Shown: positions 1 through 64,000 of the stretch, in pieces
How the letters are laid out: each line of letters opens with the position of its first letter
Position numbering within the stretch: position 1 is the stretch's first letter
From: a virus
Reading direction: 5' to 3' (one strand)
DNA: 64,000 bases
Virus record (IMG/VR): IMGVR_UViG_3300042863_001827
Span: 1 to 64,000 of that record
Made by a program: the position numbers and the translations under genes
Notes under the pieces: generated by a model
Told to the model about the DNA's origin: nothing
Databases searched by the model: none
What the model saw: the letters and a program-made list of their open reading frames with translations, nothing else

Positions 1-131
1 GTTACTTTGGCCTCAACATCAGTAGGGTTATAACCTTTTACTAATTTTTCTTCTCTTAATTTTTTAAGTTTTCCCGATTTTTCATCAATCATATCGGTTG
101 TGATTTTTGCAATAAAATACTTTTCGTCCAT
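1..131 (-). CDS. Conserved phage protein, C-terminally truncated by window edge
   Basis: The first 43 codons of a minus-strand gene that runs off the left edge. It starts with ATG and reads MDEKYFIAKI, then a Lys/Glu-rich stretch and the ending NPTDVEAKV. The layout (a short beta strand, a 'KLKKLREEKLV' segment and an 'xDxEAKV' motif) resembles the DUF4494-type small proteins common in Bacteroidota phages, but this is a similarity by eye only. It follows the protease gene with a 13-base gap in the same direction, so it belongs to the head operon. Function unknown. Confidence 0.6.
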   Translation of the reverse strand, partial: MDEKYFIAKITTDMIDEKSGKLKKLREEKLVKGYNPTDVEAKV

Positions 132-144
132 GTTATAAATTTTT

Positions 145-900
145 TTAATTTCCTAAATAATCGGTTAATTTTCTCATTAAGTCAAGTGATTTGTTACCAT
201 TTTCACCAACATTTCTTTCTACCGACATTTTTTTCTCTTCTTCCAAGTTCTCGTCAAAGTTAAATCTATCTTCAGGATTTTGGAATAAGTATGCTCCAGG
301 TGTTGATGGTGATGATACTAAGTCAAAACAGATTAATTCAAAATCTTCTTGTACTTCATTCTGTTCACCAACTTTTTTAAGGGAACCCACCCCTCTTGAA
401 GAAATCCCTAAGGTAACACCTTGTCTTAGGTAGTTAGCCGCCAAATCTCCTTTAGTTGATACAATACCTCTTTCGTGGAATCCTGGTGAAGTGAGTAATT
501 GTATCTTACCCATTAATATAGGTCCTTCCCACCATATTTCATTTATTGCGTGAGATACTCTATCTAAGTCAATTAATGATGATTCAGGATGATTTAACTC
601 TGAAAGAGCTGTACCTTTTTCTATCATTTTTTTATAGTTTTCCGCTTCTCTTTTTAAAATACGTTCAGGATATATTCTACCATTTCTATTTGGGGTGTTA
701 TATTTTTGTAATACCGCATAAAATTCAAATGGTTTAGAATGGTCTAACATATTACCTTTAGATTCTCTAATTAACTTTTCGTTACGATTGTCATTTGGAT
801 TAATATATCCCGCATCGTATTCAACAAGAATTGATTTTTTATTCAACTCGTTATTAATATTAATTTTTAAATTATCCATTTTTTTACCACAAATTTTCAT
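145..900 (-). CDS. Prohead core protease (T4 gp21-like, S77 type)
   Basis: Serine protease that in T4 matures the prohead by cleaving scaffold, capsid and internal proteins. The 251-residue product has the family layout: an N-terminal 'FYAVLQKYNTPNRNGRIYP' segment (60-78), the catalytic His in ELNHPE (His104), and the catalytic-Ser region GISSRG (165-170), then 'DLVSSPSTPGA' near the C terminus. All are hallmarks of myovirus prohead proteases. Its position downstream of terminase and portal on the same strand matches T4 order. A second in-frame ATG at codon 8 could also be the start. The substrates probably include head proteins elsewhere in this window. Confidence 0.93.
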   Translation of the reverse strand: MKICGKKMDNLKININNELNKKSILVEYDAGYINPNDNRNEKLIRESKGNMLDHSKPFEFYAVLQKYNTPNRNGRIYPERILKREAENYKKMIEKGTALSELNHPESSLIDLDRVSHAINEIWWEGPILMGKIQLLTSPGFHERGIVSTKGDLAANYLRQGVTLGISSRGVGSLKKVGEQNEVQEDFELICFDLVSSPSTPGAYLFQNPEDRFNFDENLEEEKKMSVERNVGENGNKSLDLMRKLTDYLGN

Positions 901-929
901 TTATAACCACCAAAGGTTTTATATAAATA

Positions 930-1400
930 TTAAACATTCTCTAATTGTAGCATCTCATCGTTTGTTTTGATTTTTTTAGTTAGATAAAAGTTAAAGTAAT
1001 TGTTACCTATAAAGTTTTCGTAAAAAATTCTAGTAGTAATATCTTTAAGAGACTCTTTAATTTCTTTTGATTTAAAGTCATGTCCTTCATGATTCAAAAA
1101 GAAATTAATTTCTAAATTCATAAAAGATTTTTTACCTTGATTTAGTCCGCTGGACCTTAAATCTAAATCCACTATAAATTTATCATCAAATAACTCTTTA
1201 TCTAAGGATTCGTAGATTGAATGTTTTATGGCTCTGTTCATATTAAGAACTGTCCGTGACCAATTTTGACACTCTGTGGTCGGTTCCACCCATGTTTGGA
1301 TGTTAAGATAGAGTGACTTAAAATTCATCGAATCAACTGTTCCATATATTATTTTGGCGGTGTTGAATCCGTGAATATGTGAGGTTTTCCCCTTTTTCAT
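930..1400 (-). CDS. Hypothetical protein in head operon
   Basis: A 156-residue soluble protein with no signal peptide or membrane segment. Alternating hydrophobic and polar residues suggest a mixed beta fold ('KSLYLNIQTWVEP', 'FIVDLDLRSSGL'), followed by a helical C terminus. I do not recognise the family. It sits between the prohead protease and the bS21/hypothetical pair, is transcribed with the head genes, and is likely a virion or assembly factor by position only. Confidence 0.75.
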   Translation of the reverse strand: MKKGKTSHIHGFNTAKIIYGTVDSMNFKSLYLNIQTWVEPTTECQNWSRTVLNMNRAIKHSIYESLDKELFDDKFIVDLDLRSSGLNQGKKSFMNLEINFFLNHEGHDFKSKEIKESLKDITTRIFYENFIGNNYFNFYLTKKIKTNDEMLQLENV

Positions 1401-1487
1401 TAAATTTCATAATTTTTAAGTTTATTGTTTTTAGAAAAATAGGTATATTTACAGCAATAGTCAAAATAAATATAAACTCAAAAAAAT

Positions 1488-1682
1488 ATGTTAATAGTAA
1501 AAGTAGGAAAGAATGTAACTCTTGAAAAAGCGTTAAAAATTTACAAAAGTAAAGTTATAAAGACAAGACAAAGTAGAGAATTAAACGAGAGAAAAGAATT
1601 CCAAAAAAAATCCGTTAAAAGGAGAAATGAAATTTCAAAAGCAAAATACGTACAAAAAAAATATAAATCAAACAATGATTAA
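1488..1682 (+). CDS. rpsU: Ribosomal protein bS21 homologue
   Basis: A 64-residue, very basic protein. It starts MLIVKVGKNVTLEKALKIYK, which matches the bS21 N-terminal pattern (hydrophobic strand, then 'hE.ALK.YK..V.KT'), followed by a long Arg/Lys helix ending KAKYVQKK, close to Bacteroidota bS21 ('.KA.YVQ'). bS21 binds the 30S platform next to the anti-Shine-Dalgarno end of 16S rRNA. In this phylum bS21 with bS18 and bS6 is known to occlude that end, so a phage copy could change initiation on infected-cell ribosomes. It lies alone on the plus strand against minus-strand head genes, and its stop overlaps the stop of the next gene by four bases. Known from other large phages. Confidence 0.87.
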   Translation: MLIVKVGKNVTLEKALKIYKSKVIKTRQSRELNERKEFQKKSVKRRNEISKAKYVQKKYKSNND

Positions 1683-2398
1683 AGATTCTCATTCAAACTT
1701 TTAAGTTTGAAATAAGTTAACTTGTCGTATTTTTCTGATATTACTTTATCAAGAGTTTCATCAATTCTTATTTGAGTTGACTTGTCCTTATTATTATTTT
1801 TCATTTCAGTTAATTTATTCACAACACTTTCTTTAACATTATCAAATTTTTGATTTAAAGTAACATCATCTTCAGATAAAAATTTTGTTAATTCTTTTTT
1901 ATCTGACTCACTTAATGACTCAATAAAATTTGAGATTGTTTTATTTGCAATGTTTACCATAGAGGTTAACGGAATTTGAACGGTGTCTGTTTTCTTGATA
2001 GGTAATTTCTTAATAGTTTCAGAAATAAGTTTTTTACTTGTTATTCTTGATTCAATTGTTAAAATATCTCTTGAGAATAAATTATCAATATTATTATACT
2101 GATTAACAACTTTAGAATTTTTAACCCATAACTTTAGTGGGGTAATATCCGACTCTTGTATTTTATTAACGGTATTTTCATAAATGGTAATACATTCATT
2201 CACATAATCGTCAACAATAGATTCTGCCAATCCTTTATTAGAAGATAAATCATCATACAAATAAAAAAGTTTGCGTATCTTTTTATTTTCTAAAACTAAC
2301 TTTTTAAATTTTTTGAATTCTTCTTTAAATGTGTCATTTTTATATGACTCTAATAACACATCTTCAATCTTTGATTTAATTATTCCAAAATTTGTCAT
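1679..2398 (-). CDS. Hypothetical helical protein in head operon
   Basis: A 239-residue, Lys/Asp/Glu/Asn-rich, almost entirely helical protein ending KLKSLNENL. There is no signal peptide, membrane segment or recognisable catalytic motif. It is encoded directly downstream of the portal gene, where T4 has small prohead core genes, so a scaffold or core role is possible but is inferred from position and composition. A TATTTATA motif lies 11 bases upstream of the start. Confidence 0.75.
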   Translation of the reverse strand: MTNFGIIKSKIEDVLLESYKNDTFKEEFKKFKKLVLENKKIRKLFYLYDDLSSNKGLAESIVDDYVNECITIYENTVNKIQESDITPLKLWVKNSKVVNQYNNIDNLFSRDILTIESRITSKKLISETIKKLPIKKTDTVQIPLTSMVNIANKTISNFIESLSESDKKELTKFLSEDDVTLNQKFDNVKESVVNKLTEMKNNNKDKSTQIRIDETLDKVISEKYDKLTYFKLKSLNENL

Positions 2399-2409
2399 CT
2401 CTTTTTATT

Positions 2410-2417
2410 TATAAATA
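2410..2417 (-). promoter_or_regulatory. Candidate late-promoter octamer TATTTATA
   Basis: TATTTATA in the coding sense, 11 bases before the start of the helical head-operon gene. The same octamer in the same orientation precedes many other virion-type genes here. Confidence 0.45.
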
Positions 2418-4241
2418 TCAATCTTTTAGAATTTTGTTTAATTCTTTCTCTATTTCACCTAAAGAATTTCTCGCTTTAGATAAATCAATAAATGAATCTG
2501 ACTCTGTTAAGTTATCACTTTCTAATAAAATTGATAAATTATCACGTTTAAATGACTCAGGTGTTATCCCCGCGTCACCACCTATTTCAGGACCTGGAGG
2601 TGGTGGTGGTGCTCCTCCGCCAGTATCTTCAGGACCTCCTAATCCTCCTAAAGGTGGTGGGGTCGCTCCCACAGTTTGGGTTGCGCCTGATTTAACACCA
2701 TATAATTTGTCAATATTATCAAATACTCCTGTATGGTTGATAATAGTTGCGGTATTAGTTAATTCTGCCCCAACGGCTTTCTCAACACGTTGTTGTTGCA
2801 AATCTAATTTAATTTCTTCATCCGAGAATCCTAGTACATGTTTCTTAGCCCAAGTCACTGACACTGGTGCAATACCCTCGATTGCCGTTACAGCATCTTT
2901 GTATAATAAAACTTTTTCTTTCCAAACATCAATTTTTAATAAATCGGCTTGTGTTGATGGATTAGTTAATCCTAAGGTAAAGTTTGATAATTCATCTTCA
3001 AAACCTAATAAGAATAAATGTATGATGGCGATTTTATTCATTTCTGCAATCATAGATTTTTGAATTCTATTAATTGTTCTTGCAAAACGGATGTCTTGTA
3101 ATGATAAATTCTTACCATCACCAACCACTTCCTCAAACCCTAAAAACGCCTTAGGTACCCGAAGTGCGGTTAATAATTTCTTTTGGATGTATTCAATATC
3201 GGCAATCTCAGAAAGGTTCTGAGCTCCAGGTAAAGTATCAATTGGATTTGGCGCCGCTTGGTCACGAACAGGAATAAAATAATCTTGGTCAACCGCCATT
3301 TGGTTAAATCTCATATCAACATTACCTGATTGACTATCAACCACCTGACTACGTTTAAATTTGTTTGCAACACGTTGTACATATGCCTCAACATCTTTAT
3401 CGTCCATGTTACCAACAAAAACTTTAAATACACGTCTTTCAGGTGCTCTTGAAGTCCGATAGATTAACATTGCGTCTTCCGACAATAATAATTGTTTCCA
3501 AATACGTCTTGCTTTTTCTAACATAGAAGTACCATAAGGTAATTTTCTATCATCACCTAATAATCTAAAGTGAGCAATTTCCCATGAATTAAATTCCATG
3601 TCTTTAGCCTTCCACTTAAATCTTAAACCTTTGTTTTCTACGGGTTCCTCAACGTTTGCAGATTTTGCCGCCATACCTCTTTCAAGTCGTTCAATCTCAA
3701 TATTTGGTAATTGCATACAACCAACAATACCTTTCTCGGCATCTAATTTTAAATAAACAAAATTATCACCGTATTTTGCGGTATTTCTTGTCCACATTGG
3801 TAAATTAGTATTGATGTCTAAAACATTATTAAATAAATCAATTAAGATTGATTTAATACGTTTAGATTCTGAATAAATTTGTAACATGTATCCATTTTGG
3901 TCAACAGTTGTTGATTCTTCACCGTAGATATCTAAAGCCGCCGAAATTTCGGGAGTATATTCCATAGATTCGTAATCATAAAATGATGCTAATCTTGTTG
4001 GTTCATAATAAACCGCTTGAGTATATAAGTTACTCTCAATTTTTGTCCATTGATTGGCTAAGTAAAACGTTTGTTGAGCTTGTAGTTTTTCTCTTTCGTA
4101 TTCCTGTTTTGATGATGTTTTTAATAATTCAGTCTTGTCTAAATTATATGTTGGATAATCTTGATTTAACAGGGCGTTAGGCCCAAAAGCTTGGGATAAC
4201 CTCTGCCAAACTGTAAATTGATTATTTTGATTATTTTCCAT
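2418..4241 (-). CDS. Portal vertex protein (T4 gp20-like)
   Basis: Forms the dodecameric DNA entry ring of the head. The 607-residue product carries the typical portal core: 'FYDYESMEYTPEISAALDIY' near residue 85, 'GDNFVYLKL' near 155, 'LPYGTSMLEKARRIWKQL' near 230, then the conserved 'YRTSRAPERRVF' segment and 'LPGAQNLSEIADIEYIQKKL' before a helical wing with 'ALRVPKAFLGF'. The C-terminal 90 residues hold a low-complexity Pro/Gly stretch ('GGLGGPEDTGGGAPPPPPG'), which is not part of the T4 portal and may be a tail or linker. It lies downstream of terminase, as in T4. Length is slightly above the family norm because of that tail. Confidence 0.93.
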   Translation of the reverse strand: MENNQNNQFTVWQRLSQAFGPNALLNQDYPTYNLDKTELLKTSSKQEYEREKLQAQQTFYLANQWTKIESNLYTQAVYYEPTRLASFYDYESMEYTPEISAALDIYGEESTTVDQNGYMLQIYSESKRIKSILIDLFNNVLDINTNLPMWTRNTAKYGDNFVYLKLDAEKGIVGCMQLPNIEIERLERGMAAKSANVEEPVENKGLRFKWKAKDMEFNSWEIAHFRLLGDDRKLPYGTSMLEKARRIWKQLLLSEDAMLIYRTSRAPERRVFKVFVGNMDDKDVEAYVQRVANKFKRSQVVDSQSGNVDMRFNQMAVDQDYFIPVRDQAAPNPIDTLPGAQNLSEIADIEYIQKKLLTALRVPKAFLGFEEVVGDGKNLSLQDIRFARTINRIQKSMIAEMNKIAIIHLFLLGFEDELSNFTLGLTNPSTQADLLKIDVWKEKVLLYKDAVTAIEGIAPVSVTWAKKHVLGFSDEEIKLDLQQQRVEKAVGAELTNTATIINHTGVFDNIDKLYGVKSGATQTVGATPPPLGGLGGPEDTGGGAPPPPPGPEIGGDAGITPESFKRDNLSILLESDNLTESDSFIDLSKARNSLGEIEKELNKILKD

Positions 4242-4278
4242 GTAATAAATTTAATTCTAATTATCTATAATTAAATAG

Positions 4279-4434
4279 TTAATTTTGATTACCTTTTTTT
4301 CTGTTAGGGTCACCTTTTTGTTGGTTTATTTTATTATCACCACCAGGTTTAACATTACTAATACCCTGACCAGGCACGTTTAATTTACTGCCATTAAGCT
4401 TATTCCCCGATTTTTTTCTAGAAGTTAATCCCAT
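4279..4434 (-). CDS. Small basic protein between terminase and portal
   Basis: A 51-residue ORF beginning MGLTSRKKSG and ending PNRKKGNQN, rich in Gly, Asn and Lys, with no hydrophobic core and so probably disordered. It fits exactly into the gap between the terminase and portal genes on the same strand, with normal A+T-rich codon use. No family recognised. A small DNA- or capsid-binding peptide is possible but not supported by any motif. Confidence 0.6.
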   Translation of the reverse strand: MGLTSRKKSGNKLNGSKLNVPGQGISNVKPGGDNKINQQKGDPNRKKGNQN

Positions 4435-4455
4435 GTGATGTTTTATTAATAAATA

Positions 4456-6225
4456 TTATCTAACACCAAATAACCAACCATACTTTTGATAATCTTCTCT
4501 AGACATGTTCTGACTGTTATACTGATTAATTCTTTCAGACATGTGCGGTATAACAGGATTAAATTCTAATTTTTTTGATGTTTGGTCATTATTATTAACC
4601 GCCCAAGCCTCAATCATCGCTTTAGTGTGCTCAACAACCTTAGTCAAATTACTAAATGAAGACTCGGCAACGTAAGTTGCCATAGCCACCGACATAATTA
4701 AATCGTCATGATGTCCTTTTTGGTGGTCAGGACGGCCATTAATGTAGATGAACGTATTCATTTCATTAAAAAGTCTTGAACTATAAATTTTAAATCCATG
4801 TCTCATCCCCTCTTCAAATGACGAGATAATTTGAACCCTTTTATTGTTAAAGTTAATCCCTGGTATTTTTTCATGTGCCTTGGCATCGTACTTCCACTTA
4901 TTAGCAGTATCGACACCATCAACATATAAGTCTTTGTAACCCATTTCCTGTAATTTTCTTGATGTGGAAACACCCATACCGCCAGTAATATCAATTACAA
5001 TAAAACATGAATACATGTTGGCCCATTTATAACAAATTTCCGCCATAGTATCTGGTGGTAATTTACCAACATATTCTGCAACCTGTTCTCTCTCATCAAA
5101 ATCAATAATTTGAAAGGAGCTAAAATCTTCACTATCTCCACGAGATACGTCAACCCCCATAATGTATTTATGGCCAACAACAGGTTCTTTCCAAATCCAT
5201 AAAGCATTACCCATCATTTTATTCTTGGGTTCTGTAATAGAATTTTCTCTAATAGTTTGTAACATTTTAGAATCAAATACGTTATCACCTGAACCTAAGA
5301 AGTTACATTCCAACTCCTGAGATACTTTACGTTTATCATATTTTAATTTCTTAACCATCGCCTCAAACCAAGAAGAACAAGGTTTATAACCTTGGTCCAT
5401 TAATTTTTTTAGTTCACTATAATCTCTTTCGGACGCTGGTATATGTGACCAACTAAGTATATCTTTTTCACTATACTCTTCTTTATTTAAAAGATAGTGA
5501 ATCATATCCTCGGTTTTAACTAAATATAAATCTTTTGTATAACGAGGGTCACGAAACCAATACATTTCAGTAATCCTAAAGTCATTCATGTTTCTTAATG
5601 CTTGGTCGTATATTTCATAATAAATTCGGTCATAACCATTTGGCGTTGAGACTACAATTACTTTACCTCCTGTAGATAGGGACGCCATACAAGCCGCCCA
5701 AAAATCACTGTCGGCCTCGATAAACGCCGCCTCATCAAATACAAGTATTGTAGGAGTAAATCCACGTAAGGCATCTTTAGATGTTGCAACGGCTTTAACC
5801 TCACTACCGTTATTTAATTTATAATGTTTTTGTGAGTTTTTTTCAACTGCAAAGTCAACCCCAACCCAACTTGGCCATTGACCAACAAAGGCTCTAATCT
5901 TGTTCGCCATTTCTAATGACGTATCAAGTTTATTAGCAATTATAAGAACTTTTTCGGGTTTATTTTTTTTAGCAAAAGAAAGTTTCATCGAAGCCCAAGC
6001 TGCGGTAACTGTAGATACTCCCGCTTGTCGATATTTTAGGGCGATGTTTTCGTTATAATTCTCGTAATCTTCAAGTAATGATGCTTGGTCAGGAAATAAT
6101 TCTAATGGTACGTATTTAGAAACTGTATTGTCGTAGGTTTGTAGATAAGTTCTTAACGCGTATTTTACATCCTTATGACATTTTACGTACTCTATTAGTA
6201 CCTGTTCTTTGGATAAATTTAACAT
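4456..6225 (-). CDS. Terminase large subunit (T4 gp17-like)
   Basis: DNA-packaging motor ATPase and headful nuclease. In the 589-residue protein the N-terminal ATPase has the degenerate Walker A YRQAGVST (65-72, where T4 has an SRQxGKT-type loop) and Walker B with catalytic Glu, VFDEA (162-166). The RNase H-like nuclease has 'GVDVSRGDSEDFS' in the middle third, an Asp in 'DITGGMG' and the C-terminal acidic pair in HHDDLIMS. Substitution of the Walker A Lys by Val is notable, but the preceding Arg (Arg66) or Lys64 may serve, as in other phage terminases with an altered P-loop. Six bases separate it from the gene upstream. Confidence 0.94.
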   Translation of the reverse strand: MLNLSKEQVLIEYVKCHKDVKYALRTYLQTYDNTVSKYVPLELFPDQASLLEDYENYNENIALKYRQAGVSTVTAAWASMKLSFAKKNKPEKVLIIANKLDTSLEMANKIRAFVGQWPSWVGVDFAVEKNSQKHYKLNNGSEVKAVATSKDALRGFTPTILVFDEAAFIEADSDFWAACMASLSTGGKVIVVSTPNGYDRIYYEIYDQALRNMNDFRITEMYWFRDPRYTKDLYLVKTEDMIHYLLNKEEYSEKDILSWSHIPASERDYSELKKLMDQGYKPCSSWFEAMVKKLKYDKRKVSQELECNFLGSGDNVFDSKMLQTIRENSITEPKNKMMGNALWIWKEPVVGHKYIMGVDVSRGDSEDFSSFQIIDFDEREQVAEYVGKLPPDTMAEICYKWANMYSCFIVIDITGGMGVSTSRKLQEMGYKDLYVDGVDTANKWKYDAKAHEKIPGINFNNKRVQIISSFEEGMRHGFKIYSSRLFNEMNTFIYINGRPDHQKGHHDDLIMSVAMATYVAESSFSNLTKVVEHTKAMIEAWAVNNNDQTSKKLEFNPVIPHMSERINQYNSQNMSREDYQKYGWLFGVR

Positions 6226-6231
6226 GTTTCA

Positions 6232-7548
6232 TTATTTTGGTCTCGATAATCCTAGTCCATTTAAGAAATCATCAAATCCTTCATCGTCATCTTCATCGTC
6301 ACCGCCACTCAACGCTTCTTCCGCGTCATATTCTTTCAATTCAGTAACAATTTCATTAACCATCCTCTGAATAAATTGAGTTCCTTGTGGGTCACCTGAA
6401 AGTATAAGTTTAGCAACTCTAAAAAATTCTTCAGCATTTAATTTAGAAAATCTCATAAATAAGTAATGTTGGATGTGTTTCATGTCTTCATCAAACAATT
6501 CGATTGGATAAGCTTGTAAGAATTTTTCCCAAAAAATTGGACCTAATCGAGAATCCCAAATTTCTGCCGGTAAAGTATCTTCAGCACTCATAATCATTTC
6601 TTGTTGTTTTGGGTCATCAGGTAAACCGTGAGTACCAAATATTTCGTAAATACCTTTAACTAATTCATGAATTAAAAGCGGGAACGTCATTGCTCTTGCT
6701 TTAACTGTTGGTGGGTCAGTTTCGGTGTCAACTTCTGATTGTCCCATTTGACCACCACCGCCACCAGCCATTCCTTCCATATCAGGGAATAACCAATATG
6801 CGTGTTCCATTAAAGATTGTGACACGGTGTATAAATTCATTAATCTAGGGTCAATATCATTAAGTTCTCTTGAAACTAAATTAAACATGTGACCGCCTTT
6901 AAACGCAGCACCTTGAATAAGTGAGTTAATAAATCTTCTTTTAGCTCTTTCTAAATCAAATGTTTCGGCGTCACCCATAAACTCTTCGATTTCTTCTTCG
7001 CTAGGCATTTCAGGTTCTTCTTTCATTCCTTCTGCCGCACCCATAGGTCTCATAACTAATTTAGCGTCAAACTGCATTGCTCCTTCAGGAATACCCATCT
7101 CTTTAATAACTAAATCAACTGCAAGTTGTTCTAAAACTTCTTTGTTTTCCATTTGAATTGATACAACTGTTTGTAACGATTGCATCGCAGTCATCATTAG
7201 ATTATTTAATGGATTGCCCCCTTGGATTACTCTGGTGTCACCCATGGCTCTTCTAACTTTATCTACAGAATCTTTAAATCTTTTTGATGATATTAATTCA
7301 ATATAATCCTTATCCATCTTAGGGATTGCAGGAAAGTTATTGTAAGGAGTCTCTTTTGACGTAATTTTTCTTTCAATACCAGGTTCCATTCTTTCAGGCC
7401 CTTCATAATCAATAGGAGCTTCTTTTAAGTTATTTTTTAACTCACTTAAAAGACTACGTTCATTATTAGTTAACCCTTCACTAACTAATTTTTTTTCTAA
7501 AAATTTTTTAACTTTTAGGTTTTTTTCTGTATTTGGATTTAGACTCAT
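6232..7548 (-). CDS. Hypothetical protein upstream of terminase
   Basis: A 438-residue acidic, mostly helical protein. It has a Met/Gly-rich loop ('EGMAGGGGGQMGQ', near 255-268), Glu-rich segments, and a C-terminal acidic tail 'GGDDEDDDEGFDDFLNGLGL'. An N-terminal segment 'KVKKFLEKKLVSEGLTNNER' looks like a helical binding motif. No membrane segment or enzyme motif. The location, packed between the terminase gene and further structural genes in one transcription unit, suggests a packaging or neck-associated role, which is inference. The family is not recognised. Confidence 0.8.
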   Translation of the reverse strand: MSLNPNTEKNLKVKKFLEKKLVSEGLTNNERSLLSELKNNLKEAPIDYEGPERMEPGIERKITSKETPYNNFPAIPKMDKDYIELISSKRFKDSVDKVRRAMGDTRVIQGGNPLNNLMMTAMQSLQTVVSIQMENKEVLEQLAVDLVIKEMGIPEGAMQFDAKLVMRPMGAAEGMKEEPEMPSEEEIEEFMGDAETFDLERAKRRFINSLIQGAAFKGGHMFNLVSRELNDIDPRLMNLYTVSQSLMEHAYWLFPDMEGMAGGGGGQMGQSEVDTETDPPTVKARAMTFPLLIHELVKGIYEIFGTHGLPDDPKQQEMIMSAEDTLPAEIWDSRLGPIFWEKFLQAYPIELFDEDMKHIQHYLFMRFSKLNAEEFFRVAKLILSGDPQGTQFIQRMVNEIVTELKEYDAEEALSGGDDEDDDEGFDDFLNGLGLSRPK

Positions 7549-7552
7549 TTTC

Positions 7553-8482
7553 TTACTTTAATTTAATTCCTAATGATTTAAATGACAACCAACTTGGTAC
7601 CTTTTGTTTAGCTTTAGGTGCAGGTTTAACTCCTGGTTTAGGTAGGTATGGTGTTCCAGGTTTTGATGGTCTTGTTGGGGTATCAACATCAGGTCTAACC
7701 CCTGGTATTGATGGTGCCGTTTTAGGGCCTTGTTCTTTAACTAAATTAAGGAATTCCCTTTTAGTCATTTTTGGGGTAATATGTTTTTCAACTAATTTCA
7801 TAATTTTTTTTTCTATTTCATTTTCACCAAAGGTAACGCTTGGAGACATGGAATTCAACTTATTTTTTACACCACCCGCATATGCCGCAGAAACTTTATT
7901 AACTAAATTATTTAAACCACTTTCTTTCGCTTCTGTTTTTTTCTTTTCAGGTAATTTTTTAAAGTTTGTTTTGTCGGCAAATTCTTCGGCCATTTTACAC
8001 CATTTCTTCTGTTCTTTTGTTTTACCATCACCACACTTAGCAAAGAAATATTTTTGTTGTTTTTTAGATTCAAATTTCTCTGCAAGATTTTTATATTCTT
8101 GTAATGAATCAGGGTCACCATCACCCGTAGGTCCTTTTTGAATAGGGTCCTGAGTATCACCTTTCATTAACCACTCCATTTCAGAATCAGTGTCTTCAGT
8201 CATCTCAGTCTCCATGGGAGTCGCTTTCATAGTACCATCAGGTTTCTTTTCAAACTTATATCCCTTCCCTGTTGGGTTATTTGGTAAATCGCCTCCTTGA
8301 GCCCCTATAGTAACAATTTCTTTAGCAGGTTCAGTAGTTTTAGTAACTTGTTCTTTATTTTCTTTTTTAGACTCATTAAGTCTGTTAAACAAAATATCCA
8401 CTTGTGATTCACTTAATCTAGTGACAGTGGACGCTTTCAACCCGTGTTGTATTAATCTTAATTGTTTTTGGTTAGTTTTCAT
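7553..8482 (-). CDS. Hypothetical protein with Pro-rich C terminus
   Basis: About 309 residues from the ATG reading MKTNQKQLRL; another ATG six codons upstream would lengthen it and increase overlap with the previous gene. The N terminus has a Ser/Glu-Leu helix ('TRLSESQVDILFNRLNES') similar to short motifs at the start of several other proteins in this window. The middle has conserved Cys ('FFAKCGDGKTKEQKKWCKM'), and the C terminus is a Pro/Gly/Lys stretch ending SWLSFKSLGIKLK. No enzyme motif is seen. The overlap with the upstream gene (11 bases) indicates translational coupling in the head operon. Confidence 0.78.
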   Translation of the reverse strand: MKTNQKQLRLIQHGLKASTVTRLSESQVDILFNRLNESKKENKEQVTKTTEPAKEIVTIGAQGGDLPNNPTGKGYKFEKKPDGTMKATPMETEMTEDTDSEMEWLMKGDTQDPIQKGPTGDGDPDSLQEYKNLAEKFESKKQQKYFFAKCGDGKTKEQKKWCKMAEEFADKTNFKKLPEKKKTEAKESGLNNLVNKVSAAYAGGVKNKLNSMSPSVTFGENEIEKKIMKLVEKHITPKMTKREFLNLVKEQGPKTAPSIPGVRPDVDTPTRPSKPGTPYLPKPGVKPAPKAKQKVPSWLSFKSLGIKLK

Positions 8483-8882
8483 AGACAACCTTTTTTTCAA
8501 ATTCTAAAACGATATCACGTTCATATAATTTATCTTTGACAGTGGTCTCTTCGTCACCGAATCTAAACACTAATCTTTTTTGACGGTCAAAATCAACCTC
8601 GTCACTCTCATTCTCCCAAGCTAAAGCAATTACACCATCTATAGAATCCAACATTGAGAAGTTATCAGAATTTTGGATTACTGATAATGTAACTTGGTCA
8701 TTTTTTAGAGTCCCTACTTTTCGTATGAATTCTAAATCAGGTGGTAGTGGGTAACCGTTAGACGGTTTTGATTCCCAGTTTTCCCCCCATATATTTTCTA
8801 AATTATCAGAAAATATAAATTCATATATGTTATCACCCTTATAATTAGGTCCTAATTCATTAACATATATCAAATAAATCAT
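8472..8882 (-). CDS. Hypothetical protein in head operon
   Basis: A 136-residue acidic protein with regular beta-strand pattern ('NIYEFIFSDNLENIWGENW', 'LVFRFGDEE', 'RDIVLEFEKKVVYEN'). Its ATG overlaps the stop of the upstream gene in a TAATG arrangement, and its stop lies inside the next gene, so the three are probably translationally coupled. Similar small proteins occur in large Bacteroidota myophages by my recollection, but I assign no function. Confidence 0.78.
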   Translation of the reverse strand: MIYLIYVNELGPNYKGDNIYEFIFSDNLENIWGENWESKPSNGYPLPPDLEFIRKVGTLKNDQVTLSVIQNSDNFSMLDSIDGVIALAWENESDEVDFDRQKRLVFRFGDEETTVKDKLYERDIVLEFEKKVVYEN

Positions 8883-10171
8883 TATAGTATCTGACCTTTA
8901 ACAGTAACTCGAAATTGTTTATTGTTCATTTCAAACACTAAATTTTTGTGGTTTGTTTTTCCAACAAGTTTTGCGTTAGGATATTTGGACACTAACTTAG
9001 TTGATGCAACTTCTTGAGAAATACTTTCAGAAACAGTTTTAATTTTACTAATAGTTTTTAATTTATTTTCTTTAATTAAATTCTTTTCGTTTTCCTCAAC
9101 TTTAAAGTATTTTTTTAATATATTATCAATTTTAGATTCGGTAAAAAGTCCTTCGATAACATCTTCCATGTGTTTACCATGTTTTGGATTAACACCTTTA
9201 ATTTTTGAGTGATGGTTATGTCCTTCACCAACTTCTTCATATCCACCTTCACCATATAAATTATCATCAAATTCTTGGCCGTCCATATCAAAATCACTTT
9301 CAGACATTTCACCAGTAGGTTCTTCAATACCTATTTCTTCACCGTCAGGTTCTTCCATATCCATTTCTTCACCACCAAATTCTTCATCATTTTCAACACC
9401 TTCAAGTTTATTTAAGATATCTTCTTTATCTTCTTCGTCTAAAGATTCTAAATTTAATGCCGATAATATAGAATTAACAACATATTTAATGTCTTTAGAG
9501 GTCATTGGTTCTTCATCTTCTTGAGAGTCTTGGAAAGCCCTTAATTTCTGAGCTAATTTACCTGTCAATTTTTGAATAACTTTTAATGTTATAACTTCAT
9601 CCTCTTCAGGTTGTTCCATTTCTTCACCTTCAGGGTCTTCCATACCTAAATCATCTTCCATACCTAAGTCATCTGTTGGTGCGGGTGCAGGTGCGGGTGC
9701 AGGTGCGGGAGCAGGTGCAGGTACGGGAGCAGGTGCGGGAGCAGGTGCCGCTTGTTCCTTAGTTTCCCCCATTTTTAAAATGTATTTTGTTGCCGCTTTT
9801 TCATCTACATCACTCTCACCAAATAATGAAACATTTGATTCATACCCTTCGTTAACATTAACCTCTTTGGCAATTAAGTTAAGACGTTTGAATGCTTGTG
9901 AATAAGAAGAATAGTATTTTCTATTTTTCATTGGTTCTAAGTAATCATTTTTACCCGCAGATTCTGCTAGTGTTTTTTTAATCACATATCCGTTTTTTTC
10001 TTTAACAATTTGATAATTGTTTCCGTCAGATAAAGTCTTTATATATTCGATTGATTTATCTTCATTTACAGGTGTCGGCATATTTTCATTATATCTAGAA
10101 ATCTCAATGATACGGTTGATTTTGTCCATACCTTGTAATTTTTCACTTCCGATTGGTTTTAAGTTTCCCAT
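8882..10171 (-). CDS. Acidic protein with Ala-Pro repeat, possible scaffold/core protein
   Basis: A 429-residue protein in three parts: an N-terminal globular region (1-130), an Ala-Pro dipeptide run of about 25 residues (near 142-165), and a long Glu/Asp/Gly/Met-rich segment followed by a basic C-terminal domain 'KLVSKYPNAKLVGKTNHKNL'. The AP run forms an extended rigid linker. High acidity and position in the head operon fit a scaffold/core or decoration protein, but neither has been shown. The AP-coding DNA is a GC-rich simple repeat and may vary in length between isolates. Confidence 0.75.
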   Translation of the reverse strand: MGNLKPIGSEKLQGMDKINRIIEISRYNENMPTPVNEDKSIEYIKTLSDGNNYQIVKEKNGYVIKKTLAESAGKNDYLEPMKNRKYYSSYSQAFKRLNLIAKEVNVNEGYESNVSLFGESDVDEKAATKYILKMGETKEQAAPAPAPAPVPAPAPAPAPAPAPAPTDDLGMEDDLGMEDPEGEEMEQPEEDEVITLKVIQKLTGKLAQKLRAFQDSQEDEEPMTSKDIKYVVNSILSALNLESLDEEDKEDILNKLEGVENDEEFGGEEMDMEEPDGEEIGIEEPTGEMSESDFDMDGQEFDDNLYGEGGYEEVGEGHNHHSKIKGVNPKHGKHMEDVIEGLFTESKIDNILKKYFKVEENEKNLIKENKLKTISKIKTVSESISQEVASTKLVSKYPNAKLVGKTNHKNLVFEMNNKQFRVTVKGQIL

Positions 10172-10201
10172 TATTTTGTTTTTTTTAAAATTAATTTATA
10201 T

Positions 10202-10209
10202 TATAAATA
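10202..10209 (-). promoter_or_regulatory. Candidate late-promoter octamer TATTTATA
   Basis: Coding-sense TATTTATA 30 bases upstream of the acidic Ala-Pro protein, in the intergenic gap. Same motif and orientation as the other candidate late promoters. Confidence 0.45.
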
Positions 10210-10253
10210 TATTCAGAATCAAAAATGTTATCGTTCTAACATAATTCAGTCAT

Positions 10254-11579
10254 TTATTTAAATCCTAATGCCGCCAATAATGGGGTTAACCAACTATTAA
10301 CTTCTTCATTATTTCCTTTATTATCTTTAGTAATGACCGTATTTTCTTCACTACCTTTGGTAATTACAGGATTCTCGGAATTTGTTTTATCGTCATTACT
10401 ATCAACATTATAGTCAGTACTTGTTTTATTAGTAAAAATTTTTCCAGAATTTTTTAATAAACTTCTTATATGTTCACCATAAGGTAAACCTATGTGTACA
10501 TGAGTCATTGTGTCATGACCAATCCATTCAGAAATAACCCCAATGTAATCACCAACTTTAATAGTATCACCAATTTTTAGTTTTACATTTTTAACGTGAG
10601 TGTAAAAAATATTGGGAAATCCCTCAGCACCTTTAATTGATACTTGTGTCCCAAAAATTTTTCCAGAATTTTTTCCTGTATCTCTAATGTTAGTAACAGT
10701 ACCGTTAGTATATGAATTAACAACTGTATTGGGAGGTGCGAAAATATCCCAAGCGTTATCTGATTGCCAATTACCTAATTTTCTACTACCGTGATTTTTT
10801 GGCCCGTTTTCTAAATCAGTTTTAAAATTACCTCCGATATTGGTGGATGATTCCTTCAGGGATAATTTTTTATCAATATAATTATCTTCATATTGATATA
10901 ACTTTTCAATATACCCATTTCTTCTTAGTACTTTGAAAACTAAATTTTCATCCGAATATTCACCACCCTCTTCTAACCCACAAGTTCTATACTTTTTAAG
11001 TTTTTTCTTGTATTTGTCAATTATTTGTTTAGCCTCGTCAATAGACTCATCTTTAACATTTTCAATAACCCCATCAATAATATCCATCCATTGTTTTGAT
11101 TTGTTTTTAATCAATTCAAGGTCAATTTTAATATTTTCTTTTTTAGGTTTGTTTTCCCATTTATCAAATAAAACCGAGTACACCCCACTACTAAAGTGAG
11201 CCTCAATTTCATTTTGAACATATAACTCAACTTCATATCCGTAGATGCTGATATCGTGTTTGTCGTTATATATGGTTTTTTTTAATTGAAATAATTCTTC
11301 GTATAAAGGTAATTCAGTTTTAGAGAACTGATTGAAGTCGACTAAAATGTGTAAATCAACATCTGAAAATTTTGACCAATTATAGTTTGATAATGACCCA
11401 GTCATTATAACATCTGATACAACAATATCTACTTTTAAAAACTCTATAAACTCATAAGCAATCTGAAGTAGACGTGACCTAACTTTAGGTGACATTTTTT
11501 TTAAAGAATCATCCCAAATTTTAGGGTTTAATTCCTCTTGCACCTGAAAACTAGTTAATATACTTTTTAAATCGCCCAT
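10254..11579 (-). CDS. Nucleotidyltransferase-like domain fused to M23-like domain
   Basis: A 441-residue two-domain protein. Residues about 35-200 contain the nucleotidyltransferase signature GSLSNYNWSKFSDVDLHIL (61-79), i.e. GS followed by DxD. Residues about 265-390 have an M23/LytM-type beta fold ('WDIFAPPNTVVNSYTNGTV', 'IFYTHVKNVKLKIGDTIKVG', 'MTHVHIGLPYG') with the HxH ligand pair. The usual first ligand of the HxxxD motif is not His (DNAWD), so peptidase activity is doubtful. A Thr/Asn/Lys linker leads to the ending SWLTPLLAALGFK, which recurs in the double-M15 protein. It may remodel peptidoglycan or be a virion protein. Confidence 0.75.
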   Translation of the reverse strand: MGDLKSILTSFQVQEELNPKIWDDSLKKMSPKVRSRLLQIAYEFIEFLKVDIVVSDVIMTGSLSNYNWSKFSDVDLHILVDFNQFSKTELPLYEELFQLKKTIYNDKHDISIYGYEVELYVQNEIEAHFSSGVYSVLFDKWENKPKKENIKIDLELIKNKSKQWMDIIDGVIENVKDESIDEAKQIIDKYKKKLKKYRTCGLEEGGEYSDENLVFKVLRRNGYIEKLYQYEDNYIDKKLSLKESSTNIGGNFKTDLENGPKNHGSRKLGNWQSDNAWDIFAPPNTVVNSYTNGTVTNIRDTGKNSGKIFGTQVSIKGAEGFPNIFYTHVKNVKLKIGDTIKVGDYIGVISEWIGHDTMTHVHIGLPYGEHIRSLLKNSGKIFTNKTSTDYNVDSNDDKTNSENPVITKGSEENTVITKDNKGNNEEVNSWLTPLLAALGFK

Positions 11580-11609
11580 TAATAATAAATAGTCGAATAT
11601 TGATAATAA

Positions 11610-11852
11610 TTAAAGTTTAGTATATTTGAATTTTTTAGAAATTTCTGTGTTAAAAAATTTACCTTGTGATTCATTCATTCTAAATCTTGTGTAAACCTCA
11701 TGAGGCACCGCATCATATTGGTATTTCATACCGTTTTTAAATTCCACCACCATTAATTTGGTTTCGGTGTCGTACTCAGTTTTTACTAAGTTACTTGAGT
11801 CAATCTCATTAATAATCTTCGTCCCGATTATCTCTTCTTTTTTTACTGCCAT
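11610..11852 (-). CDS. KTSC domain protein
   Basis: An 80-residue protein whose central part 'SSNLVKTEYDTETKLMVVEF' followed by 'YQYDAVPHEVYTRF' and 'SQGKFFN' is the KTSC fold, a small beta domain found in phages and at the end of some lysyl-tRNA synthetases. A nucleic-acid or protein-binding role has been proposed for the family, but its role in phages is unknown. Its start overlaps the upstream gene by 44 bases in another frame, indicating coupling. Confidence 0.85.
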   Translation of the reverse strand: MAVKKEEIIGTKIINEIDSSNLVKTEYDTETKLMVVEFKNGMKYQYDAVPHEVYTRFRMNESQGKFFNTEISKKFKYTKL

Positions 11853-12144
11853 TTTGTAAAGGTGTTTCTGAATCTATTATTTGTAATTTACCTCTAAGAT
11901 AATGAACAAACTCATTGTGGTCAATATCAGGAAAAAAACTTTTTAATTCTTGGAATAATTTTGAATGTAAACTGCTAAACTTTTGAAAGTTCCTCATAAT
12001 ATCTTGAGGGTAGTATGGTGGGTTTTCTAAATCTTTTTCTGACCATCCTTCTCTTTGAAAGGCCTGTCTAAGATTCTTATAGGTTTCTATAAGTTCTTTG
12101 TCGGCACCAAGAGTCTCAATATATTTGGTATAGTGTTTTATCAT
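11809..12144 (-). CDS. Hypothetical helical protein
   Basis: About 111 residues from the ATG reading MIKHYTKYIE; upstream in-frame ATGs exist, but a CATAAATA-type motif of the late-promoter kind lies just before this one. Helical, with 'YYPQDIMRNFQKFSSLHSKL' and a charged, Arg/Asp-rich C terminus. Overlaps the KTSC gene. No family recognised; distal in the direction of transcription are the head genes, so it may be the first gene of that block. Confidence 0.65.
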   Translation of the reverse strand: MIKHYTKYIETLGADKELIETYKNLRQAFQREGWSEKDLENPPYYPQDIMRNFQKFSSLHSKLFQELKSFFPDIDHNEFVHYLRGKLQIIDSETPLQNGSKKRRDNRDEDY

Positions 12145-12170
12145 ATTCATAAATATAACCAAAAATTAAA

Positions 12171-12201
12171 TTTTTTAATTTAGATATTTTTCTTACCTTT
12201 G
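12171..12201 (+). promoter_or_regulatory. Bacteroidota-type promoter for the ClpC-like gene
   Basis: TACCTTTG (12194-12201) fits the -7 consensus TAnnTTTG of Bacteroidota; a T-rich stretch at the expected -33 distance is an imperfect TTTG. It lies 53 bases upstream of the unfoldase ATG and points toward it. Confidence 0.5.
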
Positions 12202-12254
12202 TTCCTGTAGTTGAAAATACAAAATTAATCCTTATAATTAACTAAAAACAAAAT

Positions 12255-14297
12255 ATGATAGAATCTGTGGACAACGGGGGAAAGAATAACCCACCTAAAT
12301 CAATATCTGACTCTTCAACACCTGTGTTGGATAACTTCAGTAGAGATTTAATTAAATTAGCCGAACAAGGTAAATTAGACCCTGTTGTTGGTAGAGAGAG
12401 AGAAATTACGAGGATTGCCCAAATTCTTTCTCGTAGAAAGAAAAACAACCCTATTATTATTGGTGAACCTGGTTGTGGTAAAACCGCAATTGTGGAAGGA
12501 TTGGCAATTAAAATTTTTAACGGCGAATGTCCAAGAAATTTAATGGATAAAAGAATTGTATCGTTAGATATGACTTCAATAGTTGCGGGCACAAAATATC
12601 GTGGTCAGTTTGAGGAACGTATGAAAGTAATTATTGAGGAATTACAAAACGCCCCAAATATCATTGTGTTTATTGATGAGATTCACACTATAGTTGGGGC
12701 GGGTAATTCATCAGGTTCTTTAGATGCGTCAAATATCTTTAAACCAGCACTTGCTCGTGGAGAAATTCAATGTGTTGGTGCTACAACTCTTGATGAGTAT
12801 CGTAAAAACTTTGAGAAGGATGGAGCGTTAGAAAGACGTTTCCAAAAAGTTATTGTTGACGCTTCAACAAAAGAAGAAACATTAGAGATTCTTAAAAATG
12901 TTAAAGATAAGTACGAAACATTCCATAAGGTATCCTATACTGATGAAGTACTTTCTGTATGCGTTGATTTGGCCGCAAGATATATCACGGATAGAGAGTT
13001 CCCTGATAAAGCATTTGATATTATTGATGAGGTTGGTGCAAGATGTCAGGTTGAAATTAAAATGCCTGAGATTATTGAAAAATTAAAACAAGCCGCCACA
13101 GATGTTAAAATTGAAAAACTTGATGTTGTTAAAAAACAAAATTACGAAGAAGCTGCAAATTTACGTGATAAAGAAAAACGTATTCTTAATAAATTAGATG
13201 TTGAGAAGAAAAAATTTGAAGATGAACTTTTAGTTAAGAAGAAAGAAGTTTCTATTGAATTGGTTTATGAGGTTGTTTCAAATATGACCAAAATCCCTAT
13301 CAGTAAACTAAATGCGGATGAAACCAAATTATTGTCTGAAATGGAGGCAAACTTATCTGATAAAGTTATTGGGCAATCTGAGGCGGTTATGAAAATTGCT
13401 AAGTCAATCAGACGAAACAGATTAGGTATCAAAGACCCTAATAAACCAATTGGTTCATTTATTTTTCTTGGTTCAACAGGTGTGGGTAAAACCTACTTAG
13501 CAAAACAATTAGCAAAACAAATGTTTGGTAGTCAGGAAAATATGATTCGTGTAGATATGTCTGAATATCAAGAAAAACATAGTATCTCAAGATTAATTGG
13601 AGCACCTCCAGGATATGTTGGTTATGATGAAGGAGGACAATTAACCGAACAAGTTAAAAACAAACCTTACTCAGTAATTTTGTTTGATGAGATTGAAAAA
13701 GCAAACAAAGACATATTCTCAACATTATTACAAGTGTTGGATGACGGTCATCTAACTGATGGTATGGGAAGAAAGATTAATTTCAAAAACTGTATTATTA
13801 TTATGACATCAAATGTTGGGGTTAAGAAACTACAAGATTTTGGTGCTGGAGTAGGGTTTAAAACTAGCTCAAGTTCTTACGTTGAAGAAGAACAAAAAAG
13901 AGAAGTTTTGAAGAAAGAGCTTAAGAAGTTTTTTGCCCCTGAATTTTTAAACCGTATTGATGAAGTCATTATTTTTAATTCATTAGTGAAAGAAGATGTT
14001 AAAAAAATTGTTAAACTTGAGTTGAGTGTCTTATCAGAAAGATTAACGGGTCTTAAATATAATATAATATTTGATGACTCACTTGTTGATATGATTTCTG
14101 AGGTTGGGTTTGATGACATGTATGGGGCTCGTCCATTGAAAAGGGCTATTCAAGATAAAATTGAAGACTTTATATCGGAAGAAGTTCTTAAAAGTAACAT
14201 TCAAGAAAACACTAAATACACGTTAATTAGTGAAAATGGGGATGTTAAATTTAAAGAAGTGAAGAAAGTTACAAGAAAAAGAAAAGGGGTTGAATAA
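12255..14297 (+). CDS. clpC: ClpC/ClpA-type AAA+ unfoldase lacking the N-domain
   Basis: Two-ring Clp/Hsp100 unfoldase of 680 residues. The first AAA+ domain has Walker A GEPGCGKT (70-77) and Walker B VFIDE (138-142), the second has Walker A GSTGVGKT (406-413) and Walker B LFDE (476-479). Between them lies a short UVR-like coiled segment ('YEEAANLRDKEKRI', 297-310) as in ClpC, not the long ClpB middle domain. The double Clp-N domain is missing, so adaptor binding must differ from host ClpC. A VGF tripeptide (533-535) sits where ClpA/ClpC carry the ClpP-docking loop, which predicts delivery of substrates to host ClpP; no clpP is in this window. It has its own promoter and terminator. A tmRNA lies 2.5 kb downstream on the same strand. 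Confidence 0.92.
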   Translation: MIESVDNGGKNNPPKSISDSSTPVLDNFSRDLIKLAEQGKLDPVVGREREITRIAQILSRRKKNNPIIIGEPGCGKTAIVEGLAIKIFNGECPRNLMDKRIVSLDMTSIVAGTKYRGQFEERMKVIIEELQNAPNIIVFIDEIHTIVGAGNSSGSLDASNIFKPALARGEIQCVGATTLDEYRKNFEKDGALERRFQKVIVDASTKEETLEILKNVKDKYETFHKVSYTDEVLSVCVDLAARYITDREFPDKAFDIIDEVGARCQVEIKMPEIIEKLKQAATDVKIEKLDVVKKQNYEEAANLRDKEKRILNKLDVEKKKFEDELLVKKKEVSIELVYEVVSNMTKIPISKLNADETKLLSEMEANLSDKVIGQSEAVMKIAKSIRRNRLGIKDPNKPIGSFIFLGSTGVGKTYLAKQLAKQMFGSQENMIRVDMSEYQEKHSISRLIGAPPGYVGYDEGGQLTEQVKNKPYSVILFDEIEKANKDIFSTLLQVLDDGHLTDGMGRKINFKNCIIIMTSNVGVKKLQDFGAGVGFKTSSSSYVEEEQKREVLKKELKKFFAPEFLNRIDEVIIFNSLVKEDVKKIVKLELSVLSERLTGLKYNIIFDDSLVDMISEVGFDDMYGARPLKRAIQDKIEDFISEEVLKSNIQENTKYTLISENGDVKFKEVKKVTRKRKGVE

Positions 14298-14309
14298 CCC
14301 CTTTTTTTA
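14280..14309 (+). terminator. Rho-independent terminator after ClpC-like gene
   Basis: AAAGGGGTTGAATAACCCCTTTTTT: an AAGGGGTT stem with complementary arm followed by a T run, overlapping the stop codon of the unfoldase gene. Confidence 0.85.
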
Positions 14310-14473
14310 TGTTCATTAATAAGTAAAAAATAACCCCACATTATACGTTTTGAATTTGAGATTCAAATAGTAAAATAGAGCTCATAATGATTAACTTTAT
14401 AGCTCAATTTTAATTAAAAATGAGCTTAAAACAAACATTAGATGAGCTTAAAATTAATGACTTAGGGGTTTTT

Positions 14474-15304
14474 TTAGTCAAATAAATAACTGTATCGTGG
14501 TTTTGATTTGAATGGGTATTTTACGTTACCCAATTTTTCAATTAATTCTTTACCCGTTTTAATTCCGTTATAAACATCCTCAATAACCACATATTCTTCT
14601 CTTGTGTGGTAATCATAGTACCCAATTGAGAAGTTAATACATGAGAAGTCGAATGTATTCTTCAATGCGTAAACATCGGTATATGGGTGAGACTGATATT
14701 TTCTGTCAGGATTAAATGTTTCGGTTAATACCTCATCACACGATTTAAAAAACTCGGTGTCTCTACCAAATAACTGAACACCCATACAGAACTCACTAAC
14801 CATCCAATTCTCAGGTGCATCAAATTGAATTCCGTACCCTACGTTCTTGAAGAAATCTTTATCGGCTTGTTTTGAACCGTGACAACCTGTTTCTTCAGAA
14901 ACAAAAAATGCGGCTTTAAGATTTGGTAATTCTTTTAATAATTCTAAACATGCATAAACGCCACATTTATCATCACCACCAATTCCTGTTGATTGTCCTA
15001 AATCGTTGAACGCTTTTAAAGATGGTTTAATTACTCCCTGAGCGTTAGGTAATTCCATTTCTTTGACGTTTATAACATCTAATTGATGTACGGTGTCAGT
15101 ATGGGCAATAACACACGGGAAAAAGAAATCTTTAGTAATATCCTGAGATGTTTTAGTTGCGTAAATGTTTCGGTGTTTGTCAACTTGAAATGGTATTTGG
15201 TTTTCAGTTAACCAATTAACTAAAAACTCAATCATTCGGTCTTCCTTATATGTCTTTGTTGGGACCGACAAAACGTCCTTTAGTAATTGATAGTTTCTCT
15301 CCAT
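14474..15304 (-). CDS. M20/M42-like zinc aminopeptidase
   Basis: A 276-residue peptidase with the co-catalytic zinc layout of the M20/M28/M42 clan: 'VIAHTDTVHQ' (about 65-74, first His and Asp), 'GIGGDDKCGVY' (bridging Asp), 'FFVSEETGCHGS' (catalytic Glu pair), 'HPYTDVYALK' and a final 'YYDYHTREEYVVIEDV' with the last His. It is shorter than typical PepT (about 400 residues) because the dimerisation lid is missing or reduced. No signal peptide, so cytosolic. It may recycle peptides from protein breakdown. Rare in phages; an ORF of normal composition with its own host-type promoter. Confidence 0.82.
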   Translation of the reverse strand: MERNYQLLKDVLSVPTKTYKEDRMIEFLVNWLTENQIPFQVDKHRNIYATKTSQDITKDFFFPCVIAHTDTVHQLDVINVKEMELPNAQGVIKPSLKAFNDLGQSTGIGGDDKCGVYACLELLKELPNLKAAFFVSEETGCHGSKQADKDFFKNVGYGIQFDAPENWMVSEFCMGVQLFGRDTEFFKSCDEVLTETFNPDRKYQSHPYTDVYALKNTFDFSCINFSIGYYDYHTREEYVVIEDVYNGIKTGKELIEKLGNVKYPFKSKPRYSYLFD

Positions 15305-15308
15305 AGGC

Positions 15309-15340
15309 CAAAGATAAGTAAATTACTTGACTTTGACAAA
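15309..15340 (-). promoter_or_regulatory. Bacteroidota-type promoter for the M20-like peptidase
   Basis: On the minus strand TTTG, 20 bases, then TATCTTTG, a perfect match to the phylum consensus. The -7 box lies only 5 bases before the ATG of the peptidase, so the transcript would be leaderless or nearly so. The -33 box is inside the end of the upstream gene. Confidence 0.7.
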
Positions 15341-16687
15341 TTTATTTTCAAATAATTCCGATTGATGTAAAAGTTGGTCAAAGTCTTCAAAATCATAACT
15401 TCTTTTTTCTCCACGATACCCACCTTTTAATGAAACCACAACATGGACTTTATTTGTTTTTGGGTCCATTTTAACTATTTTAAAATTTCTTGATTCGTCT
15501 TTGGGTAATTTGTAATTAGTTTCCATATCGTACTTACTTAAAATTTTTGACGCATTATCTGAGAATTTTTTAATATCTTCAAATTCGTCAGAGTCTTCAA
15601 GTTTAGTAAACATATTATCTAATTGCCAACCACAAGTACGATTAAATGATTCATCATCAAAATCAATACAATCTTGTTCATAAGAATATTCTTCCCATCC
15701 ACCAATATTGCCTGATTTATGTCCAATATCACTTAAAACCTCACTAACCGTTAAATGTCTTTCGCCCGTCATTGAATATAAAGATAATAACACAGATACT
15801 GTCGTCACATAACTATAAAAACAATTTCCCATATTGAATATTCCATAATTTTGGAAAAAATTACAACAGTCGTCTTCCATCATCTTACGGGCACCTCGTT
15901 CTTTACAGTTATTTCTTTCTGACAACCAATCAGACATAATTTCCTGAGATTCACGTTCAAATGTTGTTAATAATAAAATAGACGATTTTTCCCATTCTTC
16001 ATCATTTCGTAATTGTGAAAGTTCTGGTGATAGTATTTTTAAAATTTCTTTTAATTTAATTAGGTTTTCATCATTTAATTCACGTAATAAATAACCTCTT
16101 CTCCAATCCTCATCAACAAAATCTCCACTTTCAAAATCGTAGGACTCATAATTAGAATATACGTAATTTGCAAACCAAATATCTCCATCAGATAGGTCAA
16201 ATAATTTCCAATAATCCTCATAATTGTCAAATTTTAATTTAACTCTACTCTTACCCGGTGTTTGTTCATTAAATTTGATGTCATATACGATTGGGTCAAA
16301 GTTATTAGCGTCCCAGTTATTTACCTTTTGACCATTTTTAATTTTCAATAACAAATCATATATTTCACTATTTCCTCTAATATCTTGGACATAGGGTTTT
16401 AAGTACGGATACTTAAATGTGATGTTATCGTAACTTTCAAGTTTTAATTCAATACCTGAATAGTATTCAAGTTCACCGTCTGTAGGTTTGTATAGTGTAT
16501 ATATATATTCAGGACCAGGATTAAATTTACTTACGGCAAAAAATAATTCACCATGACTAAAATCTCGGTCATATAATTCAGTAACTTTTGGAGGTCCGTA
16601 ATATGTGGCCGCGTTCTTGTTGAACACCTGTACAAATACAACATACTCGTTTTCAAATATTATTTTAGCATTTTTTGAATCTTTCAC
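15323..16687 (-). CDS. Hypothetical protein, GTG start
   Basis: A 454-residue acidic protein rich in Tyr, Asp, Glu and Asn. It starts with GTG; no ATG lies nearby. The N-terminal 200 residues repeat short strand patterns around aromatic residues ('SKFNPGPEYIYTLYKP', 'LFDLSDGDIWFANYVYSNYE'). A central Cys-containing part has 'ERGARKMMEDDCCNFFQNYG', and the end is basic. No family recognised. A TATTTATA octamer lies 15 bases upstream, as for virion genes. Related N-terminal 'YYGPPxVTxLYDRDFSHGE' type sequences occur in large phages by my recollection, with no known role. Confidence 0.78.
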   Translation of the reverse strand: MKDSKNAKIIFENEYVVFVQVFNKNAATYYGPPKVTELYDRDFSHGELFFAVSKFNPGPEYIYTLYKPTDGELEYYSGIELKLESYDNITFKYPYLKPYVQDIRGNSEIYDLLLKIKNGQKVNNWDANNFDPIVYDIKFNEQTPGKSRVKLKFDNYEDYWKLFDLSDGDIWFANYVYSNYESYDFESGDFVDEDWRRGYLLRELNDENLIKLKEILKILSPELSQLRNDEEWEKSSILLLTTFERESQEIMSDWLSERNNCKERGARKMMEDDCCNFFQNYGIFNMGNCFYSYVTTVSVLLSLYSMTGERHLTVSEVLSDIGHKSGNIGGWEEYSYEQDCIDFDDESFNRTCGWQLDNMFTKLEDSDEFEDIKKFSDNASKILSKYDMETNYKLPKDESRNFKIVKMDPKTNKVHVVVSLKGGYRGEKRSYDFEDFDQLLHQSELFENKFVKVK

Positions 16688-16702
16688 AAATATTTATTTA
16701 CA

Positions 16703-16710
16703 TATAAATA
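16703..16710 (-). promoter_or_regulatory. Candidate late-promoter octamer TATTTATA
   Basis: Coding-sense TATTTATA 15 bases upstream of the GTG start of the 454-residue hypothetical protein. Confidence 0.4.
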
Positions 16711-16718
16711 TAAAATAG

Positions 16719-16749
16719 TTTGGTAATTAATAAGACTTTACTATCTTTG
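16719..16749 (+). promoter_or_regulatory. Bacteroidota-type promoter for the tmRNA
   Basis: TTTG (16719-16722), 19 bases, TATCTTTG (16742-16749): both boxes match the consensus exactly. It points at the tmRNA, whose first base lies 27 bases downstream of the -7 box, so a short 5' leader would be trimmed. Confidence 0.75.
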
Positions 16750-16775
16750 TACAAGAAATAAGTTTTTTGAAATAT

Positions 16776-17162
16776 GGGGGTAACTTGGAATTGACTGGCA
16801 TTGTTAGTTATTCGGGGCACGCAGTGAGATGTATCCTTTCACTTAAATCTACGGATGTAAACAGTAAACGGAAACGTTTTAAACAAAATGGCGACAATCG
16901 GATTAATCCGTGAAGACGCTGCGGTAGTTGCCTAACATATAGGAAACAACCATACGGGTCGGTGGACATACAACCTAGGAACAGAAGTCTTTACAAGGGT
17001 GGAAAAATGACTGAACCCAAAATTGAGTCATCCATTGGTTGTTAGTTTACGATGGTGAAGAACGAACTAACTATTTTTGGAACATTAGAAAATGTTATCC
17101 TAAGCGTGTAGTCCTTAATAGGTAAGGTGTACAACACGAGGGTTCGAACCCCTCTACCTCCA
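16776..17162 (+). ncRNA. ssrA: Transfer-messenger RNA (tmRNA)
   Basis: Rescues stalled ribosomes and tags the nascent peptide for proteolysis. The 5' end GGGGGTAACTTGGAATTGAC and the 3' end TACCTCC pair over 7 base pairs, with one G-U. A canonical T arm GAGGG-TTCGAAC-CCCTC lies at 17138-17154, and the 5' 'GGAATTGACTGGC' is the tmRNA tRNA-like signature. The 3' CCA is not encoded. The only plausible tag frame runs in the interval 16861-16935 and ends ...REDAAVVA before TAA at 16933. The resume codon is probably AAC 16867 or GGA 16870, giving 21-22 residues, much longer than host tags, and lacking the usual ALAA end. The rest should form pseudoknots; not modelled here. Confidence 0.9.
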
Positions 17163-17168
17163 CTAATT

Positions 17169-17199
17169 AAACCTCATCTTAAAAAGGTGGGGTTTTTTT
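17169..17199 (+). terminator. Terminator of tmRNA
   Basis: AAACCTCA ... TGGGGTTT hairpin followed by a run of T, immediately after the tmRNA 3' end. Confidence 0.7.
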
Positions 17200-17232
17200 A
17201 TACACATAAATTAAATTACAAAACTTTTTTTA

Positions 17233-17264
17233 AAATAAAAAAACCCCAAGATTATTGAGGTTTG
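17233..17264 (-). terminator. Terminator of the long minus-strand RNA
   Basis: On the minus strand AAACCTCAATAATCTTGGGG followed by a T run forms a hairpin with a U tail. It ends transcription arriving from the triple promoter at 18.2-18.4 kb and faces the tmRNA terminator. Confidence 0.7.
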
Positions 17265-18186
17265 ATTAAAAATCGTATTCTATATATTGGGTAATTTTAA
17301 AAAGGGCTGAGAATACACCGTTTTGTGAGAATCTTTAGAAGGATTATTGTTTCCCTTCATTTCCACCATCTTTTGAATGGTAATCCTCATCGCCGATTGG
17401 TTAGACCAATCACTTCTTAAGGTTTTAACTACTCTATTACTACTCTACTCTCCTCAATCTTGCGAACTGACTTAGGATTCGACTCCTTAGAGGTTTTTGG
17501 TAACAATATACGTTGACTTGCGGTCTCGGTATGCCATGAACAACTCATGACTATGTAGGCGACTTTCATCAAAACCTGACGAACACTTTTGCTTATAGTT
17601 ATTTTAGTTTTACTTAAATTTAGTATAAGTTATGTGTTGTGGATGATTCCAAGTAGAGGTCCGTCTTAAGCCTCGTTGTCTTTTGAACAACAAGATACTT
17701 TTCTACTCGGTAGAGTGTCCCCACTCTCATATTTTAAGATTACTTCGTACCAAGACCTTGGTGGGTCTGTGGTAAGGATATTAGCGACACCACTCGTTCT
17801 CTATCTTACCTTCAGGTTTTATCCCTTCGGTTTTAAGTCACCTCTTATATTGGGACCCGCAATTGTGTATTCGGAGTACACTTCTCACTTGGCCCCTATG
17901 GGTTATTCTTATTGGTGTTCCCACCTCAAACTGACAATCCACATTGCCCGTTCAGTTTTCCATTTCCCTACGAAGTTATCCTCGGTACTACAGGCTCACT
18001 GATATCCCACTTGTATACTCGAGTTCGGTTACCCGAACCGCAAAACCATTAACACTTATGATTTCACTTTATCCCCCTTTCGAGGTTTATTTAACGACCA
18101 TATACGGCCGATTATCTTTTATACAACACCGAAGTGTTGTAATGGATAATAATATTTCAAAGAACGTTTCGGACTCTTCCGATTTG
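17238..18186 (-). ncRNA. Candidate long, ornate structured RNA (about 950 nt)
   Basis: No convincing ORF fits this stretch, which is visibly richer in G+C than its surroundings. Read on the minus strand it runs from three tandem host-type promoters to a rho-independent terminator and is full of stable hairpins: CAACAC-TTCG-GTGTTG, GTTCGG-GTAA-CCGAAC and GAGTG-GGGA-CACTC with UUCG or GNRA tetraloops, plus ATTGGT-CTA-ACCAAT, AGACC-CACCAA-GGTCT and GTGTA-CTCCGAA-TACAC. Size, structure, a phage genome and a site between tmRNA and a tRNA array recall the GOLLD and ROOL families, whose members occur in phages near tRNA genes. I cannot align it to either from memory; it could be a diverged member or a new class. 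Function unknown. Confidence 0.72.
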
Positions 18187-18191
18187 TTTTA

Positions 18192-18223
18192 CAAAGATAA
18201 GTAAAGTTTTTTGATTTACCAAA
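18192..18223 (-). promoter_or_regulatory. Promoter P1 of the long RNA
   Basis: Minus strand TTTG, 20 bases, TATCTTTG: exact Bacteroidota consensus. Nearest of three copies to the RNA; transcription would begin near 18186. Confidence 0.8.
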
Positions 18224-18283
18224 TCTTTTTTTATTTTTTTTTTAAGATTTGTATCTGAATTGTTATCTATCTCTTTTGTTGTA

Positions 18284-18315
18284 CAAAGATAAGTAAACTT
18301 TTTTGATTTACCAAA
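18284..18315 (-). promoter_or_regulatory. Promoter P2 of the long RNA
   Basis: Second copy of the same TTTG-20-TATCTTTG element, 92 bases upstream of P1. Confidence 0.78.
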
Positions 18316-18374
18316 TCTTTTTTTATTTTTTTTAAAGATTTGTATCTGAATCGTTATCTATCTCTTTTGTTTTA

Positions 18375-18406
18375 CAAAGATAAGTAAACTTTTTCGATTC
18401 ACCAAA
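18375..18406 (-). promoter_or_regulatory. Promoter P3 of the long RNA
   Basis: Third copy of the TTTG-20-TATCTTTG element, 91 bases upstream of P2. Flanking sequence diverges at its outer end. Confidence 0.75.
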
Positions 18407-18425
18407 ATTTTTTTTAAAGAAAAAA

Positions 18426-18447
18426 AAACCCCCTAAAAAAGGGGGAT
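18426..18447 (-). terminator. Terminator after the Lys-Glu-Asp-Pro repeat protein
   Basis: Minus strand AATCCCCCTTTTTTAGGGGG followed by a run of T; lies 4 bases past the stop of the adjacent minus-strand gene and directly upstream of the triple promoter, insulating it. Confidence 0.85.
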
Positions 18448-18450
18448 TAT

Positions 18451-19113
18451 TTAATTATTTATAATTTTTTTAATCTTATCTATTTGTTCGACAAGTCTTT
18501 TATTATTACCATAATCTTCTTTGAAAGCTTTCTTAATGTTTTTACCAACATCTTTTATGTTTTTACCGACACCTTTGGTAATATCATCGGCAATTGAAAA
18601 TGGGGATAATAATGTATCTAAGAAAACATTACCAGACCCAACATTTTTATTTCCAATATCAAGTTTAGGGTTATCATCAAGTTTAGGGTCATCTTGTATT
18701 GGTTTATTTTTTTTAGGGTCTTCTTTTTTAGGGTCTTCTTTTTTAGGGTCTTCTTTTTTAGGACCAACACCTTTTAGATATGTTGATACGTCTAATTTTT
18801 TATCATCATTGTTTTTTATTGAGTAACTAATTCTATCGTCAGTGAAATGTCCAATAATTTGACCTTGTTTTATTCTATCGCCTGGTGAAACAAATGATTT
18901 ACCAACATTACAAAATTCGGAATATATATCATCACCATTAAACTCATGTTTAATTTTAATAAAATTTTCACAAGAAGGTGTTCTGTCAAAAATAATAACA
19001 CCGTCATAGGGATTTATTAATTTTGAATTTGGGTATGCAATTAAATCAACAGATTTTGACATCATAGATGATTTCATATTACCATACGGGGCTGGGTTAA
19101 TAAATTTTTCCAT
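18451..19113 (-). CDS. Degenerate M23-like domain protein with KKEDP repeats
   Basis: A 220-residue protein. Residues 25-100 read as an M23/LytM-like beta barrel ('NPYDGVIIFDRTP', 'FVSPGDRIKQGQIIGHF') but without the His/Asp zinc ligands, so binding rather than cleavage is likely. Then come four tandem KKEDP pentapeptides and a Pro/Asp linker. The C-terminal 'NVFLDTLLSPFSIADDITKG' resembles the 'LSPLLGSLGF' ending of the upstream M15 protein. Its start codon overlaps the stop of that gene. Probably acts with it in the envelope or on the virion. Confidence 0.72.
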   Translation of the reverse strand: MEKFINPAPYGNMKSSMMSKSVDLIAYPNSKLINPYDGVIIFDRTPSCENFIKIKHEFNGDDIYSEFCNVGKSFVSPGDRIKQGQIIGHFTDDRISYSIKNNDDKKLDVSTYLKGVGPKKEDPKKEDPKKEDPKKNKPIQDDPKLDDNPKLDIGNKNVGSGNVFLDTLLSPFSIADDITKGVGKNIKDVGKNIKKAFKEDYGNNKRLVEQIDKIKKIINN

Positions 19114-20321
19114 TATAATAAATTTTTAATTCTTTTAATATTCTCAATCAATTTATTGGTTGGTTCCTCACCTTCTTTAAACCCTAAAGAACCTAACAAT
19201 GGGCTTAAAAATTTTTGGATAACGTCGTTACTTTGTGATGAATCATTAGAATCATTAGTCAAATTATTAGTCGAATCATTAGTTGAGATAGAAGTTGAGT
19301 TAGAGGTTGAATCGTTAGTTGAATTAGACGTTGTTGAGATTGATTCATTACCAATATAAAATAAATGCCAAGGTTCTTTTTTTCTAAGTACCCCATCAAC
19401 ATTGTAAGTTACCTTAAACCCATATTTTTTACAATTATCCGCAACCCAATTTTTAACCCCTGAATTTGTATCCCACCAACTAGGTTCAGTACTAAATATG
19501 TCAAAGGCCTTTCCTGTGTGGTGTTGAGAAAAACCAGGAACTGTGTTATACTTTTGTGTGTCATCAACACCCCTATCTTTAGCTTTTTTTCCAAAATTAT
19601 CTACTTGGTCATCATAACTTCTATAATCAGAAACAATACCGTCGGGAAACCGAATTTTAGGGTTTGCTTTTTTACAATCTTTTATTAATTTTTCAATACT
19701 TTTCTTAGCTTCGTTATTAATCCCTCCATTATCTGGTTGTATATTACCTTCTTGTTTAAATTCTTTATCAATATGTGATTGAGTAATGTTAATACCATAC
19801 TTTGTTTTTAATTTATTTATCGAGGATTTAATTTTTTCAGGTAAGTTTTTAAAATTTGTAGATTGAGTATCACTCCCTGTAGACGTACCATTATCAGATT
19901 TTCTTGATACATGAACATGATGATGATGATTTGGGAATCCAAACCATAAAACGGCTTTATCGTTACCTCGTTCAGAATTTACTTTATACCCCATAGATTC
20001 TAGGGTTCTAACAAATTTTTCAATTTTATCGTAAATACCTTTTTTTTGAGCACTTTCTTTACTACCGTAACCTTTATTATCAAACATTGCCAAATCAACC
20101 GCCAAACCAAGCTCATGTCTAGTACCTTTTTTATGTCCTGAAACTGCGGTTGTTACACTAGCCATAACATTAGCGTTTTTAGCCGCTAAATTTACATCCA
20201 TTAATAAAGATGGGTTTATTTTATCAGAGGCGGGATTACCGTGACCAATTTGTTTAAAATTAACATTACTATATTTTGAAGGTTGGACCGATTCGGGCTT
20301 CTCGTTAATATAACTTCTCAT
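19113..20321 (-). CDS. Double M15-type D,D-peptidase-like protein
   Basis: A 402-residue protein with two peptidase-M15/VanY-like domains. Domain 1 (about 25-145) has 'SGHKKGTRHELGLAVDLAMF' with the HxxxxxxD zinc pattern and a 'HHHHVHVS' final ligand. Domain 2 (about 205-325) has 'SDYRSYDDQ', 'GFSQHHTGKAFDIF' and 'KKEPWHLFYIG', the full VanY set. A Ser/Thr/Asn linker precedes the ending FLSPLLGSLGFK. There is no signal peptide, so it would need holin release, or is a virion enzyme. A T[A]ATAAATA motif lies 2 bases upstream. Confidence 0.85.
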   Translation of the reverse strand: MRSYINEKPESVQPSKYSNVNFKQIGHGNPASDKINPSLLMDVNLAAKNANVMASVTTAVSGHKKGTRHELGLAVDLAMFDNKGYGSKESAQKKGIYDKIEKFVRTLESMGYKVNSERGNDKAVLWFGFPNHHHHVHVSRKSDNGTSTGSDTQSTNFKNLPEKIKSSINKLKTKYGINITQSHIDKEFKQEGNIQPDNGGINNEAKKSIEKLIKDCKKANPKIRFPDGIVSDYRSYDDQVDNFGKKAKDRGVDDTQKYNTVPGFSQHHTGKAFDIFSTEPSWWDTNSGVKNWVADNCKKYGFKVTYNVDGVLRKKEPWHLFYIGNESISTTSNSTNDSTSNSTSISTNDSTNNLTNDSNDSSQSNDVIQKFLSPLLGSLGFKEGEEPTNKLIENIKRIKNLL

Positions 20322-20350
20322 TTTAATAAATATAAAGAGATTTAGGTTTG

Positions 20351-20956
20351 TTAACCATTTAGGTGACCCATAAGAACTCCACCAATTGAAGTTGCGTGAA
20401 CTTGTAAGTGATTTATCGACTCCATATCAAGTTTTGTTTTTCTTTTTGAAAAATCTAACCCTAAGGTCCCAATAAACTTATTATCAATTGTTTTTATTGA
20501 AAATAAATACCCTGATTTACATCCTGTATCTTCCGCAATATATTTTAAACCGTGAGTTGCAACAGATTCGTCTTTATAATCGTGAATTTCAATTACATCA
20601 TTTTCTAGTAAATAATTGATAGACTTACTAAATAAATTAACAGGAATGTTTTGAAAATTTGATTGAATTGAATTTGTATTTTGGGAAACCGTCTCATAAA
20701 TGACACTGAATTTTGCCATTGATTTACCTGTCGGGTAAAAGTGGCCTCCATTATGAAATTGTGTTATCCAAACTCTGTCCGCTTTAAATTCTTCTTTAAT
20801 ATGTTCAATTTTTGTTGTAATTAATTCACTAACTAGTAGTGTTTCTTTAACCATGTCAGGCATTTCTTTTTTTTTCTCTAATTTGTTCTTTGTATATAAA
20901 AGAATAATAGGACCTAATACGCCTGATATAAACGCAACAATAACTTCTGTGGACAT
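20351..20956 (-). CDS. Membrane-anchored GAF-like domain protein
   Basis: A 201-residue protein with one N-terminal membrane segment ('VIVAFISGVLGPIILLYT', 5-22), a charged stretch and a GAF-like domain ('RVWITQFHNGGHFYPTGK', 'GYLFSIKTIDNKFIGTLGLDF'). GAF folds bind small molecules or act as signalling modules; phage versions with one membrane segment are common but uncharacterised. The topology would place the domain in the cytosol. Confidence 0.75.
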   Translation of the reverse strand: MSTEVIVAFISGVLGPIILLYTKNKLEKKKEMPDMVKETLLVSELITTKIEHIKEEFKADRVWITQFHNGGHFYPTGKSMAKFSVIYETVSQNTNSIQSNFQNIPVNLFSKSINYLLENDVIEIHDYKDESVATHGLKYIAEDTGCKSGYLFSIKTIDNKFIGTLGLDFSKRKTKLDMESINHLQVHATSIGGVLMGHLNG

Positions 20957-20993
20957 AAATAATATATTTTTATAATAAATATTATGATAACCA

Positions 20994-21022
20994 AAAAAAC
21001 ACGATTTTAAGTCGTGTTTTAT
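20994..21022 (-). terminator. Bidirectional terminator hairpin
   Basis: AAACACGA-TTTTAAG-TCGTGTTT with A/T runs on both sides, placed after the stop of the 71-residue Cys protein on the minus strand. Confidence 0.75.
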
Positions 21023-21234
21023 AGTTTTTTAAATTTATCGGTGGTTAAATTCCGTATAATACTTTCTTCGTATTCTTTTCTTCCATCACATTTATTTTTT
21101 TCTGTTGTACTCCAAAGGTTTTTTCCTCCGTTTTTTATATGACAGTTGTGGGGTTTATCCATTTTTTTGGAAAACTCCACAATCATGTCATTATGTTTAT
21201 TCCTTATAACCCAAGGACATTCTTTACAAGCCAT
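21019..21234 (-). CDS. Small Cys-containing protein (DUF6283-like)
   Basis: A 71-residue protein beginning MACKECPWVIRNKH, with further Cys in 'HNCHIKNGG' and 'KNKCDGRKEY'. The CxxCPW start and spaced His/Cys suggest a small zinc-binding fold like the DUF6283 family of phage proteins; function unknown. It follows the HxDKHVVKM protein with a 17-base gap and probably shares its promoter. Confidence 0.75.
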   Translation of the reverse strand: MACKECPWVIRNKHNDMIVEFSKKMDKPHNCHIKNGGKNLWSTTEKNKCDGRKEYEESIIRNLTTDKFKKL

Positions 21235-21251
21235 TATCCTACAACCGTATT

Positions 21252-21761
21252 TTAATCATATTCCAAAGTTAATTCTTTTTTTTCAAACCAAAAAGGTTTT
21301 TCTCTGTTTTTCCAAGCCGCTAAATTAGATTTAGCCCCTATGTAATAATTTCTGTAAGATTCTACAACAGAATCAACTTTAAACTCATCAGGCATCGCCT
21401 TAGCTGGGTCTGTAAATTCAATATCAGGGATGTTTGGTTTATTAATCAAACACCACTCAATTACATCTTGAGATTTATGTCGTTTACCGTATCGGTAAGT
21501 GTATTCTTTACTTAATTCCAAACCCAACTCACACAAATACAAATAATTTGATAATGACTCGCGACACCAAATAGAACATGGGTGGTTTTTATGTGATAAC
21601 TTGTACGGTACTTGGCCGGTATCATGTATTGTATCATGTACGGTCATGTGATGAACACCACACAATAACTGAGCGGTTTCCAAAATCATTTTAACTACGT
21701 GTTTGTCAACATGATATTGAGCCGATAATGTAGGATTCTCGTCTAAAAAAAATATATTCAT
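21252..21761 (-). CDS. Conserved phage protein of the 'DxxPxxxAxYHxDKHVVKM' family
   Basis: A 169-residue protein beginning MNIFFLDENPTLSAQYHVDK, then 'HVVKMILETAQLLC'. This N-terminal pattern marks a family widespread in tailed phages that is sometimes labelled pyrimidine-dimer glycosylase-like; I see no support for that activity here. Several conserved His and Trp ('NHPCSIWCRES', 'NLAAWKNREKPFWF') would fit a metal or nucleic-acid binding enzyme. It has a good host-type promoter. Confidence 0.8.
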   Translation of the reverse strand: MNIFFLDENPTLSAQYHVDKHVVKMILETAQLLCGVHHMTVHDTIHDTGQVPYKLSHKNHPCSIWCRESLSNYLYLCELGLELSKEYTYRYGKRHKSQDVIEWCLINKPNIPDIEFTDPAKAMPDEFKVDSVVESYRNYYIGAKSNLAAWKNREKPFWFEKKELTLEYD

Positions 21762-21785
21762 TACACATTATTTTTAATTAAGGTA

Positions 21786-21816
21786 CAAAGATACTATTTT
21801 TTTATTAAAAAACAAA
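21786..21816 (-). promoter_or_regulatory. Bacteroidota-type promoter
   Basis: Minus strand TTTG, 19 bases, TATCTTTG; drives the DKHVVKM-family gene 25 bases downstream and probably the Cys-protein gene. Confidence 0.7.
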
Positions 21817-21833
21817 ACTACCAAGGGTTCTGT

Positions 21834-22574
21834 TTATAATGGGAGAACTTTTTTCTGCCATAAATCAAAAAAATCAGGGTTTTTTATAATAATAGACCAA
21901 GTTTCAATTTCAAACTTTCTATTTAAATCATTTTCTATTCTAGCTGATGAAGGTAGTTTAATCATGGTTGATAAATCAGAACTTGATAATCTAATATTTG
22001 GCGTTAAAAATATTTGTCTCCACATATAAAGGTCGCTCCAAATATTTTTTGGTGCAGCCCTCCAACCAAATTTTAATTTTCGATATAAATCCATCGTATG
22101 GGAGGCACCAGTTAAACTAATTTTATTTTGTTTAGGTTTTAAATGATAATCAACCCATTTTTTTTCTTTTAAGTTAACCCTTAAAGAGTCTATACTTTTA
22201 TCTGGATACACCAAAACAGGTAATGGGTGAGTAAAATCACTATCAACCAACATATTTTTCATTACTTCAACGTGTTTAGATAATAGAAGGTCATCATCCC
22301 CAAGATAAGTGACTATGTCTGATTTTGACTCAGAAATTACCCTATGTCTTGCAACTTCGTTTCTACTTAATCTTTTTGGTTCGTCTTCAAACCTAACCCT
22401 ATTGTCAGTTTTAATTATATCACTAATAACGTCTCTTGTGTCATCAGTAACACCATCACCAATAATAACAATATCCAAATCATCAACAGTTTGATTTTGA
22501 GCACTTTCAACAGAATATTTAAGTGTTGTGGGGTGATTATGTGTTGGAATAATCACCATAACCGATGTTACCAT
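21834..22574 (-). CDS. Family 2 glycosyltransferase
   Basis: A 246-residue GT-A enzyme: 'VMVIIPTHNHPTTLKYSVES' at the N terminus binds the nucleotide sugar, 'DIVIIGDGVTDDT' (50-62) is the usual loop, and 'IVTYLGDDDLLL' (about 93-104) holds the DxD metal motif. It overlaps the upstream RmlC-like gene by 7 bases, so the two are likely coupled and act on the same glycan: cell-surface modification or virion glycosylation. Confidence 0.88.
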   Translation of the reverse strand: MVTSVMVIIPTHNHPTTLKYSVESAQNQTVDDLDIVIIGDGVTDDTRDVISDIIKTDNRVRFEDEPKRLSRNEVARHRVISESKSDIVTYLGDDDLLLSKHVEVMKNMLVDSDFTHPLPVLVYPDKSIDSLRVNLKEKKWVDYHLKPKQNKISLTGASHTMDLYRKLKFGWRAAPKNIWSDLYMWRQIFLTPNIRLSSSDLSTMIKLPSSARIENDLNRKFEIETWSIIIKNPDFFDLWQKKVLPL

Positions 22575-23110
22575 CGAAAAGGAACTATTTCTATCGCCTC
22601 ATCAGATTCATAAGGTAAATCAAGAGCGTCAGGTTTATGATAATTATACATCGAAGTTGGCATGTTAATAATATATGCCTCATCAGTCCCAATATTCTTC
22701 CATCCGTGATATAAATTTGGTGGGATAACTAACAATACAGGATTTCTTTCCGAAACTTTAAATTCATTAATAACACCATATGTTGGAGAATCTATTCTTC
22801 CATCATAAACTACGATTGAAACAAGACCTTTAACAACAAATAATCTGTCTGTACTATTTTGATGTAACCCCCAAGCACGGATTCTACCTATTTGAGTTGT
22901 TGTTACATGAGTGTGAACAATAGGGTCAGTAATTTCATCCCAATCTGTTCTGGCAATCTCACATAATGTTCCATCCTCATGAGGAACAGGTCGAATAAAT
23001 TTTACTTTAACACCATCAATAATGGTTTGACTTAAAATTTTACTTTTAGTCACCGCTGATTGTTTTTGAATTAATTTATCTAACCCAAACACATTTATTT
23101 TATTTTCCAT
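22568..23110 (-). CDS. RmlC-like sugar epimerase (cupin)
   Basis: A 180-residue cupin of the dTDP-4-dehydrorhamnose 3,5-epimerase type: 'RAWGLHQNSTDRLFVVKGLV' carries the catalytic His, 'VYDGRIDSPTYG' the second strand pair, and 'LVIPPNLYHGWKNIG' the third conserved stretch. It would supply an epimerised deoxy-sugar nucleotide to the adjacent glycosyltransferase. No rmlA/B/D genes are in view, so it must use host intermediates. Family assignment is firm; exact substrate is not. Confidence 0.85.
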   Translation of the reverse strand: MENKINVFGLDKLIQKQSAVTKSKILSQTIIDGVKVKFIRPVPHEDGTLCEIARTDWDEITDPIVHTHVTTTQIGRIRAWGLHQNSTDRLFVVKGLVSIVVYDGRIDSPTYGVINEFKVSERNPVLLVIPPNLYHGWKNIGTDEAYIINMPTSMYNYHKPDALDLPYESDEAIEIVPFRW

Positions 23111-23165
23111 ATTTTTAATTTTTTAAAAAAAAATAAACAATTTATGGTAAACATAAAGAAATAAA

Positions 23166-23438
23166 TTATTTTAACTCTTGTACTTGTTTCATAATATCAG
23201 TAACTTCTTCTCGACTCAAGTACCCGATAACATCATTTGTTACAGGAGTATCGTAAGTTAAGTCACCATCTTTACCAAGAACCGCAATCTCAAACAAACC
23301 ATTTTTACCTCCATATGAATGTGTGTGACATACAACAGACACACCGTATCCATTTTCAAACACCATTCTACACTTAACACCAATTCTGTGCGAATCTTCT
23401 TCAATTTTTTTAAACTCTAAATCTTCAAATTTTTTCAT
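23166..23438 (-). CDS. Hypothetical phage protein
   Basis: A 90-residue protein with a beta-rich centre ('HRIGVKCRMVFENGYGVSVV', 'NGLFEIAVLGKDGDLTYDTP') and a helical end 'EEVTDIMKQVQEL'. The pattern is typical of small conserved early proteins of Bacteroidota phages. No function assigned. Confidence 0.75.
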   Translation of the reverse strand: MKKFEDLEFKKIEEDSHRIGVKCRMVFENGYGVSVVCHTHSYGGKNGLFEIAVLGKDGDLTYDTPVTNDVIGYLSREEVTDIMKQVQELK

Positions 23439-23460
23439 AATAGTTATTTTTTTTAAATTA

Positions 23461-23622
23461 TTATCGGTAACTTCTTAACAATCCTTTTTTGTATGCAATA
23501 TAATCTTTTTCGTATTTATATGGCCAAGCAATTAAATAAGTGTTTTTTTCACTTTTTGGATAGCTGTATAAATTATTTTTTAATTTTTTTTTAATCTTTC
23601 GTGGCAATCTAAATTTTTTCAT
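23461..23622 (-). CDS. Small basic protein
   Basis: A 53-residue ORF beginning MKKFRLPRKIKKKLKNNLYS and ending LLRSYR, rich in Lys, Arg and Tyr. It shares the start 'MKKF' and direction with the preceding 90-residue gene and sits just downstream of the tRNA array. Its composition fits an RNA- or DNA-binding peptide, but no family is recognised. Confidence 0.55.
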   Translation of the reverse strand: MKKFRLPRKIKKKLKNNLYSYPKSEKNTYLIAWPYKYEKDYIAYKKGLLRSYR

Positions 23623-23643
23623 AATACTTATTTTTTATTATTT

Positions 23644-23733
23644 TGGCGGTCTCGAAGGGAGTCGAACCCTCTTTTTCGTTTACCTACTCGCTACCGTGAC
23701 AGGGTAGTACACCAACCGTTATGCGCCGAGACC
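23644..23733 (-). tRNA. tRNA-Asp(GTC) with extended variable loop
   Basis: Acceptor GGTCTCG/CGAGACC, anticodon arm CTACC-CTGTCAC-GGTAG (GTC), T arm GAGGG-TTCGACT-CCCTT, discriminator G and encoded CCA. The segment between anticodon and T stems is about 19 bases instead of the usual 5, which is odd for a class I tRNA. The D stem is weak. Confidence 0.8.
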
Positions 23734-23810
23734 AAGTTTATCAGTCTTTCCTGAACGTCACCTCTAACCCACAGGTATGAACCTGTATCGTAGTAAAGCT
23801 TGGTTGGCTA

Positions 23811-23885
23811 TGGTAGTCCCACCGGGAATCGAACCCGACTTTCCAGGATGAAAACCTGACGACCTAACCGATAGTCGATGGGACC
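23811..23885 (-). tRNA. tRNA-Glu(TTC)
   Basis: Acceptor GGTCCCA/TGGGACT with a G-U first pair, anticodon loop TTTTCAT (TTC), T arm CGGG-TTCGATT-CCCG, CCA encoded after discriminator A. Confidence 0.92.
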
Positions 23886-24003
23886 AAAAGTTTGTGAGAC
23901 CCGCTCCTCACTCTGAACTTGTACTTTGTTCTATTAAGCGTTTATTTAGTGAAGTCAAAGTTCCTTTCATCCGTGCAAGTCGGACTTCTGTTGTTTCATT
24001 TAG

Positions 24004-24074
24004 AGCGGGTAGAGAGAATCGAACTCTCGTCTTCAGATTGGAAGTCTGAAGTAATACCATTATACGATACCCGC
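24004..24074 (-). tRNA. tRNA-Gly(TCC)
   Basis: Acceptor GCGGGTA/TACCCGC, anticodon arm TCAGA-CTTCCAA-TCTGA (TCC), T arm GAGAG-TTCGATT-CTCTC. CCA not encoded. Confidence 0.92.
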
Positions 24075-24289
24075 AGTTGTGACTACTCCTTGGGAAGTTT
24101 CGTCACGTTTACGTGAATGAGGAGGCCAATCCTACTGATATCACGGGTGTAAGTTTTAACGATAAACTATCACCACAAAACGTCAGTTTTTAACAACCAA
24201 AACTGAATAAACGGCTTATCTCTTTTGAACCCCTTTTAAAGTGTGTGTTCCTACCATCATAAGCTGACCCCTACTGCCAACACTCCCGT
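24075..24289 (-). other. Spacer in tRNA array without assigned gene
   Basis: 215 bases with no supported ORF or complete tRNA. It contains short inverted repeats (for example a CCATCA/TGATGG pair whose one arm overlaps the 3' acceptor strand of the next tRNA-like element). Probably precursor RNA between tRNAs. Confidence 0.4.
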
Positions 24290-24369
24290 ACTGATGGTTG
24301 GATTCGAACCAACGTTTTAAACTTACCACTACAGTCATAGACGATATAAGCGTCCACTGGTACATCATC
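24290..24369 (-). tRNA. Atypical tRNA-like element, possible tRNA-Ile(TAT)
   Basis: Perfect T arm GTTGG-TTCGAAT-CCAAC and an anticodon-type arm GGACG-CTTATAT-CGTCT, which would read AUA. The acceptor strands GATGATG and CATCAGT pair imperfectly (mismatch at 2-71). No ordinary D arm is present; instead TACCA and TGGTA enclose the anticodon-type arm. Either degenerate, or a tRNA with unusual architecture. Confidence 0.4.
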
Positions 24370-24375
24370 ATAATT

Positions 24376-24440
24376 AAAGGGTAGACACGGGCCTAGCTAG
24401 CCATCTTTCAGGAAAGGCCCTTACTAATATTCTACCCTTT
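24376..24440 (-). ncRNA. Compact structured element between tRNAs
   Basis: 65 bases closed by a 10-bp stem AAAGGGTAGA/TCTACCCTTT with an inner GGGCCT/AGGCCC stem and a CTTT-CCTG-AAAG hairpin. It has tRNA size but no T-loop or anticodon. May be a processing signal or small RNA. Confidence 0.4.
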
Positions 24441-24443
24441 TAG

Positions 24444-24516
24444 TTGCGGGAACAGGGTTCGAACCTGTAATCTAGGCTTATGAGACCTAGCGGATGACCA
24501 ATTTCCACATCCCGCG
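24444..24516 (-). tRNA. Initiator tRNA-fMet(CAT)
   Basis: Acceptor CGCGGGA/TCCCGCA leaves a C1 x A72 mismatch, the hallmark recognised by Met-tRNA formyltransferase. The anticodon loop CTCATAA carries CAT, the anticodon stem has GG/CC next to the loop, and the D stem has purine 11-pyrimidine 24 (G-C) as in initiators. T arm ACAGG-TTCGAAC-CCTGT, discriminator A, CCA not encoded. Third G-C pair of the classical GGG/CCC anticodon stem is replaced (T-G). Confidence 0.87.
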
Positions 24517-24521
24517 ATATG

Positions 24522-24595
24522 TAGTTAATATTGGACTCGAACCAATGACCTATTCCGTATCAGGGAATTGCTCTAACCAACTGAGCTAATTAACT
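24522..24595 (-). tRNA. tRNA-Ile(GAT)
   Basis: Acceptor AGTTAAT/ATTAACT, D arm GCTC-AGTTGGTTA-GAGC, anticodon arm ATTCC-CTGATAC-GGAAT (GAT), T arm ATTGG-TTCGAGT-CCAAT. Confidence 0.95.
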
Positions 24596-24671
24596 ATATT
24601 CTCGTCTTTCCGAGGTGTCAATACGGATATTTTGTGTACAATTCAGGACTCTCGTATTGCTTCCTTAGTTG

Positions 24672-24746
24672 TAGTCAGGGCCGGACTCGAACCGGATAAG
24701 TAACCATATAGGACTCGGAACCATTCCTCATTACACCCACCTGACT
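24672..24746 (-). tRNA. tRNA-like element, anticodon unresolved
   Basis: Perfect 7-bp acceptor AGTCAGG/CCTGACT and T arm CCGG-TTCGAGT-CCGG at normal spacing, so tRNA-derived. In the 43 bases between I find no 5-bp/7-base anticodon arm and no D stem; instead GTAAT/GTTAC and GGAA-TGG-TTCC pairings. Could be a remnant, an intron-bearing tRNA, or a tRNA mimic. Confidence 0.4.
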
Positions 24747-24976
24747 ATATCAACATTAGCACTTCAACTTTCTACTCCCAGCACCGAGGAATTGTATCTA
24801 ACTTAGCCCGTCTCACCGCTGTGTGGGAACTGAAGTTTACTAATGTTTTGAGGATGAGAAGTCCTCTGTGTTGTCTGTACTGTTTAACTTGTCCGATTAC
24901 ACTTTTATTGTGGTCGTAGTTTATTTCATACATAGTGTCTGTTCAGTCTTACTTTCTCAAGGGAACAACACATTTG
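24747..24976 (-). other. Spacer with long inverted repeat
   Basis: 230 bases without a supported gene. Bases about 24752-24847 form a hairpin with AACATTAG/CTAATGTT at its base and ACTTCA/TGAAGT inside, so a stable structured RNA of about 95 bases lies here. The rest shows nothing recognisable. Confidence 0.4.
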
Positions 24977-25097
24977 TAGTCAGGACAGGAATCGAACCTG
25001 TAACCACGTCTGGTATGGGTTCACTTACTGCCAATGAGATTGCGGTCTCAAGGATTCGGTTATTTGCCATAGCGTATACCAATTCCGCCACCTAACT
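24977..25097 (-). tRNA. tRNA-Leu-like gene with about 40-base insertion in the anticodon loop
   Basis: Acceptor AGTTAGG/CCTGACT, a textbook Leu D arm (TGGCGGAATTGGTATACGC), a Leu-type variable arm CCAGACGTGG and T arm ACAGG-TTCGATT-CCTGT. The anticodon stem TATGG/CCATA is perfect but encloses 48 bases, not 7; the extra sequence folds as TGAGA-CCGCAA-TCTCA. An intron in the anticodon loop would explain this; the mature anticodon cannot be read. Confidence 0.5.
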
Positions 25098-25108
25098 ATG
25101 TTTTTTTG

Positions 25109-25182
25109 GGTAACTAATGGGAATTGAACCCATGGCACAAGGTACCACAAACCTTTGCTCTACCAACTGAGCTATAGTTACC
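25109..25182 (-). tRNA. tRNA-His(GTG)
   Basis: Anticodon arm AAGGT-TTGTGGT-ACCTT (GTG). The extra G at -1 faces C73, the identity pair of tRNA-His. D arm GCTC-AGTTGGTA-GAGC, T arm ATGGG-TTCAATT-CCCAT. Confidence 0.93.
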
Positions 25183-25361
25183 ATTTATTTGTGATTCATA
25201 GTTGACACACACTCTTGTCTCACCATCTTATGTCAACAGGTTAATGTACTTTACAAGTTTCCCGTTTCTTACTTCACACAATATTTTAATTTCAAAGAAC
25301 TTTTCTTTTTGTGTGGGAGTGAGTCCACCAACACATTTACTCACCCCCATCGTTTCTTCTA
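25183..25361 (-). other. Leader/spacer with strong hairpin
   Basis: No supported ORF. Immediately downstream (minus sense) of a host-type promoter, the RNA would start with a hairpin GGGGTGAGT ... ACTCACTCC, and a TTGACA/TGTCAA inverted repeat follows near 25210. Probably the processed leader of the left part of the tRNA array. Confidence 0.45.
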
Positions 25362-25393
25362 CAAAGATATGTAATCACTTTTGATTTGCCAAA
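25362..25393 (-). promoter_or_regulatory. Promoter inside the tRNA array
   Basis: Minus strand TTTG, 20 bases, TATCTTTG. Flanks closely resemble the three promoters of the long RNA (TTTTGATTT upstream part), so this is a fourth copy of the same element. It would transcribe tRNA-His through tRNA-Asp. Confidence 0.72.
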
Positions 25394-25423
25394 CAATTTG
25401 TAAAATATTTTTTATTTTTTTTG

Positions 25424-25497
25424 TACCTCCAACAGGACTCGAACCTGTAAAATTCATTTTCTAAGAATGACTCGTATACCAATTCCGACATAGAGGC
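25424..25497 (-). tRNA. tRNA-Leu(TAG) with short variable loop
   Basis: Acceptor GCCTCTA/TGGAGGT, Leu-like D arm, anticodon arm TCATT-CTTAGAA-AATGA (TAG), T arm ACAGG-TTCGAGT-CCTGT. The variable loop is only 5 bases; bacterial tRNA-Leu normally has a long arm. Confidence 0.82.
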
Positions 25498-25506
25498 GTT
25501 TTATTG

Positions 25507-25577
25507 AGGCCCCGATTGGATTTGAACCAACGTAAACGGTTTTGCAGACCGCCTCCTAACCACTCGGACACAGGACC
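25507..25577 (-). tRNA. tRNA-Cys(GCA)
   Basis: Acceptor GGTCCTG/CGGGGCC, anticodon arm GCGGT-CTGCAAA-ACCGT (GCA), T arm GTTGG-TTCAAAT-CCAAT, discriminator U73 as required by CysRS. Confidence 0.93.
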
Positions 25578-25592
25578 ATTTTTAATTGTTTG

Positions 25593-25665
25593 CACTCCAG
25601 GAAGGTCTCGAACCTCCGACACACGGATTTGGAATCCGTTGCTCTACCAACTGAGCTACTGAAGT
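25593..25665 (-). tRNA. tRNA-Trp(CCA)
   Basis: Acceptor ACTTCAG/CTGGAGT, anticodon arm ACGGA-TTCCAAA-TCCGT (CCA), T arm GGAGG-TTCGAGA-CCTTC, discriminator G73 as in bacterial tRNA-Trp. Confidence 0.93.
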
Positions 25666-25782
25666 GTATTGGGTGAATAGTGGGTTGTTGTATTATATCT
25701 ATTCGGAAATTTTCCTAATAGATTATTCAATTGTAGATGTCTATCCGGAAATTTTCCGGATTTTAATTTCGGAAGACATTAG

Positions 25783-25857
25783 TCGGGATACCAGGACTCG
25801 AACCTAGATGATGTCCACTTCCCAAAAGTGGCGACTTACCAATTAGTCCACATCCCG
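25783..25857 (-). tRNA. tRNA-Pro(TGG)
   Basis: C1-G72 acceptor CGGGATG/TATCCCG (Pro identity), anticodon arm CCACT-TTTGGGA-AGTGG (TGG), T arm with TTCGAGT loop. Confidence 0.92.
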
Positions 25858-25863
25858 TTATTG

Positions 25864-25935
25864 TTGTTCCCCAAGGGTTCAAACCTCGATTCCATGGACC
25901 AAAACCATGTGTCCTGCCGATTAGACGAGGGAACA
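25864..25935 (-). tRNA. tRNA-Gln(TTG)
   Basis: U1-A72 acceptor TGTTCCC/GGGAACA, anticodon arm CATGG-TTTTGGT-CCATG (TTG), T loop TTTGAAC. Confidence 0.92.
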
Positions 25936-25967
25936 GAATAAAACCAATATGTCAAAGAACCTTTTTG

Positions 25968-26039
25968 AGCTCCGTACCAGAATCGAACTGATTTCTCCTG
26001 ATTACAAGTCAGGCGCATCGCCATCAATGCTTACAGAGC
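25968..26039 (-). tRNA. tRNA-Thr(TGT)
   Basis: Acceptor GCTCTGT/ACGGAGC, D stem GCAT/ATGC, anticodon arm CCTGA-CTTGTAA-TCAGG (TGT), T arm ATCAG-TTCGATT-CTGGT. Confidence 0.93.
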
Positions 26040-26052
26040 CAATATAAAACAA

Positions 26053-26083
26053 AAAAACCCGAGATTTTAGTCTCGGGTTTTAC
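26053..26083 (-). terminator. Bidirectional terminator upstream of the tRNA array
   Basis: AAAACCCGAGA-TTTTAG-TCTCGGGTTTT, an 11-bp stem flanked by A and T runs. It ends transcription entering from the right, so the first tRNAs need a promoter not recognised here, or partial read-through. Confidence 0.85.
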
Positions 26084-26299
26084 ATTCCTTTTATTATGTT
26101 GTTAAACGTTTTTAACTCATAAATAAAAATACCCTCGACTGATTTTGCGTAATATAGCCGAACGACCACTGAATGCTCGGTAGACAATTAACCATATGTT
26201 TAAGTGTATTTTTCATTTTGTTATAAATATATCGTTGTTTCTAAAAATTTAATTCTTTTATAAATATATGTAGTTTTTTTTATTTAACAAGTGTTTTTA

Positions 26300-26794
26300 T
26301 TATTTAACTTCAAACGCATAAAACAATATACGTTTTTTCTTGGTTGAATCTTCATAGTTACCAATCACAACACCATCTTTAATTGTGAAAGCGTGACGAC
26401 TAACTAACATAAAAAATGTCCCAACAGGGTTTTGTTTTGTAAAAGTACCTACAGTCATTTTACGGTTAACCTTCTCACCCTTTACGTTAACGGTATATTC
26501 TAATGTGCGTCTATTGTAATTGTTTAATTTACCAACACATTTAACTTTTTTGTAATTTATTTGAGTTCTATTCTCCGCAAGGTTGGTCATTTTATTTACA
26601 GTACCATAAGTCCCTTGACGGTTCTTACGACCAAAATTATCTCTAACGTATCCGTGAGCGTAATTGTAAGATACATCAAAACAAGACGCAAATGCTCTTA
26701 CAACACAATCATTTTTTTCATTTTTCGCAATTTGGGATTCTTCATAACCTTTAATCGCTTTTTCTGTATTACAATATGGTAGTGAGTCTTTCAT
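26300..26794 (-). CDS. Papain-like fold phage protein
   Basis: About 164 residues from the ATG reading MKDSLPYCNT; an upstream ATG gives 'MYLYN', which is the translation of a TATCTTTAC promoter-like box and is thus unlikely to be coding. 'KNDCVVRAFASCFDVSYNYAHGY' supplies a Cys followed by a helix, and 'FFMLVSRHAFTIKDGVVIGNYED' supplies His and Asn/Asp in papain-like order. Similar small proteins are common in phages; a cysteine peptidase or amidase is possible, activity unproved. Confidence 0.72.
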   Translation of the reverse strand: MKDSLPYCNTEKAIKGYEESQIAKNEKNDCVVRAFASCFDVSYNYAHGYVRDNFGRKNRQGTYGTVNKMTNLAENRTQINYKKVKCVGKLNNYNRRTLEYTVNVKGEKVNRKMTVGTFTKQNPVGTFFMLVSRHAFTIKDGVVIGNYEDSTKKKRILFYAFEVK

Positions 26795-26877
26795 ATTGTA
26801 AAGATACAAAAAATTTTGTAATCGGAGTCTACTTTTGCGAAAAATATTAAACTAATAAATTAAAATTTTTATCTTTT

Positions 26878-26915
26878 AACCCAAAACCACGGGTCCTACC
26901 ATTAGACCAAAAGAC
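26878..26915 (-). pseudogene. 5'-half tRNA-Gln remnant
   Basis: Minus strand GGTC-TAATGGTAG-GACC is a complete D arm, followed by CCGTGGTTTTGGG, matching the anticodon arm of tRNA-Gln(TTG) up to the loop. Acceptor 3' strand and T arm are missing, so this is half a tRNA left by recombination. Confidence 0.55.
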
Positions 26916-26934
26916 TGTTTTACTATTTTTTTGA

Positions 26935-26942
26935 TATTTATA
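26935..26942 (+). promoter_or_regulatory. Candidate late-promoter octamer TATTTATA
   Basis: TATTTATA on the plus strand, 31 bases before the small holin-like gene. Confidence 0.4.
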
Positions 26943-26973
26943 GTCTGGCATAAACCTTTAATCAACATTAAAA

Positions 26974-27138
26974 ATGACTAAAGAACAAATCCAAGGTATC
27001 GTTAGACACGCACTTACTTTTGTAGGTGGTATCCTGATTATGAAAGGTCTTGCAACTGATTCATCAGTACAAGAACTTATCGGAGCAGCGGTTACACTTG
27101 TAGGTGGTGTGTGGTCAATTATTTCTAAAAAGAAATAG
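26974..27138 (+). CDS. Small holin-like membrane protein (Pam3-gp28 type)
   Basis: A 54-residue protein beginning MTKEQIQGIVRHALTFVGGI and ending in SKKK. It has two hydrophobic helices separated by a short 'DSSVQEL' turn. The order 'RHALTF.GG.L..KG' then 'GA..TL.G..WS' is the signature of the short Pam3-gp28 putative holin family. Two membrane segments with a basic tail fit a class II holin. It is the only plus-strand gene in this neighbourhood and has its own terminator. Confidence 0.8.
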   Translation: MTKEQIQGIVRHALTFVGGILIMKGLATDSSVQELIGAAVTLVGGVWSIISKKK

Positions 27139-27160
27139 TTGATAAATACCAAATCAAAGA

Positions 27161-27187
27161 AAAAGGGGGAATTATCCCCCTTTTTTT
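27161..27187 (+). terminator. Rho-independent terminator after holin-like gene
   Basis: AAAAGGGGGA-ATTA-TCCCCCTTTTTTT, stem plus T run, 22 bases past the stop. Confidence 0.88.
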
Positions 27188-27212
27188 GTTTATTGATGTA
27201 AAAAAATTATCA

Positions 27213-27920
27213 CTAATTAATTTTTAATTTACACTCATTACAGAACTCTTTAGTGTCTAAACCGTGAGATTTCATGATACAAGATTGATTATTACAGTGA
27301 GATAACCCAAAGTTATGTCCTAATTCGTGTACCGCAGTATGAACTAAACTAGTATTATTATAGTGATTGTTGTTTCTCATTTCTTTAGTACTAATAACAG
27401 AGCCGTCACAATTAATTCTTGCGTGTCCACTAATCAAATCATTAGAATTTTCATTACATAATGGTTCGTCAGTAACATACATATTCATATTTGATTTACC
27501 AACAGATAATGTTAATACTTTGTACGCTAACAATACGTTAGTGTTATTGTCATAGTAAAAATCATCTGACTCAACACTTTCAGAGATAACACAACGGATA
27601 CCGTAGAAGTTTTCAACGCCTTCTTTGATTGTATAAAGGTCACTTTGAGTATATTTACCAAAACCGTGGATGTTGATTACTCGGTCAGAACTAACTTCAG
27701 TTGAAGATGGTTGTTCTACATCGGTAATTTTAACCTCTTCTTCTTTTGAATAGTTCTTGTCATAACCGTAAACTTTGTCAAGTCTTTTTGCCTCAGACTC
27801 CAAAGAACCCATTACTTTGTCATAACTATAGTCGTATTTTTCTAAATACTCATTGGTTCCTCCGATAACAAAAACCATCAAACCAATATAAACGATGTCT
27901 TTAAGTGCTGAATATTTCAT
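27213..27920 (-). CDS. Membrane-anchored archaemetzincin-like metalloprotease
   Basis: A 235-residue protein with an N-terminal membrane segment (about 8-22) and a C-terminal zincin domain: HELGHNFGLSHC (198-209) gives the three His ligands, followed by Cys214, Met216 of the Met-turn, and CNEC (227-230). This HExxHxxGxxHC...CxM...CxxC arrangement is that of archaemetzincins (M54), with a second zinc site of four Cys. It would face the periplasm. Rare in phages; perhaps acts on envelope proteins or on exclusion factors. It has a good host-type promoter. Confidence 0.85.
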   Translation of the reverse strand: MKYSALKDIVYIGLMVFVIGGTNEYLEKYDYSYDKVMGSLESEAKRLDKVYGYDKNYSKEEEVKITDVEQPSSTEVSSDRVINIHGFGKYTQSDLYTIKEGVENFYGIRCVISESVESDDFYYDNNTNVLLAYKVLTLSVGKSNMNMYVTDEPLCNENSNDLISGHARINCDGSVISTKEMRNNNHYNNTSLVHTAVHELGHNFGLSHCNNQSCIMKSHGLDTKEFCNECKLKIN

Positions 27921-27924
27921 ACCA

Positions 27925-27955
27925 CAAATGTACTATTTTTTTTTTAATCTACAAA
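27925..27955 (-). promoter_or_regulatory. Bacteroidota-type promoter for the archaemetzincin-like gene
   Basis: Minus strand TTTG, 19 bases, TACATTTG; the -7 box ends 4 bases before the ATG, so the mRNA should be leaderless. Confidence 0.7.
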
Positions 27956-27959
27956 AAAA

Positions 27960-28211
27960 TTATTCATTTTTTAAATCGTCAATCATCATTTTTTTTAAAA
28001 TTGATGGATTATTTTTCCACTCTTTCCAAGTTTCAAAATCTTTCAACCTTTCTAAGGTTTGTTCGGGTATAAGTAAAAACCCTTCAGGTGTTATACCATC
28101 ATATTTATGAAAATGTGAATTTTCTATTTTTTCCATAATCATTTGACAAAATAGTTCGCTATTAATAAACTCGTTGTGTTCTTGTTCTAAGATATTGTCA
28201 TGTCTTCCCAT
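27960..28211 (-). CDS. Hypothetical protein
   Basis: An 83-residue helical protein ('EHNEFINSELFCQMIMEKI', 'PEQTLERLKDFETWKEWKNN'). No membrane segment, no recognised family. It lies between tRNA-Arg and the archaemetzincin-like gene on the same strand. Confidence 0.68.
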   Translation of the reverse strand: MGRHDNILEQEHNEFINSELFCQMIMEKIENSHFHKYDGITPEGFLLIPEQTLERLKDFETWKEWKNNPSILKKMMIDDLKNE

Positions 28212-28225
28212 ATAATAAATTTTAG

Positions 28226-28299
28226 TGACCTCGACTGGATTCGAACCAGTAACCTACACATTAGAAGTGTGTTGCTCTATCCAATTGAGCTACGAAGCC
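28226..28299 (-). tRNA. tRNA-Arg(TCT)
   Basis: Acceptor GGCTTCG/CGAGGTC, D arm GCTC-AATTGGATA-GAGC, anticodon arm ACACA-CTTCTAA-TGTGT (TCT), T arm ACTGG-TTCGAAT-CCAGT. Reads AGA, a frequent Arg codon in this A+T-rich genome. Separated from the main array by 2.2 kb. Confidence 0.94.
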
Positions 28300-28364
28300 G
28301 TAAGTTAAATCTTTTTAATTTATAGTATAAAGATAATATAAATTACAAAATAGTCAAAAAGGGA

Positions 28365-30101
28365 TTACATTCTTTTTTTACCTCCAAAAATATTTGGTGT
28401 CTTATTTACCTTATTAAATGTTTTTGTTAAGGACTTTCTTGCTTCGTCGGCAATGGAACCTTTTTTAATCTCAATTAATTTATTCCTGTCTAACGGAATA
28501 TTCTCCCTAATAGGTTTAATATGATTTTTGGGGTTATACACGTTTTTGTTAAGAATAATTTGATTAATTAAGTCATAGTTAAATGAAGACACCTTTGGGC
28601 TGAGTGGTTTATCAGTTAATAAATTATTAATTAACTCTTTTGATGTCGGGACGTTTTCAACATTAATTTTTATCTCATCGTAACCTTTCTCGATAATTAA
28701 TTTTTTATAAACAGGTAATTGGTATATATGTTTTGCGGTAAGACCTTGTAATTTAGAATCTCCAAAAGAACTATTTTTAGAATAGGATTGATGGTTGTGC
28801 CATGTGTAAAGATAGGTTACCTCATCTAAGAAATAATAATGTTCATTACCTGACATTTCTAACATAGGTATCCCAATGCCTAAATCTACTGCCGCTTTAA
28901 AATATTGCCCATTGTATCTTAAATCAGCATCTTTTATCATTCTGAATAAAAATGCTCGATAAGTTCTCATGTGAGAAAAGTTCCAACTAGTACGTCTAGG
29001 GTTATCCGCATTTGCTCTACCATACTTCATGGTGCCACCCTTTTTATCTCTCCATTTAGAACCACAAATCCAAATATTAGGGTCAGTGTAAATTTTATTA
29101 ATTAAACCTAACACAAAATTATCAATTAATTGGTCATCCCCATCCAATTCAATAATAACATCGTTCGAATCAATATTTTTGTTATTACGAATAACATCTA
29201 TAAAATTTTTGGTTTTATATTTTTTTTCTGTGTTTTTTATAAGAATAAAACGTTCATCATCACCAATTTCTTTTTTGGCAACATCATATGATTTGTCGGT
29301 CGACATATCATCAATCATATATGACACAAAATTTGTGTAATATTGGTTTTTTAAAGATTTAATACAATCCGAAACAAATTTTTCGGAATTCCAAAACGTT
29401 GATACTATTACTAATTTCATTGAAATTTCCTTATCTATATAACACTCGTTAGTTAATTTTGTTTGTATATCATCATTTTTCAAACCAGTATTGTATATAC
29501 TACTATCAAAATCTTGTTGTTTAACAAACCCTCCATTATGTTCTACACATGTAATTTCAATATTATTTTCTTTAGCGTATTTACCAACCCACACATCTGC
29601 CATATTTGGTTTATCAAAATACTCAATAGGAACTTTAAATAAATCAGTGTGAAAACACATTACTCCAGTACCACCAAATTGTACTTTACGGTCTTTATCC
29701 AATGATTTTTTAAAATGATAAACAGTTGATTTACTATTATAAAAACTATTAATGGGGAATGAGTTAAAAGTTCGTGCGTGTAAAGTAATAATCGACTTCC
29801 TATTATATTGATTAACCTTGTCAACCATATATTTAGTATAGTTTTCAGGGTAAATCAAATCGTCATCTATTGTAAAATAATAACCATCAGAATCCATTAA
29901 TTTATAAAATTTATACGCATCCCCTCTGTCATTATCCGTAATAAACAAATTTATTTTTTTATCGTATAATTCAACAGGTATTTCATCATAATCATTAAGG
30001 GCAACGTTGATAATATCACATTGATTATAAATTGATTGTATTGTATTAATTAACGTATCACCTCTTTTATAACTGGCGATATTATAAATTATCTTATCCA
30101 T
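28365..30101 (-). CDS. Bifunctional glycosyltransferase (two GT-A domains)
   Basis: A 578-residue protein with two GT-A-like domains. Domain 1 (1-215) starts 'IIYNIASYKRGDTLINTIQS' and has the metal-binding stretch 'GYYFTIDDDLIYP'. Domain 2 (about 228-450) starts 'KLVIVSTFWNSEKFVSDCIK' and has 'DVIIELDGDDQLIDNFV'. The end is basic. It overlaps the next glycosyltransferase gene by 8 bases and heads a cluster of four, so the proteins probably build one glycan on the host surface, the phage particle or its DNA. Confidence 0.88.
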   Translation of the reverse strand: MDKIIYNIASYKRGDTLINTIQSIYNQCDIINVALNDYDEIPVELYDKKINLFITDNDRGDAYKFYKLMDSDGYYFTIDDDLIYPENYTKYMVDKVNQYNRKSIITLHARTFNSFPINSFYNSKSTVYHFKKSLDKDRKVQFGGTGVMCFHTDLFKVPIEYFDKPNMADVWVGKYAKENNIEITCVEHNGGFVKQQDFDSSIYNTGLKNDDIQTKLTNECYIDKEISMKLVIVSTFWNSEKFVSDCIKSLKNQYYTNFVSYMIDDMSTDKSYDVAKKEIGDDERFILIKNTEKKYKTKNFIDVIRNNKNIDSNDVIIELDGDDQLIDNFVLGLINKIYTDPNIWICGSKWRDKKGGTMKYGRANADNPRRTSWNFSHMRTYRAFLFRMIKDADLRYNGQYFKAAVDLGIGIPMLEMSGNEHYYFLDEVTYLYTWHNHQSYSKNSSFGDSKLQGLTAKHIYQLPVYKKLIIEKGYDEIKINVENVPTSKELINNLLTDKPLSPKVSSFNYDLINQIILNKNVYNPKNHIKPIRENIPLDRNKLIEIKKGSIADEARKSLTKTFNKVNKTPNIFGGKKRM

Positions 30102-30705
30102 TATTATTCAAAACTTTTTCACATTTATTTATAAACATATCAATATTGTGAAATCGTGATTCAAACGAGTGGTAAATATTGTTTTCATAAGTAGTACCAA
30201 ACCCAAATTTAACACCATCTTCTAAATCCCACCTTGGTTCCTCAACACTTGATGGGTACATTAATTTAACTTCAAATCCTTTATCAATTGCAAAATAAGT
30301 TAGTTCACCAGCACAATCTGAACGATACGTTTTGTCAAAAGATGGTCGGCCCATTAATTCGTAGGTTTCTCTACTAAACCCTAAAAAACAAGGACCCGCA
30401 TAAACTATAGAATCTTTAATATGACTAGCTTTTTGTGCAACAGAAAATAATCCGTGGTTATTCTTAATCCATTCAATAGTTTCAGGTATTATTTTTTCAT
30501 TGAGGGGTATACTGTCAATATCAAATAATATCAGATATTCCCAATCTTGATTACATTCTCTAAGATATTTATCTATTACTTTTCCGTGACCAATCCATTG
30601 ACCGCATTCAATTTGATTTAATTCGATATTAAAATGTTCAAAAACTCTCTTTTGGTTTGTAACCACTGATTGGTTTATCTTAGCATTATAAAAGGTTATT
30701 ATCAT
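30094..30705 (-). CDS. GT-A-type glycosyltransferase-like protein
   Basis: A 203-residue protein with 'WEYLILFDIDSIPLNEKIIPE' holding a DxD-type motif, then 'GPCFLGFSRETYELMGRPSF' and a conserved 'ESRFHNIDMF' end. No signal peptide. Stop and start codons overlap those of its neighbours, so it is co-translated with them. Nucleotide-sugar substrate unknown. Confidence 0.78.
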   Translation of the reverse strand: MIITFYNAKINQSVVTNQKRVFEHFNIELNQIECGQWIGHGKVIDKYLRECNQDWEYLILFDIDSIPLNEKIIPETIEWIKNNHGLFSVAQKASHIKDSIVYAGPCFLGFSRETYELMGRPSFDKTYRSDCAGELTYFAIDKGFEVKLMYPSSVEEPRWDLEDGVKFGFGTTYENNIYHSFESRFHNIDMFINKCEKVLNNNG

Positions 30706-31289
30706 AATAAATGTATATTATTAGTTATTTTATTTTGAATATCACTAAATCCTTCCCTTTGCCAACACAAAATAGGTGACGTAATAAAACATTTATTTTG
30801 TTCTTGTAAAACACTAAAAACAACATCAACTTTTTCACATTCATTAGTATCAAGTTCTTCAAGTAATTTTGGAATAAATTTACGTCTTATTAGATAAGAA
30901 TGGGTAGTGTAAATTTTTTCGGCAATATCTAATTTAGTTGAGTATGGTTTCTTATCTCCAAGGTTCCATCCTCCTAAATAAACTATATCCCAATCTTTTG
31001 GTAGTTCTTCAATTATTTCATTTAATTTAACTTCAAAATTTTCACACAATTCAACATCATCTTCAAAAACTAAACAGTGTTCTAACCCATCATCATATAT
31101 TTTAGACAATAATCGTTTATGACTATCTTTACAACCTAAGTGAGCCAATTCTTTTCTACTGTAAACATCACTATCAAACACTTTTATACCATCTGTCGCA
31201 ACAAAAAGTTCGTAGTTAAAGGGTATTTTTAATTCGTTTAACCTATCCGTTCTTCGTTCAAGGTTTATTATATAAGTTTTTATATTCAT
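30702..31289 (-). CDS. GT25-family glycosyltransferase (LPS-type)
   Basis: A 195-residue protein beginning 'MNIKTYIINLERRTDRL', the signature of family 25 transferases that act on lipopolysaccharide, with 'ELAHLGCKDSHKRLLSKI' and the metal motif 'HCLVFEDDVELCENF'. In phages such enzymes may alter the host surface glycan and block further adsorption. Its start overlaps the stop of the next gene by one base. Confidence 0.9.
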   Translation of the reverse strand: MNIKTYIINLERRTDRLNELKIPFNYELFVATDGIKVFDSDVYSRKELAHLGCKDSHKRLLSKIYDDGLEHCLVFEDDVELCENFEVKLNEIIEELPKDWDIVYLGGWNLGDKKPYSTKLDIAEKIYTTHSYLIRRKFIPKLLEELDTNECEKVDVVFSVLQEQNKCFITSPILCWQREGFSDIQNKITNNIHLL

Positions 31290-31990
31290 TATATTGCGAG
31301 TAATTTTTCATTTTTTCTAAGTTCGGGTAATAATACAGATTCGTGGTCACCGTGAGTTGTCAAGGTATTAATAACGTGATACATATTTAACCCTTTTTCA
31401 GATAATCTAACACTAATCTGTTGTCCAACACCACTACTAATATGCGGATTTTTATCCCATCTTGACATAGGTATTGGGTTTATTTTAAAATTAAGGGCCT
31501 CAAAAAAATTGTATTTACATATAAAATCTAGCTCAACCCATTGAGTATGTATATATTCATCAATAATTTTTGGTTCAATTGCTGTCCAATTGGGTCTTGT
31601 AGTTCTTTGGTCCGTTCTTAATTCCAAACAAATTTTTTTATCATCATCAATTTTTTCAAAAATCCTAATACTTTCTTCAAAAAAATTTTCTTTTAATCTT
31701 AAATCATCTTGTAAATAAAAGTAATATTTTGCGTCTATTTTTCCGATAAATTTAAAGGCATCATTTATCACTCTCCAAAGATTTTTTAACCCATTATTTT
31801 TTACGTATTTAATATATTTTACATCGTATTTGCTTAAATCGTAAGTTCTCTTACTCCCATCATCAAACACGACCACATACATTTTATATTCGGTGTATTT
31901 AAAAATATCTTCCAATAATTGTTTTAACATATCTTCTCTTTCATATGTTGTAATAACAATACAAAAGTCGTATTTTTCATTATTCTCCAT
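31289..31990 (-). CDS. Family 2 glycosyltransferase
   Basis: A 233-residue protein beginning 'MENNEKYDFCIVITTYERED' with 'YVVVFDDGSKRTYDLSKYDV' and the donor-site stretch 'YYFYLQDDLRLKENF'. First gene of the four-gene glycosyltransferase operon in the direction of transcription. No clear promoter of the TAnnTTTG or TATTTATA type is seen in the 220 bases before it. Confidence 0.85.
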   Translation of the reverse strand: MENNEKYDFCIVITTYEREDMLKQLLEDIFKYTEYKMYVVVFDDGSKRTYDLSKYDVKYIKYVKNNGLKNLWRVINDAFKFIGKIDAKYYFYLQDDLRLKENFFEESIRIFEKIDDDKKICLELRTDQRTTRPNWTAIEPKIIDEYIHTQWVELDFICKYNFFEALNFKINPIPMSRWDKNPHISSGVGQQISVRLSEKGLNMYHVINTLTTHGDHESVLLPELRKNEKLLAI

Positions 31991-32107
31991 TAGTAAATAA
32001 TTGTAAATATTTTATCATCACAATCAATAGAGATTATTCATTTAATTATAATTCTTACTATAAGTATACCGTAGAATTATTTTTAAATCAATAATATGAA
32101 AAAAACA

Positions 32108-32130
32108 AAAAGGTGTCTCACGACACCTCT
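32108..32130 (-). terminator. Terminator hairpin
   Basis: AAAGGTGTC-TCAC-GACACCTCTTT with A and T runs on either side. A second hairpin (TTCGGAAT-TT-ATTCCGAA) lies near 32180. Together they separate the glycosyltransferase operon from the virion-type genes to the right. Confidence 0.72.
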
Positions 32131-32212
32131 TTGTTAGATTTGGAACATCCCCCCTTTCTTTTAGATGGTTTATCCCTTTCGGAATTTATTCCGAAGGTTA
32201 GTTAAAGACTAA

Positions 32213-33946
32213 TTAACTTAGTGCTTTATCTTTTATAGCGTCTGACGCTAAATTCATTTTTTCTTTAATTCCTCCTAATAAAGGACAAACCAAATCACCA
32301 ATTGCGTTTTCAATTGCCGAACCAAATTTTGTATCTTCTAACGTTTCAACAATCGCATTTCTTAATATGTCATATAATGGTCCCCCCATTGCTTTCTCGT
32401 ATTGTACTTTTCTTAATGCTCCTTCAGCGACTGACTTAGATAAAACATCACTTATATAATCACAACTAAATACTTTACCTGTCATATAATCTCCAATTGG
32501 AATGTTACCAACTGCTGTAATGAGTATGTTTGCTGCCCATCCATTAGGGTCCATTGGTGTTAATTTAGTAACAATAAATGTTGCAAATCTTTCTTTAATA
32601 TAATTAAACACACCTTCGCCTGCATTTCCAAATAAACCTTTAATAACGTCTAAAAATTCTTCATTAATTAATTTATTGTTAAATCCTTGAGAATTTAAAT
32701 AAAATGTTTCTGAAATTAATTCATCTGTTAATTTTTTTTTCTGAGTTCTATTTTTAGGTTTACCACTTTCTTTAATAATAGAATATCTTGTTGTTATAAT
32801 ATTTTGTTCACCTAATAATGCTTTTTTTTTTGAGTTAGATAGACTAACTAAATTTTCTCTAATTATATTTTTTAATTTATTTTCTTTAGATTCGTTTTGA
32901 GCTTTTTGTTGGATAGAACTTTTTACTTCAAAAGTTAATCCGTTTACAGGTTTTGCGTTCCAAATATTATTCATTTTATCTGTCATATTACCACCAAAAG
33001 ATGTTTTGTGATTAGCAATACATGTTGCAACAGTTGGTTTGAAAACGTTAATCTCTTGTTGAGACATATTCAAACCACCCTTAGACATAATATCATAATA
33101 ATTGTTGATAGTTTTTCTACAACTATTTTTACTATAGTCTTTCTTAGCGTTTTGAACTTGAGTTTTCATATTAGTTAAAACCTCAGATGGTGACATATCA
33201 CTGTATAATTTATACATGTAAAATGGTGATTTAAATTCTCCAGCGTATTTAGGTTGTTTTGTTGCCGTATCAATTGGTGATGTTTGCAAGTTAATTTCGA
33301 TTCCCGCTTGTTCTGCTGGTAATCTACCTTTTGTCCACTTATTTGTTTCCATGGCGTTAATAATCTCCTTAGCTCTATTGCCTTGATATTGAACTTCCCC
33401 TTGTTGTAAAACCCATACAAAGATATCACCTTGTCTTGCCGCCAAGTCAGGTGTTAAGTCTAAACTTCTGTCTTTAACTTGTGGTACGTCCTGTAGTTTC
33501 ATTAACTTGTATTTACCACTCATAGTATCCTTGCCTTGAACTTCTTGGTAAGGGACAATTTCAGAGTTAGTTGCCGCTTTTAACGCCTCAACCGCTAATT
33601 TAATTGTAGGACTTAAAGTTGCCGCCATAATATTAGTCAACAAACTACATGGCCATTGACCTGCGGCTTCTTGTGTTGTCACATTACCTTTTAACTTAGT
33701 TCCACCAAGACCTGTATTGATATCAATATTGTCTTTATAGAAATAAACTGTTCCAGGGTTTTGAACCGATTCTTTATAAGCGTAAACACCTGCGTTTGCA
33801 CCAGTTAGAGTTACTTGTTTAGCAAACATTTTCCCCGACCCTTTATCTGTAAAACATCCTGCAGCACACGCGGTAAATAGATTTTTATTAGTTGGGAAAG
33901 TTTCTAAACATACCCTCTCAACTTGTTCTGTTATTAAATTTTTCAT
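32213..33946 (-). CDS. Probable virion protein with internal-head-type N terminus
   Basis: A 577-residue protein beginning MKNLITEQVERV, a short motif seen at the start of several other proteins here. It has Cys-containing early segments ('FTACAAGCFTDKGSGK'), an Asn/Lys-rich middle with 'SIIKESGKPKNR' and 'NKLINEEFLDVI', and a C-terminal helical domain with hydrophobic stretches ('WAANILITAVGNIPIGDYMTG'). No enzyme motif. It heads a run of three large unknown proteins that may be packaged or ejected. Family not recognised. Confidence 0.75.
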   Translation of the reverse strand: MKNLITEQVERVCLETFPTNKNLFTACAAGCFTDKGSGKMFAKQVTLTGANAGVYAYKESVQNPGTVYFYKDNIDINTGLGGTKLKGNVTTQEAAGQWPCSLLTNIMAATLSPTIKLAVEALKAATNSEIVPYQEVQGKDTMSGKYKLMKLQDVPQVKDRSLDLTPDLAARQGDIFVWVLQQGEVQYQGNRAKEIINAMETNKWTKGRLPAEQAGIEINLQTSPIDTATKQPKYAGEFKSPFYMYKLYSDMSPSEVLTNMKTQVQNAKKDYSKNSCRKTINNYYDIMSKGGLNMSQQEINVFKPTVATCIANHKTSFGGNMTDKMNNIWNAKPVNGLTFEVKSSIQQKAQNESKENKLKNIIRENLVSLSNSKKKALLGEQNIITTRYSIIKESGKPKNRTQKKKLTDELISETFYLNSQGFNNKLINEEFLDVIKGLFGNAGEGVFNYIKERFATFIVTKLTPMDPNGWAANILITAVGNIPIGDYMTGKVFSCDYISDVLSKSVAEGALRKVQYEKAMGGPLYDILRNAIVETLEDTKFGSAIENAIGDLVCPLLGGIKEKMNLASDAIKDKALS

Positions 33947-33967
33947 TATAATGTGTTTTTTTTATTT

Positions 33968-35317
33968 TTATAAATCGTCAGCTGCTGAACCCGCATCTGG
34001 TTTAAGTGTTTTATTGTCACTATTACTAGACCCACAATTCTTAAGAATTTTATCGTAAACTTCCTGAGTAACCGTAGTACTATATCCTTTATCTTTTAAT
34101 CTTTGTTCTGTTTTAGGTCCAAATTTACCATCAGCAGTAACACCAATACATTTTTGGAATTCACTTACTTTACTACCACTACAACCTTTAGTTAAAGGGA
34201 AACTATCACAGACTTTATAACTATCGCTATTACCGCCACCGTTACCGCCACCACCGTTACCTCCGCCATTGTCATTATCATCATCATCATTCATACCTTC
34301 ACATGATATAGAGTAGTCAGTTCCATTAATAGTAATAACTATACTACCATCTTTTTCACTCCATGTTCCACTATATTTACCGTTACCTGTTGTGAAGTCT
34401 TTATCATCAAAAAATCTACCACCACCATTTTGGTCAATAGTAGAATTTCCTGTGTCAGTAATTAAAACGTAGTCTAAACCGTCACTAACCATTTTTTCAA
34501 AATCTTCTTTAGGAATGTTTTTACCAATACACTCAGGGAACGGAGCAGAACCTTCGTCTGTCCACCATTTCCACACTAAGTATAAACCACCCGCAATTAA
34601 TAAATATTTGAATATTTTTCCTCTTGCCATTCCAGCTATTCTAGTTTTAAGATTTTGCCAAATTGTGGTTTTACCTGGAGTTGGGGTGTATGTAGTAGAT
34701 TTAACTCTTGGTTTCCTAGGTGTCCTAGTTTTACCACCAGTTTTATTACCAGTTTTATTACCAGTTTTGACAGTTGGTGTACCACGTTTATTTGCAAATT
34801 TTGATGCTATTTCATCGGCAATCCCCGAATCATAACCTTTTTTAATTAGTGCGTCTTTAAGTTGTTTTTGGGACAGTTTTACATACCTAGCGTCTTTAAC
34901 CGCCAAGTCCGCGGCTTTATTAGTAAGTGTAGTTCTTAAACTACCTGTGGCCTTACCTGTTTTCATAAGTCCTTTCGCTAATTCACTTAATTGGGCTTTA
35001 TTTAATGTATTTTTGATTAACGCGGTCATAACCTCATCACCACTACGTAAACCTGTGTTTCCGTATATTGCAATATCATCAAATAACTTAACACCAGCCG
35101 TATATTTAAGGTTTTTTGTTGTTTTTAAAGCTAAAGCCGCCGCTTCATCACTAGTTCCCAAAATCGATTTAAGCAAGGCTTTACCCGTTTGTTCGGAAAT
35201 TATTTTTTTGGACTCATCCAATTTAATTATCTCTATGTTTTCACTTAACGTGTTTTTACTATCATAACTCATTAATAGTTTTACTCTGTTAAGTTCTTCT
35301 AATACTATGTTTTTCAT
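33968..35317 (-). CDS. Membrane-segment protein with peptidoglycan-binding domain
   Basis: A 449-residue protein. N terminus 'MKNIVLEELNRVKLLMSYD' is of the shared motif type. A helical Ala/Lys-rich region is followed by a Thr/Lys/Gly repeat ('TGNKTGNKTGGKTRTPRKPR'), a membrane segment 'YLLIAGGLYLVWKWW' (about 236-250), an acidic Gly/Asn/Asp run, and a C-terminal PG_binding_1-like domain 'GCSGSKVSEFQKCIGVTADG..FGPKTEQRLK'. It could anchor to the cell wall during infection. Same operon as the neighbours. Confidence 0.75.
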   Translation of the reverse strand: MKNIVLEELNRVKLLMSYDSKNTLSENIEIIKLDESKKIISEQTGKALLKSILGTSDEAAALALKTTKNLKYTAGVKLFDDIAIYGNTGLRSGDEVMTALIKNTLNKAQLSELAKGLMKTGKATGSLRTTLTNKAADLAVKDARYVKLSQKQLKDALIKKGYDSGIADEIASKFANKRGTPTVKTGNKTGNKTGGKTRTPRKPRVKSTTYTPTPGKTTIWQNLKTRIAGMARGKIFKYLLIAGGLYLVWKWWTDEGSAPFPECIGKNIPKEDFEKMVSDGLDYVLITDTGNSTIDQNGGGRFFDDKDFTTGNGKYSGTWSEKDGSIVITINGTDYSISCEGMNDDDDNDNGGGNGGGGNGGGNSDSYKVCDSFPLTKGCSGSKVSEFQKCIGVTADGKFGPKTEQRLKDKGYSTTVTQEVYDKILKNCGSSNSDNKTLKPDAGSAADDL

Positions 35318-35342
35318 ATCTATTTTGTTTTATTTTATTTTT

Positions 35343-36785
35343 TTAAAGTTCGAATTCTATATCATTACCTGATAATGTCATATTTTGTTCTAATTGGTCT
35401 TGTATTTCTTTTTCCGCTTGTTTAATTTGTTCAGGAGTGACTTCACCACTTTCAATTTTTTGAGTACATGTCGCGCCATTTAATCCTAAGGCCGCACAAA
35501 GTGCCGTTGTAACTAAAAATGCTTTACCTGCCGAGTTAACAATAACACCAGTTGCGGGAATTGCTTTACCTAAATCAGGTCTATAGGCTTTGTTTAAACT
35601 ACTTTTAACTTTTTGACTTATACTAACAGGTTTAGTTTTAGATACAGCCTTTTTGACAATTTTACCTCCACTACCTGCAACCATATCGTCAGTTATTTTA
35701 CTTAATTGAGCGGTAGCTTTTGACCCCCAATTTTTTAATGAGGTCATTCCTAATTTTTCACCAAGCCAAGTCGCTGCTTTTGTTATATATCCACCTAATT
35801 TAACAACCCCTCCTTTAATGGCGTTAAAAACTTTTAATAATACACCTCCTTTAGAAATGGCTGCTTTACCAAATTGTGCAAAAGTTTTAATACCTCCCAT
35901 AGATACTTTAATAATTTTACCTAACGCTGGTAATAATAAGGAAACTATATCAATTACAATATCTATAACAGACCATTGATATTCACCTGATTCATATTTA
36001 CCGCTAGCCATTTTATATAAATCCCAAAGAAGTAATGCTCCAAAAATAATAACTGTTGGTATTTGACCGATGGCGGGAATCATAGATATTCCTGTTAATA
36101 CGGCAACACCACCTGCTGACATAACTGCTCCTCTAATACCCTCCATTAAACACTCAACAAAATTATTTGTTAAACATTTATATGCGGATTTAACGGCATT
36201 TTTAACGGTGTCCCAAAGAGCCGCACCCTTTTCTTTAGCGTAATTCCAAATACCTTTTTGTTGTATTTGTTTTACTTGTTCACCACTCCACTTTTTAAAT
36301 TTTTGTACCTTTTCTTTACCGTAATTATAAACATTCTTAGCACCTTTGGCGATTCCTCTGGCCCAATCGGCAGGATTATACCATTGTTCTAATAAAACTT
36401 TAAATGATTCCCAAGACTCGTTAATTCTTGATTCAATAATAAGATTATCCACAGATTCATTAATTAATAATAAATCACCACCAAAAATAGTTTCCCATTC
36501 TTTAATTAAAGATATGGAATTTTCAGGTTGGAATATTTCAACAATATTATTTAAGAATCTTCTTGGTGTTGCGGCATATTCTACAAGGTCTAATTTACCT
36601 GTTTTAAATTTAAAATCAGTATTCTCTTTTACTATATCTATGGCAACATTTAAATTGTCATAACTATAAGAAACATAGTTTTTACCATTTAAATCTTTTA
36701 ATTGTTCCGAAAGTCTTGAAACCCCTCTGTTAGTAAAAACATACTGTAAGTTGTGTGAAATACCTTCGAATATTAATTTTTCCAT
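35343..36785 (-). CDS. Hypothetical protein with amphipathic/hydrophobic helices
   Basis: A 480-residue protein with the short N-terminal motif 'MEKLIFEGISHNLQ' and repeated 'INES' steps near 110-125, which look like sites for the prohead protease. Residues about 205-300 are strongly hydrophobic ('MSAGGVAVLTGISMIPAIGQ', 'VIDIVIDIVSLLLPALGK'), then basic helices. A pore-forming or ejected internal protein is possible, from composition only. A TATTTATA octamer lies 12 bases before the ATG. Confidence 0.75.
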   Translation of the reverse strand: MEKLIFEGISHNLQYVFTNRGVSRLSEQLKDLNGKNYVSYSYDNLNVAIDIVKENTDFKFKTGKLDLVEYAATPRRFLNNIVEIFQPENSISLIKEWETIFGGDLLLINESVDNLIIESRINESWESFKVLLEQWYNPADWARGIAKGAKNVYNYGKEKVQKFKKWSGEQVKQIQQKGIWNYAKEKGAALWDTVKNAVKSAYKCLTNNFVECLMEGIRGAVMSAGGVAVLTGISMIPAIGQIPTVIIFGALLLWDLYKMASGKYESGEYQWSVIDIVIDIVSLLLPALGKIIKVSMGGIKTFAQFGKAAISKGGVLLKVFNAIKGGVVKLGGYITKAATWLGEKLGMTSLKNWGSKATAQLSKITDDMVAGSGGKIVKKAVSKTKPVSISQKVKSSLNKAYRPDLGKAIPATGVIVNSAGKAFLVTTALCAALGLNGATCTQKIESGEVTPEQIKQAEKEIQDQLEQNMTLSGNDIEFEL

Positions 36786-36797
36786 TTTTTATTTTTC

Positions 36798-36805
36798 TAT
36801 AAATA
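36798..36805 (-). promoter_or_regulatory. Candidate late-promoter octamer TATTTATA
   Basis: Coding-sense TATTTATA 12 bases upstream of the 480-residue hypothetical protein, the first gene of the three-gene unknown block. Confidence 0.5.
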
Positions 36806-36856
36806 TCTTAATAATGATAAATACTTTATTTTATAATAAACATTTACCTTTAAATA

Positions 36857-37108
36857 TTATTTTAATTGGTTAGCGGGTCCTCGTGTTAAACCTGATTCCC
36901 ACTTTTCTCCAGACCGACCTAACTTATTAGCTTTACCTCGAGTAAGTTTTGACCCAACAATATCAGACCATGTGGAAGGTGAATTACCTCCACCTGAAGA
37001 TGGTGCTGCGGCTGCTGGAGCCTCATCCTGTTCCCCTATTTCATTTTTAAAACCATTATCGGTGAATTTTTTCATTAAAGAAATTATATAATCAACGTCT
37101 GTTCTCAT
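36857..37108 (-). CDS. Small protein with duplicated LTRGxANxL motif
   Basis: An 83-residue protein: a short N-terminal helix 'DVDYIISLMKKFTDNGF', an Ala/Pro/Ser/Gly linker, and a C-terminal basic part in which LTRGKANKL and LTRGPANQL repeat 19 residues apart. No family recognised. The duplicated motif suggests a binding peptide for a symmetric partner. Confidence 0.68.
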   Translation of the reverse strand: MRTDVDYIISLMKKFTDNGFKNEIGEQDEAPAAAAPSSGGGNSPSTWSDIVGSKLTRGKANKLGRSGEKWESGLTRGPANQLK

Positions 37109-37114
37109 ACTTTT

Positions 37115-38224
37115 TTAAAACCAATTTTTAGGATTCCATTTTGATTTACTCGCTTCTTTAGCCGCGTTATCAAGTGCGTTCTGAGTCTCTCTTGCCAATC
37201 TTTCAGTTTCTTCTTGAGCCGCTCTCGCTTGTCTGTCAAGTTCTTCTTGAGCCGCTCTCGCTTGTCTTTCAAGTTCTGCCTGTGCCGCTCTTGATTGTCT
37301 GTCTAATTCTTCTTGAGCGATTCTTGCCAATCTTTCAGTTTCTTCTTGAGCCACTCTCGCTTGTCTATCAAGTTCTTCTTGAGCCGCTTTTGCTTGTCTG
37401 TCTAATTCTTCCTGAGCGATTTTTGCCAATCTTTCAGTTTCTTCTTGAGCCGCTCTCGCTTGTCTATCTAATTCTTCCTGAACTTCTCTCGCCAATCTTT
37501 CAGTTTCTTCTTGGGCAATTGCGGCAAGTCGTTCAGTTTCTTTTCGTGTTAATTCTGCCAATTCTTGAGCTTCTGCAGCGGCACGTTCTGATTGTTCTGC
37601 CACCAATCTAGCATCTTCAGCAATTTGGTTTGTATCAACACTAACACTTAAATCAACATCAACACCAAGTAAAACGGCTACTTCACCACTAACTCCAACA
37701 GTTGCAACTCCATCCACAAAAGTGGCTTCACCGCCACCACCAACACCAACTTGTTCTCCAACCGATACACCGGCACCTGCAGTTACTGAACCTTCTCTTA
37801 AATCTAAAGTTCCTTCGCCATCTACGCCAACTGAACTTCCTGCAGATAGTTCTCCGTTCGCAACTACTCCTTCATCACCAGCTCTTACTTCTAAACTTGC
37901 TTCATTTCCTGTTTTAACATAAGCGTCTACAGTACCACTAACACCAAATCCTTCCGCGTTAGATTGTCCTTCTACTGTTACATGAACTTCAGTTGTATCT
38001 GAATAACTAGCTTCAACATAAACATTATTACCATCTAATCCGCCATCTACGGACGCTTCTGTTCCAGTTTTAACTGATACCTCAATACCAATTGACGCGT
38101 TTTCATCTCCCGTTGATACACCTGCGGATGCCGTAGTTGTGTTGTCAATTGATGCGCCGCCTGAAGTTTCATCTGAATGTGTTTCTGCGGTTTGATTGTG
38201 TTTAATGTGTTCGTGTTTTTTCAT
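37115..38224 (-). CDS. Repetitive fibre-like protein with hendecad coiled coil
   Basis: A 369-residue protein. Residues 20-200 are Gly/Ser/Thr/Val/Glu-rich with alternating polar-hydrophobic residues, like a beta-solenoid or fibre shaft. Residues about 205-350 consist of some twelve 11-residue repeats of the form EELDRQARAAQ or EETERLARxAQ, typical of a right-handed or hendecad coiled coil. It ends KSKWNPKNWF. Likely an elongated virion fibre or whisker; no receptor-binding tip is visible. The DNA of the repeat region is itself near-repetitive, so copy number may vary. Confidence 0.75.
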   Translation of the reverse strand: MKKHEHIKHNQTAETHSDETSGGASIDNTTTASAGVSTGDENASIGIEVSVKTGTEASVDGGLDGNNVYVEASYSDTTEVHVTVEGQSNAEGFGVSGTVDAYVKTGNEASLEVRAGDEGVVANGELSAGSSVGVDGEGTLDLREGSVTAGAGVSVGEQVGVGGGGEATFVDGVATVGVSGEVAVLLGVDVDLSVSVDTNQIAEDARLVAEQSERAAAEAQELAELTRKETERLAAIAQEETERLAREVQEELDRQARAAQEETERLAKIAQEELDRQAKAAQEELDRQARVAQEETERLARIAQEELDRQSRAAQAELERQARAAQEELDRQARAAQEETERLARETQNALDNAAKEASKSKWNPKNWF

Positions 38225-38227
38225 AAT

Positions 38228-38512
38228 TTATTTATCTTTTAATTCATTTATTGCGTCTTCAACATACTTATCTCTTTGGTCTTGAAGATATTTAAGTCTT
38301 ACTTCCGCGTCTTCACTATCTTCCTTGGTAGTTTGTTGGATATAGGATTCTCTCTCCTGATATAATTTTTGCCAATAAGAAACTCTTTCCTCCATCAGTC
38401 TACCTTGATACCAAATAATACCCACCATAACTATAATGGTAAATGATTGTTCTTTTAGTTTAGATAAAAATGTGTCAGCGAATCCTGAAATTGGGGTTGT
38501 GTTTTCCGACAT
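38228..38512 (-). CDS. Small membrane protein with coiled coil (spanin- or holin-like)
   Basis: A 94-residue protein with one membrane segment 'FTIIVMVGIIWYQG' (about 24-37) followed by a charged coiled coil 'LYQERESYIQQTTKEDSEDA'. One N-terminal anchor plus a periplasmic coiled coil is the layout of inner-membrane spanins, though a virion-associated role is equally possible. It directly precedes the fibre-like gene with 3 bases between them. A TATTTATA octamer lies 15 bases upstream. Confidence 0.7.
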   Translation of the reverse strand: MSENTTPISGFADTFLSKLKEQSFTIIVMVGIIWYQGRLMEERVSYWQKLYQERESYIQQTTKEDSEDAEVRLKYLQDQRDKYVEDAINELKDK

Positions 38513-38527
38513 AATGTTTATTTTAAT

Positions 38528-38535
38528 TATAAATA
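38528..38535 (-). promoter_or_regulatory. Candidate late-promoter octamer TATTTATA
   Basis: Coding-sense TATTTATA (context AAGTATTTATAA) 15 bases upstream of the small membrane protein. Confidence 0.5.
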
Positions 38536-38545
38536 CTTCTAAAAC

Positions 38546-38573
38546 AAAAAACCCCCAAGTAAGGAGGTTGTTA
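38546..38573 (-). terminator. Probable terminator
   Basis: Minus strand AACCTCCTTACTTGGGGGTT followed by TTTTTG; the stem has one mismatch. It lies 3 bases after the stop of the acidic 110-residue gene. Confidence 0.6.
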
Positions 38574-38575
38574 TT

Positions 38576-38908
38576 TTAAAAAAATTCTGCGGTAGGTAAT
38601 TTATTTGGGTAGATTAAGTAGTATTCATTTAAAAACGACATAATTTCGTCTTCATCTAATGGGTCTCCAAAATCATCATTAAATAAACCCTCAAATCCAT
38701 CATCATCCTCATCTTCTTCAAATAAATCCCTTAAAGGACTTATTTTAAAGTCTTCAAAGTTATACCCGAATGATTGGGTCTCACTTATTTGTATTTGGTC
38801 TGTTCTAATCTCGTCTTCACTGTCTATCGTTAACCTAAAAGTAATTTCTAAAGTTTCTGATGATTCATTTATAAAAAACGAAACCAATTCTTTAATTTCC
38901 ATGTTCAA
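38576..38908 (-). CDS. Acidic hypothetical protein
   Basis: A 110-residue protein; the first 60 residues look like a small beta domain ('TLEITFRLTIDSEDEIRTDQ'), the rest is strongly acidic ('LFEEDEDDDGFEGLFNDDF'). Perhaps a DNA-mimic or a protein-binding factor. No family recognised; own terminator. Confidence 0.72.
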   Translation of the reverse strand: MNMEIKELVSFFINESSETLEITFRLTIDSEDEIRTDQIQISETQSFGYNFEDFKISPLRDLFEEDEDDDGFEGLFNDDFGDPLDEDEIMSFLNEYYLIYPNKLPTAEFF

Positions 38909-38963
38909 ATGTTTAATTTAGTTTATAACAAAGAAATATCTTATTTTTTATAAAAAGACAAAA

Positions 38964-39533
38964 TTAGTTATATTTTTTTAGTCTATTAAACATATCTAAT
39001 GATTCATGAATTTTAAATGATATGTCACCTTTTTCTTCATCATCAAAGTTTCCACCAAATAAACGGTCTTCAAAATCATCCTCATTATCACTATTATCTT
39101 CAAAATCACTATAAACATCTTCAAGTTCAAAATCATCTTCAGGACTAACTAAAAATTCAGTTTCCTCTTCATCATCAATATCAAAGGTGCCTTGAGACAA
39201 ATCATCTTCTCCGTCTCCAATCATATCTAATTGTTCACCAACACTTACCATGTATCCTTCTTCCTCTTCTTCACTTTCAAAGGTGTCTTCACCTTCGTAA
39301 GCAGAACCTGGAGATATATGAGATTGTTCATTAATACCCATATTTTTGTAAGTACTAACAACACCTTTATTATTAACGGTTATACCTTGTTTATCGTTAG
39401 CAAAGTCTTGAACATATAACGGTTGTGTATTTGGTTGAGAGTAGTTTGTAACATAACCATCATAAACTTCTTTATGCTGGTCAAGAATGTTAGTTTTCTC
39501 TTCATTTGTCATTTTAAAAAAATATGCGTTCAT
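38964..39533 (-). CDS. Acidic hypothetical protein with internal-head-type N terminus
   Basis: About 189 residues from the ATG reading MNAYFFKMTNEEKTNILDQH. A longer in-frame start would include the TATTTATA motif, so the shorter form is chosen. 'MTNEEKTNILDQHKEVYDGY' resembles the short N-terminal motifs of other proteins in this region, and the C-terminal 'ISFKIHESLDMFNRLKKY' is helical. The middle is a long Asp/Glu-rich tract. Function unknown. Confidence 0.7.
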   Translation of the reverse strand: MNAYFFKMTNEEKTNILDQHKEVYDGYVTNYSQPNTQPLYVQDFANDKQGITVNNKGVVSTYKNMGINEQSHISPGSAYEGEDTFESEEEEEGYMVSVGEQLDMIGDGEDDLSQGTFDIDDEEETEFLVSPEDDFELEDVYSDFEDNSDNEDDFEDRLFGGNFDDEEKGDISFKIHESLDMFNRLKKYN

Positions 39534-39548
39534 AGTTATTGTTTTTCT

Positions 39549-39556
39549 TATAAATA
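39549..39556 (-). promoter_or_regulatory. Candidate late-promoter octamer TATTTATA
   Basis: Coding-sense TATTTATA 15 bases upstream of the chosen start of the acidic protein. Confidence 0.45.
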
Positions 39557-39593
39557 TATTGTTTAATGTGAATATTTTTAGTATCATTATAAT

Positions 39594-39884
39594 ATGACAA
39601 TAGATATAGACGAATACGCAGAAGGTGCAATACTTTTAGATGGTTTAGATGCCGCAATAATTGGAATTGTTGAGGAATTTGGTAACGGTAGGAGAATTCT
39701 ATATTCAAAACAAATAATATTAGATATACTCCAAGAGAGAGACGGAATGACCATGGGTGAAGCTGAGGAGTTCTACGATTTTAATATTATCGGATTACAC
39801 GCGGGAGACCAAAATGCCGTTTTTTTAGACTTATTTGTTAATCCTGTTGTTAAAGATGGTGTTTGGGAATATGAGTTAAAATAA
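39594..39884 (+). CDS. Conserved small phage protein
   Basis: A 96-residue acidic protein: 'YAEGAILLDGLDAAIIGIVE' then 'RRILYSKQIILDILQERDGM' and 'EAEEFYDFNIIGLHAGDQNA'. This order (glycine-rich strand, 'ILYS.. I', 'EEFYDFNI.G.. G') is found in a widespread family of small phage proteins of unknown role. Divergent from the acidic protein to its left and convergent with the next gene (9-base overlap of stops). Confidence 0.8.
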   Translation: MTIDIDEYAEGAILLDGLDAAIIGIVEEFGNGRRILYSKQIILDILQERDGMTMGEAEEFYDFNIIGLHAGDQNAVFLDLFVNPVVKDGVWEYELK

Positions 39885-40484
39885 CATCATATAATTCTGA
39901 AGTACTTTAAACGCGTATCTTTTTATATTTCGGTTAACATTTTCTAAACTATCTTCTTTACCTTCATTTTCAAGAACGTTCATAACACCTAGTATCATTT
40001 CAGATTTTGCTTGGTCCGCCATTTCCAACACTTTTTCAAAGGCGTCTTCGTTATGTATGTCTTTGTATTTGAATTCATGTTCAATTCTTTCTCGACCTAA
40101 CCATAGGTAATCAGCTGCGTCAAACATATTAACAATACTAGATTCTCTAACCGCTAATAAATACTTTTGTAAGAATTTCATATTAAAGTTCTTAAATACA
40201 TCAATATTTTTTAATAAATTAAGATTTTTTTCATATTCACCCTCAACAACTTTTTTTTTAATGGTTCTTTTAGCAATCATACTTTCTTCAGTATCCCAAA
40301 TGTCAACACTACTAATCAATGCTAAAGAACTACCATTATCCCAGTTAACATTATATTGGTCATCACCAAATACTTTAGAATGAGATTTAACAGTACCAGC
40401 AGTTCCAATAGGTACTGCAGAAAATTCGTCCTCCATATGTAAGACAACTACTCTATCACCAGGGTTTAATTCAGGATTAATCAT
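39876..40484 (-). CDS. KOW/SH3-like domain protein
   Basis: A 202-residue protein. Residues 1-65 form a small beta barrel of the KOW/SH3 type ('LNPGDRVVVLHMEDEFSAVP', 'GTAGTVKSH', 'YNVNWDNGSSLALI'), often an RNA or protein contact. The rest is helical with 'SIVNMFDAADYLWLGRERIE'. Conserved in large phages by recollection; function unknown. Divergent from the next plus-strand membrane gene. Confidence 0.75.
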   Translation of the reverse strand: MINPELNPGDRVVVLHMEDEFSAVPIGTAGTVKSHSKVFGDDQYNVNWDNGSSLALISSVDIWDTEESMIAKRTIKKKVVEGEYEKNLNLLKNIDVFKNFNMKFLQKYLLAVRESSIVNMFDAADYLWLGRERIEHEFKYKDIHNEDAFEKVLEMADQAKSEMILGVMNVLENEGKEDSLENVNRNIKRYAFKVLQNYMMLF

Positions 40485-40523
40485 AAATTTTACAACTCAA
40501 TTTAATAATAAATATAATTAAAG

Positions 40524-40531
40524 TATTTATA
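40524..40531 (+). promoter_or_regulatory. Candidate late-promoter octamer TATTTATA
   Basis: AAGTATTTATAG with only 5 bases between the octamer and the ATG of the following gene. If it is a -10 type element, the mRNA must be leaderless. Confidence 0.55.
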
Positions 40532-40536
40532 GTTCA

Positions 40537-41172
40537 ATGGGAACAACTTTATTAATAAACGAAAATCAAAAAAGAATTATATTACGAGAATCCGTTAATA
40601 ACGAATTTGGTGATATGGTAAAACAAAATTATAAATTTGTTAAAGACGTTTTAAAAATGTCGTCACAACAAATGGGTATGAATTTTGAATTCTTATTCAC
40701 GTGGGGAGCAAGTATTGGAGGTTTTGTTGGTCCTTTAAATGAGTTTATTGCGGGTAAATACCCAAATGTTTCTGATGTGGAAATGAGTTTAATATTAACA
40801 GGAATTATTGCAACGTTCTATATGAACAATAAAGAAATGATTCAAAAAATATTAGAGAAAATTAAATCTGAGGGATTATCCAAAGAATTTAAAACAGGTT
40901 TAAATAAGGCCAATCAATTAAAAAGTACTTTTGTTGATTTTATGCAAGGTTTAAACCTCACATTACACTCAGTCACTAATATAATGAGTTACACATTCAT
41001 TATCCCATTAATACCTATGGTTTATAGTGCAGTTACTTCAGGGACATTTAAATCTGGTGATGTTAAAGAAATTGCCATTAGATTATCTTCTTTTGGTGTC
41101 TTAACGGTCTCGGGTATTATTATTAAAGAATTATTTTCTAAATTAATTAGAGTTTTTAAAGAAAAAAATTAA
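40537..41172 (+). CDS. Integral membrane protein with internal-head-type N terminus
   Basis: A 211-residue protein with the short motif 'MGTTLLINENQKRIILRES' at its start and four probable membrane segments: around 55-75 ('FLFTWGASIGGFVGPLNEF'), 85-100, 148-170 ('MSYTFIIPLIPMVYSAV') and 185-203. Related phage membrane proteins of unknown function are common. The hydrophobic part argues against packaging in the head unless inserted after ejection. Confidence 0.75.
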   Translation: MGTTLLINENQKRIILRESVNNEFGDMVKQNYKFVKDVLKMSSQQMGMNFEFLFTWGASIGGFVGPLNEFIAGKYPNVSDVEMSLILTGIIATFYMNNKEMIQKILEKIKSEGLSKEFKTGLNKANQLKSTFVDFMQGLNLTLHSVTNIMSYTFIIPLIPMVYSAVTSGTFKSGDVKEIAIRLSSFGVLTVSGIIIKELFSKLIRVFKEKN

Positions 41173-41178
41173 AGATAG

Positions 41179-42150
41179 TTATCTTTTAAAATTTAAAATC
41201 TTATCTATTACTATTTTTTCTTCATCATCGGTTAAACCGTGAATATCTTTGTGGGTTCTAAACCAATCATTAACTACAGAACTAAATGGCACTTTTCTTA
41301 GTTTGGCGAGTCTTTTAAATCCTGCATATTGCGCCGGTATTTCATGTTCTTGAGTGTAATAAACTAATGAGTCTTTAGTGTCAGCATCACTCCTATCCTC
41401 AAATTCTCCCCTATAATTCTGATGACCATGTTCTAATTCATGAGCCAACACCTCATTTAACTCACCAATCAAATTGTAAACATATTCTTTAAATCTATTA
41501 GGGTTAAATATTATAATAATCTCAACTACATCTTCCTCAGAAGAGTAATATCCATTCATCTGATAATCTTTAATATTACCACTAGTTTTTAATGTTAATT
41601 CTACATCAAAAGGAAATGGTAAATTAGTAAATTTGTATGATTCATCTTCTTCAGGTAAATAAAATAAACCTTTTTTACCTTCTTTAACTTTATATACAAT
41701 ATCTCTAACTACTGTTTTTAAAGCAACTCTACTCATTCTACCTTCATTCATTGTTAATGGTTTTTTTCTCAAATCTAATTTAATATCCCAAATAGTAATT
41801 AGACTATCTTCATTATCAAATAATTTAATAACCGAAGAAATATAAGATTCTAAACTAGAATAAAAATGATATAAATTATTTTTAAAAAATTGATATTGAT
41901 TATCCCCAAGATAATTATTGTCTGAAAGAATTAATCTAGATAATCTATCATTTAATCCAATAATAGTAACCCCAACTTTTAAATAGTCGTAGTATTCACC
42001 AACACTAATCATTTCTTTGTACCCTAAAAACTCAATCTTAAAGTCAATATTTACATTTGTGTCAATACCATTAATTAATATTCCATTATAATTAAATACC
42101 CTATTGGAAATTGTCTTATTTATTTTTTCTATTTGTTGTGGGTTTAACAT
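41179..42150 (-). CDS. Zincin-like metallopeptidase
   Basis: A 323-residue protein with the zinc motif AHELEHGHQN (HExxH; about residue 240) and downstream 'EFEDRSDADTKDSLVYYTQEHEIPAQYAGF' region supplying a likely Glu ligand. (Only short parts quoted.) The first two thirds are strand-rich and unrecognised. No signal peptide. Substrate unknown. A TATTTATA octamer sits 4 bases before the ATG. Confidence 0.75.
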   Translation of the reverse strand: MLNPQQIEKINKTISNRVFNYNGILINGIDTNVNIDFKIEFLGYKEMISVGEYYDYLKVGVTIIGLNDRLSRLILSDNNYLGDNQYQFFKNNLYHFYSSLESYISSVIKLFDNEDSLITIWDIKLDLRKKPLTMNEGRMSRVALKTVVRDIVYKVKEGKKGLFYLPEEDESYKFTNLPFPFDVELTLKTSGNIKDYQMNGYYSSEEDVVEIIIIFNPNRFKEYVYNLIGELNEVLAHELEHGHQNYRGEFEDRSDADTKDSLVYYTQEHEIPAQYAGFKRLAKLRKVPFSSVVNDWFRTHKDIHGLTDDEEKIVIDKILNFKR

Positions 42151-42154
42151 ATGA

Positions 42155-42162
42155 TATAAATA
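42155..42162 (-). promoter_or_regulatory. Candidate late-promoter octamer TATTTATA
   Basis: AAGTATTTATAT in the coding sense, 4 bases before the ATG of the zincin-like gene. Confidence 0.55.
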
Positions 42163-42219
42163 CTTTTCTTTACGTTTAACGTTTTTTTTCTTATAATTTA
42201 CTTAAATAAACGGAATAAT

Positions 42220-42378
42220 ATGTGTGATTATCAAAAAATTATTAAGTGGATTGAGGAACAACAAACCCAATTTCCCGAAGAAAATTTAGAGGATTCACAG
42301 GTTTATGCTTACACAACCTTAGAAATGGTTAAAAGACAAATAGAAATTTTTGCAAATGAAAAAAACAAAAGTATTTAA
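42220..42378 (+). CDS. Small acidic protein
   Basis: A 52-residue ORF beginning MCDYQKIIKWIEEQQTQFPE and ending NEKNKSI, helical, Gln/Glu-rich. Normal codon use for this genome and ATG start in a gap between a zincin gene and a small membrane protein gene. No family recognised. Confidence 0.5.
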   Translation: MCDYQKIIKWIEEQQTQFPEENLEDSQVYAYTTLEMVKRQIEIFANEKNKSI

Positions 42379-42444
42379 TTTTGTAAATCGTAACTAAGTA
42401 CCTGAAGACAAATTAAAAAACCCTTTTTGAAATCAAATTATAAT

Positions 42445-42648
42445 ATGAAAAAATTTTTAATATTTTTAACTTTAGTTGTTAGAATCTATATTGCAACTAA
42501 AATACTTATTTTATTATACCTAACTTATTTAAACCCTGACCCACATACGATATCAGAACTAACTTGGTGGATTTACTTTTTAGTTTTTGATATTTGGTTA
42601 CAACTTATCCTACCGAAACCAACGGAGGATGATAAATCGGAGGAGTAA
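42445..42648 (+). CDS. Small membrane protein
   Basis: About 67 residues from the ATG reading MKKFLIFLTL; an in-frame ATG six codons earlier also exists. Two hydrophobic helices ('FLIFLTLVVRIYIATKIL' and 'WWIYFLVFDIWLQLIL') with an acidic tail 'PKPTEDDKSEE'. Could be a holin-like or superinfection-related protein; no family recognised. Confidence 0.6.
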   Translation: MKKFLIFLTLVVRIYIATKILILLYLTYLNPDPHTISELTWWIYFLVFDIWLQLILPKPTEDDKSEE

Positions 42649-43767
42649 TTACTTAGGGTTTAAAACTGAAAGTGCTTCAGGGTAATATTGGTTTAATATT
42701 TTTTTATTTTTATCTTCATAAGGTATATTTTGGAGTACATACCTGATTGAATTTAATCCTGAGATTTTTTTATCGTTTGAATCAATAACAACCCAAGGAT
42801 TATTAACTGTTGATGTTTTATCAAATAATTTTTCTTTAAATTCTGTAAATCTATCCCAAAGGTCTTGCATTTTTTCATCATTAGGGGAATACTTCCAATA
42901 CTTAAGTTGAGATTTTTGTCTCATGTCAAATCTATTTTGTTGAGTTTCTTTTTCTATCGAGAACCACAATTTAAATAAAAAATTACCATCTTTAACTAAA
43001 TCTTCTTCAAACCCCTCAACATTGTCCATAAAATTTTCATATTCTTCAGGATTACCATAACCCATAACTGGTTCAATAAGACCTCTGTTATACCAACTTC
43101 TATCAAATAAATTTATTTTACCTTTTTGAATTTGACTTCTGTACCTGTCCCACCAATTTTTTCTTTCTTCAGGTGTTGGTATTCCAAGGGCAATTACATT
43201 ATAATTTCTTGGGTTCATGTTTTCGGTAAATTTTTTAATAGTTGACCCTTTACCCGCAGAATCTCTACCCTCAAAAACAATAATTACCGTTTTTCCAGTT
43301 TTATTTAACCACTCTTGAAGTTTTAATAACTCAATTTGTAAATAGTATAACTCTTCTTTATATACTTTTTTAGGTACAACTGATGGTTCTTGTGGTTCAA
43401 ATGAAAATTCGTCGTTAGTTTCAGGTTTACCTATGTTAATATGAGAATGTCTTTTTTCTAAAGATTTAATTAATTCGCTAAAAAATTCGGATAAATTTAA
43501 TTTTCGGTTACCTTTTAACTTTAATAATTTAACCATACCCCTTTCTAATAATCCAAAATCTATTAAATTTTCTTTGGCAAATTGTTGAATTTTATTTAAA
43601 TTTATTTTATTTTCACTATTATATAATCGGTTGAACTGTAATAAATCAACAATTCTTTTTAAATAATATTCGTTTTTATTATCAGGTTCAGATTCAATAA
43701 TAACCTTATTAGGGGTAAATCCCATTAAGTTAGTTATTCTATATATGTTGGACTCAATTAGTTTCAT
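42649..43767 (-). CDS. ppk2: Polyphosphate kinase 2 (PPK2) with extra N-terminal domain
   Basis: PPK2 transfers phosphate between polyphosphate and nucleotides (class I: NDP to NTP). Residues 140-355 are the PPK2 core: Walker A GRDSAGKGS (167-175), lid region 'GIPTPEERKNWWDRYRSQI', Walker B FDRSWYNR (221-228) and 'FLFKLWFSIEKETQQNRF'. The first about 130 residues are not part of bacterial PPK2; they begin 'MKLIESNIYRITNLMGF', of the short internal-head motif type, and are otherwise helical. A phage PPK2 could regenerate NTPs from host polyphosphate late in infection, or be injected with the DNA. Rare in phages. Its start overlaps the next gene's stop. Confidence 0.92.
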   Translation of the reverse strand: MKLIESNIYRITNLMGFTPNKVIIESEPDNKNEYYLKRIVDLLQFNRLYNSENKINLNKIQQFAKENLIDFGLLERGMVKLLKLKGNRKLNLSEFFSELIKSLEKRHSHINIGKPETNDEFSFEPQEPSVVPKKVYKEELYYLQIELLKLQEWLNKTGKTVIIVFEGRDSAGKGSTIKKFTENMNPRNYNVIALGIPTPEERKNWWDRYRSQIQKGKINLFDRSWYNRGLIEPVMGYGNPEEYENFMDNVEGFEEDLVKDGNFLFKLWFSIEKETQQNRFDMRQKSQLKYWKYSPNDEKMQDLWDRFTEFKEKLFDKTSTVNNPWVVIDSNDKKISGLNSIRYVLQNIPYEDKNKKILNQYYPEALSVLNPK

Positions 43768-43985
43768 TTAGATAATTTTCGAAAATAAAAGTATAATCCA
43801 AAGAATAGACCCGAAATACAATACAAAATTAAATTGGCGTATAAGATACTTCCTGTTACAGTAATAAGATAGTATTGGACGGCATCGAATCCAAATGGAT
43901 TGAAGAACATAGCCAACATTAAAAATTTTACCGAAAGATTTCCTAAAAATATCTTTCTCCAAGTTTTTATAGGTACAATCATCAT
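43764..43985 (-). CDS. Small membrane protein
   Basis: A 73-residue protein with two or three hydrophobic helices ('VKFLMLAMFFNPFGFDAVQY', 'ILYANLILYCISGLFFGLYF') and a basic end. It overlaps the PPK2 start by four bases (ATGA type), so the two are translationally coupled. A second ORF in the -1 frame over the same bases lacks this coherent pattern. Function unknown; conserved layout resembles small phage inner-membrane proteins. Confidence 0.65.
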   Translation of the reverse strand: MMIVPIKTWRKIFLGNLSVKFLMLAMFFNPFGFDAVQYYLITVTGSILYANLILYCISGLFFGLYFYFRKLSK

Positions 43986-44030
43986 CCATAGTATTGTATT
44001 TAAAATTTATGTCTATTAGACTTATTTTAC

Positions 44031-44038
44031 TATAAATA
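44031..44038 (-). promoter_or_regulatory. Candidate late-promoter octamer TATTTATA
   Basis: Coding-sense TATTTATA 45 bases upstream of the small membrane protein/PPK2 pair. Confidence 0.4.
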
Positions 44039-44094
44039 TACGTCATTACAAATAATTACATTTATCTTAATATTTATTGTATAAAGAAAACAAA

Positions 44095-44601
44095 ATGGCG
44101 AGAATTATAATTGACGAGAAAAAACTTCGTATGACAATTAGACAACATATTTTAGAACAAACGGAAATTGAGTCTAAAGAGCAAAAACCAAGATGTGTCG
44201 CTGGGAATGTAATTCCTTTGGATGACATCGTGGGTCCAGCTAAAAGTTTCCAAAACTACTCAAATAAAATCTACAAAAGAGAAGGTGGTATCAATGGAAT
44301 GGTTGATACGTTAGATATGTTAAGGACTTTAAGACTACACCCTGACACAATTAGTGATGGTGGAGAACATTTGGCGTATAACTTAATGAACCATATTAAT
44401 GGTTTTAGAAAAAAGAATTATTTTGACGAGACTAATAATGGTTGTATTCAAGCGATGGATAAAGTGATTGAACTTTACAAAGAAAACCAACACGGCGAAG
44501 ACTTAGTTAAAGACATTGAAAAAGTACTTGGTCATCCTGACCCAACATCTAGAGCTAAAGAATATCTTAAAAGATGTTTAGTTTTAGTTAAAGAAAAATA
44601 A
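44095..44601 (+). CDS. Hypothetical protein with internal-head-type N terminus
   Basis: About 168 residues from the ATG in AAAATGGCG, reading MARIIIDEKKLRMTIRQHIL, a motif shared in style with neighbouring proteins; a weaker ATG lies 6 codons upstream. The rest is helical with 'GINGMVDTLDMLRTLRLHPD' and 'NNGCIQAMDKVIELYKENQH'. Unknown function. Followed by a terminator. Confidence 0.72.
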   Translation: MARIIIDEKKLRMTIRQHILEQTEIESKEQKPRCVAGNVIPLDDIVGPAKSFQNYSNKIYKREGGINGMVDTLDMLRTLRLHPDTISDGGEHLAYNLMNHINGFRKKNYFDETNNGCIQAMDKVIELYKENQHGEDLVKDIEKVLGHPDPTSRAKEYLKRCLVLVKEK

Positions 44602-44622
44602 TCCCCAAGTTGGGGACTTTTA
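44601..44622 (+). terminator. Terminator hairpin
   Basis: AATCCCCAAGTTGGGGACTTTT: CCCCAAGTTGGGG stem with a short T run right after the stop codon. Confidence 0.6.
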
Positions 44623-44649
44623 GGACCGTTACTGTTGTGGTAACAAATT

Positions 44650-44683
44650 AAAGGGGAGATTCGCTATCATCCCCTTTTTTATT
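44650..44683. terminator. Second terminator hairpin between convergent genes
   Basis: AAAGGGGAGATTCGCTATCA followed by TCCCCTTTTTT: GGGGA/TCCCC stem with T run on the plus strand and an A run on the other side; placed between the hypothetical gene and the convergent endolysin gene. Confidence 0.65.
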
Positions 44684-44706
44684 TTGGTTTAATCATTATG
44701 GATAAT

Positions 44707-45528
44707 TTACGATAATAATGAATAATATTCTTTAAAGTGTTTAATCCTATCTTCTAATCCGATAGTACCTCCATTTACTCTTTTTGTAACCGCAGTTACA
44801 GTAGCAACATCGGACCCTTTATCGCATATTGACCAAAGTTTATTTGAGTCAAAGAAAAACGCAGCAGACGCTAATGGATATTTTGTTGCAACTAAATCAG
44901 GATTTGTAACAGTATCTTCACCAATAAATTTAGCAAAGTTTGTGTAGTTTGATTTTCCAGTTAATTGAATGTATCCTCTTCCACGGAATTTAAAACCTTC
45001 TTTAGAAGCTTCGTTACCATTACCCATACGGTCAGCATATACTCTTGAAGCAATCTTCTCAGGTTGACGAGCATAAGACTCATTTAAGTTGCCAGGAAAG
45101 TATTTCCCAAAAATCTTTTTAAGACCATCTGCAGAATAATTAACATTTTCACTAACCGCTTTAAATCCACCACTTTCATGACCACATTGTGCCAAGAAAT
45201 GAGATAATCTTAATGAGTTAGTTATGTTAAATTTTACCGCAGTCTCAGGGATTTGTGCGATAACCGAATCAGGAATATGTCCTTTTAATTTTTCTAAGTT
45301 TAATGGTCCTCCTTTTGGGATAACAACGTCTTCTTTTATTACTTTACTACCAAACATTTTACTCCAAGTACCGTCTCCAACTATACCATCGGCGGTTAAT
45401 CCGTTTGCGGATTGCCATTCTTTTACTTTAGTTTCAGTTCCAGAACCAAAATTACCGTCAGCCGTTAGACCCAATTTTGATTGTAATTTTTTAACGTCTT
45501 CACTTTTAGACCCTTTTTTTAATAACAT
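44707..45528 (-). CDS. Endolysin: peptidoglycan-binding domain plus GH19
   Basis: A 273-residue lysin. Residues 1-62 form a PG_binding_1 domain ('LKKGSKSEDVKKLQSKLGLT', 'FGSGTETKVKEWQSANGLTA'). Residues 75-273 are a glycoside hydrolase family 19 domain: catalytic Glu in 'FLAQCGHESGGF', then 'GRGYIQLTGKSNY' and 'ASAAFFFDSNKLW'. It cleaves the glycan strand at lysis. No signal peptide, so it depends on a holin. The cassette of exported proteins starts right upstream. Confidence 0.92.
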   Translation of the reverse strand: MLLKKGSKSEDVKKLQSKLGLTADGNFGSGTETKVKEWQSANGLTADGIVGDGTWSKMFGSKVIKEDVVIPKGGPLNLEKLKGHIPDSVIAQIPETAVKFNITNSLRLSHFLAQCGHESGGFKAVSENVNYSADGLKKIFGKYFPGNLNESYARQPEKIASRVYADRMGNGNEASKEGFKFRGRGYIQLTGKSNYTNFAKFIGEDTVTNPDLVATKYPLASAAFFFDSNKLWSICDKGSDVATVTAVTKRVNGGTIGLEDRIKHFKEYYSLLS

Positions 45529-45558
45529 TTTTTTTAATTTAATTTAGTTTATTTTTTA

Positions 45559-45566
45559 TATAAATA
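45559..45566 (-). promoter_or_regulatory. Candidate late-promoter octamer TATTTATA
   Basis: Coding-sense TATTTATA 30 bases upstream of the endolysin ATG. Confidence 0.42.
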
Positions 45567-45568
45567 GT

Positions 45569-47239
45569 TTAATAACCCAATATTGTTGAGTTTGAATAAC
45601 CCGTGTTTATTAGATAATAGTTTGCACTACCCCCACTTACAGGTGACGAGATAGTAATATTTTGAACACCTGGATAGGTACTTCTTAAATCAGTTGTTGA
45701 TGTGTTAATGATTGAAAATTGTGACGAGGTAAATAATCTCACACTTGGTAATGAAGAACCCCAAGAGATGAATCTATTAATTTTTTTCATAAAAATATAA
45801 TATTCATCCGAAACAGTAATGTTTCCATCATTATTAACATCATATTTGTAATAATCTAAAGACGTAAAAGTTCTTGAAATTGCTTTTGACGACGCTCCAA
45901 CCGCATCAACATTTTGAAGTCCTGTTATTGTTGTTGGGGCATCTATTCGAATGTACCATTCTACAGATGGGTTAGTTGATTCATTAAAAGTATAATTTCC
46001 TGTTGCATCAGTATATATTGTTTTAAATAGGGTCCAAGGAGTGTAATCTACAATATAATCAAACTCTAAGACATAATTTAAAGAACTACTATTGTTTAAA
46101 TCGTTCCACTTACCCCCACTAACAAATTGAGTATAATCTTCGTTACTTGAGTTATTTGGTTCACCTGGATTCCAATTAGAATAAGGATAAATACCATACC
46201 GATAAGCATAAAGATTATAAATTCTATTAACCTCATCAACGGTTATACCTCTATCAAATACTTGAAAATCCCCTAATCTAAATGAACCATATGTTCCAGA
46301 CCCCATATTAGTCGCGTCGGTTAAACCAATTCCATAATATAAACCATTTCCATTCAATACAGGAGATTGTCTTGGTGTCACTACCACACCAAAACTTGTT
46401 CCATTTTTATATCCTGTTAAAGTTGTTCCATCATAAGTAAAACCAACTAAATTCCAAGTATTTAATGTAATTGAGGTACTTAATGATACTATATTAGTAT
46501 TCCAAATACCAACTCTTAAAGTGTTACCACCTGTTATTTCAATTTGTGAATTGTGCCAACCTGAAGTTGTGGTGCCTTGACCTAACTCAGTAACGATAAC
46601 ACCATTTCCTGTTGGATATATCCACATCATTAATGATGTTGTAACACCAGGAACTTTTAACGCTAAATTACCTGTCATACCATATTGATTTACACCATTG
46701 AATGTTAGATATTTACCTGATGTACTTGTATAAGTCGGTGAATTTGTTAGTGTTGCATTAACACCGCCTTTAATGTCTACTAATGACGCACCTGAAGTAT
46801 AAGACGCAACATCATAATCTGATTGTAAACCATTTGTAACAGGAAGTTCGGTCCATCTATACCCGCCTAAAGGTTCTGAGTATGAAAATCCAGCAACCCT
46901 ATCTTGGTAATACCCAATCCAACCTGAGGGCCAAGTATTATATACAAACGTATTTTCTGCCGCGTTAGACATTGTCACCAAATGTCCATTCATTGACTCA
47001 CAAGAGGATTTGGATGCGGTCCAAGTTGCGGTACCTGTCGAACGATAATATGAGTGTCCGTTATAATTTGTTTGAGACGTAAATCCTACTAATGTTGGTG
47101 TGGTTCTTTTATATAATTTAACAGGTACGTTCACCGCACCAACACTATTTGCGTTATAGATGTAACCTGAATAGGTAAAATTTTGTCCTCTCACTGTCAA
47201 AGACAAAAGTGTTAATATAACAAATAATGTATTTTTCAT
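45569..47239 (-). CDS. Exported C-type lectin-like protein with inserted LamG-like domain
   Basis: A 556-residue secreted protein. Signal peptide 'MKNTLFVILTLLSLTVRGQN' (cleavage before Gln-Asn). A C-type lectin fold begins at 'SYYRSTGTATWTASKSSCES' (45-65) and ends at 'WNPGEPNNSSNEDYTQF' (about 355) and 'KWNDLNNSSSLNYVLEF'. Between these halves (about 140-345) lies a LamG/concanavalin-like domain ('LTFNGVNQYGMTGNL', 'SLMMWIYPTG'). Then a beta domain and a dockerin-like 'DVNNDGNITVSDEYY' with a following 80-residue module also found in the 633-residue T9SS-tail protein. Sugar-binding surface protein; target unknown. Confidence 0.82.
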   Translation of the reverse strand: MKNTLFVILTLLSLTVRGQNFTYSGYIYNANSVGAVNVPVKLYKRTTPTLVGFTSQTNYNGHSYYRSTGTATWTASKSSCESMNGHLVTMSNAAENTFVYNTWPSGWIGYYQDRVAGFSYSEPLGGYRWTELPVTNGLQSDYDVASYTSGASLVDIKGGVNATLTNSPTYTSTSGKYLTFNGVNQYGMTGNLALKVPGVTTSLMMWIYPTGNGVIVTELGQGTTTSGWHNSQIEITGGNTLRVGIWNTNIVSLSTSITLNTWNLVGFTYDGTTLTGYKNGTSFGVVVTPRQSPVLNGNGLYYGIGLTDATNMGSGTYGSFRLGDFQVFDRGITVDEVNRIYNLYAYRYGIYPYSNWNPGEPNNSSNEDYTQFVSGGKWNDLNNSSSLNYVLEFDYIVDYTPWTLFKTIYTDATGNYTFNESTNPSVEWYIRIDAPTTITGLQNVDAVGASSKAISRTFTSLDYYKYDVNNDGNITVSDEYYIFMKKINRFISWGSSLPSVRLFTSSQFSIINTSTTDLRSTYPGVQNITISSPVSGGSANYYLINTGYSNSTILGY

Positions 47240-47240
47240 G

Positions 47241-47693
47241 TTAAAATTTTGATATTGCGTCTTGTAACGCCTTCTTTAATCCCGCAGAAAATGACGATTT
47301 CTCAAACGGTATGTTTTCATCTTGTAGTTCGATGAAAGTTGACTTAACATCAACCTTACTTTCACCAACACCTTCAAATTCTTTACCATTAATACCAACC
47401 TTTAAAGTAACAATAGTCACTTTTCTCTTCTTTTCAAATGGACCTATTGAAATCCCTGTAGTCGGGGATTCAATACTTTCAATAACAACTGACACAGAAT
47501 CGCCATTCTCACATATTGAATATTTTTGTGATAATAGTTCTTCAGTAATTTGTTTAACACCAAGAGTAAATCTTTTAGGGTTAATTCCTTCAATAGACCC
47601 TTTGTTCTCAACATGTTTAACGGTTAAACAGTTCTGTGAGTAAGAGGTTAACAACATTAATGTTGTGAACATAATTAATAATATTTTTTTCAT
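47241..47693 (-). CDS. Exported small protein paired with CsgG-like system
   Basis: About 150 residues from the ATG at MKKILLIMFTTLMLLT, chosen because it begins the signal peptide and leaves a 1-base gap to the gene upstream. Signal peptide ends at 'TSYSQNC', where Cys after the Gln may be a lipid site or disulfide. The mature part 'TLGVKQITEELLSQKYSICE' and 'KRKVTIVTLKVGINGKEFEG' resembles CsgG-associated or lipoprotein-type subunits by pattern only. Function unknown; probably acts at the outer membrane. Confidence 0.65.
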   Translation of the reverse strand: MKKILLIMFTTLMLLTSYSQNCLTVKHVENKGSIEGINPKRFTLGVKQITEELLSQKYSICENGDSVSVVIESIESPTTGISIGPFEKKRKVTIVTLKVGINGKEFEGVGESKVDVKSTFIELQDENIPFEKSSFSAGLKKALQDAISKF

Positions 47694-47694
47694 T

Positions 47695-49194
47695 TTATAA
47701 AAGTGCTTTAGCTCCAAGTAATACTTGGTAGTTTATTGCGTCACTCTTAATTTGTTGAACCCCACTAAAACTAAGGTTCAATTTAAATTTTTGAGTTAAC
47801 TTGTAATCAACGGCAACAAATGGAACTGCCAATAACCCTGATTGATACCATAAACCTTCATAATAATAGACGTAAGGTGAGTAAACCATTACAAACATTA
47901 AAGTGGTGCCTATTTTTTTTCCAACATTAAAATTACCAACAAGACCGCCTAATCCCGATAAACTAGTAAATTTAGATTCGCCTAAATTACCCCTGGTGTA
48001 GTTAACCCCAATTGTTGATGTTATTTTCTTTATTTTATAAGATTCCATTAATGACGTAGTATTAAAAAAATCTCTATCAAAATTTATCATTGATGAATTT
48101 GCGACTATTGTTGTTGAATTTTTATATCGATATGCAGCAAACAAGGTTAAACAAGAGTTGTTAATATTACTGGTATAATTAAGTAACATCCCTTTTGCAA
48201 AAGTATTCTTAGTGTTAGAATTAATAATACTCATGTTAACTTTAAGTTGTGGTTTTTCTTCACCTGTCGCACTTGATATGGTAACAATATCACCTGTCAT
48301 CATAAGACTTCCTTTTTTAACCGAGGCAACTTTTGACTTAACTTGTGCGGAGTTAGATGATGAAGTTTTACTTGCATCATTCATTTTATCTTCGTTAGAT
48401 TTTTGGTCGGTATTTGAATTATTTGACAAGTTACCGTTTCCACCTACAGACGATTGAGTCGTCGAACTTCCTCCTTGAGTTGTGTTACCTGAACCTGTAG
48501 TCCCACCTCCTTGCGTTGTTGTTGTTCCTCCTTCACCTGAATTACCTCCTCCAGTGTTTGGGTTAGTTCCGTTATTTCCTTGTGATTGCGCGTTTGTTTG
48601 ATTTGTTTCAGAAGAAGTTGTACTTCCTCCATTGTTATTTGTGGTACCATTATTTTGTGTTTGATTGTTAGACCCATTAGAAACACCATTTGGGGTGTTA
48701 GTTTGGTTTGACCCTTCGTTGGTTGTGGTCCCTTGATTTGGGTTATTTTTTTTATCTTCTTTTTTGTTATTTGACGATACTTTTTCATTACTTTGAATTA
48801 CCCCCTGAACTGTTGCCCCTCCACCCATAGATGAGAGACTAGACATGGTAGACATAACATTTGTTAACACCGATATATTATTCGCGGCAATCAAAACATT
48901 TAAATTAGTATTTAGTGCAACTCCAACACCAGCACAAGGACCTGTTCCTTGTGGATTAGATGAGTTAACTTGATTAACCCAAGTCTCTAATGCCCCTGAC
49001 TGTAATTGTGTTTGTGTGAAACTTTGAATCTGCCCTGAATATATTAAGGCAACACTCCCATTGGGATTGTTTATAAAAATTTCCTTAGATTTAAAGGTAC
49101 AGGGGTCCGTAAATGTGTACGAAAACCCCTGACCTAAAACCATCATAGTAGAGAACAGAAAACTTATTGTTATTAAAATTTTCTTAATGTTCAT
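47695..49194 (-). CDS. Exported protein with Asn/Thr/Gly-rich linker and outer-membrane-barrel-like C terminus
   Basis: A 499-residue protein with signal peptide 'MNIKKILITISFLFSTMMVLG' (next residue Gln). Residues 25-130 are a compact domain with two Cys; 135-280 a low-complexity linker of Asn, Thr, Gly, Ser, Gln; 300-499 alternating strands with aromatic ends ('CLTLFAAYRYKN', 'SPYVYYYEGLWYQSG') ending 'INYQVLLGAKALL', which fits a beta-barrel membrane domain of 8-10 strands. Probably displays the N-terminal domain at the cell surface. The linker DNA is repetitive. Confidence 0.7.
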   Translation of the reverse strand: MNIKKILITISFLFSTMMVLGQGFSYTFTDPCTFKSKEIFINNPNGSVALIYSGQIQSFTQTQLQSGALETWVNQVNSSNPQGTGPCAGVGVALNTNLNVLIAANNISVLTNVMSTMSSLSSMGGGATVQGVIQSNEKVSSNNKKEDKKNNPNQGTTTNEGSNQTNTPNGVSNGSNNQTQNNGTTNNNGGSTTSSETNQTNAQSQGNNGTNPNTGGGNSGEGGTTTTQGGGTTGSGNTTQGGSSTTQSSVGGNGNLSNNSNTDQKSNEDKMNDASKTSSSNSAQVKSKVASVKKGSLMMTGDIVTISSATGEEKPQLKVNMSIINSNTKNTFAKGMLLNYTSNINNSCLTLFAAYRYKNSTTIVANSSMINFDRDFFNTTSLMESYKIKKITSTIGVNYTRGNLGESKFTSLSGLGGLVGNFNVGKKIGTTLMFVMVYSPYVYYYEGLWYQSGLLAVPFVAVDYKLTQKFKLNLSFSGVQQIKSDAINYQVLLGAKALL

Positions 49195-49195
49195 A

Positions 49196-49543
49196 TTATA
49201 CTTCTGTTGTGTTAGATAAAGATACTCCGTCTTCTTCGTCCACTTTTTGAATTAACATTTTATCTCTATCTTCAGAGTTAAACCAATAGTCAACAACTTT
49301 ATTTAAGTTACCAACAAAGGCACCTAGTAAAATTAATAACATTTCTTTCCAATCTTCGCCAATAGACGCCCCTAAAAAGACACCAGCATTGATACCAACA
49401 ATGATTAGTGTAAATAACCCTAATATAATTGCGGTGATTCTCCAACGATTATTTTGCATTTCTTGTAACATATAAAAGAATCTATTTTTATCTTCTACTT
49501 TTGTCATCTTGGTTTTACCAATAAATAAATTTTTTAAGCTCAT
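49196..49543 (-). CDS. Holin-like membrane protein
   Basis: A 115-residue protein with two membrane helices ('ITAIILGLFTLIIVGINAGV' about 36-55 and 'MLLILLGAFVGNLNKVV' about 68-84) and charged ends. 'GNLNKVVDYWFNSEDRDK' resembles the end of small phage holins with a 'DYWFGS' type motif. The gene lies between the barrel protein and the CsgG-like gene with gaps of 1 and 5 bases, so it is part of that operon. Confidence 0.68.
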   Translation of the reverse strand: MSLKNLFIGKTKMTKVEDKNRFFYMLQEMQNNRWRITAIILGLFTLIIVGINAGVFLGASIGEDWKEMLLILLGAFVGNLNKVVDYWFNSEDRDKMLIQKVDEEDGVSLSNTTEV

Positions 49544-49548
49544 TTTTT

Positions 49549-50265
49549 TTAAGATTTAAAGACACCCTTTTTTATTAATTTTGACACAACTCTTGACGAT
49601 GCCGTTTCAAGAGCTTTTTTGGTCGAAATACCTATTGTTGATTGATTAAATTTGATACCTTCAACATCCGATAATAGTGATGACGTTTTAACTGTAGATG
49701 ATTCGCCTAAACCACTTCCTGTATAAATTTCACCCGTTTCAGCGTCCACAAATCTTACTTGTAAACCTAAACGAGTTGTTTGAGTTGTTTTAGCACCATC
49801 AGTCGCCTTTATCACCTCATCTTCTGATACTGAAAAGTCATATACTTCGATATAAACAAAATATTTAGCTAAGATTACATTACCTTTAACCTCTATTTTG
49901 TTACTTGAAATACCTTTATCAGAAGCCTTGTCTTGAGCAATCATTTTCTGTTTAATTTCCTCTTTATCTTCAGTAAATTTAAATCTATCCGTTGATTCCA
50001 AGTATTCTAAAACAATGTTAGCAACCCCTAATCCTACTCTTTTATCTTTAAGTTCAGGATACATTTCATATAGTTCTTCATTGATACCAATTTTAAGAAC
50101 TTGTATTGGGATTACGATTGTGTCGGTGTAATCCGATACGACAGACATGGATTGTTTCTTTTCAAAATCCGCTTGATATTCTTCAGTTTTTACGGTCCCT
50201 ATTTGTCCACTTACTTTACAAGAGAACAATAAAATTGGTAACGCAATTAATAATAACTTTTTCAT
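49549..50265 (-). CDS. CsgG-like outer-membrane lipoprotein
   Basis: About 238 residues from the ATG at MKKLLLIALPILLFSCKVSG; a TTG two codons earlier is less likely. Lipobox LFSC gives a lipoprotein. The mature part matches the CsgG fold: 'RVGLGVANIVLEYLESTDRF' (the CsgG 'G.G....  YL..TGRF' helix), 'EVKGNVILAKYFVYIEVYDF' with 'TTRLGLQVRFVDAETGEIY' (beta barrel strands) and 'ALETASSRVVSKLIKKGVF'. CsgG forms the nonameric curli secretion pore. A phage gene for this is unusual. Start overlaps the stop of the next gene (TAATG). Confidence 0.75.
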   Translation of the reverse strand: MKKLLLIALPILLFSCKVSGQIGTVKTEEYQADFEKKQSMSVVSDYTDTIVIPIQVLKIGINEELYEMYPELKDKRVGLGVANIVLEYLESTDRFKFTEDKEEIKQKMIAQDKASDKGISSNKIEVKGNVILAKYFVYIEVYDFSVSEDEVIKATDGAKTTQTTRLGLQVRFVDAETGEIYTGSGLGESSTVKTSSLLSDVEGIKFNQSTIGISTKKALETASSRVVSKLIKKGVFKS

Positions 50266-50612
50266 TACCAAGAGTCTTCTTCTTTCTTAACAGGTTTAAC
50301 TGCAGGTTCTGTTTGAGTCGCAGGTTTTTCAATAATCCTTTCTTTGATGATAGTATTGGTACCACCGCCGTTTTCAACTTTTTGTTTATTTTCTTGATTT
50401 TGTTGTACATTAACAATTACAGGTGAAGGCGCAACAGTTTGTTCTGTTTTAGTTTCTTCTTTATCTTCTGAGTGACCCCCGAATAACATTGTTGATAGCC
50501 ATATACCACCACCAGCAATTACTGTTGTTAATGTTCCGATAATGGTCTTTTTTAAACCTGACCAAGTACCGTCATTTGTTTCATTTGTTTCATTTGTTGT
50601 TTCCTCTGACAT
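50265..50612 (-). CDS. Single-pass membrane protein with charged tail
   Basis: A 115-residue protein: Thr/Asn/Glu-rich start, one membrane segment 'IIGTLTTVIAGGGIWLSTMLFGG' (quoted in part; about 25-47), and a charged Gln/Glu/Lys/Pro tail. It might span the periplasm as a coupling factor between the inner membrane and the CsgG-like pore, as its genes overlap; a holin-like role is also possible. No family recognised. Confidence 0.65.
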   Translation of the reverse strand: MSEETTNETNETNDGTWSGLKKTIIGTLTTVIAGGGIWLSTMLFGGHSEDKEETKTEQTVAPSPVIVNVQQNQENKQKVENGGGTNTIIKERIIEKPATQTEPAVKPVKKEEDSW

Positions 50613-50645
50613 AATTTTTGTTTTTTATTTAGTTTATTGTTTAAG

Positions 50646-50672
50646 GCTAAGCGGTCACAATGTGTGACCGCA
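50646..50672 (-). terminator. Stem-loop after the T9SS-tail protein gene
   Basis: GCGGTCACA-AT-GTGTGACCGC, a strong hairpin 6 bases past the stop of the large T9SS-tail gene; it lacks a long T run, so it may attenuate or stabilise mRNA instead of fully terminating. Confidence 0.55.
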
Positions 50673-50677
50673 TGTTA

Positions 50678-52579
50678 TTATTTTAAAATAATTCTATTTG
50701 TTAATTGTTTGTCACTTCTTTTAAGAACCGCGATGTAAACACCTGCAGTTAAGTTACCTAAACTAGTTTCATATTGATAATCACCCATGGGCATTTTATC
50801 ATTAACCACTATTTTATATTCAACCCCATTAATACCGTAAACCGATAATTTAACAGGTCCATATTCTTTAACTTCAAATTTAACATTAATATAATCATCC
50901 GTTGGGTTAGGGAATACTGTCATGTCGTCAAATCCACCAACGCCAGGGTTAGATAATTTATAAACTTGTAAAATACCGTTTGTTGGTGTGATAGTTAAAT
51001 CTTTACACGTATTATTACCCGCAAACTTATTTGTGGTCCAAAGAGGACTTGTTGTCCATTGGTCTTGAGGTTGTTTTGTAATAAACTTTAATGTAACAAC
51101 TTCATCACCATCATTTAATGGTTTTAAATGTGAACTAACATCATATCCCCCCCATGAAATCTCATTGTCATTAGTATTCAAGTAGGTTAACCAACTTGAA
51201 GCTGATGATTTTGCATCAATTCCTTTGAAGTCTAATAATGTGTCATTGTATTTTAATCCGAATTGTAATGAACCTAATTTAACACCATTAGTTAACACTT
51301 TAATAGGTATATTAACCAAACTACCTTCTTGAACAGATAAGTGAGGTACGTTAACCTCAATAGATGTTGTAGGGAAGTCATAGTCTACTTTAGTGTCAAT
51401 CACGTTATAAATTTGTGATTCAACACCTGGTTGAGGTGTAATTAAAACTTCAATTGGTGTAACACGAGCCATATGGTAACCTGTACCATTTGCATCGCCA
51501 GGAACTAACACATAGAATGTTGGAGAAGAGGCTCCCTCAATAATATTAAATGTAAAGTTAGTTGTTCCAAAAATTGATGATAGATAATTAGTCGATGAAC
51601 CATTAATTGTCTCATATTCGGATGAGGTAAAGAACTTAACGTCTTTCACACTGTTAGGCCAAACTGAGAATCTACCAGAAATTCTACCAAATACCCCATA
51701 AGCGTCAGAAATAGTTAAATTATTATCACCATTAACGTCAGCGGTGTAATAGTCAAAACCTGTAGGTGTTTGTGTACCTAAAACATAGTCGTTAACTTTT
51801 TGAGCGTCAGCGGTAGAAATTACGTTACCAACTAACATAGTGTCACCAACAATTTTAATACGAACATCATAACCCGTAGTATCTACCGCAATATTACTAA
51901 ATGCGAAAACACCACTATTGTTTGATAATACACTTGTTACAGGTGTCCAAGAACCGTTTGGCCTAAGTTTTTTCTCTAAACCAACCGTTAGGTTTTTTGC
52001 CCCCGTTCCTGTAACGTTAGTAAATGTACCACTAAACGAAAATGTTTGAGGTGACATAACACCACCAAAGTTCTGTAAAGTTAAAGTATTGTCAGTACCA
52101 TCTTGATTTGTGGAAATAGAGGGGAATGTGTTAACACCGCTAAATGACATATTATCAACAGATGATAGTGTGGAAAATCCTGTAATATGATTCAACTTCA
52201 ATTGTACAAAAGCTCCGTCAGGAATTTCGAATGACGATAAACTACCTGTGTAAGATAATGTAATTGTCACAAAACCTAATGATGGGTTATCAACATACTG
52301 TAAATACTGAGAATATGACGTGTTTAATGAGGTGACTGTGTTAATGCCAGAAAATGCTAATTTGTCATAGTATACTCTGAATTGTGTCGCGGTAATTAAT
52401 GTTGTTGTGTTGTTGTAAAAACACAAACCTACGTTAGTAAAACCAACTGCCGACGGCGCCAATTGATAATTAGAATCTAACGTAACAAAAACTCCACTTG
52501 TCGTGGGTGTTGGACATGTTTGAGCATATCCAATTAGGGTCGTTGCCAAAATGACAAACAAGGTTACTAGTTTTTTCAT
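50678..52579 (-). CDS. Exported cohesin/dockerin-like protein with T9SS sorting tail
   Basis: A 633-residue protein. Signal peptide 'MKKLVTLFVILATTLIGYAQ'. An N-terminal cohesin-like beta domain, a beta domain near 175-245, a dockerin-like loop pair 'DVNGDNNLTISDAYG' (about 280) with the module ending 'FYVLVPGDANGTGYHMARVT', a second cohesin-like domain 'SLQFGLKYNDTLLDFKGID' (about 435), and at the end a type A T9SS sorting domain: 'VFPNPTDDYINVKFE' (559-573), 'VKLSVYGINGVEYK' and 'LTAGVYIAVLKRSDKQLTNR'. T9SS is found only in Bacteroidota; its tail on a phage protein predicts export to the surface of the infected cell. Head of the secretion cassette. Confidence 0.87.
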   Translation of the reverse strand: MKKLVTLFVILATTLIGYAQTCPTPTTSGVFVTLDSNYQLAPSAVGFTNVGLCFYNNTTTLITATQFRVYYDKLAFSGINTVTSLNTSYSQYLQYVDNPSLGFVTITLSYTGSLSSFEIPDGAFVQLKLNHITGFSTLSSVDNMSFSGVNTFPSISTNQDGTDNTLTLQNFGGVMSPQTFSFSGTFTNVTGTGAKNLTVGLEKKLRPNGSWTPVTSVLSNNSGVFAFSNIAVDTTGYDVRIKIVGDTMLVGNVISTADAQKVNDYVLGTQTPTGFDYYTADVNGDNNLTISDAYGVFGRISGRFSVWPNSVKDVKFFTSSEYETINGSSTNYLSSIFGTTNFTFNIIEGASSPTFYVLVPGDANGTGYHMARVTPIEVLITPQPGVESQIYNVIDTKVDYDFPTTSIEVNVPHLSVQEGSLVNIPIKVLTNGVKLGSLQFGLKYNDTLLDFKGIDAKSSASSWLTYLNTNDNEISWGGYDVSSHLKPLNDGDEVVTLKFITKQPQDQWTTSPLWTTNKFAGNNTCKDLTITPTNGILQVYKLSNPGVGGFDDMTVFPNPTDDYINVKFEVKEYGPVKLSVYGINGVEYKIVVNDKMPMGDYQYETSLGNLTAGVYIAVLKRSDKQLTNRIILK

Positions 52580-52675
52580 ACTTATTTTTTTAGTTTATTT
52601 ATTTCACTCTTGACAATAAATATTCTTTGTTTATAATATCGACCGTATTTTTACTATTTATTATTAAAAAAAACT

Positions 52676-53119
52676 ATGAAATACCTTTTATTAATAATAT
52701 TGTTTTTTTGTACGTTAGAATCTACCGCACAAATTAAGATTGAGGATGTTGGGGATAATTGGAAATATAAGGTTACTGAAGCATTACTTTTAATAAAAAG
52801 TACTGACTCAGAAAAGTATTTGACCTTAATCGAGGTTTGTAATCATATATCTTTTTGGAATGGTGGGTTTTCGACAACAGAAGATTCTAAGACCATTATG
52901 ATATCTCAAAAGGATATGAATTTTAACTCAATAAATAATATTGCCGCGATATTAGTCCATGAATCAAAACATTTGTTTTTCTTAAAACATAATTGCTCTC
53001 TACCGCCAAATGATGAAGAGATTGTTTGTTATCGATATGAATTAAATTTTTTGGATAAAATTCCAAATGTTGAGCCTTGGTTAATTCAGAACGCAAAAAA
53101 TAAAATAAAATATTACTAA
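52676..53119 (+). CDS. Exported zincin-like protein
   Basis: A 147-residue protein with signal peptide 'MKYLLLIILFFCTLESTAQ'. The mature part carries 'AAILVHESKHLFFLKHNC', an HExxH zinc motif, followed by 'DEEIVCYRYELNFLDKIP' with candidate Glu ligand. Small secreted metallopeptidase-like proteins of this layout occur in Bacteroidota. Divergent from the T9SS-tail gene. Confidence 0.72.
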   Translation: MKYLLLIILFFCTLESTAQIKIEDVGDNWKYKVTEALLLIKSTDSEKYLTLIEVCNHISFWNGGFSTTEDSKTIMISQKDMNFNSINNIAAILVHESKHLFFLKHNCSLPPNDEEIVCYRYELNFLDKIPNVEPWLIQNAKNKIKYY

Positions 53120-53127
53120 AGTTTAGA

Positions 53128-53553
53128 TTAAACTTTTAATTTTTTAATACTCAGGATTTCAACCCCCTTACCTCTATTTTTTAATGTAACTTCATTCTCA
53201 TTCGGATACAGGATATTGTTATGAATGGTACTATTAACGTCAATTAATTCTTTGTTGGCAATTACCGTCATTATAAAATATTTGTCACCATATCCGGTTA
53301 AGTAAGAATGTGAACCCACTAAATCTTTTTGACTTGTTGAGTAATGAGAACCAGGGTAAGTTGTGTTGACATTATTTTCATCATCAATTACAACTATTCG
53401 ATATAATTTTACAGGGTTAGGTAAATTTTCAACATATTTAACTAAACTACCCAACTCAAATTGAGAATCCTCATAATTAAACCCCATATCTTTTAATGCG
53501 TTTAACATTAATTTTTTATTAACACTTTCCTTAATAATGTTTAATAGTTTCAT
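53128..53553 (-). CDS. Candidate ADP-ribosyltransferase-like protein
   Basis: A 141-residue protein. N terminus 'MKLLNIIKESVNKKLMLNAL' is of the internal-head motif type. The rest has, in order, 'VKLYRIVVID' (Arg), 'SHYSTSQKD' (S-T-S), and 'LYPNENEVTL' (ExE), which is the R-S-E order of ADP-ribosyltransferases. T4 packages such an enzyme (Alt) in its head. The match is by motif only and the domain is small, so the call is tentative. Confidence 0.5.
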   Translation of the reverse strand: MKLLNIIKESVNKKLMLNALKDMGFNYEDSQFELGSLVKYVENLPNPVKLYRIVVIDDENNVNTTYPGSHYSTSQKDLVGSHSYLTGYGDKYFIMTVIANKELIDVNSTIHNNILYPNENEVTLKNRGKGVEILSIKKLKV

Positions 53554-53582
53554 ATTAATAAATATAAAAAAAGTGGATTATA

Positions 53583-53777
53583 TTATAACCCACTTAGTTT
53601 TGTTCTCTTAACGCCATTAGTAACTGGCGGTTTTTTATATTTTATCTCAACCTCATAAGGGTTAATCATACTTATTTTTGAATTGTATTTCCAAATACTA
53701 ATCGTATCTTCATCTTCGTAGACACGTTCCCATTTTTTATATTCAATTTCGTTTTTATTTATTGATTTCTTAATCAT
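53583..53777 (-). CDS. Small hypothetical protein
   Basis: About 64 residues from the ATG at MIKKSINKNE. An upstream ATG would give 'MYLYC', which is the translation of a TATCTTTAC promoter-like box, as in the papain-like gene. Beta-rich: 'WERVYEDEDTISIWKYNSK', 'YEVEIKYKKPPV'. No family recognised. Confidence 0.6.
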   Translation of the reverse strand: MIKKSINKNEIEYKKWERVYEDEDTISIWKYNSKISMINPYEVEIKYKKPPVTNGVKRTKLSGL

Positions 53778-53797
53778 ACAGTAAAGATACAAAATTT

Positions 53798-54625
53798 TTA
53801 AATAATCGCCAAATTAACTTGATTTAAATTCCACGCTCTTGACAATCTTGTCATACCAATGCCACCACCAAACCTTGGAAAAAAATTAAATGATAGGAAC
53901 TCATTAAGTTCTGACTCAACTCTGTCTCTTCCAAATAGTTCAAACAACTTGGCGGAATAACCGCCACGTTCAATAGTATAAAAGTTATGTCTCATCTCTT
54001 CAGGGTCACAACTTCTTTCAGCACTTCCAATAGTCTCTTGTCCGTAAAGTATTACATCAACTTTATTAAAAATACTATTTTCGTTATGTTTCATATTCCA
54101 AAATGGATTTGTCCTCAATGGAAAATTCTGAAGTGAGATAACTGAACTTTTTTCTTTCCACATTCTTGATTCATGTTCATCTTCTAAAATTGGAATCCCT
54201 CCGTATTCTTCACACACATCATCATAATTAACTTCTACAGGTTTATCAAAACCTAAATAATTTAAAAGTTCCAATTCAAGTTTTACCATATCTTCCATAA
54301 CACCTTTAGACTCAAATTCAAACATTGGGAATATTAGTTCGTGTCTACCATGGATAGGATTTTTTTCCTGTCTATACGAAGTTGATATACAGAACACTCC
54401 GTTCCATTCAGGATTTTTAAGTAACTCATATTCTAACCACATCTGACCTGTCTGTGGTAATGGCCAAACTTCTCCATTATATTCAAAAGTGGCAATTGAA
54501 TGTGGGTTTTCACATGCCGCCAATATTGATAACCTTGATTGTGTTGGTACCTCTATAAATCCTTTATCAAGGAAAAATCCTCTCATCTTTTGTACTAGTT
54601 CATTGTAAGTTTTTGTGTCTTTCAT
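53798..54625 (-). CDS. Class II aminoacyl-tRNA-synthetase-like catalytic domain (Asp/Asn type)
   Basis: A 275-residue protein matching the class II synthetase core without any anticodon-binding domain: start 'MRGFFLDKGFIEVPTQSRLS', 'LPQTGQMWLEYELL', motif 2 'FCISTSYRQEKNPIHGRHEL', 'FPMFEFES' and motif 3 'FPRFGGGIGMTRLSRAW'. Closest in style to the AspRS/AsnRS group and to the AspRS-like asparagine synthetases and EpmA. It may ligate an amino acid to a small molecule, a protein or a tRNA. Located near DnaK; its own promoter is not recognised. Confidence 0.85.
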   Translation of the reverse strand: MKDTKTYNELVQKMRGFFLDKGFIEVPTQSRLSILAACENPHSIATFEYNGEVWPLPQTGQMWLEYELLKNPEWNGVFCISTSYRQEKNPIHGRHELIFPMFEFESKGVMEDMVKLELELLNYLGFDKPVEVNYDDVCEEYGGIPILEDEHESRMWKEKSSVISLQNFPLRTNPFWNMKHNENSIFNKVDVILYGQETIGSAERSCDPEEMRHNFYTIERGGYSAKLFELFGRDRVESELNEFLSFNFFPRFGGGIGMTRLSRAWNLNQVNLAII

Positions 54626-54667
54626 TTTTTGTTTTATTTATTTTTATTTATTTTTCACATATGGGCA

Positions 54668-54702
54668 AAAAAAATCCCATCAATAAATGATGGGATTATT
54701 AA
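54668..54702. terminator. Bidirectional terminator hairpin
   Basis: AAATCCCATCA-ATAAA-TGATGGGATTATT, flanked by A and T tracts, between the aaRS-like and DnaK genes. Confidence 0.8.
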
Positions 54703-54948
54703 AGGTGATACCTTTTATTATATTGTTTTCACAGTTTCGGTTTGGCCCGTTTTGTTTCATTAAAAATAAATATATTCTTAAAATAATAAAAGTAAAATAA
54801 TTACTATTTTTTTACGTATTTATTTTTATTTGTCATAAAACTGACAATTTGTCAGTTTTTTTGTTTTGGCACAATTATTTAAGATTTTATTTAGGAGCTT
54901 GACTCTATAAATTTTATTATATATTATTACACAAAACATTATTTAACT
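54703..54948. other. Intergenic region before dnaK
   Basis: About 245 bases with no supported ORF. A second hairpin (AAACTGACAATTTGTCAGTTTTTTTG) near 54838-54865 looks like a terminator. No clear TTTG/TAnnTTTG promoter is found; TATATATTATT near 54918 and the A+T-rich stretch before the ATG presumably contain the dnaK promoter. Confidence 0.55.
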
Positions 54949-56817
54949 ATGGGAAAAATTATTGGCGTAGATTTAGGGACCACAAATTCATGTGTGGCAG
55001 TCATGGAGAATGGCGAACCTGTTGTGATTACAAACAGTGAAGGGAAAAGAACCACACCCTCAATAGTGGCATTTATTAATGGCGGAGAAAGAAAAATTGG
55101 TGACCCAGCAAAAAGACAGGCGGTTACAAACCCGACCAAAACAATTTCATCAATTAAACGTTTCATGGGGACAAGTTATGACGAGGTTAAAAAAGAATTG
55201 TCTAAAGTTCCGTATTCAATCGTAAAAGGAAACGGGAACGTTCCTAGAGTGAGTATTGATGATAGAAATTACTCTCCACAAGAGATTTCTGCAGTTGTTT
55301 TACAAAAAATGAAACAAACCGCCGAAGATTATTTAGGCGAGAGTGTTACAGAAGCGGTTATTACGGTACCCGCGTATTTTAATGACGCACAACGTCAAGC
55401 AACCAAAGAAGCTGGTGAAATAGCAGGTCTAACGGTTAAACGTATTATTAACGAACCTACCGCCGCAGCATTAGCATATGGTTTAGACAAAATGTCTAAA
55501 GATATGAAAATTGTTGTATTTGACTGTGGTGGTGGTACACATGACGTATCAATCCTTGAATTAGGTGGTGGTGTATTTGAAGTGTTGTCAACCGATGGTG
55601 ACACTCACTTAGGTGGAGATGACTTTGACCAAGTGATTGTTGATTTTATGGTCGATGAATTTAAAAAATCAACTGACGGTCTTGATGTCACTAAAGATTC
55701 TATGGCGTTACAACGTTTACGTGAGGCTGCGGAAAAAGCAAAAGTTGAGTTATCGTCGTCACTTCAGACAGAAATTAATTTACCGTATTTAAGTGCCGAC
55801 TCAACAGGTCCTAAACACTTAGTAACTTCTTTATCTCGTGCCAAATTTGAACAATTGGCGGATTCATTAATTAAACGAACAATCAAACCTTGCATAACCG
55901 CAATGTCAAATGCAAACATTACTATCGGTGAAATTGATGAAATAATTTTGGTTGGTGGTTCTACCCGTATTCCCGCAATTCAAAACGCGGTTAAAGAATT
56001 CTTTGGTAAAGAACCTTCAAAAGGAGTTAACCCTGATGAGGTTGTCGCTTTAGGTGCCGCAATTCAAGGTGGTGTATTGGCTGGTGATGTTAAAGATGTA
56101 TTACTATTAGATGTTACTCCATTGTCATTAGGTATCGAAACCATGGGAGGAATTTTTACAAAATTAATTGAGTCTAACACAACCATACCAACCAAAAAAT
56201 CACAGGTATTCTCAACTGCGGTAGATAACCAACCAACTGTAGAAATTCACGTATTACAAGGTGAACGGGCAATGTCAAAAGATAATCGGACTATTGGTAG
56301 ATTCCATTTAGATGGGTTACCACCATCAATGAGAGGTATTCCTCAAATTGAAGTTATCTTTGATATTGATGCGAACGGTATTATAAATGTATCTGCGGTT
56401 GATAAGGCAACAAGTAAAAAACAATCTATAAGAATTGAGTCGTCTTCAGGTTTATCCAAAGAAGATATTGAAAAAATGAAACTTGAAGCGGAAGAAAATG
56501 CGGAATCAGATAAAAAAATAAAAGAAGATGTCGATACTTTAAATTCTGCGGACAGTACTATTTTCCAAATGAATAAATCATTAGAAGATTTAGGTGATAA
56601 AATATCTGAAGAAGATAAAACTGAGATTACCACAGGCATTACTAAGTTAAAAGACGCACACGGTAAAAAAGAAATTGACTCAGTTAAACAAATCATGGAA
56701 GAGTTAACTCAGAAGTTTCAAAAGATTAGTCAGGATTTATATGAAAGCGTAAATCAAGAGAATAATGACGGTGCAATGGACGCGTCTGATGTTGAATTTG
56801 AAGAAACTAAGTCTTAA
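54949..56817 (+). CDS. dnaK: Molecular chaperone DnaK (Hsp70)
   Basis: A full-length Hsp70 of 622 residues. The nucleotide-binding domain has '[20 protein letters not shown]' at the start, '[14 protein letters not shown]', the phosphate-2 loop '[13 protein letters not shown]' (host form is DLGGGTFDVSILE, so Leu to Cys and Phe to His here), and '[11 protein letters not shown]'. The substrate domain follows ('[20 protein letters not shown]') with a helical lid. The end lacks the EEVD-like or GE/MD repeats. No dnaJ or grpE in the window, so it must use host co-chaperones. Phage hsp70 genes are known in a few giant phages. Its function may be folding of viral proteins. Confidence 0.95.
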
Positions 56818-56843
56818 ATAACTAAATTCTTTTTTAAAGTTTT

Positions 56844-56877
56844 AAAATCCCGACTACACAATCGGGATTTTTTTATA
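56844..56877 (+). terminator. Terminator after dnaK
   Basis: AAAATCCCGA-CTACACAA-TCGGGATTTTTTT, a strong stem followed by a T run, 27 bases past the stop. Confidence 0.88.
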
Positions 56878-56932
56878 AACCCTACAGAGTAAGGAAAATC
56901 TTCCTCCTACCCATATTAAAATAAGAACAAAT

Positions 56933-57196
56933 TTACTCTTCTTTATTTGCGTCTTTAATATTCTTTTTTAATGAGGTAAATTTATCTACAGATGATAAAC
57001 CAAGACAACCAAATGCAAGTAACGCCACCGCGTTAACTAATGTGTCTGATGGTTTAATGTCTCCATTAGTGTAACTATTTACATATAATGTAACACATAA
57101 AGATAACCCCGCAATAATACCAACAAATCTTTTTGAGGATGGTGAACCTGATTCGTCTTTAAATAACCCTGAAACCCAATTAATAATTTTTTTCAT
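56933..57196 (-). CDS. Holin-like membrane protein
   Basis: An 87-residue protein with 'SSKRFVGIIAGLSLCVTLYV' and 'LVNAVALLAFGCLGLSSVDK' as two membrane segments separated by a polar loop, and a basic C terminus. This resembles the large family of small phage holins with an 'SSKRF.G' start. TATTTATA lies 12 bases upstream. Confidence 0.7.
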   Translation of the reverse strand: MKKIINWVSGLFKDESGSPSSKRFVGIIAGLSLCVTLYVNSYTNGDIKPSDTLVNAVALLAFGCLGLSSVDKFTSLKKNIKDANKEE

Positions 57197-57208
57197 AGTG
57201 TTTTTCTA

Positions 57209-57216
57209 TATAAATA
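57209..57216 (-). promoter_or_regulatory. Candidate late-promoter octamer TATTTATA
   Basis: Coding-sense TATTTATA 12 bases before the ATG of the holin-like gene. Confidence 0.48.
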
Positions 57217-57243
57217 TTTACATTTTTTCTTTTGTACTTACAA

Positions 57244-57372
57244 TTAACGACCTTGTCCTCGGTAAGATTTTGGTTTTTTTCCTTTAGGCCCAAATTTTCT
57301 TTTGTGTTTACCACCTTTTTTTTTACCAAAAGTTTGTTTAATTGAGTCTGTTGATGCTTTTGTTTTAGCCAT
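57244..57372 (-). CDS. Very basic small protein
   Basis: A 42-residue ORF: MAKTKASTDSIKQTFGKKKG at the start, then a Lys/Arg/Gly stretch ending PKSYRGQGR. Such strongly basic peptides in phages are either internal, DNA-condensing proteins or RNA-binding. It has a TATTTATA octamer upstream and sits before the holin-like gene in the same direction. Confidence 0.6.
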   Translation of the reverse strand: MAKTKASTDSIKQTFGKKKGGKHKRKFGPKGKKPKSYRGQGR

Positions 57373-57405
57373 TTCTTTTAAATTTTAATTTGTTTATTAA
57401 TCACA

Positions 57406-57413
57406 TATAAATA
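57406..57413 (-). promoter_or_regulatory. Candidate late-promoter octamer TATTTATA
   Basis: TAGTATTTATAT in the coding sense, 33 bases upstream of the very basic protein. Confidence 0.45.
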
Positions 57414-57429
57414 CTATTTAATTGAAATA

Positions 57430-57466
57430 AAAAAAGGGTCCCAAATAGGACCCTTCTTTTTTATAT
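57430..57466 (-). terminator. Bidirectional terminator hairpin
   Basis: AAAAGGGTCC-CAAATA-GGACCCTTCTTTTTT with A and T tracts; follows the 75-residue gene on the minus strand. Confidence 0.82.
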
Positions 57467-57538
57467 ATAGAGGCTCTCGTGATGAGAGTGATAGTGTTAA
57501 TAAATACGTGTTATTTTAAAAAAATCAACTCTACAGGT

Positions 57539-57766
57539 CTAATTAACCACTTTTTTTTTAAGTTTAGAAGTTTGTAACCATTTTAATTTGTTAAAACTAT
57601 TATTGAGACGCAGTTTTTGTTCATTAGAGATATTTTTATCCCATTTCTTAATAAAATTATTAAATACATTTTGACTAACAATAAGTTGTTCAATGTTTTC
57701 GCAAGACTCTAATACTTTGATAACCCAACCGTATTCCCCTTCAAATTTTAAAACTTCCATAGACAT
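57539..57766 (-). CDS. Small hypothetical protein
   Basis: A 75-residue, Lys/Asn-rich helical protein ('EGEYGWVIKVLESCENIEQL', 'QKLRLNNSFNKLKWLQ'). A TATCTTTAC promoter-like box precedes its ATG. No family recognised. Confidence 0.65.
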   Translation of the reverse strand: MSMEVLKFEGEYGWVIKVLESCENIEQLIVSQNVFNNFIKKWDKNISNEQKLRLNNSFNKLKWLQTSKLKKKVVN

Positions 57767-57804
57767 TATTTTTGTAAAGATACCATAAATAATTAAATAA
57801 TTAC

Positions 57805-58050
57805 TTATTTTTTCATTTTATTTAACATGTCCATCGCTTTTCTAAACTCACCAATTGAGTTTTTTAAGTCAGGCATAACGTTTTGTAGTGGTGGGACGCC
57901 ATCACCATGTGTATTCATTGGAAGACCCTGTTTGAATGTGCCTATTATTTTAGATAGTTTGACTCCAACTTGTTTCCACCATAAATAAACTGTAATCCAA
58001 ATAACTATTAAGACGATTACTAAGATTGTTAATATAACATTTAAATACAT
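57805..58050 (-). CDS. Small membrane-anchored protein
   Basis: An 81-residue protein with an N-terminal membrane helix 'VILTILVIVLIVIWITVYLW' (5-24) and a soluble tail with 'MPDLKNSIGEFRKAMDMLNK', a helix. One-pass topology; function unknown. Confidence 0.65.
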   Translation of the reverse strand: MYLNVILTILVIVLIVIWITVYLWWKQVGVKLSKIIGTFKQGLPMNTHGDGVPPLQNVMPDLKNSIGEFRKAMDMLNKMKK

Positions 58051-58136
58051 AATTTTTTTTATTTAAATATACATGATTTAAGATTATATGTCAAATTATA
58101 AATTGATTTATTATTTAACCCACATATATTTAAGTT

Positions 58137-58406
58137 ATGAAAAAATGTCTCGAAATTTTATTAAATAAGATTTTTAAATCTGATTTGGAACTACTTTTTG
58201 GTGTGGGCAGTTATGTCATAGTAAACTACGTAAAGTACTCAACCAATAATCACACTTTTGTGGTTGATTGTAAATTATTCATTAATAGTATTGAATTAAC
58301 CGAAGGAGTTTATCCTGATGGACTTAACCTATTAACTGAAGAGTCATGGAAATTTATGGGAATCAAACAAAATATATCGATAGTGTCATCTATTGATGTT
58401 ATATGA
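58137..58406 (+). CDS. Hypothetical protein
   Basis: An 89-residue protein starting MKKCLEILLNKIF, then strands 'YVIVNYVKYSTNNHTFVVDC' and a loop 'PDGLNLLTEESWKFMGI'. Convergent with the next gene, overlapping by 8 bases. No family recognised. Confidence 0.62.
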   Translation: MKKCLEILLNKIFKSDLELLFGVGSYVIVNYVKYSTNNHTFVVDCKLFINSIELTEGVYPDGLNLLTEESWKFMGIKQNISIVSSIDVI

Positions 58407-58593
58407 ACTCAATAGGGGGTACGATAATTGCACCATCCTTAACAAAATCATTAAATACTTGCTCAACAATCTCATATCTATGTAATTTTGGATATTTATT
58501 TAATTCGTTAATTATTTTTTTACCAAATTCATCAAAAACATTTGAGTTATGCGCCAACCAATACATTTCTTCTACTAATTCTTCATTTAACAT
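58399..58593 (-). CDS. Small hypothetical protein
   Basis: A 64-residue acidic helical protein ('MLNEELVEEMYWLAHNSNVF', 'HRYEIVEQVFNDFVKDG'). The reverse frame also shows a long ORF, but composition and helix pattern favour this strand. No family recognised. Confidence 0.58.
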   Translation of the reverse strand: MLNEELVEEMYWLAHNSNVFDEFGKKIINELNKYPKLHRYEIVEQVFNDFVKDGAIIVPPIEFI

Positions 58594-58714
58594 ATCACTT
58601 AGGGGTTTACGGGGGGTTATTTTTAATAAATATAACTTATATTATTTTTTAAATCAAAAAAATATTTGATTATTTGGATTGTTAGACTTACATTTATTAA
58701 AAATAAAATAAATT

Positions 58715-59140
58715 ATGAGAAAAATTCAAAATGGTGATACTGTAAAAGTTCACTACACAGGAAAATTAGAGGATGGAACAGTATTTGATTCTTCCTTGGT
58801 TGAAGGTCGCGAACCATTGGAAACTGTTTTAGGAGAGGGACAGTTAATTAAAGGTTTTGAAGCTGGATTAATTAACATGTCTGAAGGTGAGACTAAAACC
58901 GTCGAGATTGAATCTGTAGATGCTTATGGGGATTTTAACCCTGCATTGATATCGGAAATTCCAATAACAAACGTACCTGAAGGTGTTAAAGAAGGTGAAA
59001 TGCTACAAGGTATGGGGCCTATGGGACCTGTTAATGTAAAGGTAACCGAAGTTAAGGAAGACGTAGTTGTTCTTGACGCTAATCACCCATTAGCAGGTAA
59101 AAAATTAATTTTTGACTTAGAAGTAGTTGGTATCTCTTAA
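58715..59140 (+). CDS. FKBP-type peptidyl-prolyl isomerase (SlyD-like)
   Basis: A 141-residue prolyl isomerase: 'GDTVKVHYTGKLEDGTVFDS' is the FKBP signature, 'LGEGQLIKGFEAGLINMSEG' follows, and an inserted flap 'AYGDFNPALISEIP' to 'HPLAGKKLIFDLEVV' is typical of SlyD. The His-rich metal tail of SlyD is missing. It speeds folding of Pro-containing proteins and would act with the phage DnaK encoded 2 kb away. Confidence 0.92.
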   Translation: MRKIQNGDTVKVHYTGKLEDGTVFDSSLVEGREPLETVLGEGQLIKGFEAGLINMSEGETKTVEIESVDAYGDFNPALISEIPITNVPEGVKEGEMLQGMGPMGPVNVKVTEVKEDVVVLDANHPLAGKKLIFDLEVVGIS

Positions 59141-59170
59141 GGAGGTACTAACTATTTTTTTGTTAATAAG

Positions 59171-59202
59171 TTTGTTAATAACCAAAAAACTTAGTACATT
59201 TG
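59171..59202 (+). promoter_or_regulatory. Bacteroidota-type promoter
   Basis: TTTG (59171-59174), 20 bases, TACATTTG (59195-59202), 23 bases before the ATG of the next gene. Both boxes fit the consensus. Confidence 0.7.
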
Positions 59203-59225
59203 TAGAAACCTTTAAATTTTAAACC

Positions 59226-59564
59226 ATGAAAGAAAAAATCAAAGTACTAGTAGAATCAATTAAAAAAGTTTTAAAAAATGCAGTTGTTTATTCAATTATT
59301 ATTTGTACAACAGTGGCGTCTTTTTTTGTAGGTATTTATTACAATAAATCCACAACTAAAAAAGAAAAACCGACCTATCAAGTCACTAAAGTTTTAAGGT
59401 CTAATGTTAACTTGGCGATTGATGAAAGTAACAATTTGATTGTTATTGATAATAAAACAGGGAATTACACTGTTTATCAAGATTCAATCGGAATAACAAT
59501 CTTTAAATTATACGCCAAAAATGTTTGGGGTCAACACACATCATTAAACAATGTATACCAATAG
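59226..59564 (+). CDS. Membrane-anchored hypothetical protein
   Basis: A 112-residue protein with a helix start, one membrane segment 'VVYSIIICTTVASFFVGIYY' (19-38) and a beta-rich periplasmic tail. Its stop lies 2 bases before the start of the lytic transglycosylase, so both form an operon; it may act as its partner or as a lysis timing factor. No family recognised. Confidence 0.68.
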   Translation: MKEKIKVLVESIKKVLKNAVVYSIIICTTVASFFVGIYYNKSTTKKEKPTYQVTKVLRSNVNLAIDESNNLIVIDNKTGNYTVYQDSIGITIFKLYAKNVWGQHTSLNNVYQ

Positions 59565-59566
59565 TT

Positions 59567-60130
59567 ATGAACTTACGAACTATCTTCTTATTTTCAATTA
59601 CCGTTATTTCTTGTTTAGTGATTCTATCATCAGTGTCAAGTCTTAATTCAACAACTGAATCTAATTTAGAACCTTGTATTGAAATTGGTAAGTCAAGTGG
59701 TATTAAAAACTCACCAACTTCCCTTAAAATGCACGAACTAATTGAAAAATATTCGGATATATATTCAATACCTAAGTACATCGCATATAATATTGCGTTT
59801 TTAGAGACTCGATACCAAGGACCGTTTCATTGGTCATATAACCCGAGTAGGACTTCACCTGTAGGTGCCGTGGGTCCAATGCAAATTATGCCAGCGACGG
59901 CAAAACTAATTAATAAAACTTCTGTACCTGTTAATAAATTACGTAATGACATTGATTTGAATATTGAAATTAGTATGAAGTTATTACGTAGGTTATACAA
60001 CAAATATCCAAATTGGGCGATTGTGTGTGGTTGTTATAATACTGGTCGACCAATTATTAATGGGTATGCTAAGTTTTGTTCAACAAATAAAGATTATCAA
60101 AAAAATTGGAATTACTTATTGGAAAATTAA
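59567..60130 (+). CDS. Exported lytic transglycosylase (SLT-like)
   Basis: About 187 residues from the ATG at MNLRTIFLFSITVISCLVIL, a signal-peptide-like helix; the start is chosen because it falls just after the stop of the gene upstream. 'YIAYNIAFLETRYQGPFHWS' holds the catalytic Glu, 'GAVGPMQIMPATAKLI' the SLT motif, and 'GCYNTGRP' the third motif (usual form A.YN.G). It cuts glycan strands in the periplasm. Confidence 0.87.
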   Translation: MNLRTIFLFSITVISCLVILSSVSSLNSTTESNLEPCIEIGKSSGIKNSPTSLKMHELIEKYSDIYSIPKYIAYNIAFLETRYQGPFHWSYNPSRTSPVGAVGPMQIMPATAKLINKTSVPVNKLRNDIDLNIEISMKLLRRLYNKYPNWAIVCGCYNTGRPIINGYAKFCSTNKDYQKNWNYLLEN

Positions 60131-60520
60131 TCACTGATAGAGTTGTACTTCAGTGTCAGGAAACAATTTTTCAAATTTTTTAATTAAGATACCGGCACCA
60201 GAGTTAGCCTCGTTTTCATTTCTACCACCAATATTAGGCCCTTGGTCTCTCTTAAGAATAGTTCTTTGGTGTTCATGAATCCATTCATGGGCCAAAGTTC
60301 TTAAGATATCTCGATTAATTCTACCTTTAGAAAGGATTTTTAATTCATTATTATTGGTTCTACTACCAGTGGTCATATCTCCTTTTCGTTCACCTAAAAA
60401 TAATACAGTAATATTATTTTTTAATGGAAATTCTTTCTGAATAAATTTTATAAAATCATTAAATAAAGTATACTCGTCTTTTGGTATTTCTGAATTAATA
60501 TGTTTAATAGTTACTCTCAT
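60131..60520 (-). CDS. Zincin-like metallopeptidase
   Basis: A 129-residue protein with zinc motif 'TLAHEWIHEHQR' (HExxH) and a downstream 'NENEANSGAGILIKKFEK' supplying a Glu ligand. Small one-domain zincins of this type are common in phages with unknown substrates. A TAATAAATA-type late motif precedes the ATG by 3 bases. Convergent with the SLT gene with no gap. Confidence 0.75.
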   Translation of the reverse strand: MRVTIKHINSEIPKDEYTLFNDFIKFIQKEFPLKNNITVLFLGERKGDMTTGSRTNNNELKILSKGRINRDILRTLAHEWIHEHQRTILKRDQGPNIGGRNENEANSGAGILIKKFEKLFPDTEVQLYQ

Positions 60521-60569
60521 TGATAATAAATACTTTAAAAAAAATAATAACTTATTCTTAATAACAAAG

Positions 60570-60577
60570 TATTTATA
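60570..60577 (+). promoter_or_regulatory. Candidate late-promoter octamer TATTTATA
   Basis: AAGTATTTATAG, identical over 12 bases to the motif at 40.5 kb, 16 bases before the ATG of the GH19-like gene. Confidence 0.55.
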
Positions 60578-60593
60578 GATATATTTTTATTAA

Positions 60594-61478
60594 ATGAAAA
60601 AATTGATTATTAACGAATCCGAAAAAAGAGAAATTAGGTCTCTATATAATTTATTTGAAGAAGATGACTTTGTTACAAAAATGATTAAAGCGGCATTAGC
60701 CGGTGTTGAGGGTAAATTAAACCCCTCTAACCCTAATAACCCATCATCAACTAATAGTGTTGACGATGATTCAAAACCAACGAGTGATGATTCAAAACCA
60801 ACAAATGATGATTCAAAGCCAACAAATGACGACTCAAAACCAACGGGTAATACAGGTAAAGTTGTTTTAAAAGGTAATTTTGACTCAACACAGAAAGCTA
60901 ATATTGAGTTAATGATTAAATACATGAATAAATCAGGAATCAAAGACCCATTAACCCAAATTGGAGCTTTATCTGTAATATCTAAAGAATCAAATTTTAG
61001 ACCAAAATCTGAAGTATCTTACGCCAACACATCAAATTCAAGAATTAGAAAAATTTTTGGGTCTAGAGTTTCAAAATACTCAGACAGTGAAATGGACTCT
61101 CTTAAAAAAAACCCTGAAAAATTCTTTAACGTAGTGTACGCAAAGACAGTTGGAAACCAAGGTGGTGGTGATGGATGGAAATACCGAGGTAGAGGATTTA
61201 ACCAACTAACAGGTAAAAAAAATTACGAAAAATATGGTAATATGATTGGTAAAAACTTAGTGGGAAATCCTGACTTAGTTAACGACCCAACAGTTGCTGC
61301 GGAAATTGCGGTTGCATTTTTTACTAAAGGTAAATCAGGTAATGCATTTCCTAAATTTAAAAATAAAACTGAGGCGGCAACTCATTTTGCCGATATAAAT
61401 TCTGGCGGAGGGGCTAGTCGTCATAGGTCAGACGCAATTGCTGCAGTTGAAAAATTTGACGTTAAAGATATTACTTAA
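60594..61478 (+). CDS. GH19-like muralytic protein with DSKPT repeats
   Basis: A 294-residue protein. N terminus 'MKKLIINESEKREIRSLYNL' is the clearest example of the motif shared by probable packaged proteins. Then a linker with four repeats of the form SDDSKPT/NDDSKPT (56-84), and a GH19-like domain (about 95-290): 'IGALSVISKESNFRPKSE' with the catalytic Glu, 'YRGRGFNQLTGKKNYEKYG' and 'AAEIAVAFFTKG'. Probably a virion-associated lysozyme for entry, distinct from the endolysin at 44.7 kb. Confidence 0.85.
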   Translation: MKKLIINESEKREIRSLYNLFEEDDFVTKMIKAALAGVEGKLNPSNPNNPSSTNSVDDDSKPTSDDSKPTNDDSKPTNDDSKPTGNTGKVVLKGNFDSTQKANIELMIKYMNKSGIKDPLTQIGALSVISKESNFRPKSEVSYANTSNSRIRKIFGSRVSKYSDSEMDSLKKNPEKFFNVVYAKTVGNQGGGDGWKYRGRGFNQLTGKKNYEKYGNMIGKNLVGNPDLVNDPTVAAEIAVAFFTKGKSGNAFPKFKNKTEAATHFADINSGGGASRHRSDAIAAVEKFDVKDIT

Positions 61479-61497
61479 AACAAGTATTATTCTTTTA

Positions 61498-61737
61498 TTA
61501 ATCATCTAAGTTTAAATTGGATTCATTTAATATATCTCTGATAGAGTCTCTTACCTTATAAGCCATGTCTTGTTCTGCTCCAGTAGCTTCTCTTCCATCA
61601 AAAGTGCCGTATTTTGTTACACTTCGAAGTAATTGGTCTAAATCCCACATGGCTAATTTCCATTTAATACCATCTAATGCCGTTCTTGCATCATTTTGTT
61701 CTTCAATAGAGTCAAACTCTAATATTATTTTTCCCAT
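61498..61737 (-). CDS. Conserved small phage protein
   Basis: A 79-residue acidic protein: 'IILEFDSIEEQNDARTALDG' then 'WDLDQLLRSVTKYGTFDGRE' and 'DMAYKVRDSIRDILNESNLN'. This pattern marks a family of small proteins common in phages of Bacteroidota and Bacillota; function unknown. First of a block of minus-strand genes with slightly different composition that runs to the window end. Confidence 0.8.
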   Translation of the reverse strand: MGKIILEFDSIEEQNDARTALDGIKWKLAMWDLDQLLRSVTKYGTFDGREATGAEQDMAYKVRDSIRDILNESNLNLDD

Positions 61738-61739
61738 TT

Positions 61740-62018
61740 TTATTGTTCTTTAAATTGTTCATATAACCATTCTTCATAAGTAGTTGCATCTGAAATTTCA
61801 TAGCATCCACAGTTCATTGTTTTTTGTCCCGATTTATAGGCTTCTTTTGCTGATTGATTAGACGCTAAGAATAGTTGTTTACTTTCTATTTCTTTTGATT
61901 TAGTTACTATTCTATAAACATCATCTTCAATTGTATCTTCATTTAATGTTCCTGTCATAGCTTGAACTACTAATTTCATGGATTCATCTATCAACCATTC
62001 TACTGCTGTCTGTTTCAC
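61740..62018 (-). CDS. Hypothetical phage protein
   Basis: A 92-residue protein starting 'MKQTAVEWLIDESMKLVVQA' with a second half 'QKTMNCGCYEISDATTYEEW', a pattern often seen in Bacteroidota phage early genes. Two bases separate it from the next gene, and its start overlaps the stop upstream by four bases. No function known. Confidence 0.75.
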   Translation of the reverse strand: MKQTAVEWLIDESMKLVVQAMTGTLNEDTIEDDVYRIVTKSKEIESKQLFLASNQSAKEAYKSGQKTMNCGCYEISDATTYEEWLYEQFKEQ

Positions 62019-62392
62019 AATGCACTTTTTATCATTGTTAGTACTTGCAACCTCTCTTCATCTGACATCTTTTTTGGTAGCTCATACTCATCTTTGTTGT
62101 CCAACCTACACTGCTCAACCTCTTCCCATAATGACTTGACATCATAACAAATAGGTTTTCCGTCATTAGTAGTTGCTTGGTCAAGTGAACCATCTTTATC
62201 TCTCTCCCATAGATACCAATAAATCCAATCTGCTCCTTCCTTACCATAGTAAACCTCTAATAAAATATTAATTACTGAGGTATAGTCATCTGAAAAATTA
62301 ACAAGGTCTATTTCTAATTTATACAATGCATCCTGCTTGTCTGACTGTTTCCTAATTTTATTAAGGATTTCTGTAAATACTTCTAATTTCAT
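62015..62392 (-). CDS. Conserved hypothetical phage protein
   Basis: A 125-residue acidic protein: 'VFTEILNKIRKQSDKQDALY', 'LLEVYYGKEGADWIYWYLWE', 'PICYDVKSLWEEVEQC'. The 'GK.GADWI.W.LYE' core is widely conserved in phages of this phylum; no role known. Part of the coupled block. Confidence 0.8.
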   Translation of the reverse strand: MKLEVFTEILNKIRKQSDKQDALYKLEIDLVNFSDDYTSVINILLEVYYGKEGADWIYWYLWERDKDGSLDQATTNDGKPICYDVKSLWEEVEQCRLDNKDEYELPKKMSDEERLQVLTMIKSAL

Positions 62393-62393
62393 A

Positions 62394-62747
62394 TTATTTT
62401 TTTAGTTTCCATAACTCGTAATTACTATTTTTTGTTTTAAATTTAATACAGTCATCTCGCTCCTCAACAATTTCGGTTATTGGAGTTGTTTGCCAGGTAA
62501 AGAATTGATTAAATGGAGACATAAGTAGGGAACGTCCAATTGCTGGTTTATCGTATTTAGCCTCAAATCTACCTTTATCGTTAAAATCTAACCACATTAT
62601 TTCTTTAGATTGGTTAGTTAATCCATCATGTTCACGAACTAATTTCCAATTAAATTCATTTTCAATTACTCCTTGCTCAACAGCAACCTTTAATACATTA
62701 TCTTCTGTTAATGTCATTGGTATTTTAGTTTGTTTAATCTTGCTCAT
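62394..62747 (-). CDS. Hypothetical phage protein
   Basis: A 117-residue protein with strand-rich pattern ('IMWLDFNDKGRFEAKYDKPA', 'LMSPFNQFFTWQTTPITEIV') and the end 'IKFKTKNSNYELWKLKK'. This looks like a small beta domain seen in early-gene blocks; unrecognised function. Confidence 0.75.
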   Translation of the reverse strand: MSKIKQTKIPMTLTEDNVLKVAVEQGVIENEFNWKLVREHDGLTNQSKEIMWLDFNDKGRFEAKYDKPAIGRSLLMSPFNQFFTWQTTPITEIVEERDDCIKFKTKNSNYELWKLKK

Positions 62748-62759
62748 TTTCTAATTCAT

Positions 62760-63482
62760 CTAATAGTTTTTATAATCTATTGTACGACCATTTTGAATGT
62801 CAGCTTCACTCATTTCAATCATCAACTTTTGCTCTTTGGTCAATTCATTTTCAATTACTTTTTGATTCTGTTCCCATTCTAATTCATCTAATTGTTCTTC
62901 TAATCTTTTGACGCTACCCCAAATAATTCTAGCGGTTGGGTCTATTACTTTAATTTGTTCAACTAATTCGTTTTGCCTGCCTCTGCTGTAAAATCCACGT
63001 TCAATATCATTAGCCAAGTTTTGGATGTGTTCTGGTGCGTGAATAGAAATACGGAGGTCATAAGATTCCCATTTAGTTTTCCAATCAACGAAAGCGATTC
63101 CCTTAGTTAATTTGTTTAATAAATTATGTAATTTACGATTACGAACTCTAACAATTGAACGGTCACTACCAAATACATGTAAGAACCGTAGAAACCATCT
63201 TGGACACCATTTTGGTTTTGCTTCATAGTCCATTGCCAATACCAGCGGATAAAGAGCTTTGTAGTAGACGCTGTCTTCTTTATAGAAAGTTATTCCAAGA
63301 TATCCCCACTTTTCTAGTTTCTTTGGAAAAAAGATATACCGTAAGTCACCCAACTCAATATTACGAGTTTGTATATACCTTTTCTTACGACCTTTCCAAA
63401 ACAGGATGGAATACTTAAGACTGTCCATACGTTCTTTAAACGTTGGTGATTTATAAAATTTACTATCTTTATTTCTTTTCAT
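62760..63482 (-). CDS. Hypothetical protein
   Basis: A 240-residue basic protein, Arg/Lys/Trp-rich ('ILFWKGRKKRYIQTRNIELG', 'PKWCPRWFLRFLHVFGSDRS', 'KTKWESYDLRISIHAPEHIQ'). The C terminus is a charged helix. No recognised family. Plausibly nucleic-acid binding on composition, which is a guess. A host-type promoter candidate precedes it. Confidence 0.72.
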   Translation of the reverse strand: MKRNKDSKFYKSPTFKERMDSLKYSILFWKGRKKRYIQTRNIELGDLRYIFFPKKLEKWGYLGITFYKEDSVYYKALYPLVLAMDYEAKPKWCPRWFLRFLHVFGSDRSIVRVRNRKLHNLLNKLTKGIAFVDWKTKWESYDLRISIHAPEHIQNLANDIERGFYSRGRQNELVEQIKVIDPTARIIWGSVKRLEEQLDELEWEQNQKVIENELTKEQKLMIEMSEADIQNGRTIDYKNY

Positions 63483-63486
63483 AGTA

Positions 63487-63518
63487 CAAATATAATGATT
63501 GTTTTTAAGAATAACAAG
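63487..63518 (-). promoter_or_regulatory. Probable Bacteroidota-type promoter
   Basis: Minus strand CTTG, 20 bases, TATATTTG: the -7 box fits TAnnTTTG, the -33 box is one base off. It lies 4 bases before the ATG of the basic 240-residue gene. Confidence 0.5.
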
Positions 63519-63544
63519 TAAATTTTAAAATAGTTACATAATAT

Positions 63545-64000
63545 CTATAACCATTTTATTTCATTTGTTATTGAATCCCATTCAACACTAACAGGTAGAT
63601 TAGTGTAATCATATCTCTCATTTAATACTGAAGCATTAATAAAGTGTGTGTGTCCATTATAATAATATCCTGAACTTCCATGTATGTGTCCAAACACATG
63701 AATCTTTGGTTTGAGTTCATCTACTCGATGACGTAACATTTCACATCCTACTCGTATACTTTGTCCACCTGGAATATCTAAATGTCCAAATGGTGGTCCG
63801 TGTGTAATCAGTATGTCTGTATCGTCAGGTATATCATCCCACTTTGCTTTCATTACTTCTCCATTTCGAGGTAAATTAAAAGCCCAATTAAAGAACTCAG
63901 GTTGCCAGGGTGAACCATATAACTTAACCGAAGAGTCATCCTCCATATCATAAATTGAGAAACCTTCGTCTTGAAGATAAATTAGATTTGTATAATCTTT
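63545..64000 (-). CDS. Metallophosphoesterase, 5' end outside window
   Basis: The open frame continues to the right edge, so the gene is longer than the 133 codons counted from the first internal ATG. Visible are 'NLIYLQDEGFSIYDMEDDS' and 'KLYGSPWQPEFFNWAFNLP', then 'DILITHGPPFGHLD' (motif with His) and 'KIHVFGHIHGSSGYYY' (GHxH). These are the C-terminal metal ligands of calcineurin-like phosphoesterases; the N-terminal DxH and GD motifs must lie beyond the window. Likely a small-molecule or RNA phosphodiesterase/phosphatase. Confidence 0.85.
   Translation of the reverse strand, partial: KDYTNLIYLQDEGFSIYDMEDDSSVKLYGSPWQPEFFNWAFNLPRNGEVMKAKWDDIPDDTDILITHGPPFGHLDIPGGQSIRVGCEMLRHRVDELKPKIHVFGHIHGSSGYYYNGHTHFINASVLNERYDYTNLPVSVEWDSITNEIKWL

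Follow-up and report, generated by a model that had tools for sequence, protein, structure and literature searches.

A horizontally mobile phage cassette of predicted exported proteins, including a T9SS type A substrate, with a possible role in remodelling the surface of infected Bacteroidota cells

The window analysed here comprises 64,000 nucleotides (positions 1 to 64,000) of IMG/VR record IMGVR_UViG_3300042863_001827, a 77.8-kb phage entry. A cassette of ORFs was found at 45569–52579, all on the minus strand, as are the domains within them described below. The initial annotation had placed six consecutive minus-strand genes here; strand and location were correct, but the count is seven. 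These are T9C (50678–52579), a scaffold-like protein of 633 aa; TM1 (50265–50612), a one-pass membrane protein, as previously claimed, assigned to the inner membrane with a probable N-in/C-out orientation; CSG (49549–50271), with a predicted CsgG fold; HOL (49196–49543), a small protein with two hydrophobic segments; BAR (47695–49194), with a C-terminal outer-membrane barrel in its model; the small protein SML (47241–47693); and LEC (45569–47239), a C-type-lectin/LamG protein with a dockerin-like tail module. T9C, CSG, BAR, SML and LEC are predicted to be exported. The gap between T9C and TM1 holds a perfect 9-bp inverted repeat (50651–50671), a possible intercistronic hairpin. On the 3' side of the cassette lies the endolysin gene LYS (44707–45528, minus strand; phrog_181, E 1.2e-66), the product of which has no signal peptide, and the divergent gene SPT (52676–53119, plus strand) encodes an exported HExxH protein, a putative metallopeptidase.

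Signal-peptide-like N-termini, called heuristically, were near-universal among relatives of T9C (59/59), CSG (37/38), BAR (52/53), SML (42/43) and LEC (45/46), compared with 13% of neighbouring genes and 0/28 endolysins. Export of the cassette proteins, as first proposed, is well supported by these predictions. A search for the gene set in other Bacteroidota phages found T9C, TM1, CSG, BAR, SML and LEC together, complete and on one strand in all 23 viral, non-redundant loci with adequate flanks, a recurrence beyond what chance would give. The reading of the cassette as phage-borne is supported. The six-gene block is shared by many unrelated viruses of Flavobacterium-type bacteria and is present in the cultured Flavobacterium phage immuto. 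Values of dN/dS against diverged relatives were 0.03–0.29, indicating purifying selection (those for LYS are unreliable, a different endolysin-like ORF having been paired), and CSG showed the highest conservation in the cassette. The L038 phage has identities of 87% for the portal and 80% for TerL, yet 55% for T9C; the L028 phage has 38% and 33–36%, respectively, yet 88% for CSG, and its cluster-mate L025 has 70% for T9C and 79% for the BAR barrel. Such identities indicate horizontal movement of the cassette between lineages of phages that differ greatly in their packaging genes. A cellular origin was considered and rejected, with CSG found in 2 genome contigs only and BAR or CSG in 1 of 250 same-family genomes, this being the same phage-like contig; because cellular matches are so few, the cassette is phage-restricted as far as tested. 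None of eight proteins matched a PADLOC model of anti-phage defence, and a known defence system was rejected.

T9C is organised as a signal peptide, an N-terminal cohesin-like region, a CNA-B/dockerin-like module, a cohesin and a T9SS type A sorting tail (50678–50917). The tail had been recognised in the initial annotation, and both curated profiles bear it out (PF18962, 35.8 bits against a cut-off of 27; TIGR04183, 26.3 bits against 23). PF18962 was matched in 30/30 T9C relatives, and a T9SS tail above the curated cut-off was found in 18/18 phages examined, on a cassette protein every time. By these cut-offs, T9C is predicted to be a T9SS type-A substrate in all phages examined. In immuto, T9C is divided into two proteins, each half having a signal peptide and the second (gp15) the T9SS tail. 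The T9SS is a secretion machine specific to Bacteroidota. For type-A substrates the host PorV shuttle suffices, and type-A CTDs still pass via PorV when overproduced (PMC12618676). As such substrates need only host PorV, the phage could use the host T9SS without components of its own.

Cohesin- and dockerin-like domains had also been claimed for this protein. The cohesin domain (50945–51373) was assigned from relatives, 26/30 of which match PF00963 (Cohesin; best 1.4e-12), and by alignment to a cellulosomal cohesin, the window protein having no PF00963 match. The dockerin-like region (51644–51847) contains one canonical Ca-loop, DVNGDNNLTISD, and its signal in the window protein is weak (PF00404, E 0.034; 4uyp_B, E 0.0072); PF00404 (Dockerin_1) was matched in 19/30 relatives, with one Ca-loop canonical and the other degenerate.

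CSG had been described as a CsgG-like lipoprotein; the likeness to CsgG holds for the modelled fold but not for the sequence profile. Its AlphaFold2 model, of medium confidence (pLDDT 70.5), has E. coli CsgG as best PDB match over the full length (E 1.9e-8), with PelC as the second-best fold family. A sequence-profile search of the PDB with CSG gave no match, and the Pfam CsgG profile (PF03783) matched 2/35 CSG members at E about 0.01, with no match to the window protein. The window protein carries the lipobox Cys, which was found in only 18/38 relatives. Long strands are predicted by the model at 137–197, where the sequence is polar, and because these hairpins look polar it is doubtful that CSG forms a membrane pore. 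Profile-profile comparison (96.5%, E 1e-9) identifies SML as a CSG homologue, a predicted second CsgG-like domain; matches of SML to ribosomal protein S1 were short and judged to be chance. Sequence searches of the PDB gave nothing useful for placing CSG, SML or BAR in a solved family.

BAR consists of an N-terminal domain, an N/Q/G/S/T-rich disordered linker and a C-terminal barrel (residues 296–497; 47704–48309) modelled as 12 antiparallel strands. The barrel model resembles outer-membrane porins, in agreement with the earlier description of a barrel-type outer-membrane protein. Together with SML it showed the highest covariation in the cassette (Mantel r 0.92). TM1 ends in a C-terminal [SP]W that is invariant in 50/50 relatives. 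As an outer-membrane barrel in the same operon as T9C, BAR could be a phage-supplied PorV/PorP/SprF-like shuttle that T9C needs, the two forming a self-contained T9SS substrate–shuttle pair, and type-B substrates do move with a cognate barrel shuttle from an adjacent gene (PMC12618676). This is regarded as very improbable, since T9C is of type A and served by host PorV, and since the 12-strand model matched NanC/KdgM ahead of FadL-type 14-strand barrels.

The assignment of LEC as a lectin/LamG protein was confirmed, PF00059 and PF13385 both being above cut-off in the window protein (Lectin_C, 32.9 bits against 22.6) and the Lectin_C profile being matched in 21/28 relatives. The head (residues 69–398; 46046–47035), a C-type lectin with a LamG insert, is exchanged among phages. 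The tail (residues 399–556; 45569–46045) is a CNA-B/dockerin module homologous to that of T9C (hhalign 99.7%, E 5.6e-27). Correlations with the other cassette proteins were r 0.15–0.31 for LEC heads and 0.40–0.66 for the tail, a pattern indicating that the heads recombine independently while the dockerin-like tail stays. Once background was accounted for, T9C and the LEC tail covaried only weakly (partial r 0.10–0.26), and specific co-evolution of the two was dropped. Diversification of the C-type lectin by a diversity-generating retroelement was likewise rejected, as no reverse transcriptase was found in the record, which may be a fragment. LEC has no T9SS tail, so the T9SS does not explain its route out.

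Lectin folds are common on phage tails, and the swappable C-type-lectin heads recall the evolution of phage receptor binding. Lectin and scaffold could accordingly be a virion or release accessory, carried on virions or on virion-bound outer-membrane material, e.g., as a host-recognition decoration. Such a role is disfavoured, and its probability is low: the proteins have signal-peptide-like N-termini, T9C has a secretion tail, and the cassette of the window phage lies ~25 kb from the portal/terminase/tape-measure cluster. In immuto and others it comes after DnaB/NrdF/NrdA, among replication genes and far from structural genes. The combination expected of virion proteins, a place in the structural cluster and no signal peptide, was not found for the cassette proteins.

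The initial annotation had termed HOL holin-like. Its two hydrophobic segments agree with this putative identity, but no PHROG holin profile supported it; HOL was found in 11/23 loci, with another small TM protein taking its place in many relatives. Its presence bears on the possibility of a lysis module, in which CSG, SML, BAR and TM1 would form an envelope-spanning device opening or weakening the outer membrane late in infection, HOL or its substitute would be the holin and LYS the endolysin, and T9C and LEC would loosen the surface layer. LYS is near the cassette in 15/23 loci, small 2-TM proteins occur within the cassette, and the gene for TM1 (inner membrane, with a periplasmic arm) overlaps an exported-lipoprotein gene in the manner of i-spanin/o-spanin pairs; there is also a precedent in phage Melnitz, for which a lysis role of CsgGF was proposed (PMC9004378). 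This explanation is nevertheless considered unlikely, as immuto and others have no endolysin adjoining the cassette, HOL is not universal, no holin or spanin PHROG was matched, and neither a T9SS substrate nor swappable lectin heads are necessary for lysis.

Two further genes recur beside the cassette, SPT in 16/23 flanked loci (HExxH and signal peptide each in 35/35 relatives) and an exported NUC1 nuclease in 19 loci, in several of them inside the cassette. With nucleotide-metabolism genes adjoining, the surface proteins, the HExxH protein and NUC1 might together digest or bind extracellular polymers and so feed phage replication. Scavenging of this kind is held to be improbable, given that the six core genes include no recognised hydrolase and that nuclease and HExxH protein are optional.

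The reading preferred here, for which belief and doubt are evenly balanced, is that the cassette is a mobile surface-display unit with which the phage reshapes the exterior of its Bacteroidota host during infection. T9C would cross the outer membrane via the host T9SS (PorV/SprA) and then stay on the surface. CSG and SML would assemble with BAR into a CsgG/PelC-like ring or collar that TM1 anchors to the inner membrane, and this complex would export or position LEC. LEC would then dock on T9C by cohesin–dockerin-type contacts, resulting in a glycan-binding lectin displayed on the infected cell. We infer both the cohesin–dockerin assembly and its purpose, adhesion or superinfection exclusion: the likeliest benefits would be that superinfection is blocked as surface glycans are covered or changed, or that infected cells stick to neighbouring hosts or particles, and lectin-head swapping fits either. 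Of the roles first suggested, aggregation and prey capture, like superinfection exclusion, would be candidates. Counting against the display reading, the dockerin-like modules have a single canonical Ca-loop, and the nearby endolysin fits lysis too. A further proposal, tentative and rather doubtful, is that CSG, SML, BAR and TM1 are a new envelope-spanning secretion apparatus exporting LEC, and that the cohesin scaffold on which LEC docks leaves the cell by the host T9SS, the two routes converging in a modular lectin coat and the whole spreading as one unit among distant phages, jumbo-sized ones included.

Virulent phages are usually held to add little to the surface of cells that are soon lysed. 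The cassette suggests that phages actively rebuild the host surface and, as a six-gene exported cassette is strictly conserved and horizontally mobile, such building would bring enough benefit to be retained in many lineages of aquatic phages. With immuto and Flavobacterium sp. LMO8 as a cultured pair, phage use of the T9SS can be tested directly, as can superinfection exclusion and whether infected cells adhere. In addition, the phage-only CsgG-like pair and barrel may be a new outer-membrane machine.

The ORFs, domains and recurrence in other phages confirm the original observation, and support the part of its interpretation in which the cassette is phage-borne, exported and includes a T9SS type-A substrate. 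The claim of a new phage strategy is not supported as it was worded, since T9SS-tailed phage cargo (PMC7468147, PMC6949934) and phage CsgG (PMC7029224, PMC9004378) had been published earlier; no earlier description of the combined mobile cassette was found in the literature. In Cryophage, proteins also have T9SS type A tails, and use of the host system was proposed, with ideas of hijacking and superinfection (PMC7468147); however, the cargo there consists of single enzymes, which vary, and of a PA14 protein, whereas the cassette has a conserved cohesin/dockerin protein, a fixed set of six genes, and CsgG-like and barrel partners. Cluster 2 of the crAss-like contigs, in the part of that account drawn upon here, has T9SS-tailed proteins near carbohydrate-binding proteins, likewise in Bacteroidota phages, but with a BACON domain and with no CsgG-like or barrel partners reported in that part (PMC6949934). 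CsgG-fold proteins are known from pelagimyophages and Melnitz, for which "sibling capture" at the surface or lysis was proposed (PMC7029224, PMC9004378); these have recognisable csgG and csgF and no T9SS substrate, in contrast to the two divergent CsgG-like proteins and separate barrel of the cassette. Profiles for the curli partners CsgF and curlin (PF10614, PF07012) detected the E. coli control but had no match in any of six phages, and a curli (type VIII) system was rejected on this absence. The PelC–PelB architecture is a lipoprotein ring with a separate barrel. The cassette resembles it in that the CSG fold is near PelC and the barrel is separate, but the likeness is in fold alone, with no polysaccharide synthase recognised among the cassette proteins. 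Like cellulosomal scaffolds, the cassette combines cohesin and dockerin-like domains in a scaffold, predicted here to be surface-bound, and a partner; it differs from them in having one canonical Ca-loop and a predicted cargo that is a lectin rather than an enzyme.

The minus-strand run at 45569-52579 is real, although the initial annotation, which counted six consecutive genes, itself names seven proteins. From 52579 down to 45569 these are T9C (cohesin/dockerin-like, with a T9SS type A tail; 633 aa), TM1 (one-pass membrane protein, 115 aa), CSG (CsgG fold, 240 aa), HOL (holin-like with two TM segments, 115 aa), BAR (outer-membrane barrel, 499 aa), SML (second CsgG-like protein, about 150 aa) and LEC (C-type lectin/LamG, 556 aa), followed by the endolysin gene LYS. 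Packing is tight, with the TM1/CSG and BAR/SML pairs overlapping or abutting and 1-5 bases separating CSG-HOL, HOL-BAR and SML-LEC. The T9C-TM1 gap of 65 bases holds a perfect 9-bp inverted repeat (50651-50671), which may uncouple T9C expression from that of the remaining genes. The divergent gene SPT (52676-53119, plus strand) encodes an exported putative secreted metallopeptidase with HExxH in 35/35 relatives; a perfect TTGACA-N16-TATAAT lies upstream (52610-52637), a consensus that Bacteroidota promoters usually do not resemble.

A CSG-based search of viral contigs turned up 122 relatives; the 80 best were retained. The same gene set does recur in other phages and is strictly co-inherited, with T9C, TM1, CSG, BAR, SML and LEC all present on one strand in 23 of 23 non-redundant, adequately flanked viral loci; SPT (16 loci), LYS (15) and HOL (11) are optional among these. 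In gene maps of the fetched loci the order is T9C-TM1-(HOL or other small TM protein)-CSG-BAR-(LEC and SML, either order), with SPT and endolysin as frequent companions; immuto-like phages have LEC first. In 19 loci the cassette has, within it or alongside, an accessory gene for an exported nuclease of the NUC1/EndoG type (signal peptide; DKGH/DRGH motif). This gene lies between LEC or BAR and SML in relatives L056, L057, L017, L021 and others; in immuto it is gp12. The cassette is, as far as tested, phage-restricted, since CSG matched only two contigs in the GTDB genome set and one of 250 genomes of the family concerned (on the same contig as the GTDB search match), and its carriers among cultured phages are Immutovirus only. 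The bacterial MAG contigs L092 (CAIWBA010000291.1) and L093, which carry CSG, resemble phage contigs that ended up in bacterial bins.

The predicted T9SS type A tail of T9C was borne out, exceeding both curated cut-offs (PF18962, TIGR04183), and in 18/18 module-bearing phages the cassette protein likewise has a tail over cut-off. Among 30 full-length T9C relatives, Por_Secre_tail was matched in 30, Cohesin in 26 (best 1.4e-12) and Dockerin_1 in 19 (best 7.8e-5). Of the cohesin and dockerin domains, the window protein itself shows only a weak dockerin match. Against the PDB, the T9C profile gave weak alignments (E 0.003-0.075) to dockerin and cohesin chains of cellulosomes and to T9SS tails of solved structure. 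In immuto, T9C is split into gp14 (N-terminal part) and gp15 (cohesin and T9SS tail), each with its own signal peptide, as expected if neither half is to stay in the cytoplasm. Host secretion capacity is not an obvious obstacle, because type A CTDs depend on PorV, a general shuttle, and overproduction does not prevent their secretion (PMC12618676).

Signal peptides were called by a simple score rather than SignalP. On this score the claimed export agrees with nearly universal signal-peptide-like N-termini in T9C (59/59), CSG (37/38), BAR (52/53), SML (42/43) and LEC (45/46), as well as SPT (35/35); the corresponding figures are 13% for 731 neighbouring genes and 0/28 for endolysins. Membrane segments inside a protein trigger the score too, as in HOL and TM1, for which a positive result therefore indicates only a membrane protein. 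Location of the cassette proteins in the virion is improbable, as both their signal peptides and the gene position speak against it. The single glycine-rich TM segment of TM1 is preceded by KK and followed by an acidic stretch, and TM1 is therefore probably oriented N-in/C-out. Its C-terminal end is SW or PW in 50/50 relatives, likely a short recognition motif.

CSG is the most conserved cassette protein, about 85 columns being invariant across 35 sequences and dN/dS lying at 0.03-0.1; selection on the cassette is purifying. Sequence profiles gave no convincing kinship for it; its AlphaFold2 model (pLDDT 70.5) matched E. coli CsgG first, then PelC, FlgT, GNA1162 and LptE. The proposed CsgG-like lipoprotein is upheld in fold by model; its lipidation is not a conserved trait (18/38 relatives, with a lipobox in the window protein), and because of this and its polar hairpins no pore role is claimed. 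Profile comparison aligned SML to CSG (96.5%, E 1e-9, a score somewhat inflated by the signal peptide within the alignment). BAR was correctly described as a barrel-type outer-membrane protein: an N-terminal domain and a disordered N/Q/G/S/T-rich linker (59-401 residues) precede a 12-strand barrel resembling those of NanC, KdgM, autotransporters and FapF. Pairwise distances correlate most highly of all pairs for BAR barrel-SML (r 0.92), followed by SML-CSG (0.82) and CSG-BAR (0.79), from which we infer that the three act together, although one-operon inheritance adds to these correlations too.

For LEC, the lectin/LamG reading was confirmed by Lectin_C and Laminin_G_3 matches above cut-off. 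The C-terminal 160 residues of LEC make up a CNA-B/dockerin-like module whose homologue lies in the middle of T9C (hhalign 99.7%, E 5.6e-27). The head is swapped among relatives, being a C-type lectin alone, a C-type lectin with inserted LamG, or GEVED/SdrD/Ig domains. Window identity to L038 is 87% for the head, 69% for the tail and 55% for T9C, and to L007 59, 85 and 83%, respectively; by these comparisons head and tail have separate histories. The head hardly tracks the other cassette proteins in distance (r 0.15-0.31; tail 0.40-0.66). This pattern, in which the docking end is kept and the ligand-binding end exchanged, would be expected of a protein serving display or recognition.

The window is bases 1-64000 of an IMG/VR virus record of 77,826 bp. 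Its closest cultured relatives at the DNA level are the Flavobacterium phages immuto, which belong to the genus Immutovirus, measure about 160 kb and have Flavobacterium sp. LMO8 as host; cassette-bearing contigs reach 308 kb. The window encodes portal, terminase, tape-measure protein, an ATP-dependent protease, full-length DnaK (54949-56817, plus strand) and 13 tRNA genes in one array (23644-28299, minus strand), with a thymidylate synthase gene in the record beyond it. Three near-identical TTTG-N20-TATCTTTG promoter-like boxes of Bacteroidota type, about 91-92 bases apart, occur at 18192-18406 (minus strand); 12 such sites were observed in the window versus 3.7 expected. The phage of L038 is 87% identical to the window in portal and 80% in TerL but only 55% in T9C, whereas that of L028 is 38% identical in portal and 33-36% in TerL, yet 88% in CSG; its cluster-mate L025 has 70% in T9C and 79% in the BAR barrel. 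On these identities cassette and virion genes have unlike histories, so the cassette has passed from one phage lineage to another. Immuto and several other phages carry it behind DnaB, NrdF and NrdA and on the strand of those genes, a position that suggests middle expression, and relatives of the window carry it next to the endolysin. This frequent neighbour, the spanin-like overlap of TM1 and CSG, and the Melnitz precedent (PMC9004378) make a lysis module the main rival explanation, albeit an unlikely one.

Surface display as a whole we judge about evenly balanced, and each of its single contacts less probable than the whole. T9C would cross the outer membrane through the host T9SS and remain on the surface; CSG, SML and BAR, tethered to the inner membrane by TM1, would export or seat LEC, which would dock on T9C. 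The displayed lectin might block second infections or make infected cells stick, exclusion and adhesion being given no preference over each other. The suggestion of a new phage strategy is not supported as it was put, since the components have precedents: phage T9SS cargo has been published (PMC7468147; PMC6949934), as has phage CsgG(F) (PMC7029224; PMC9004378). No description of the combined cassette was found in the published open-access papers searched. CsgF and curlin were looked for in six phages and are absent.
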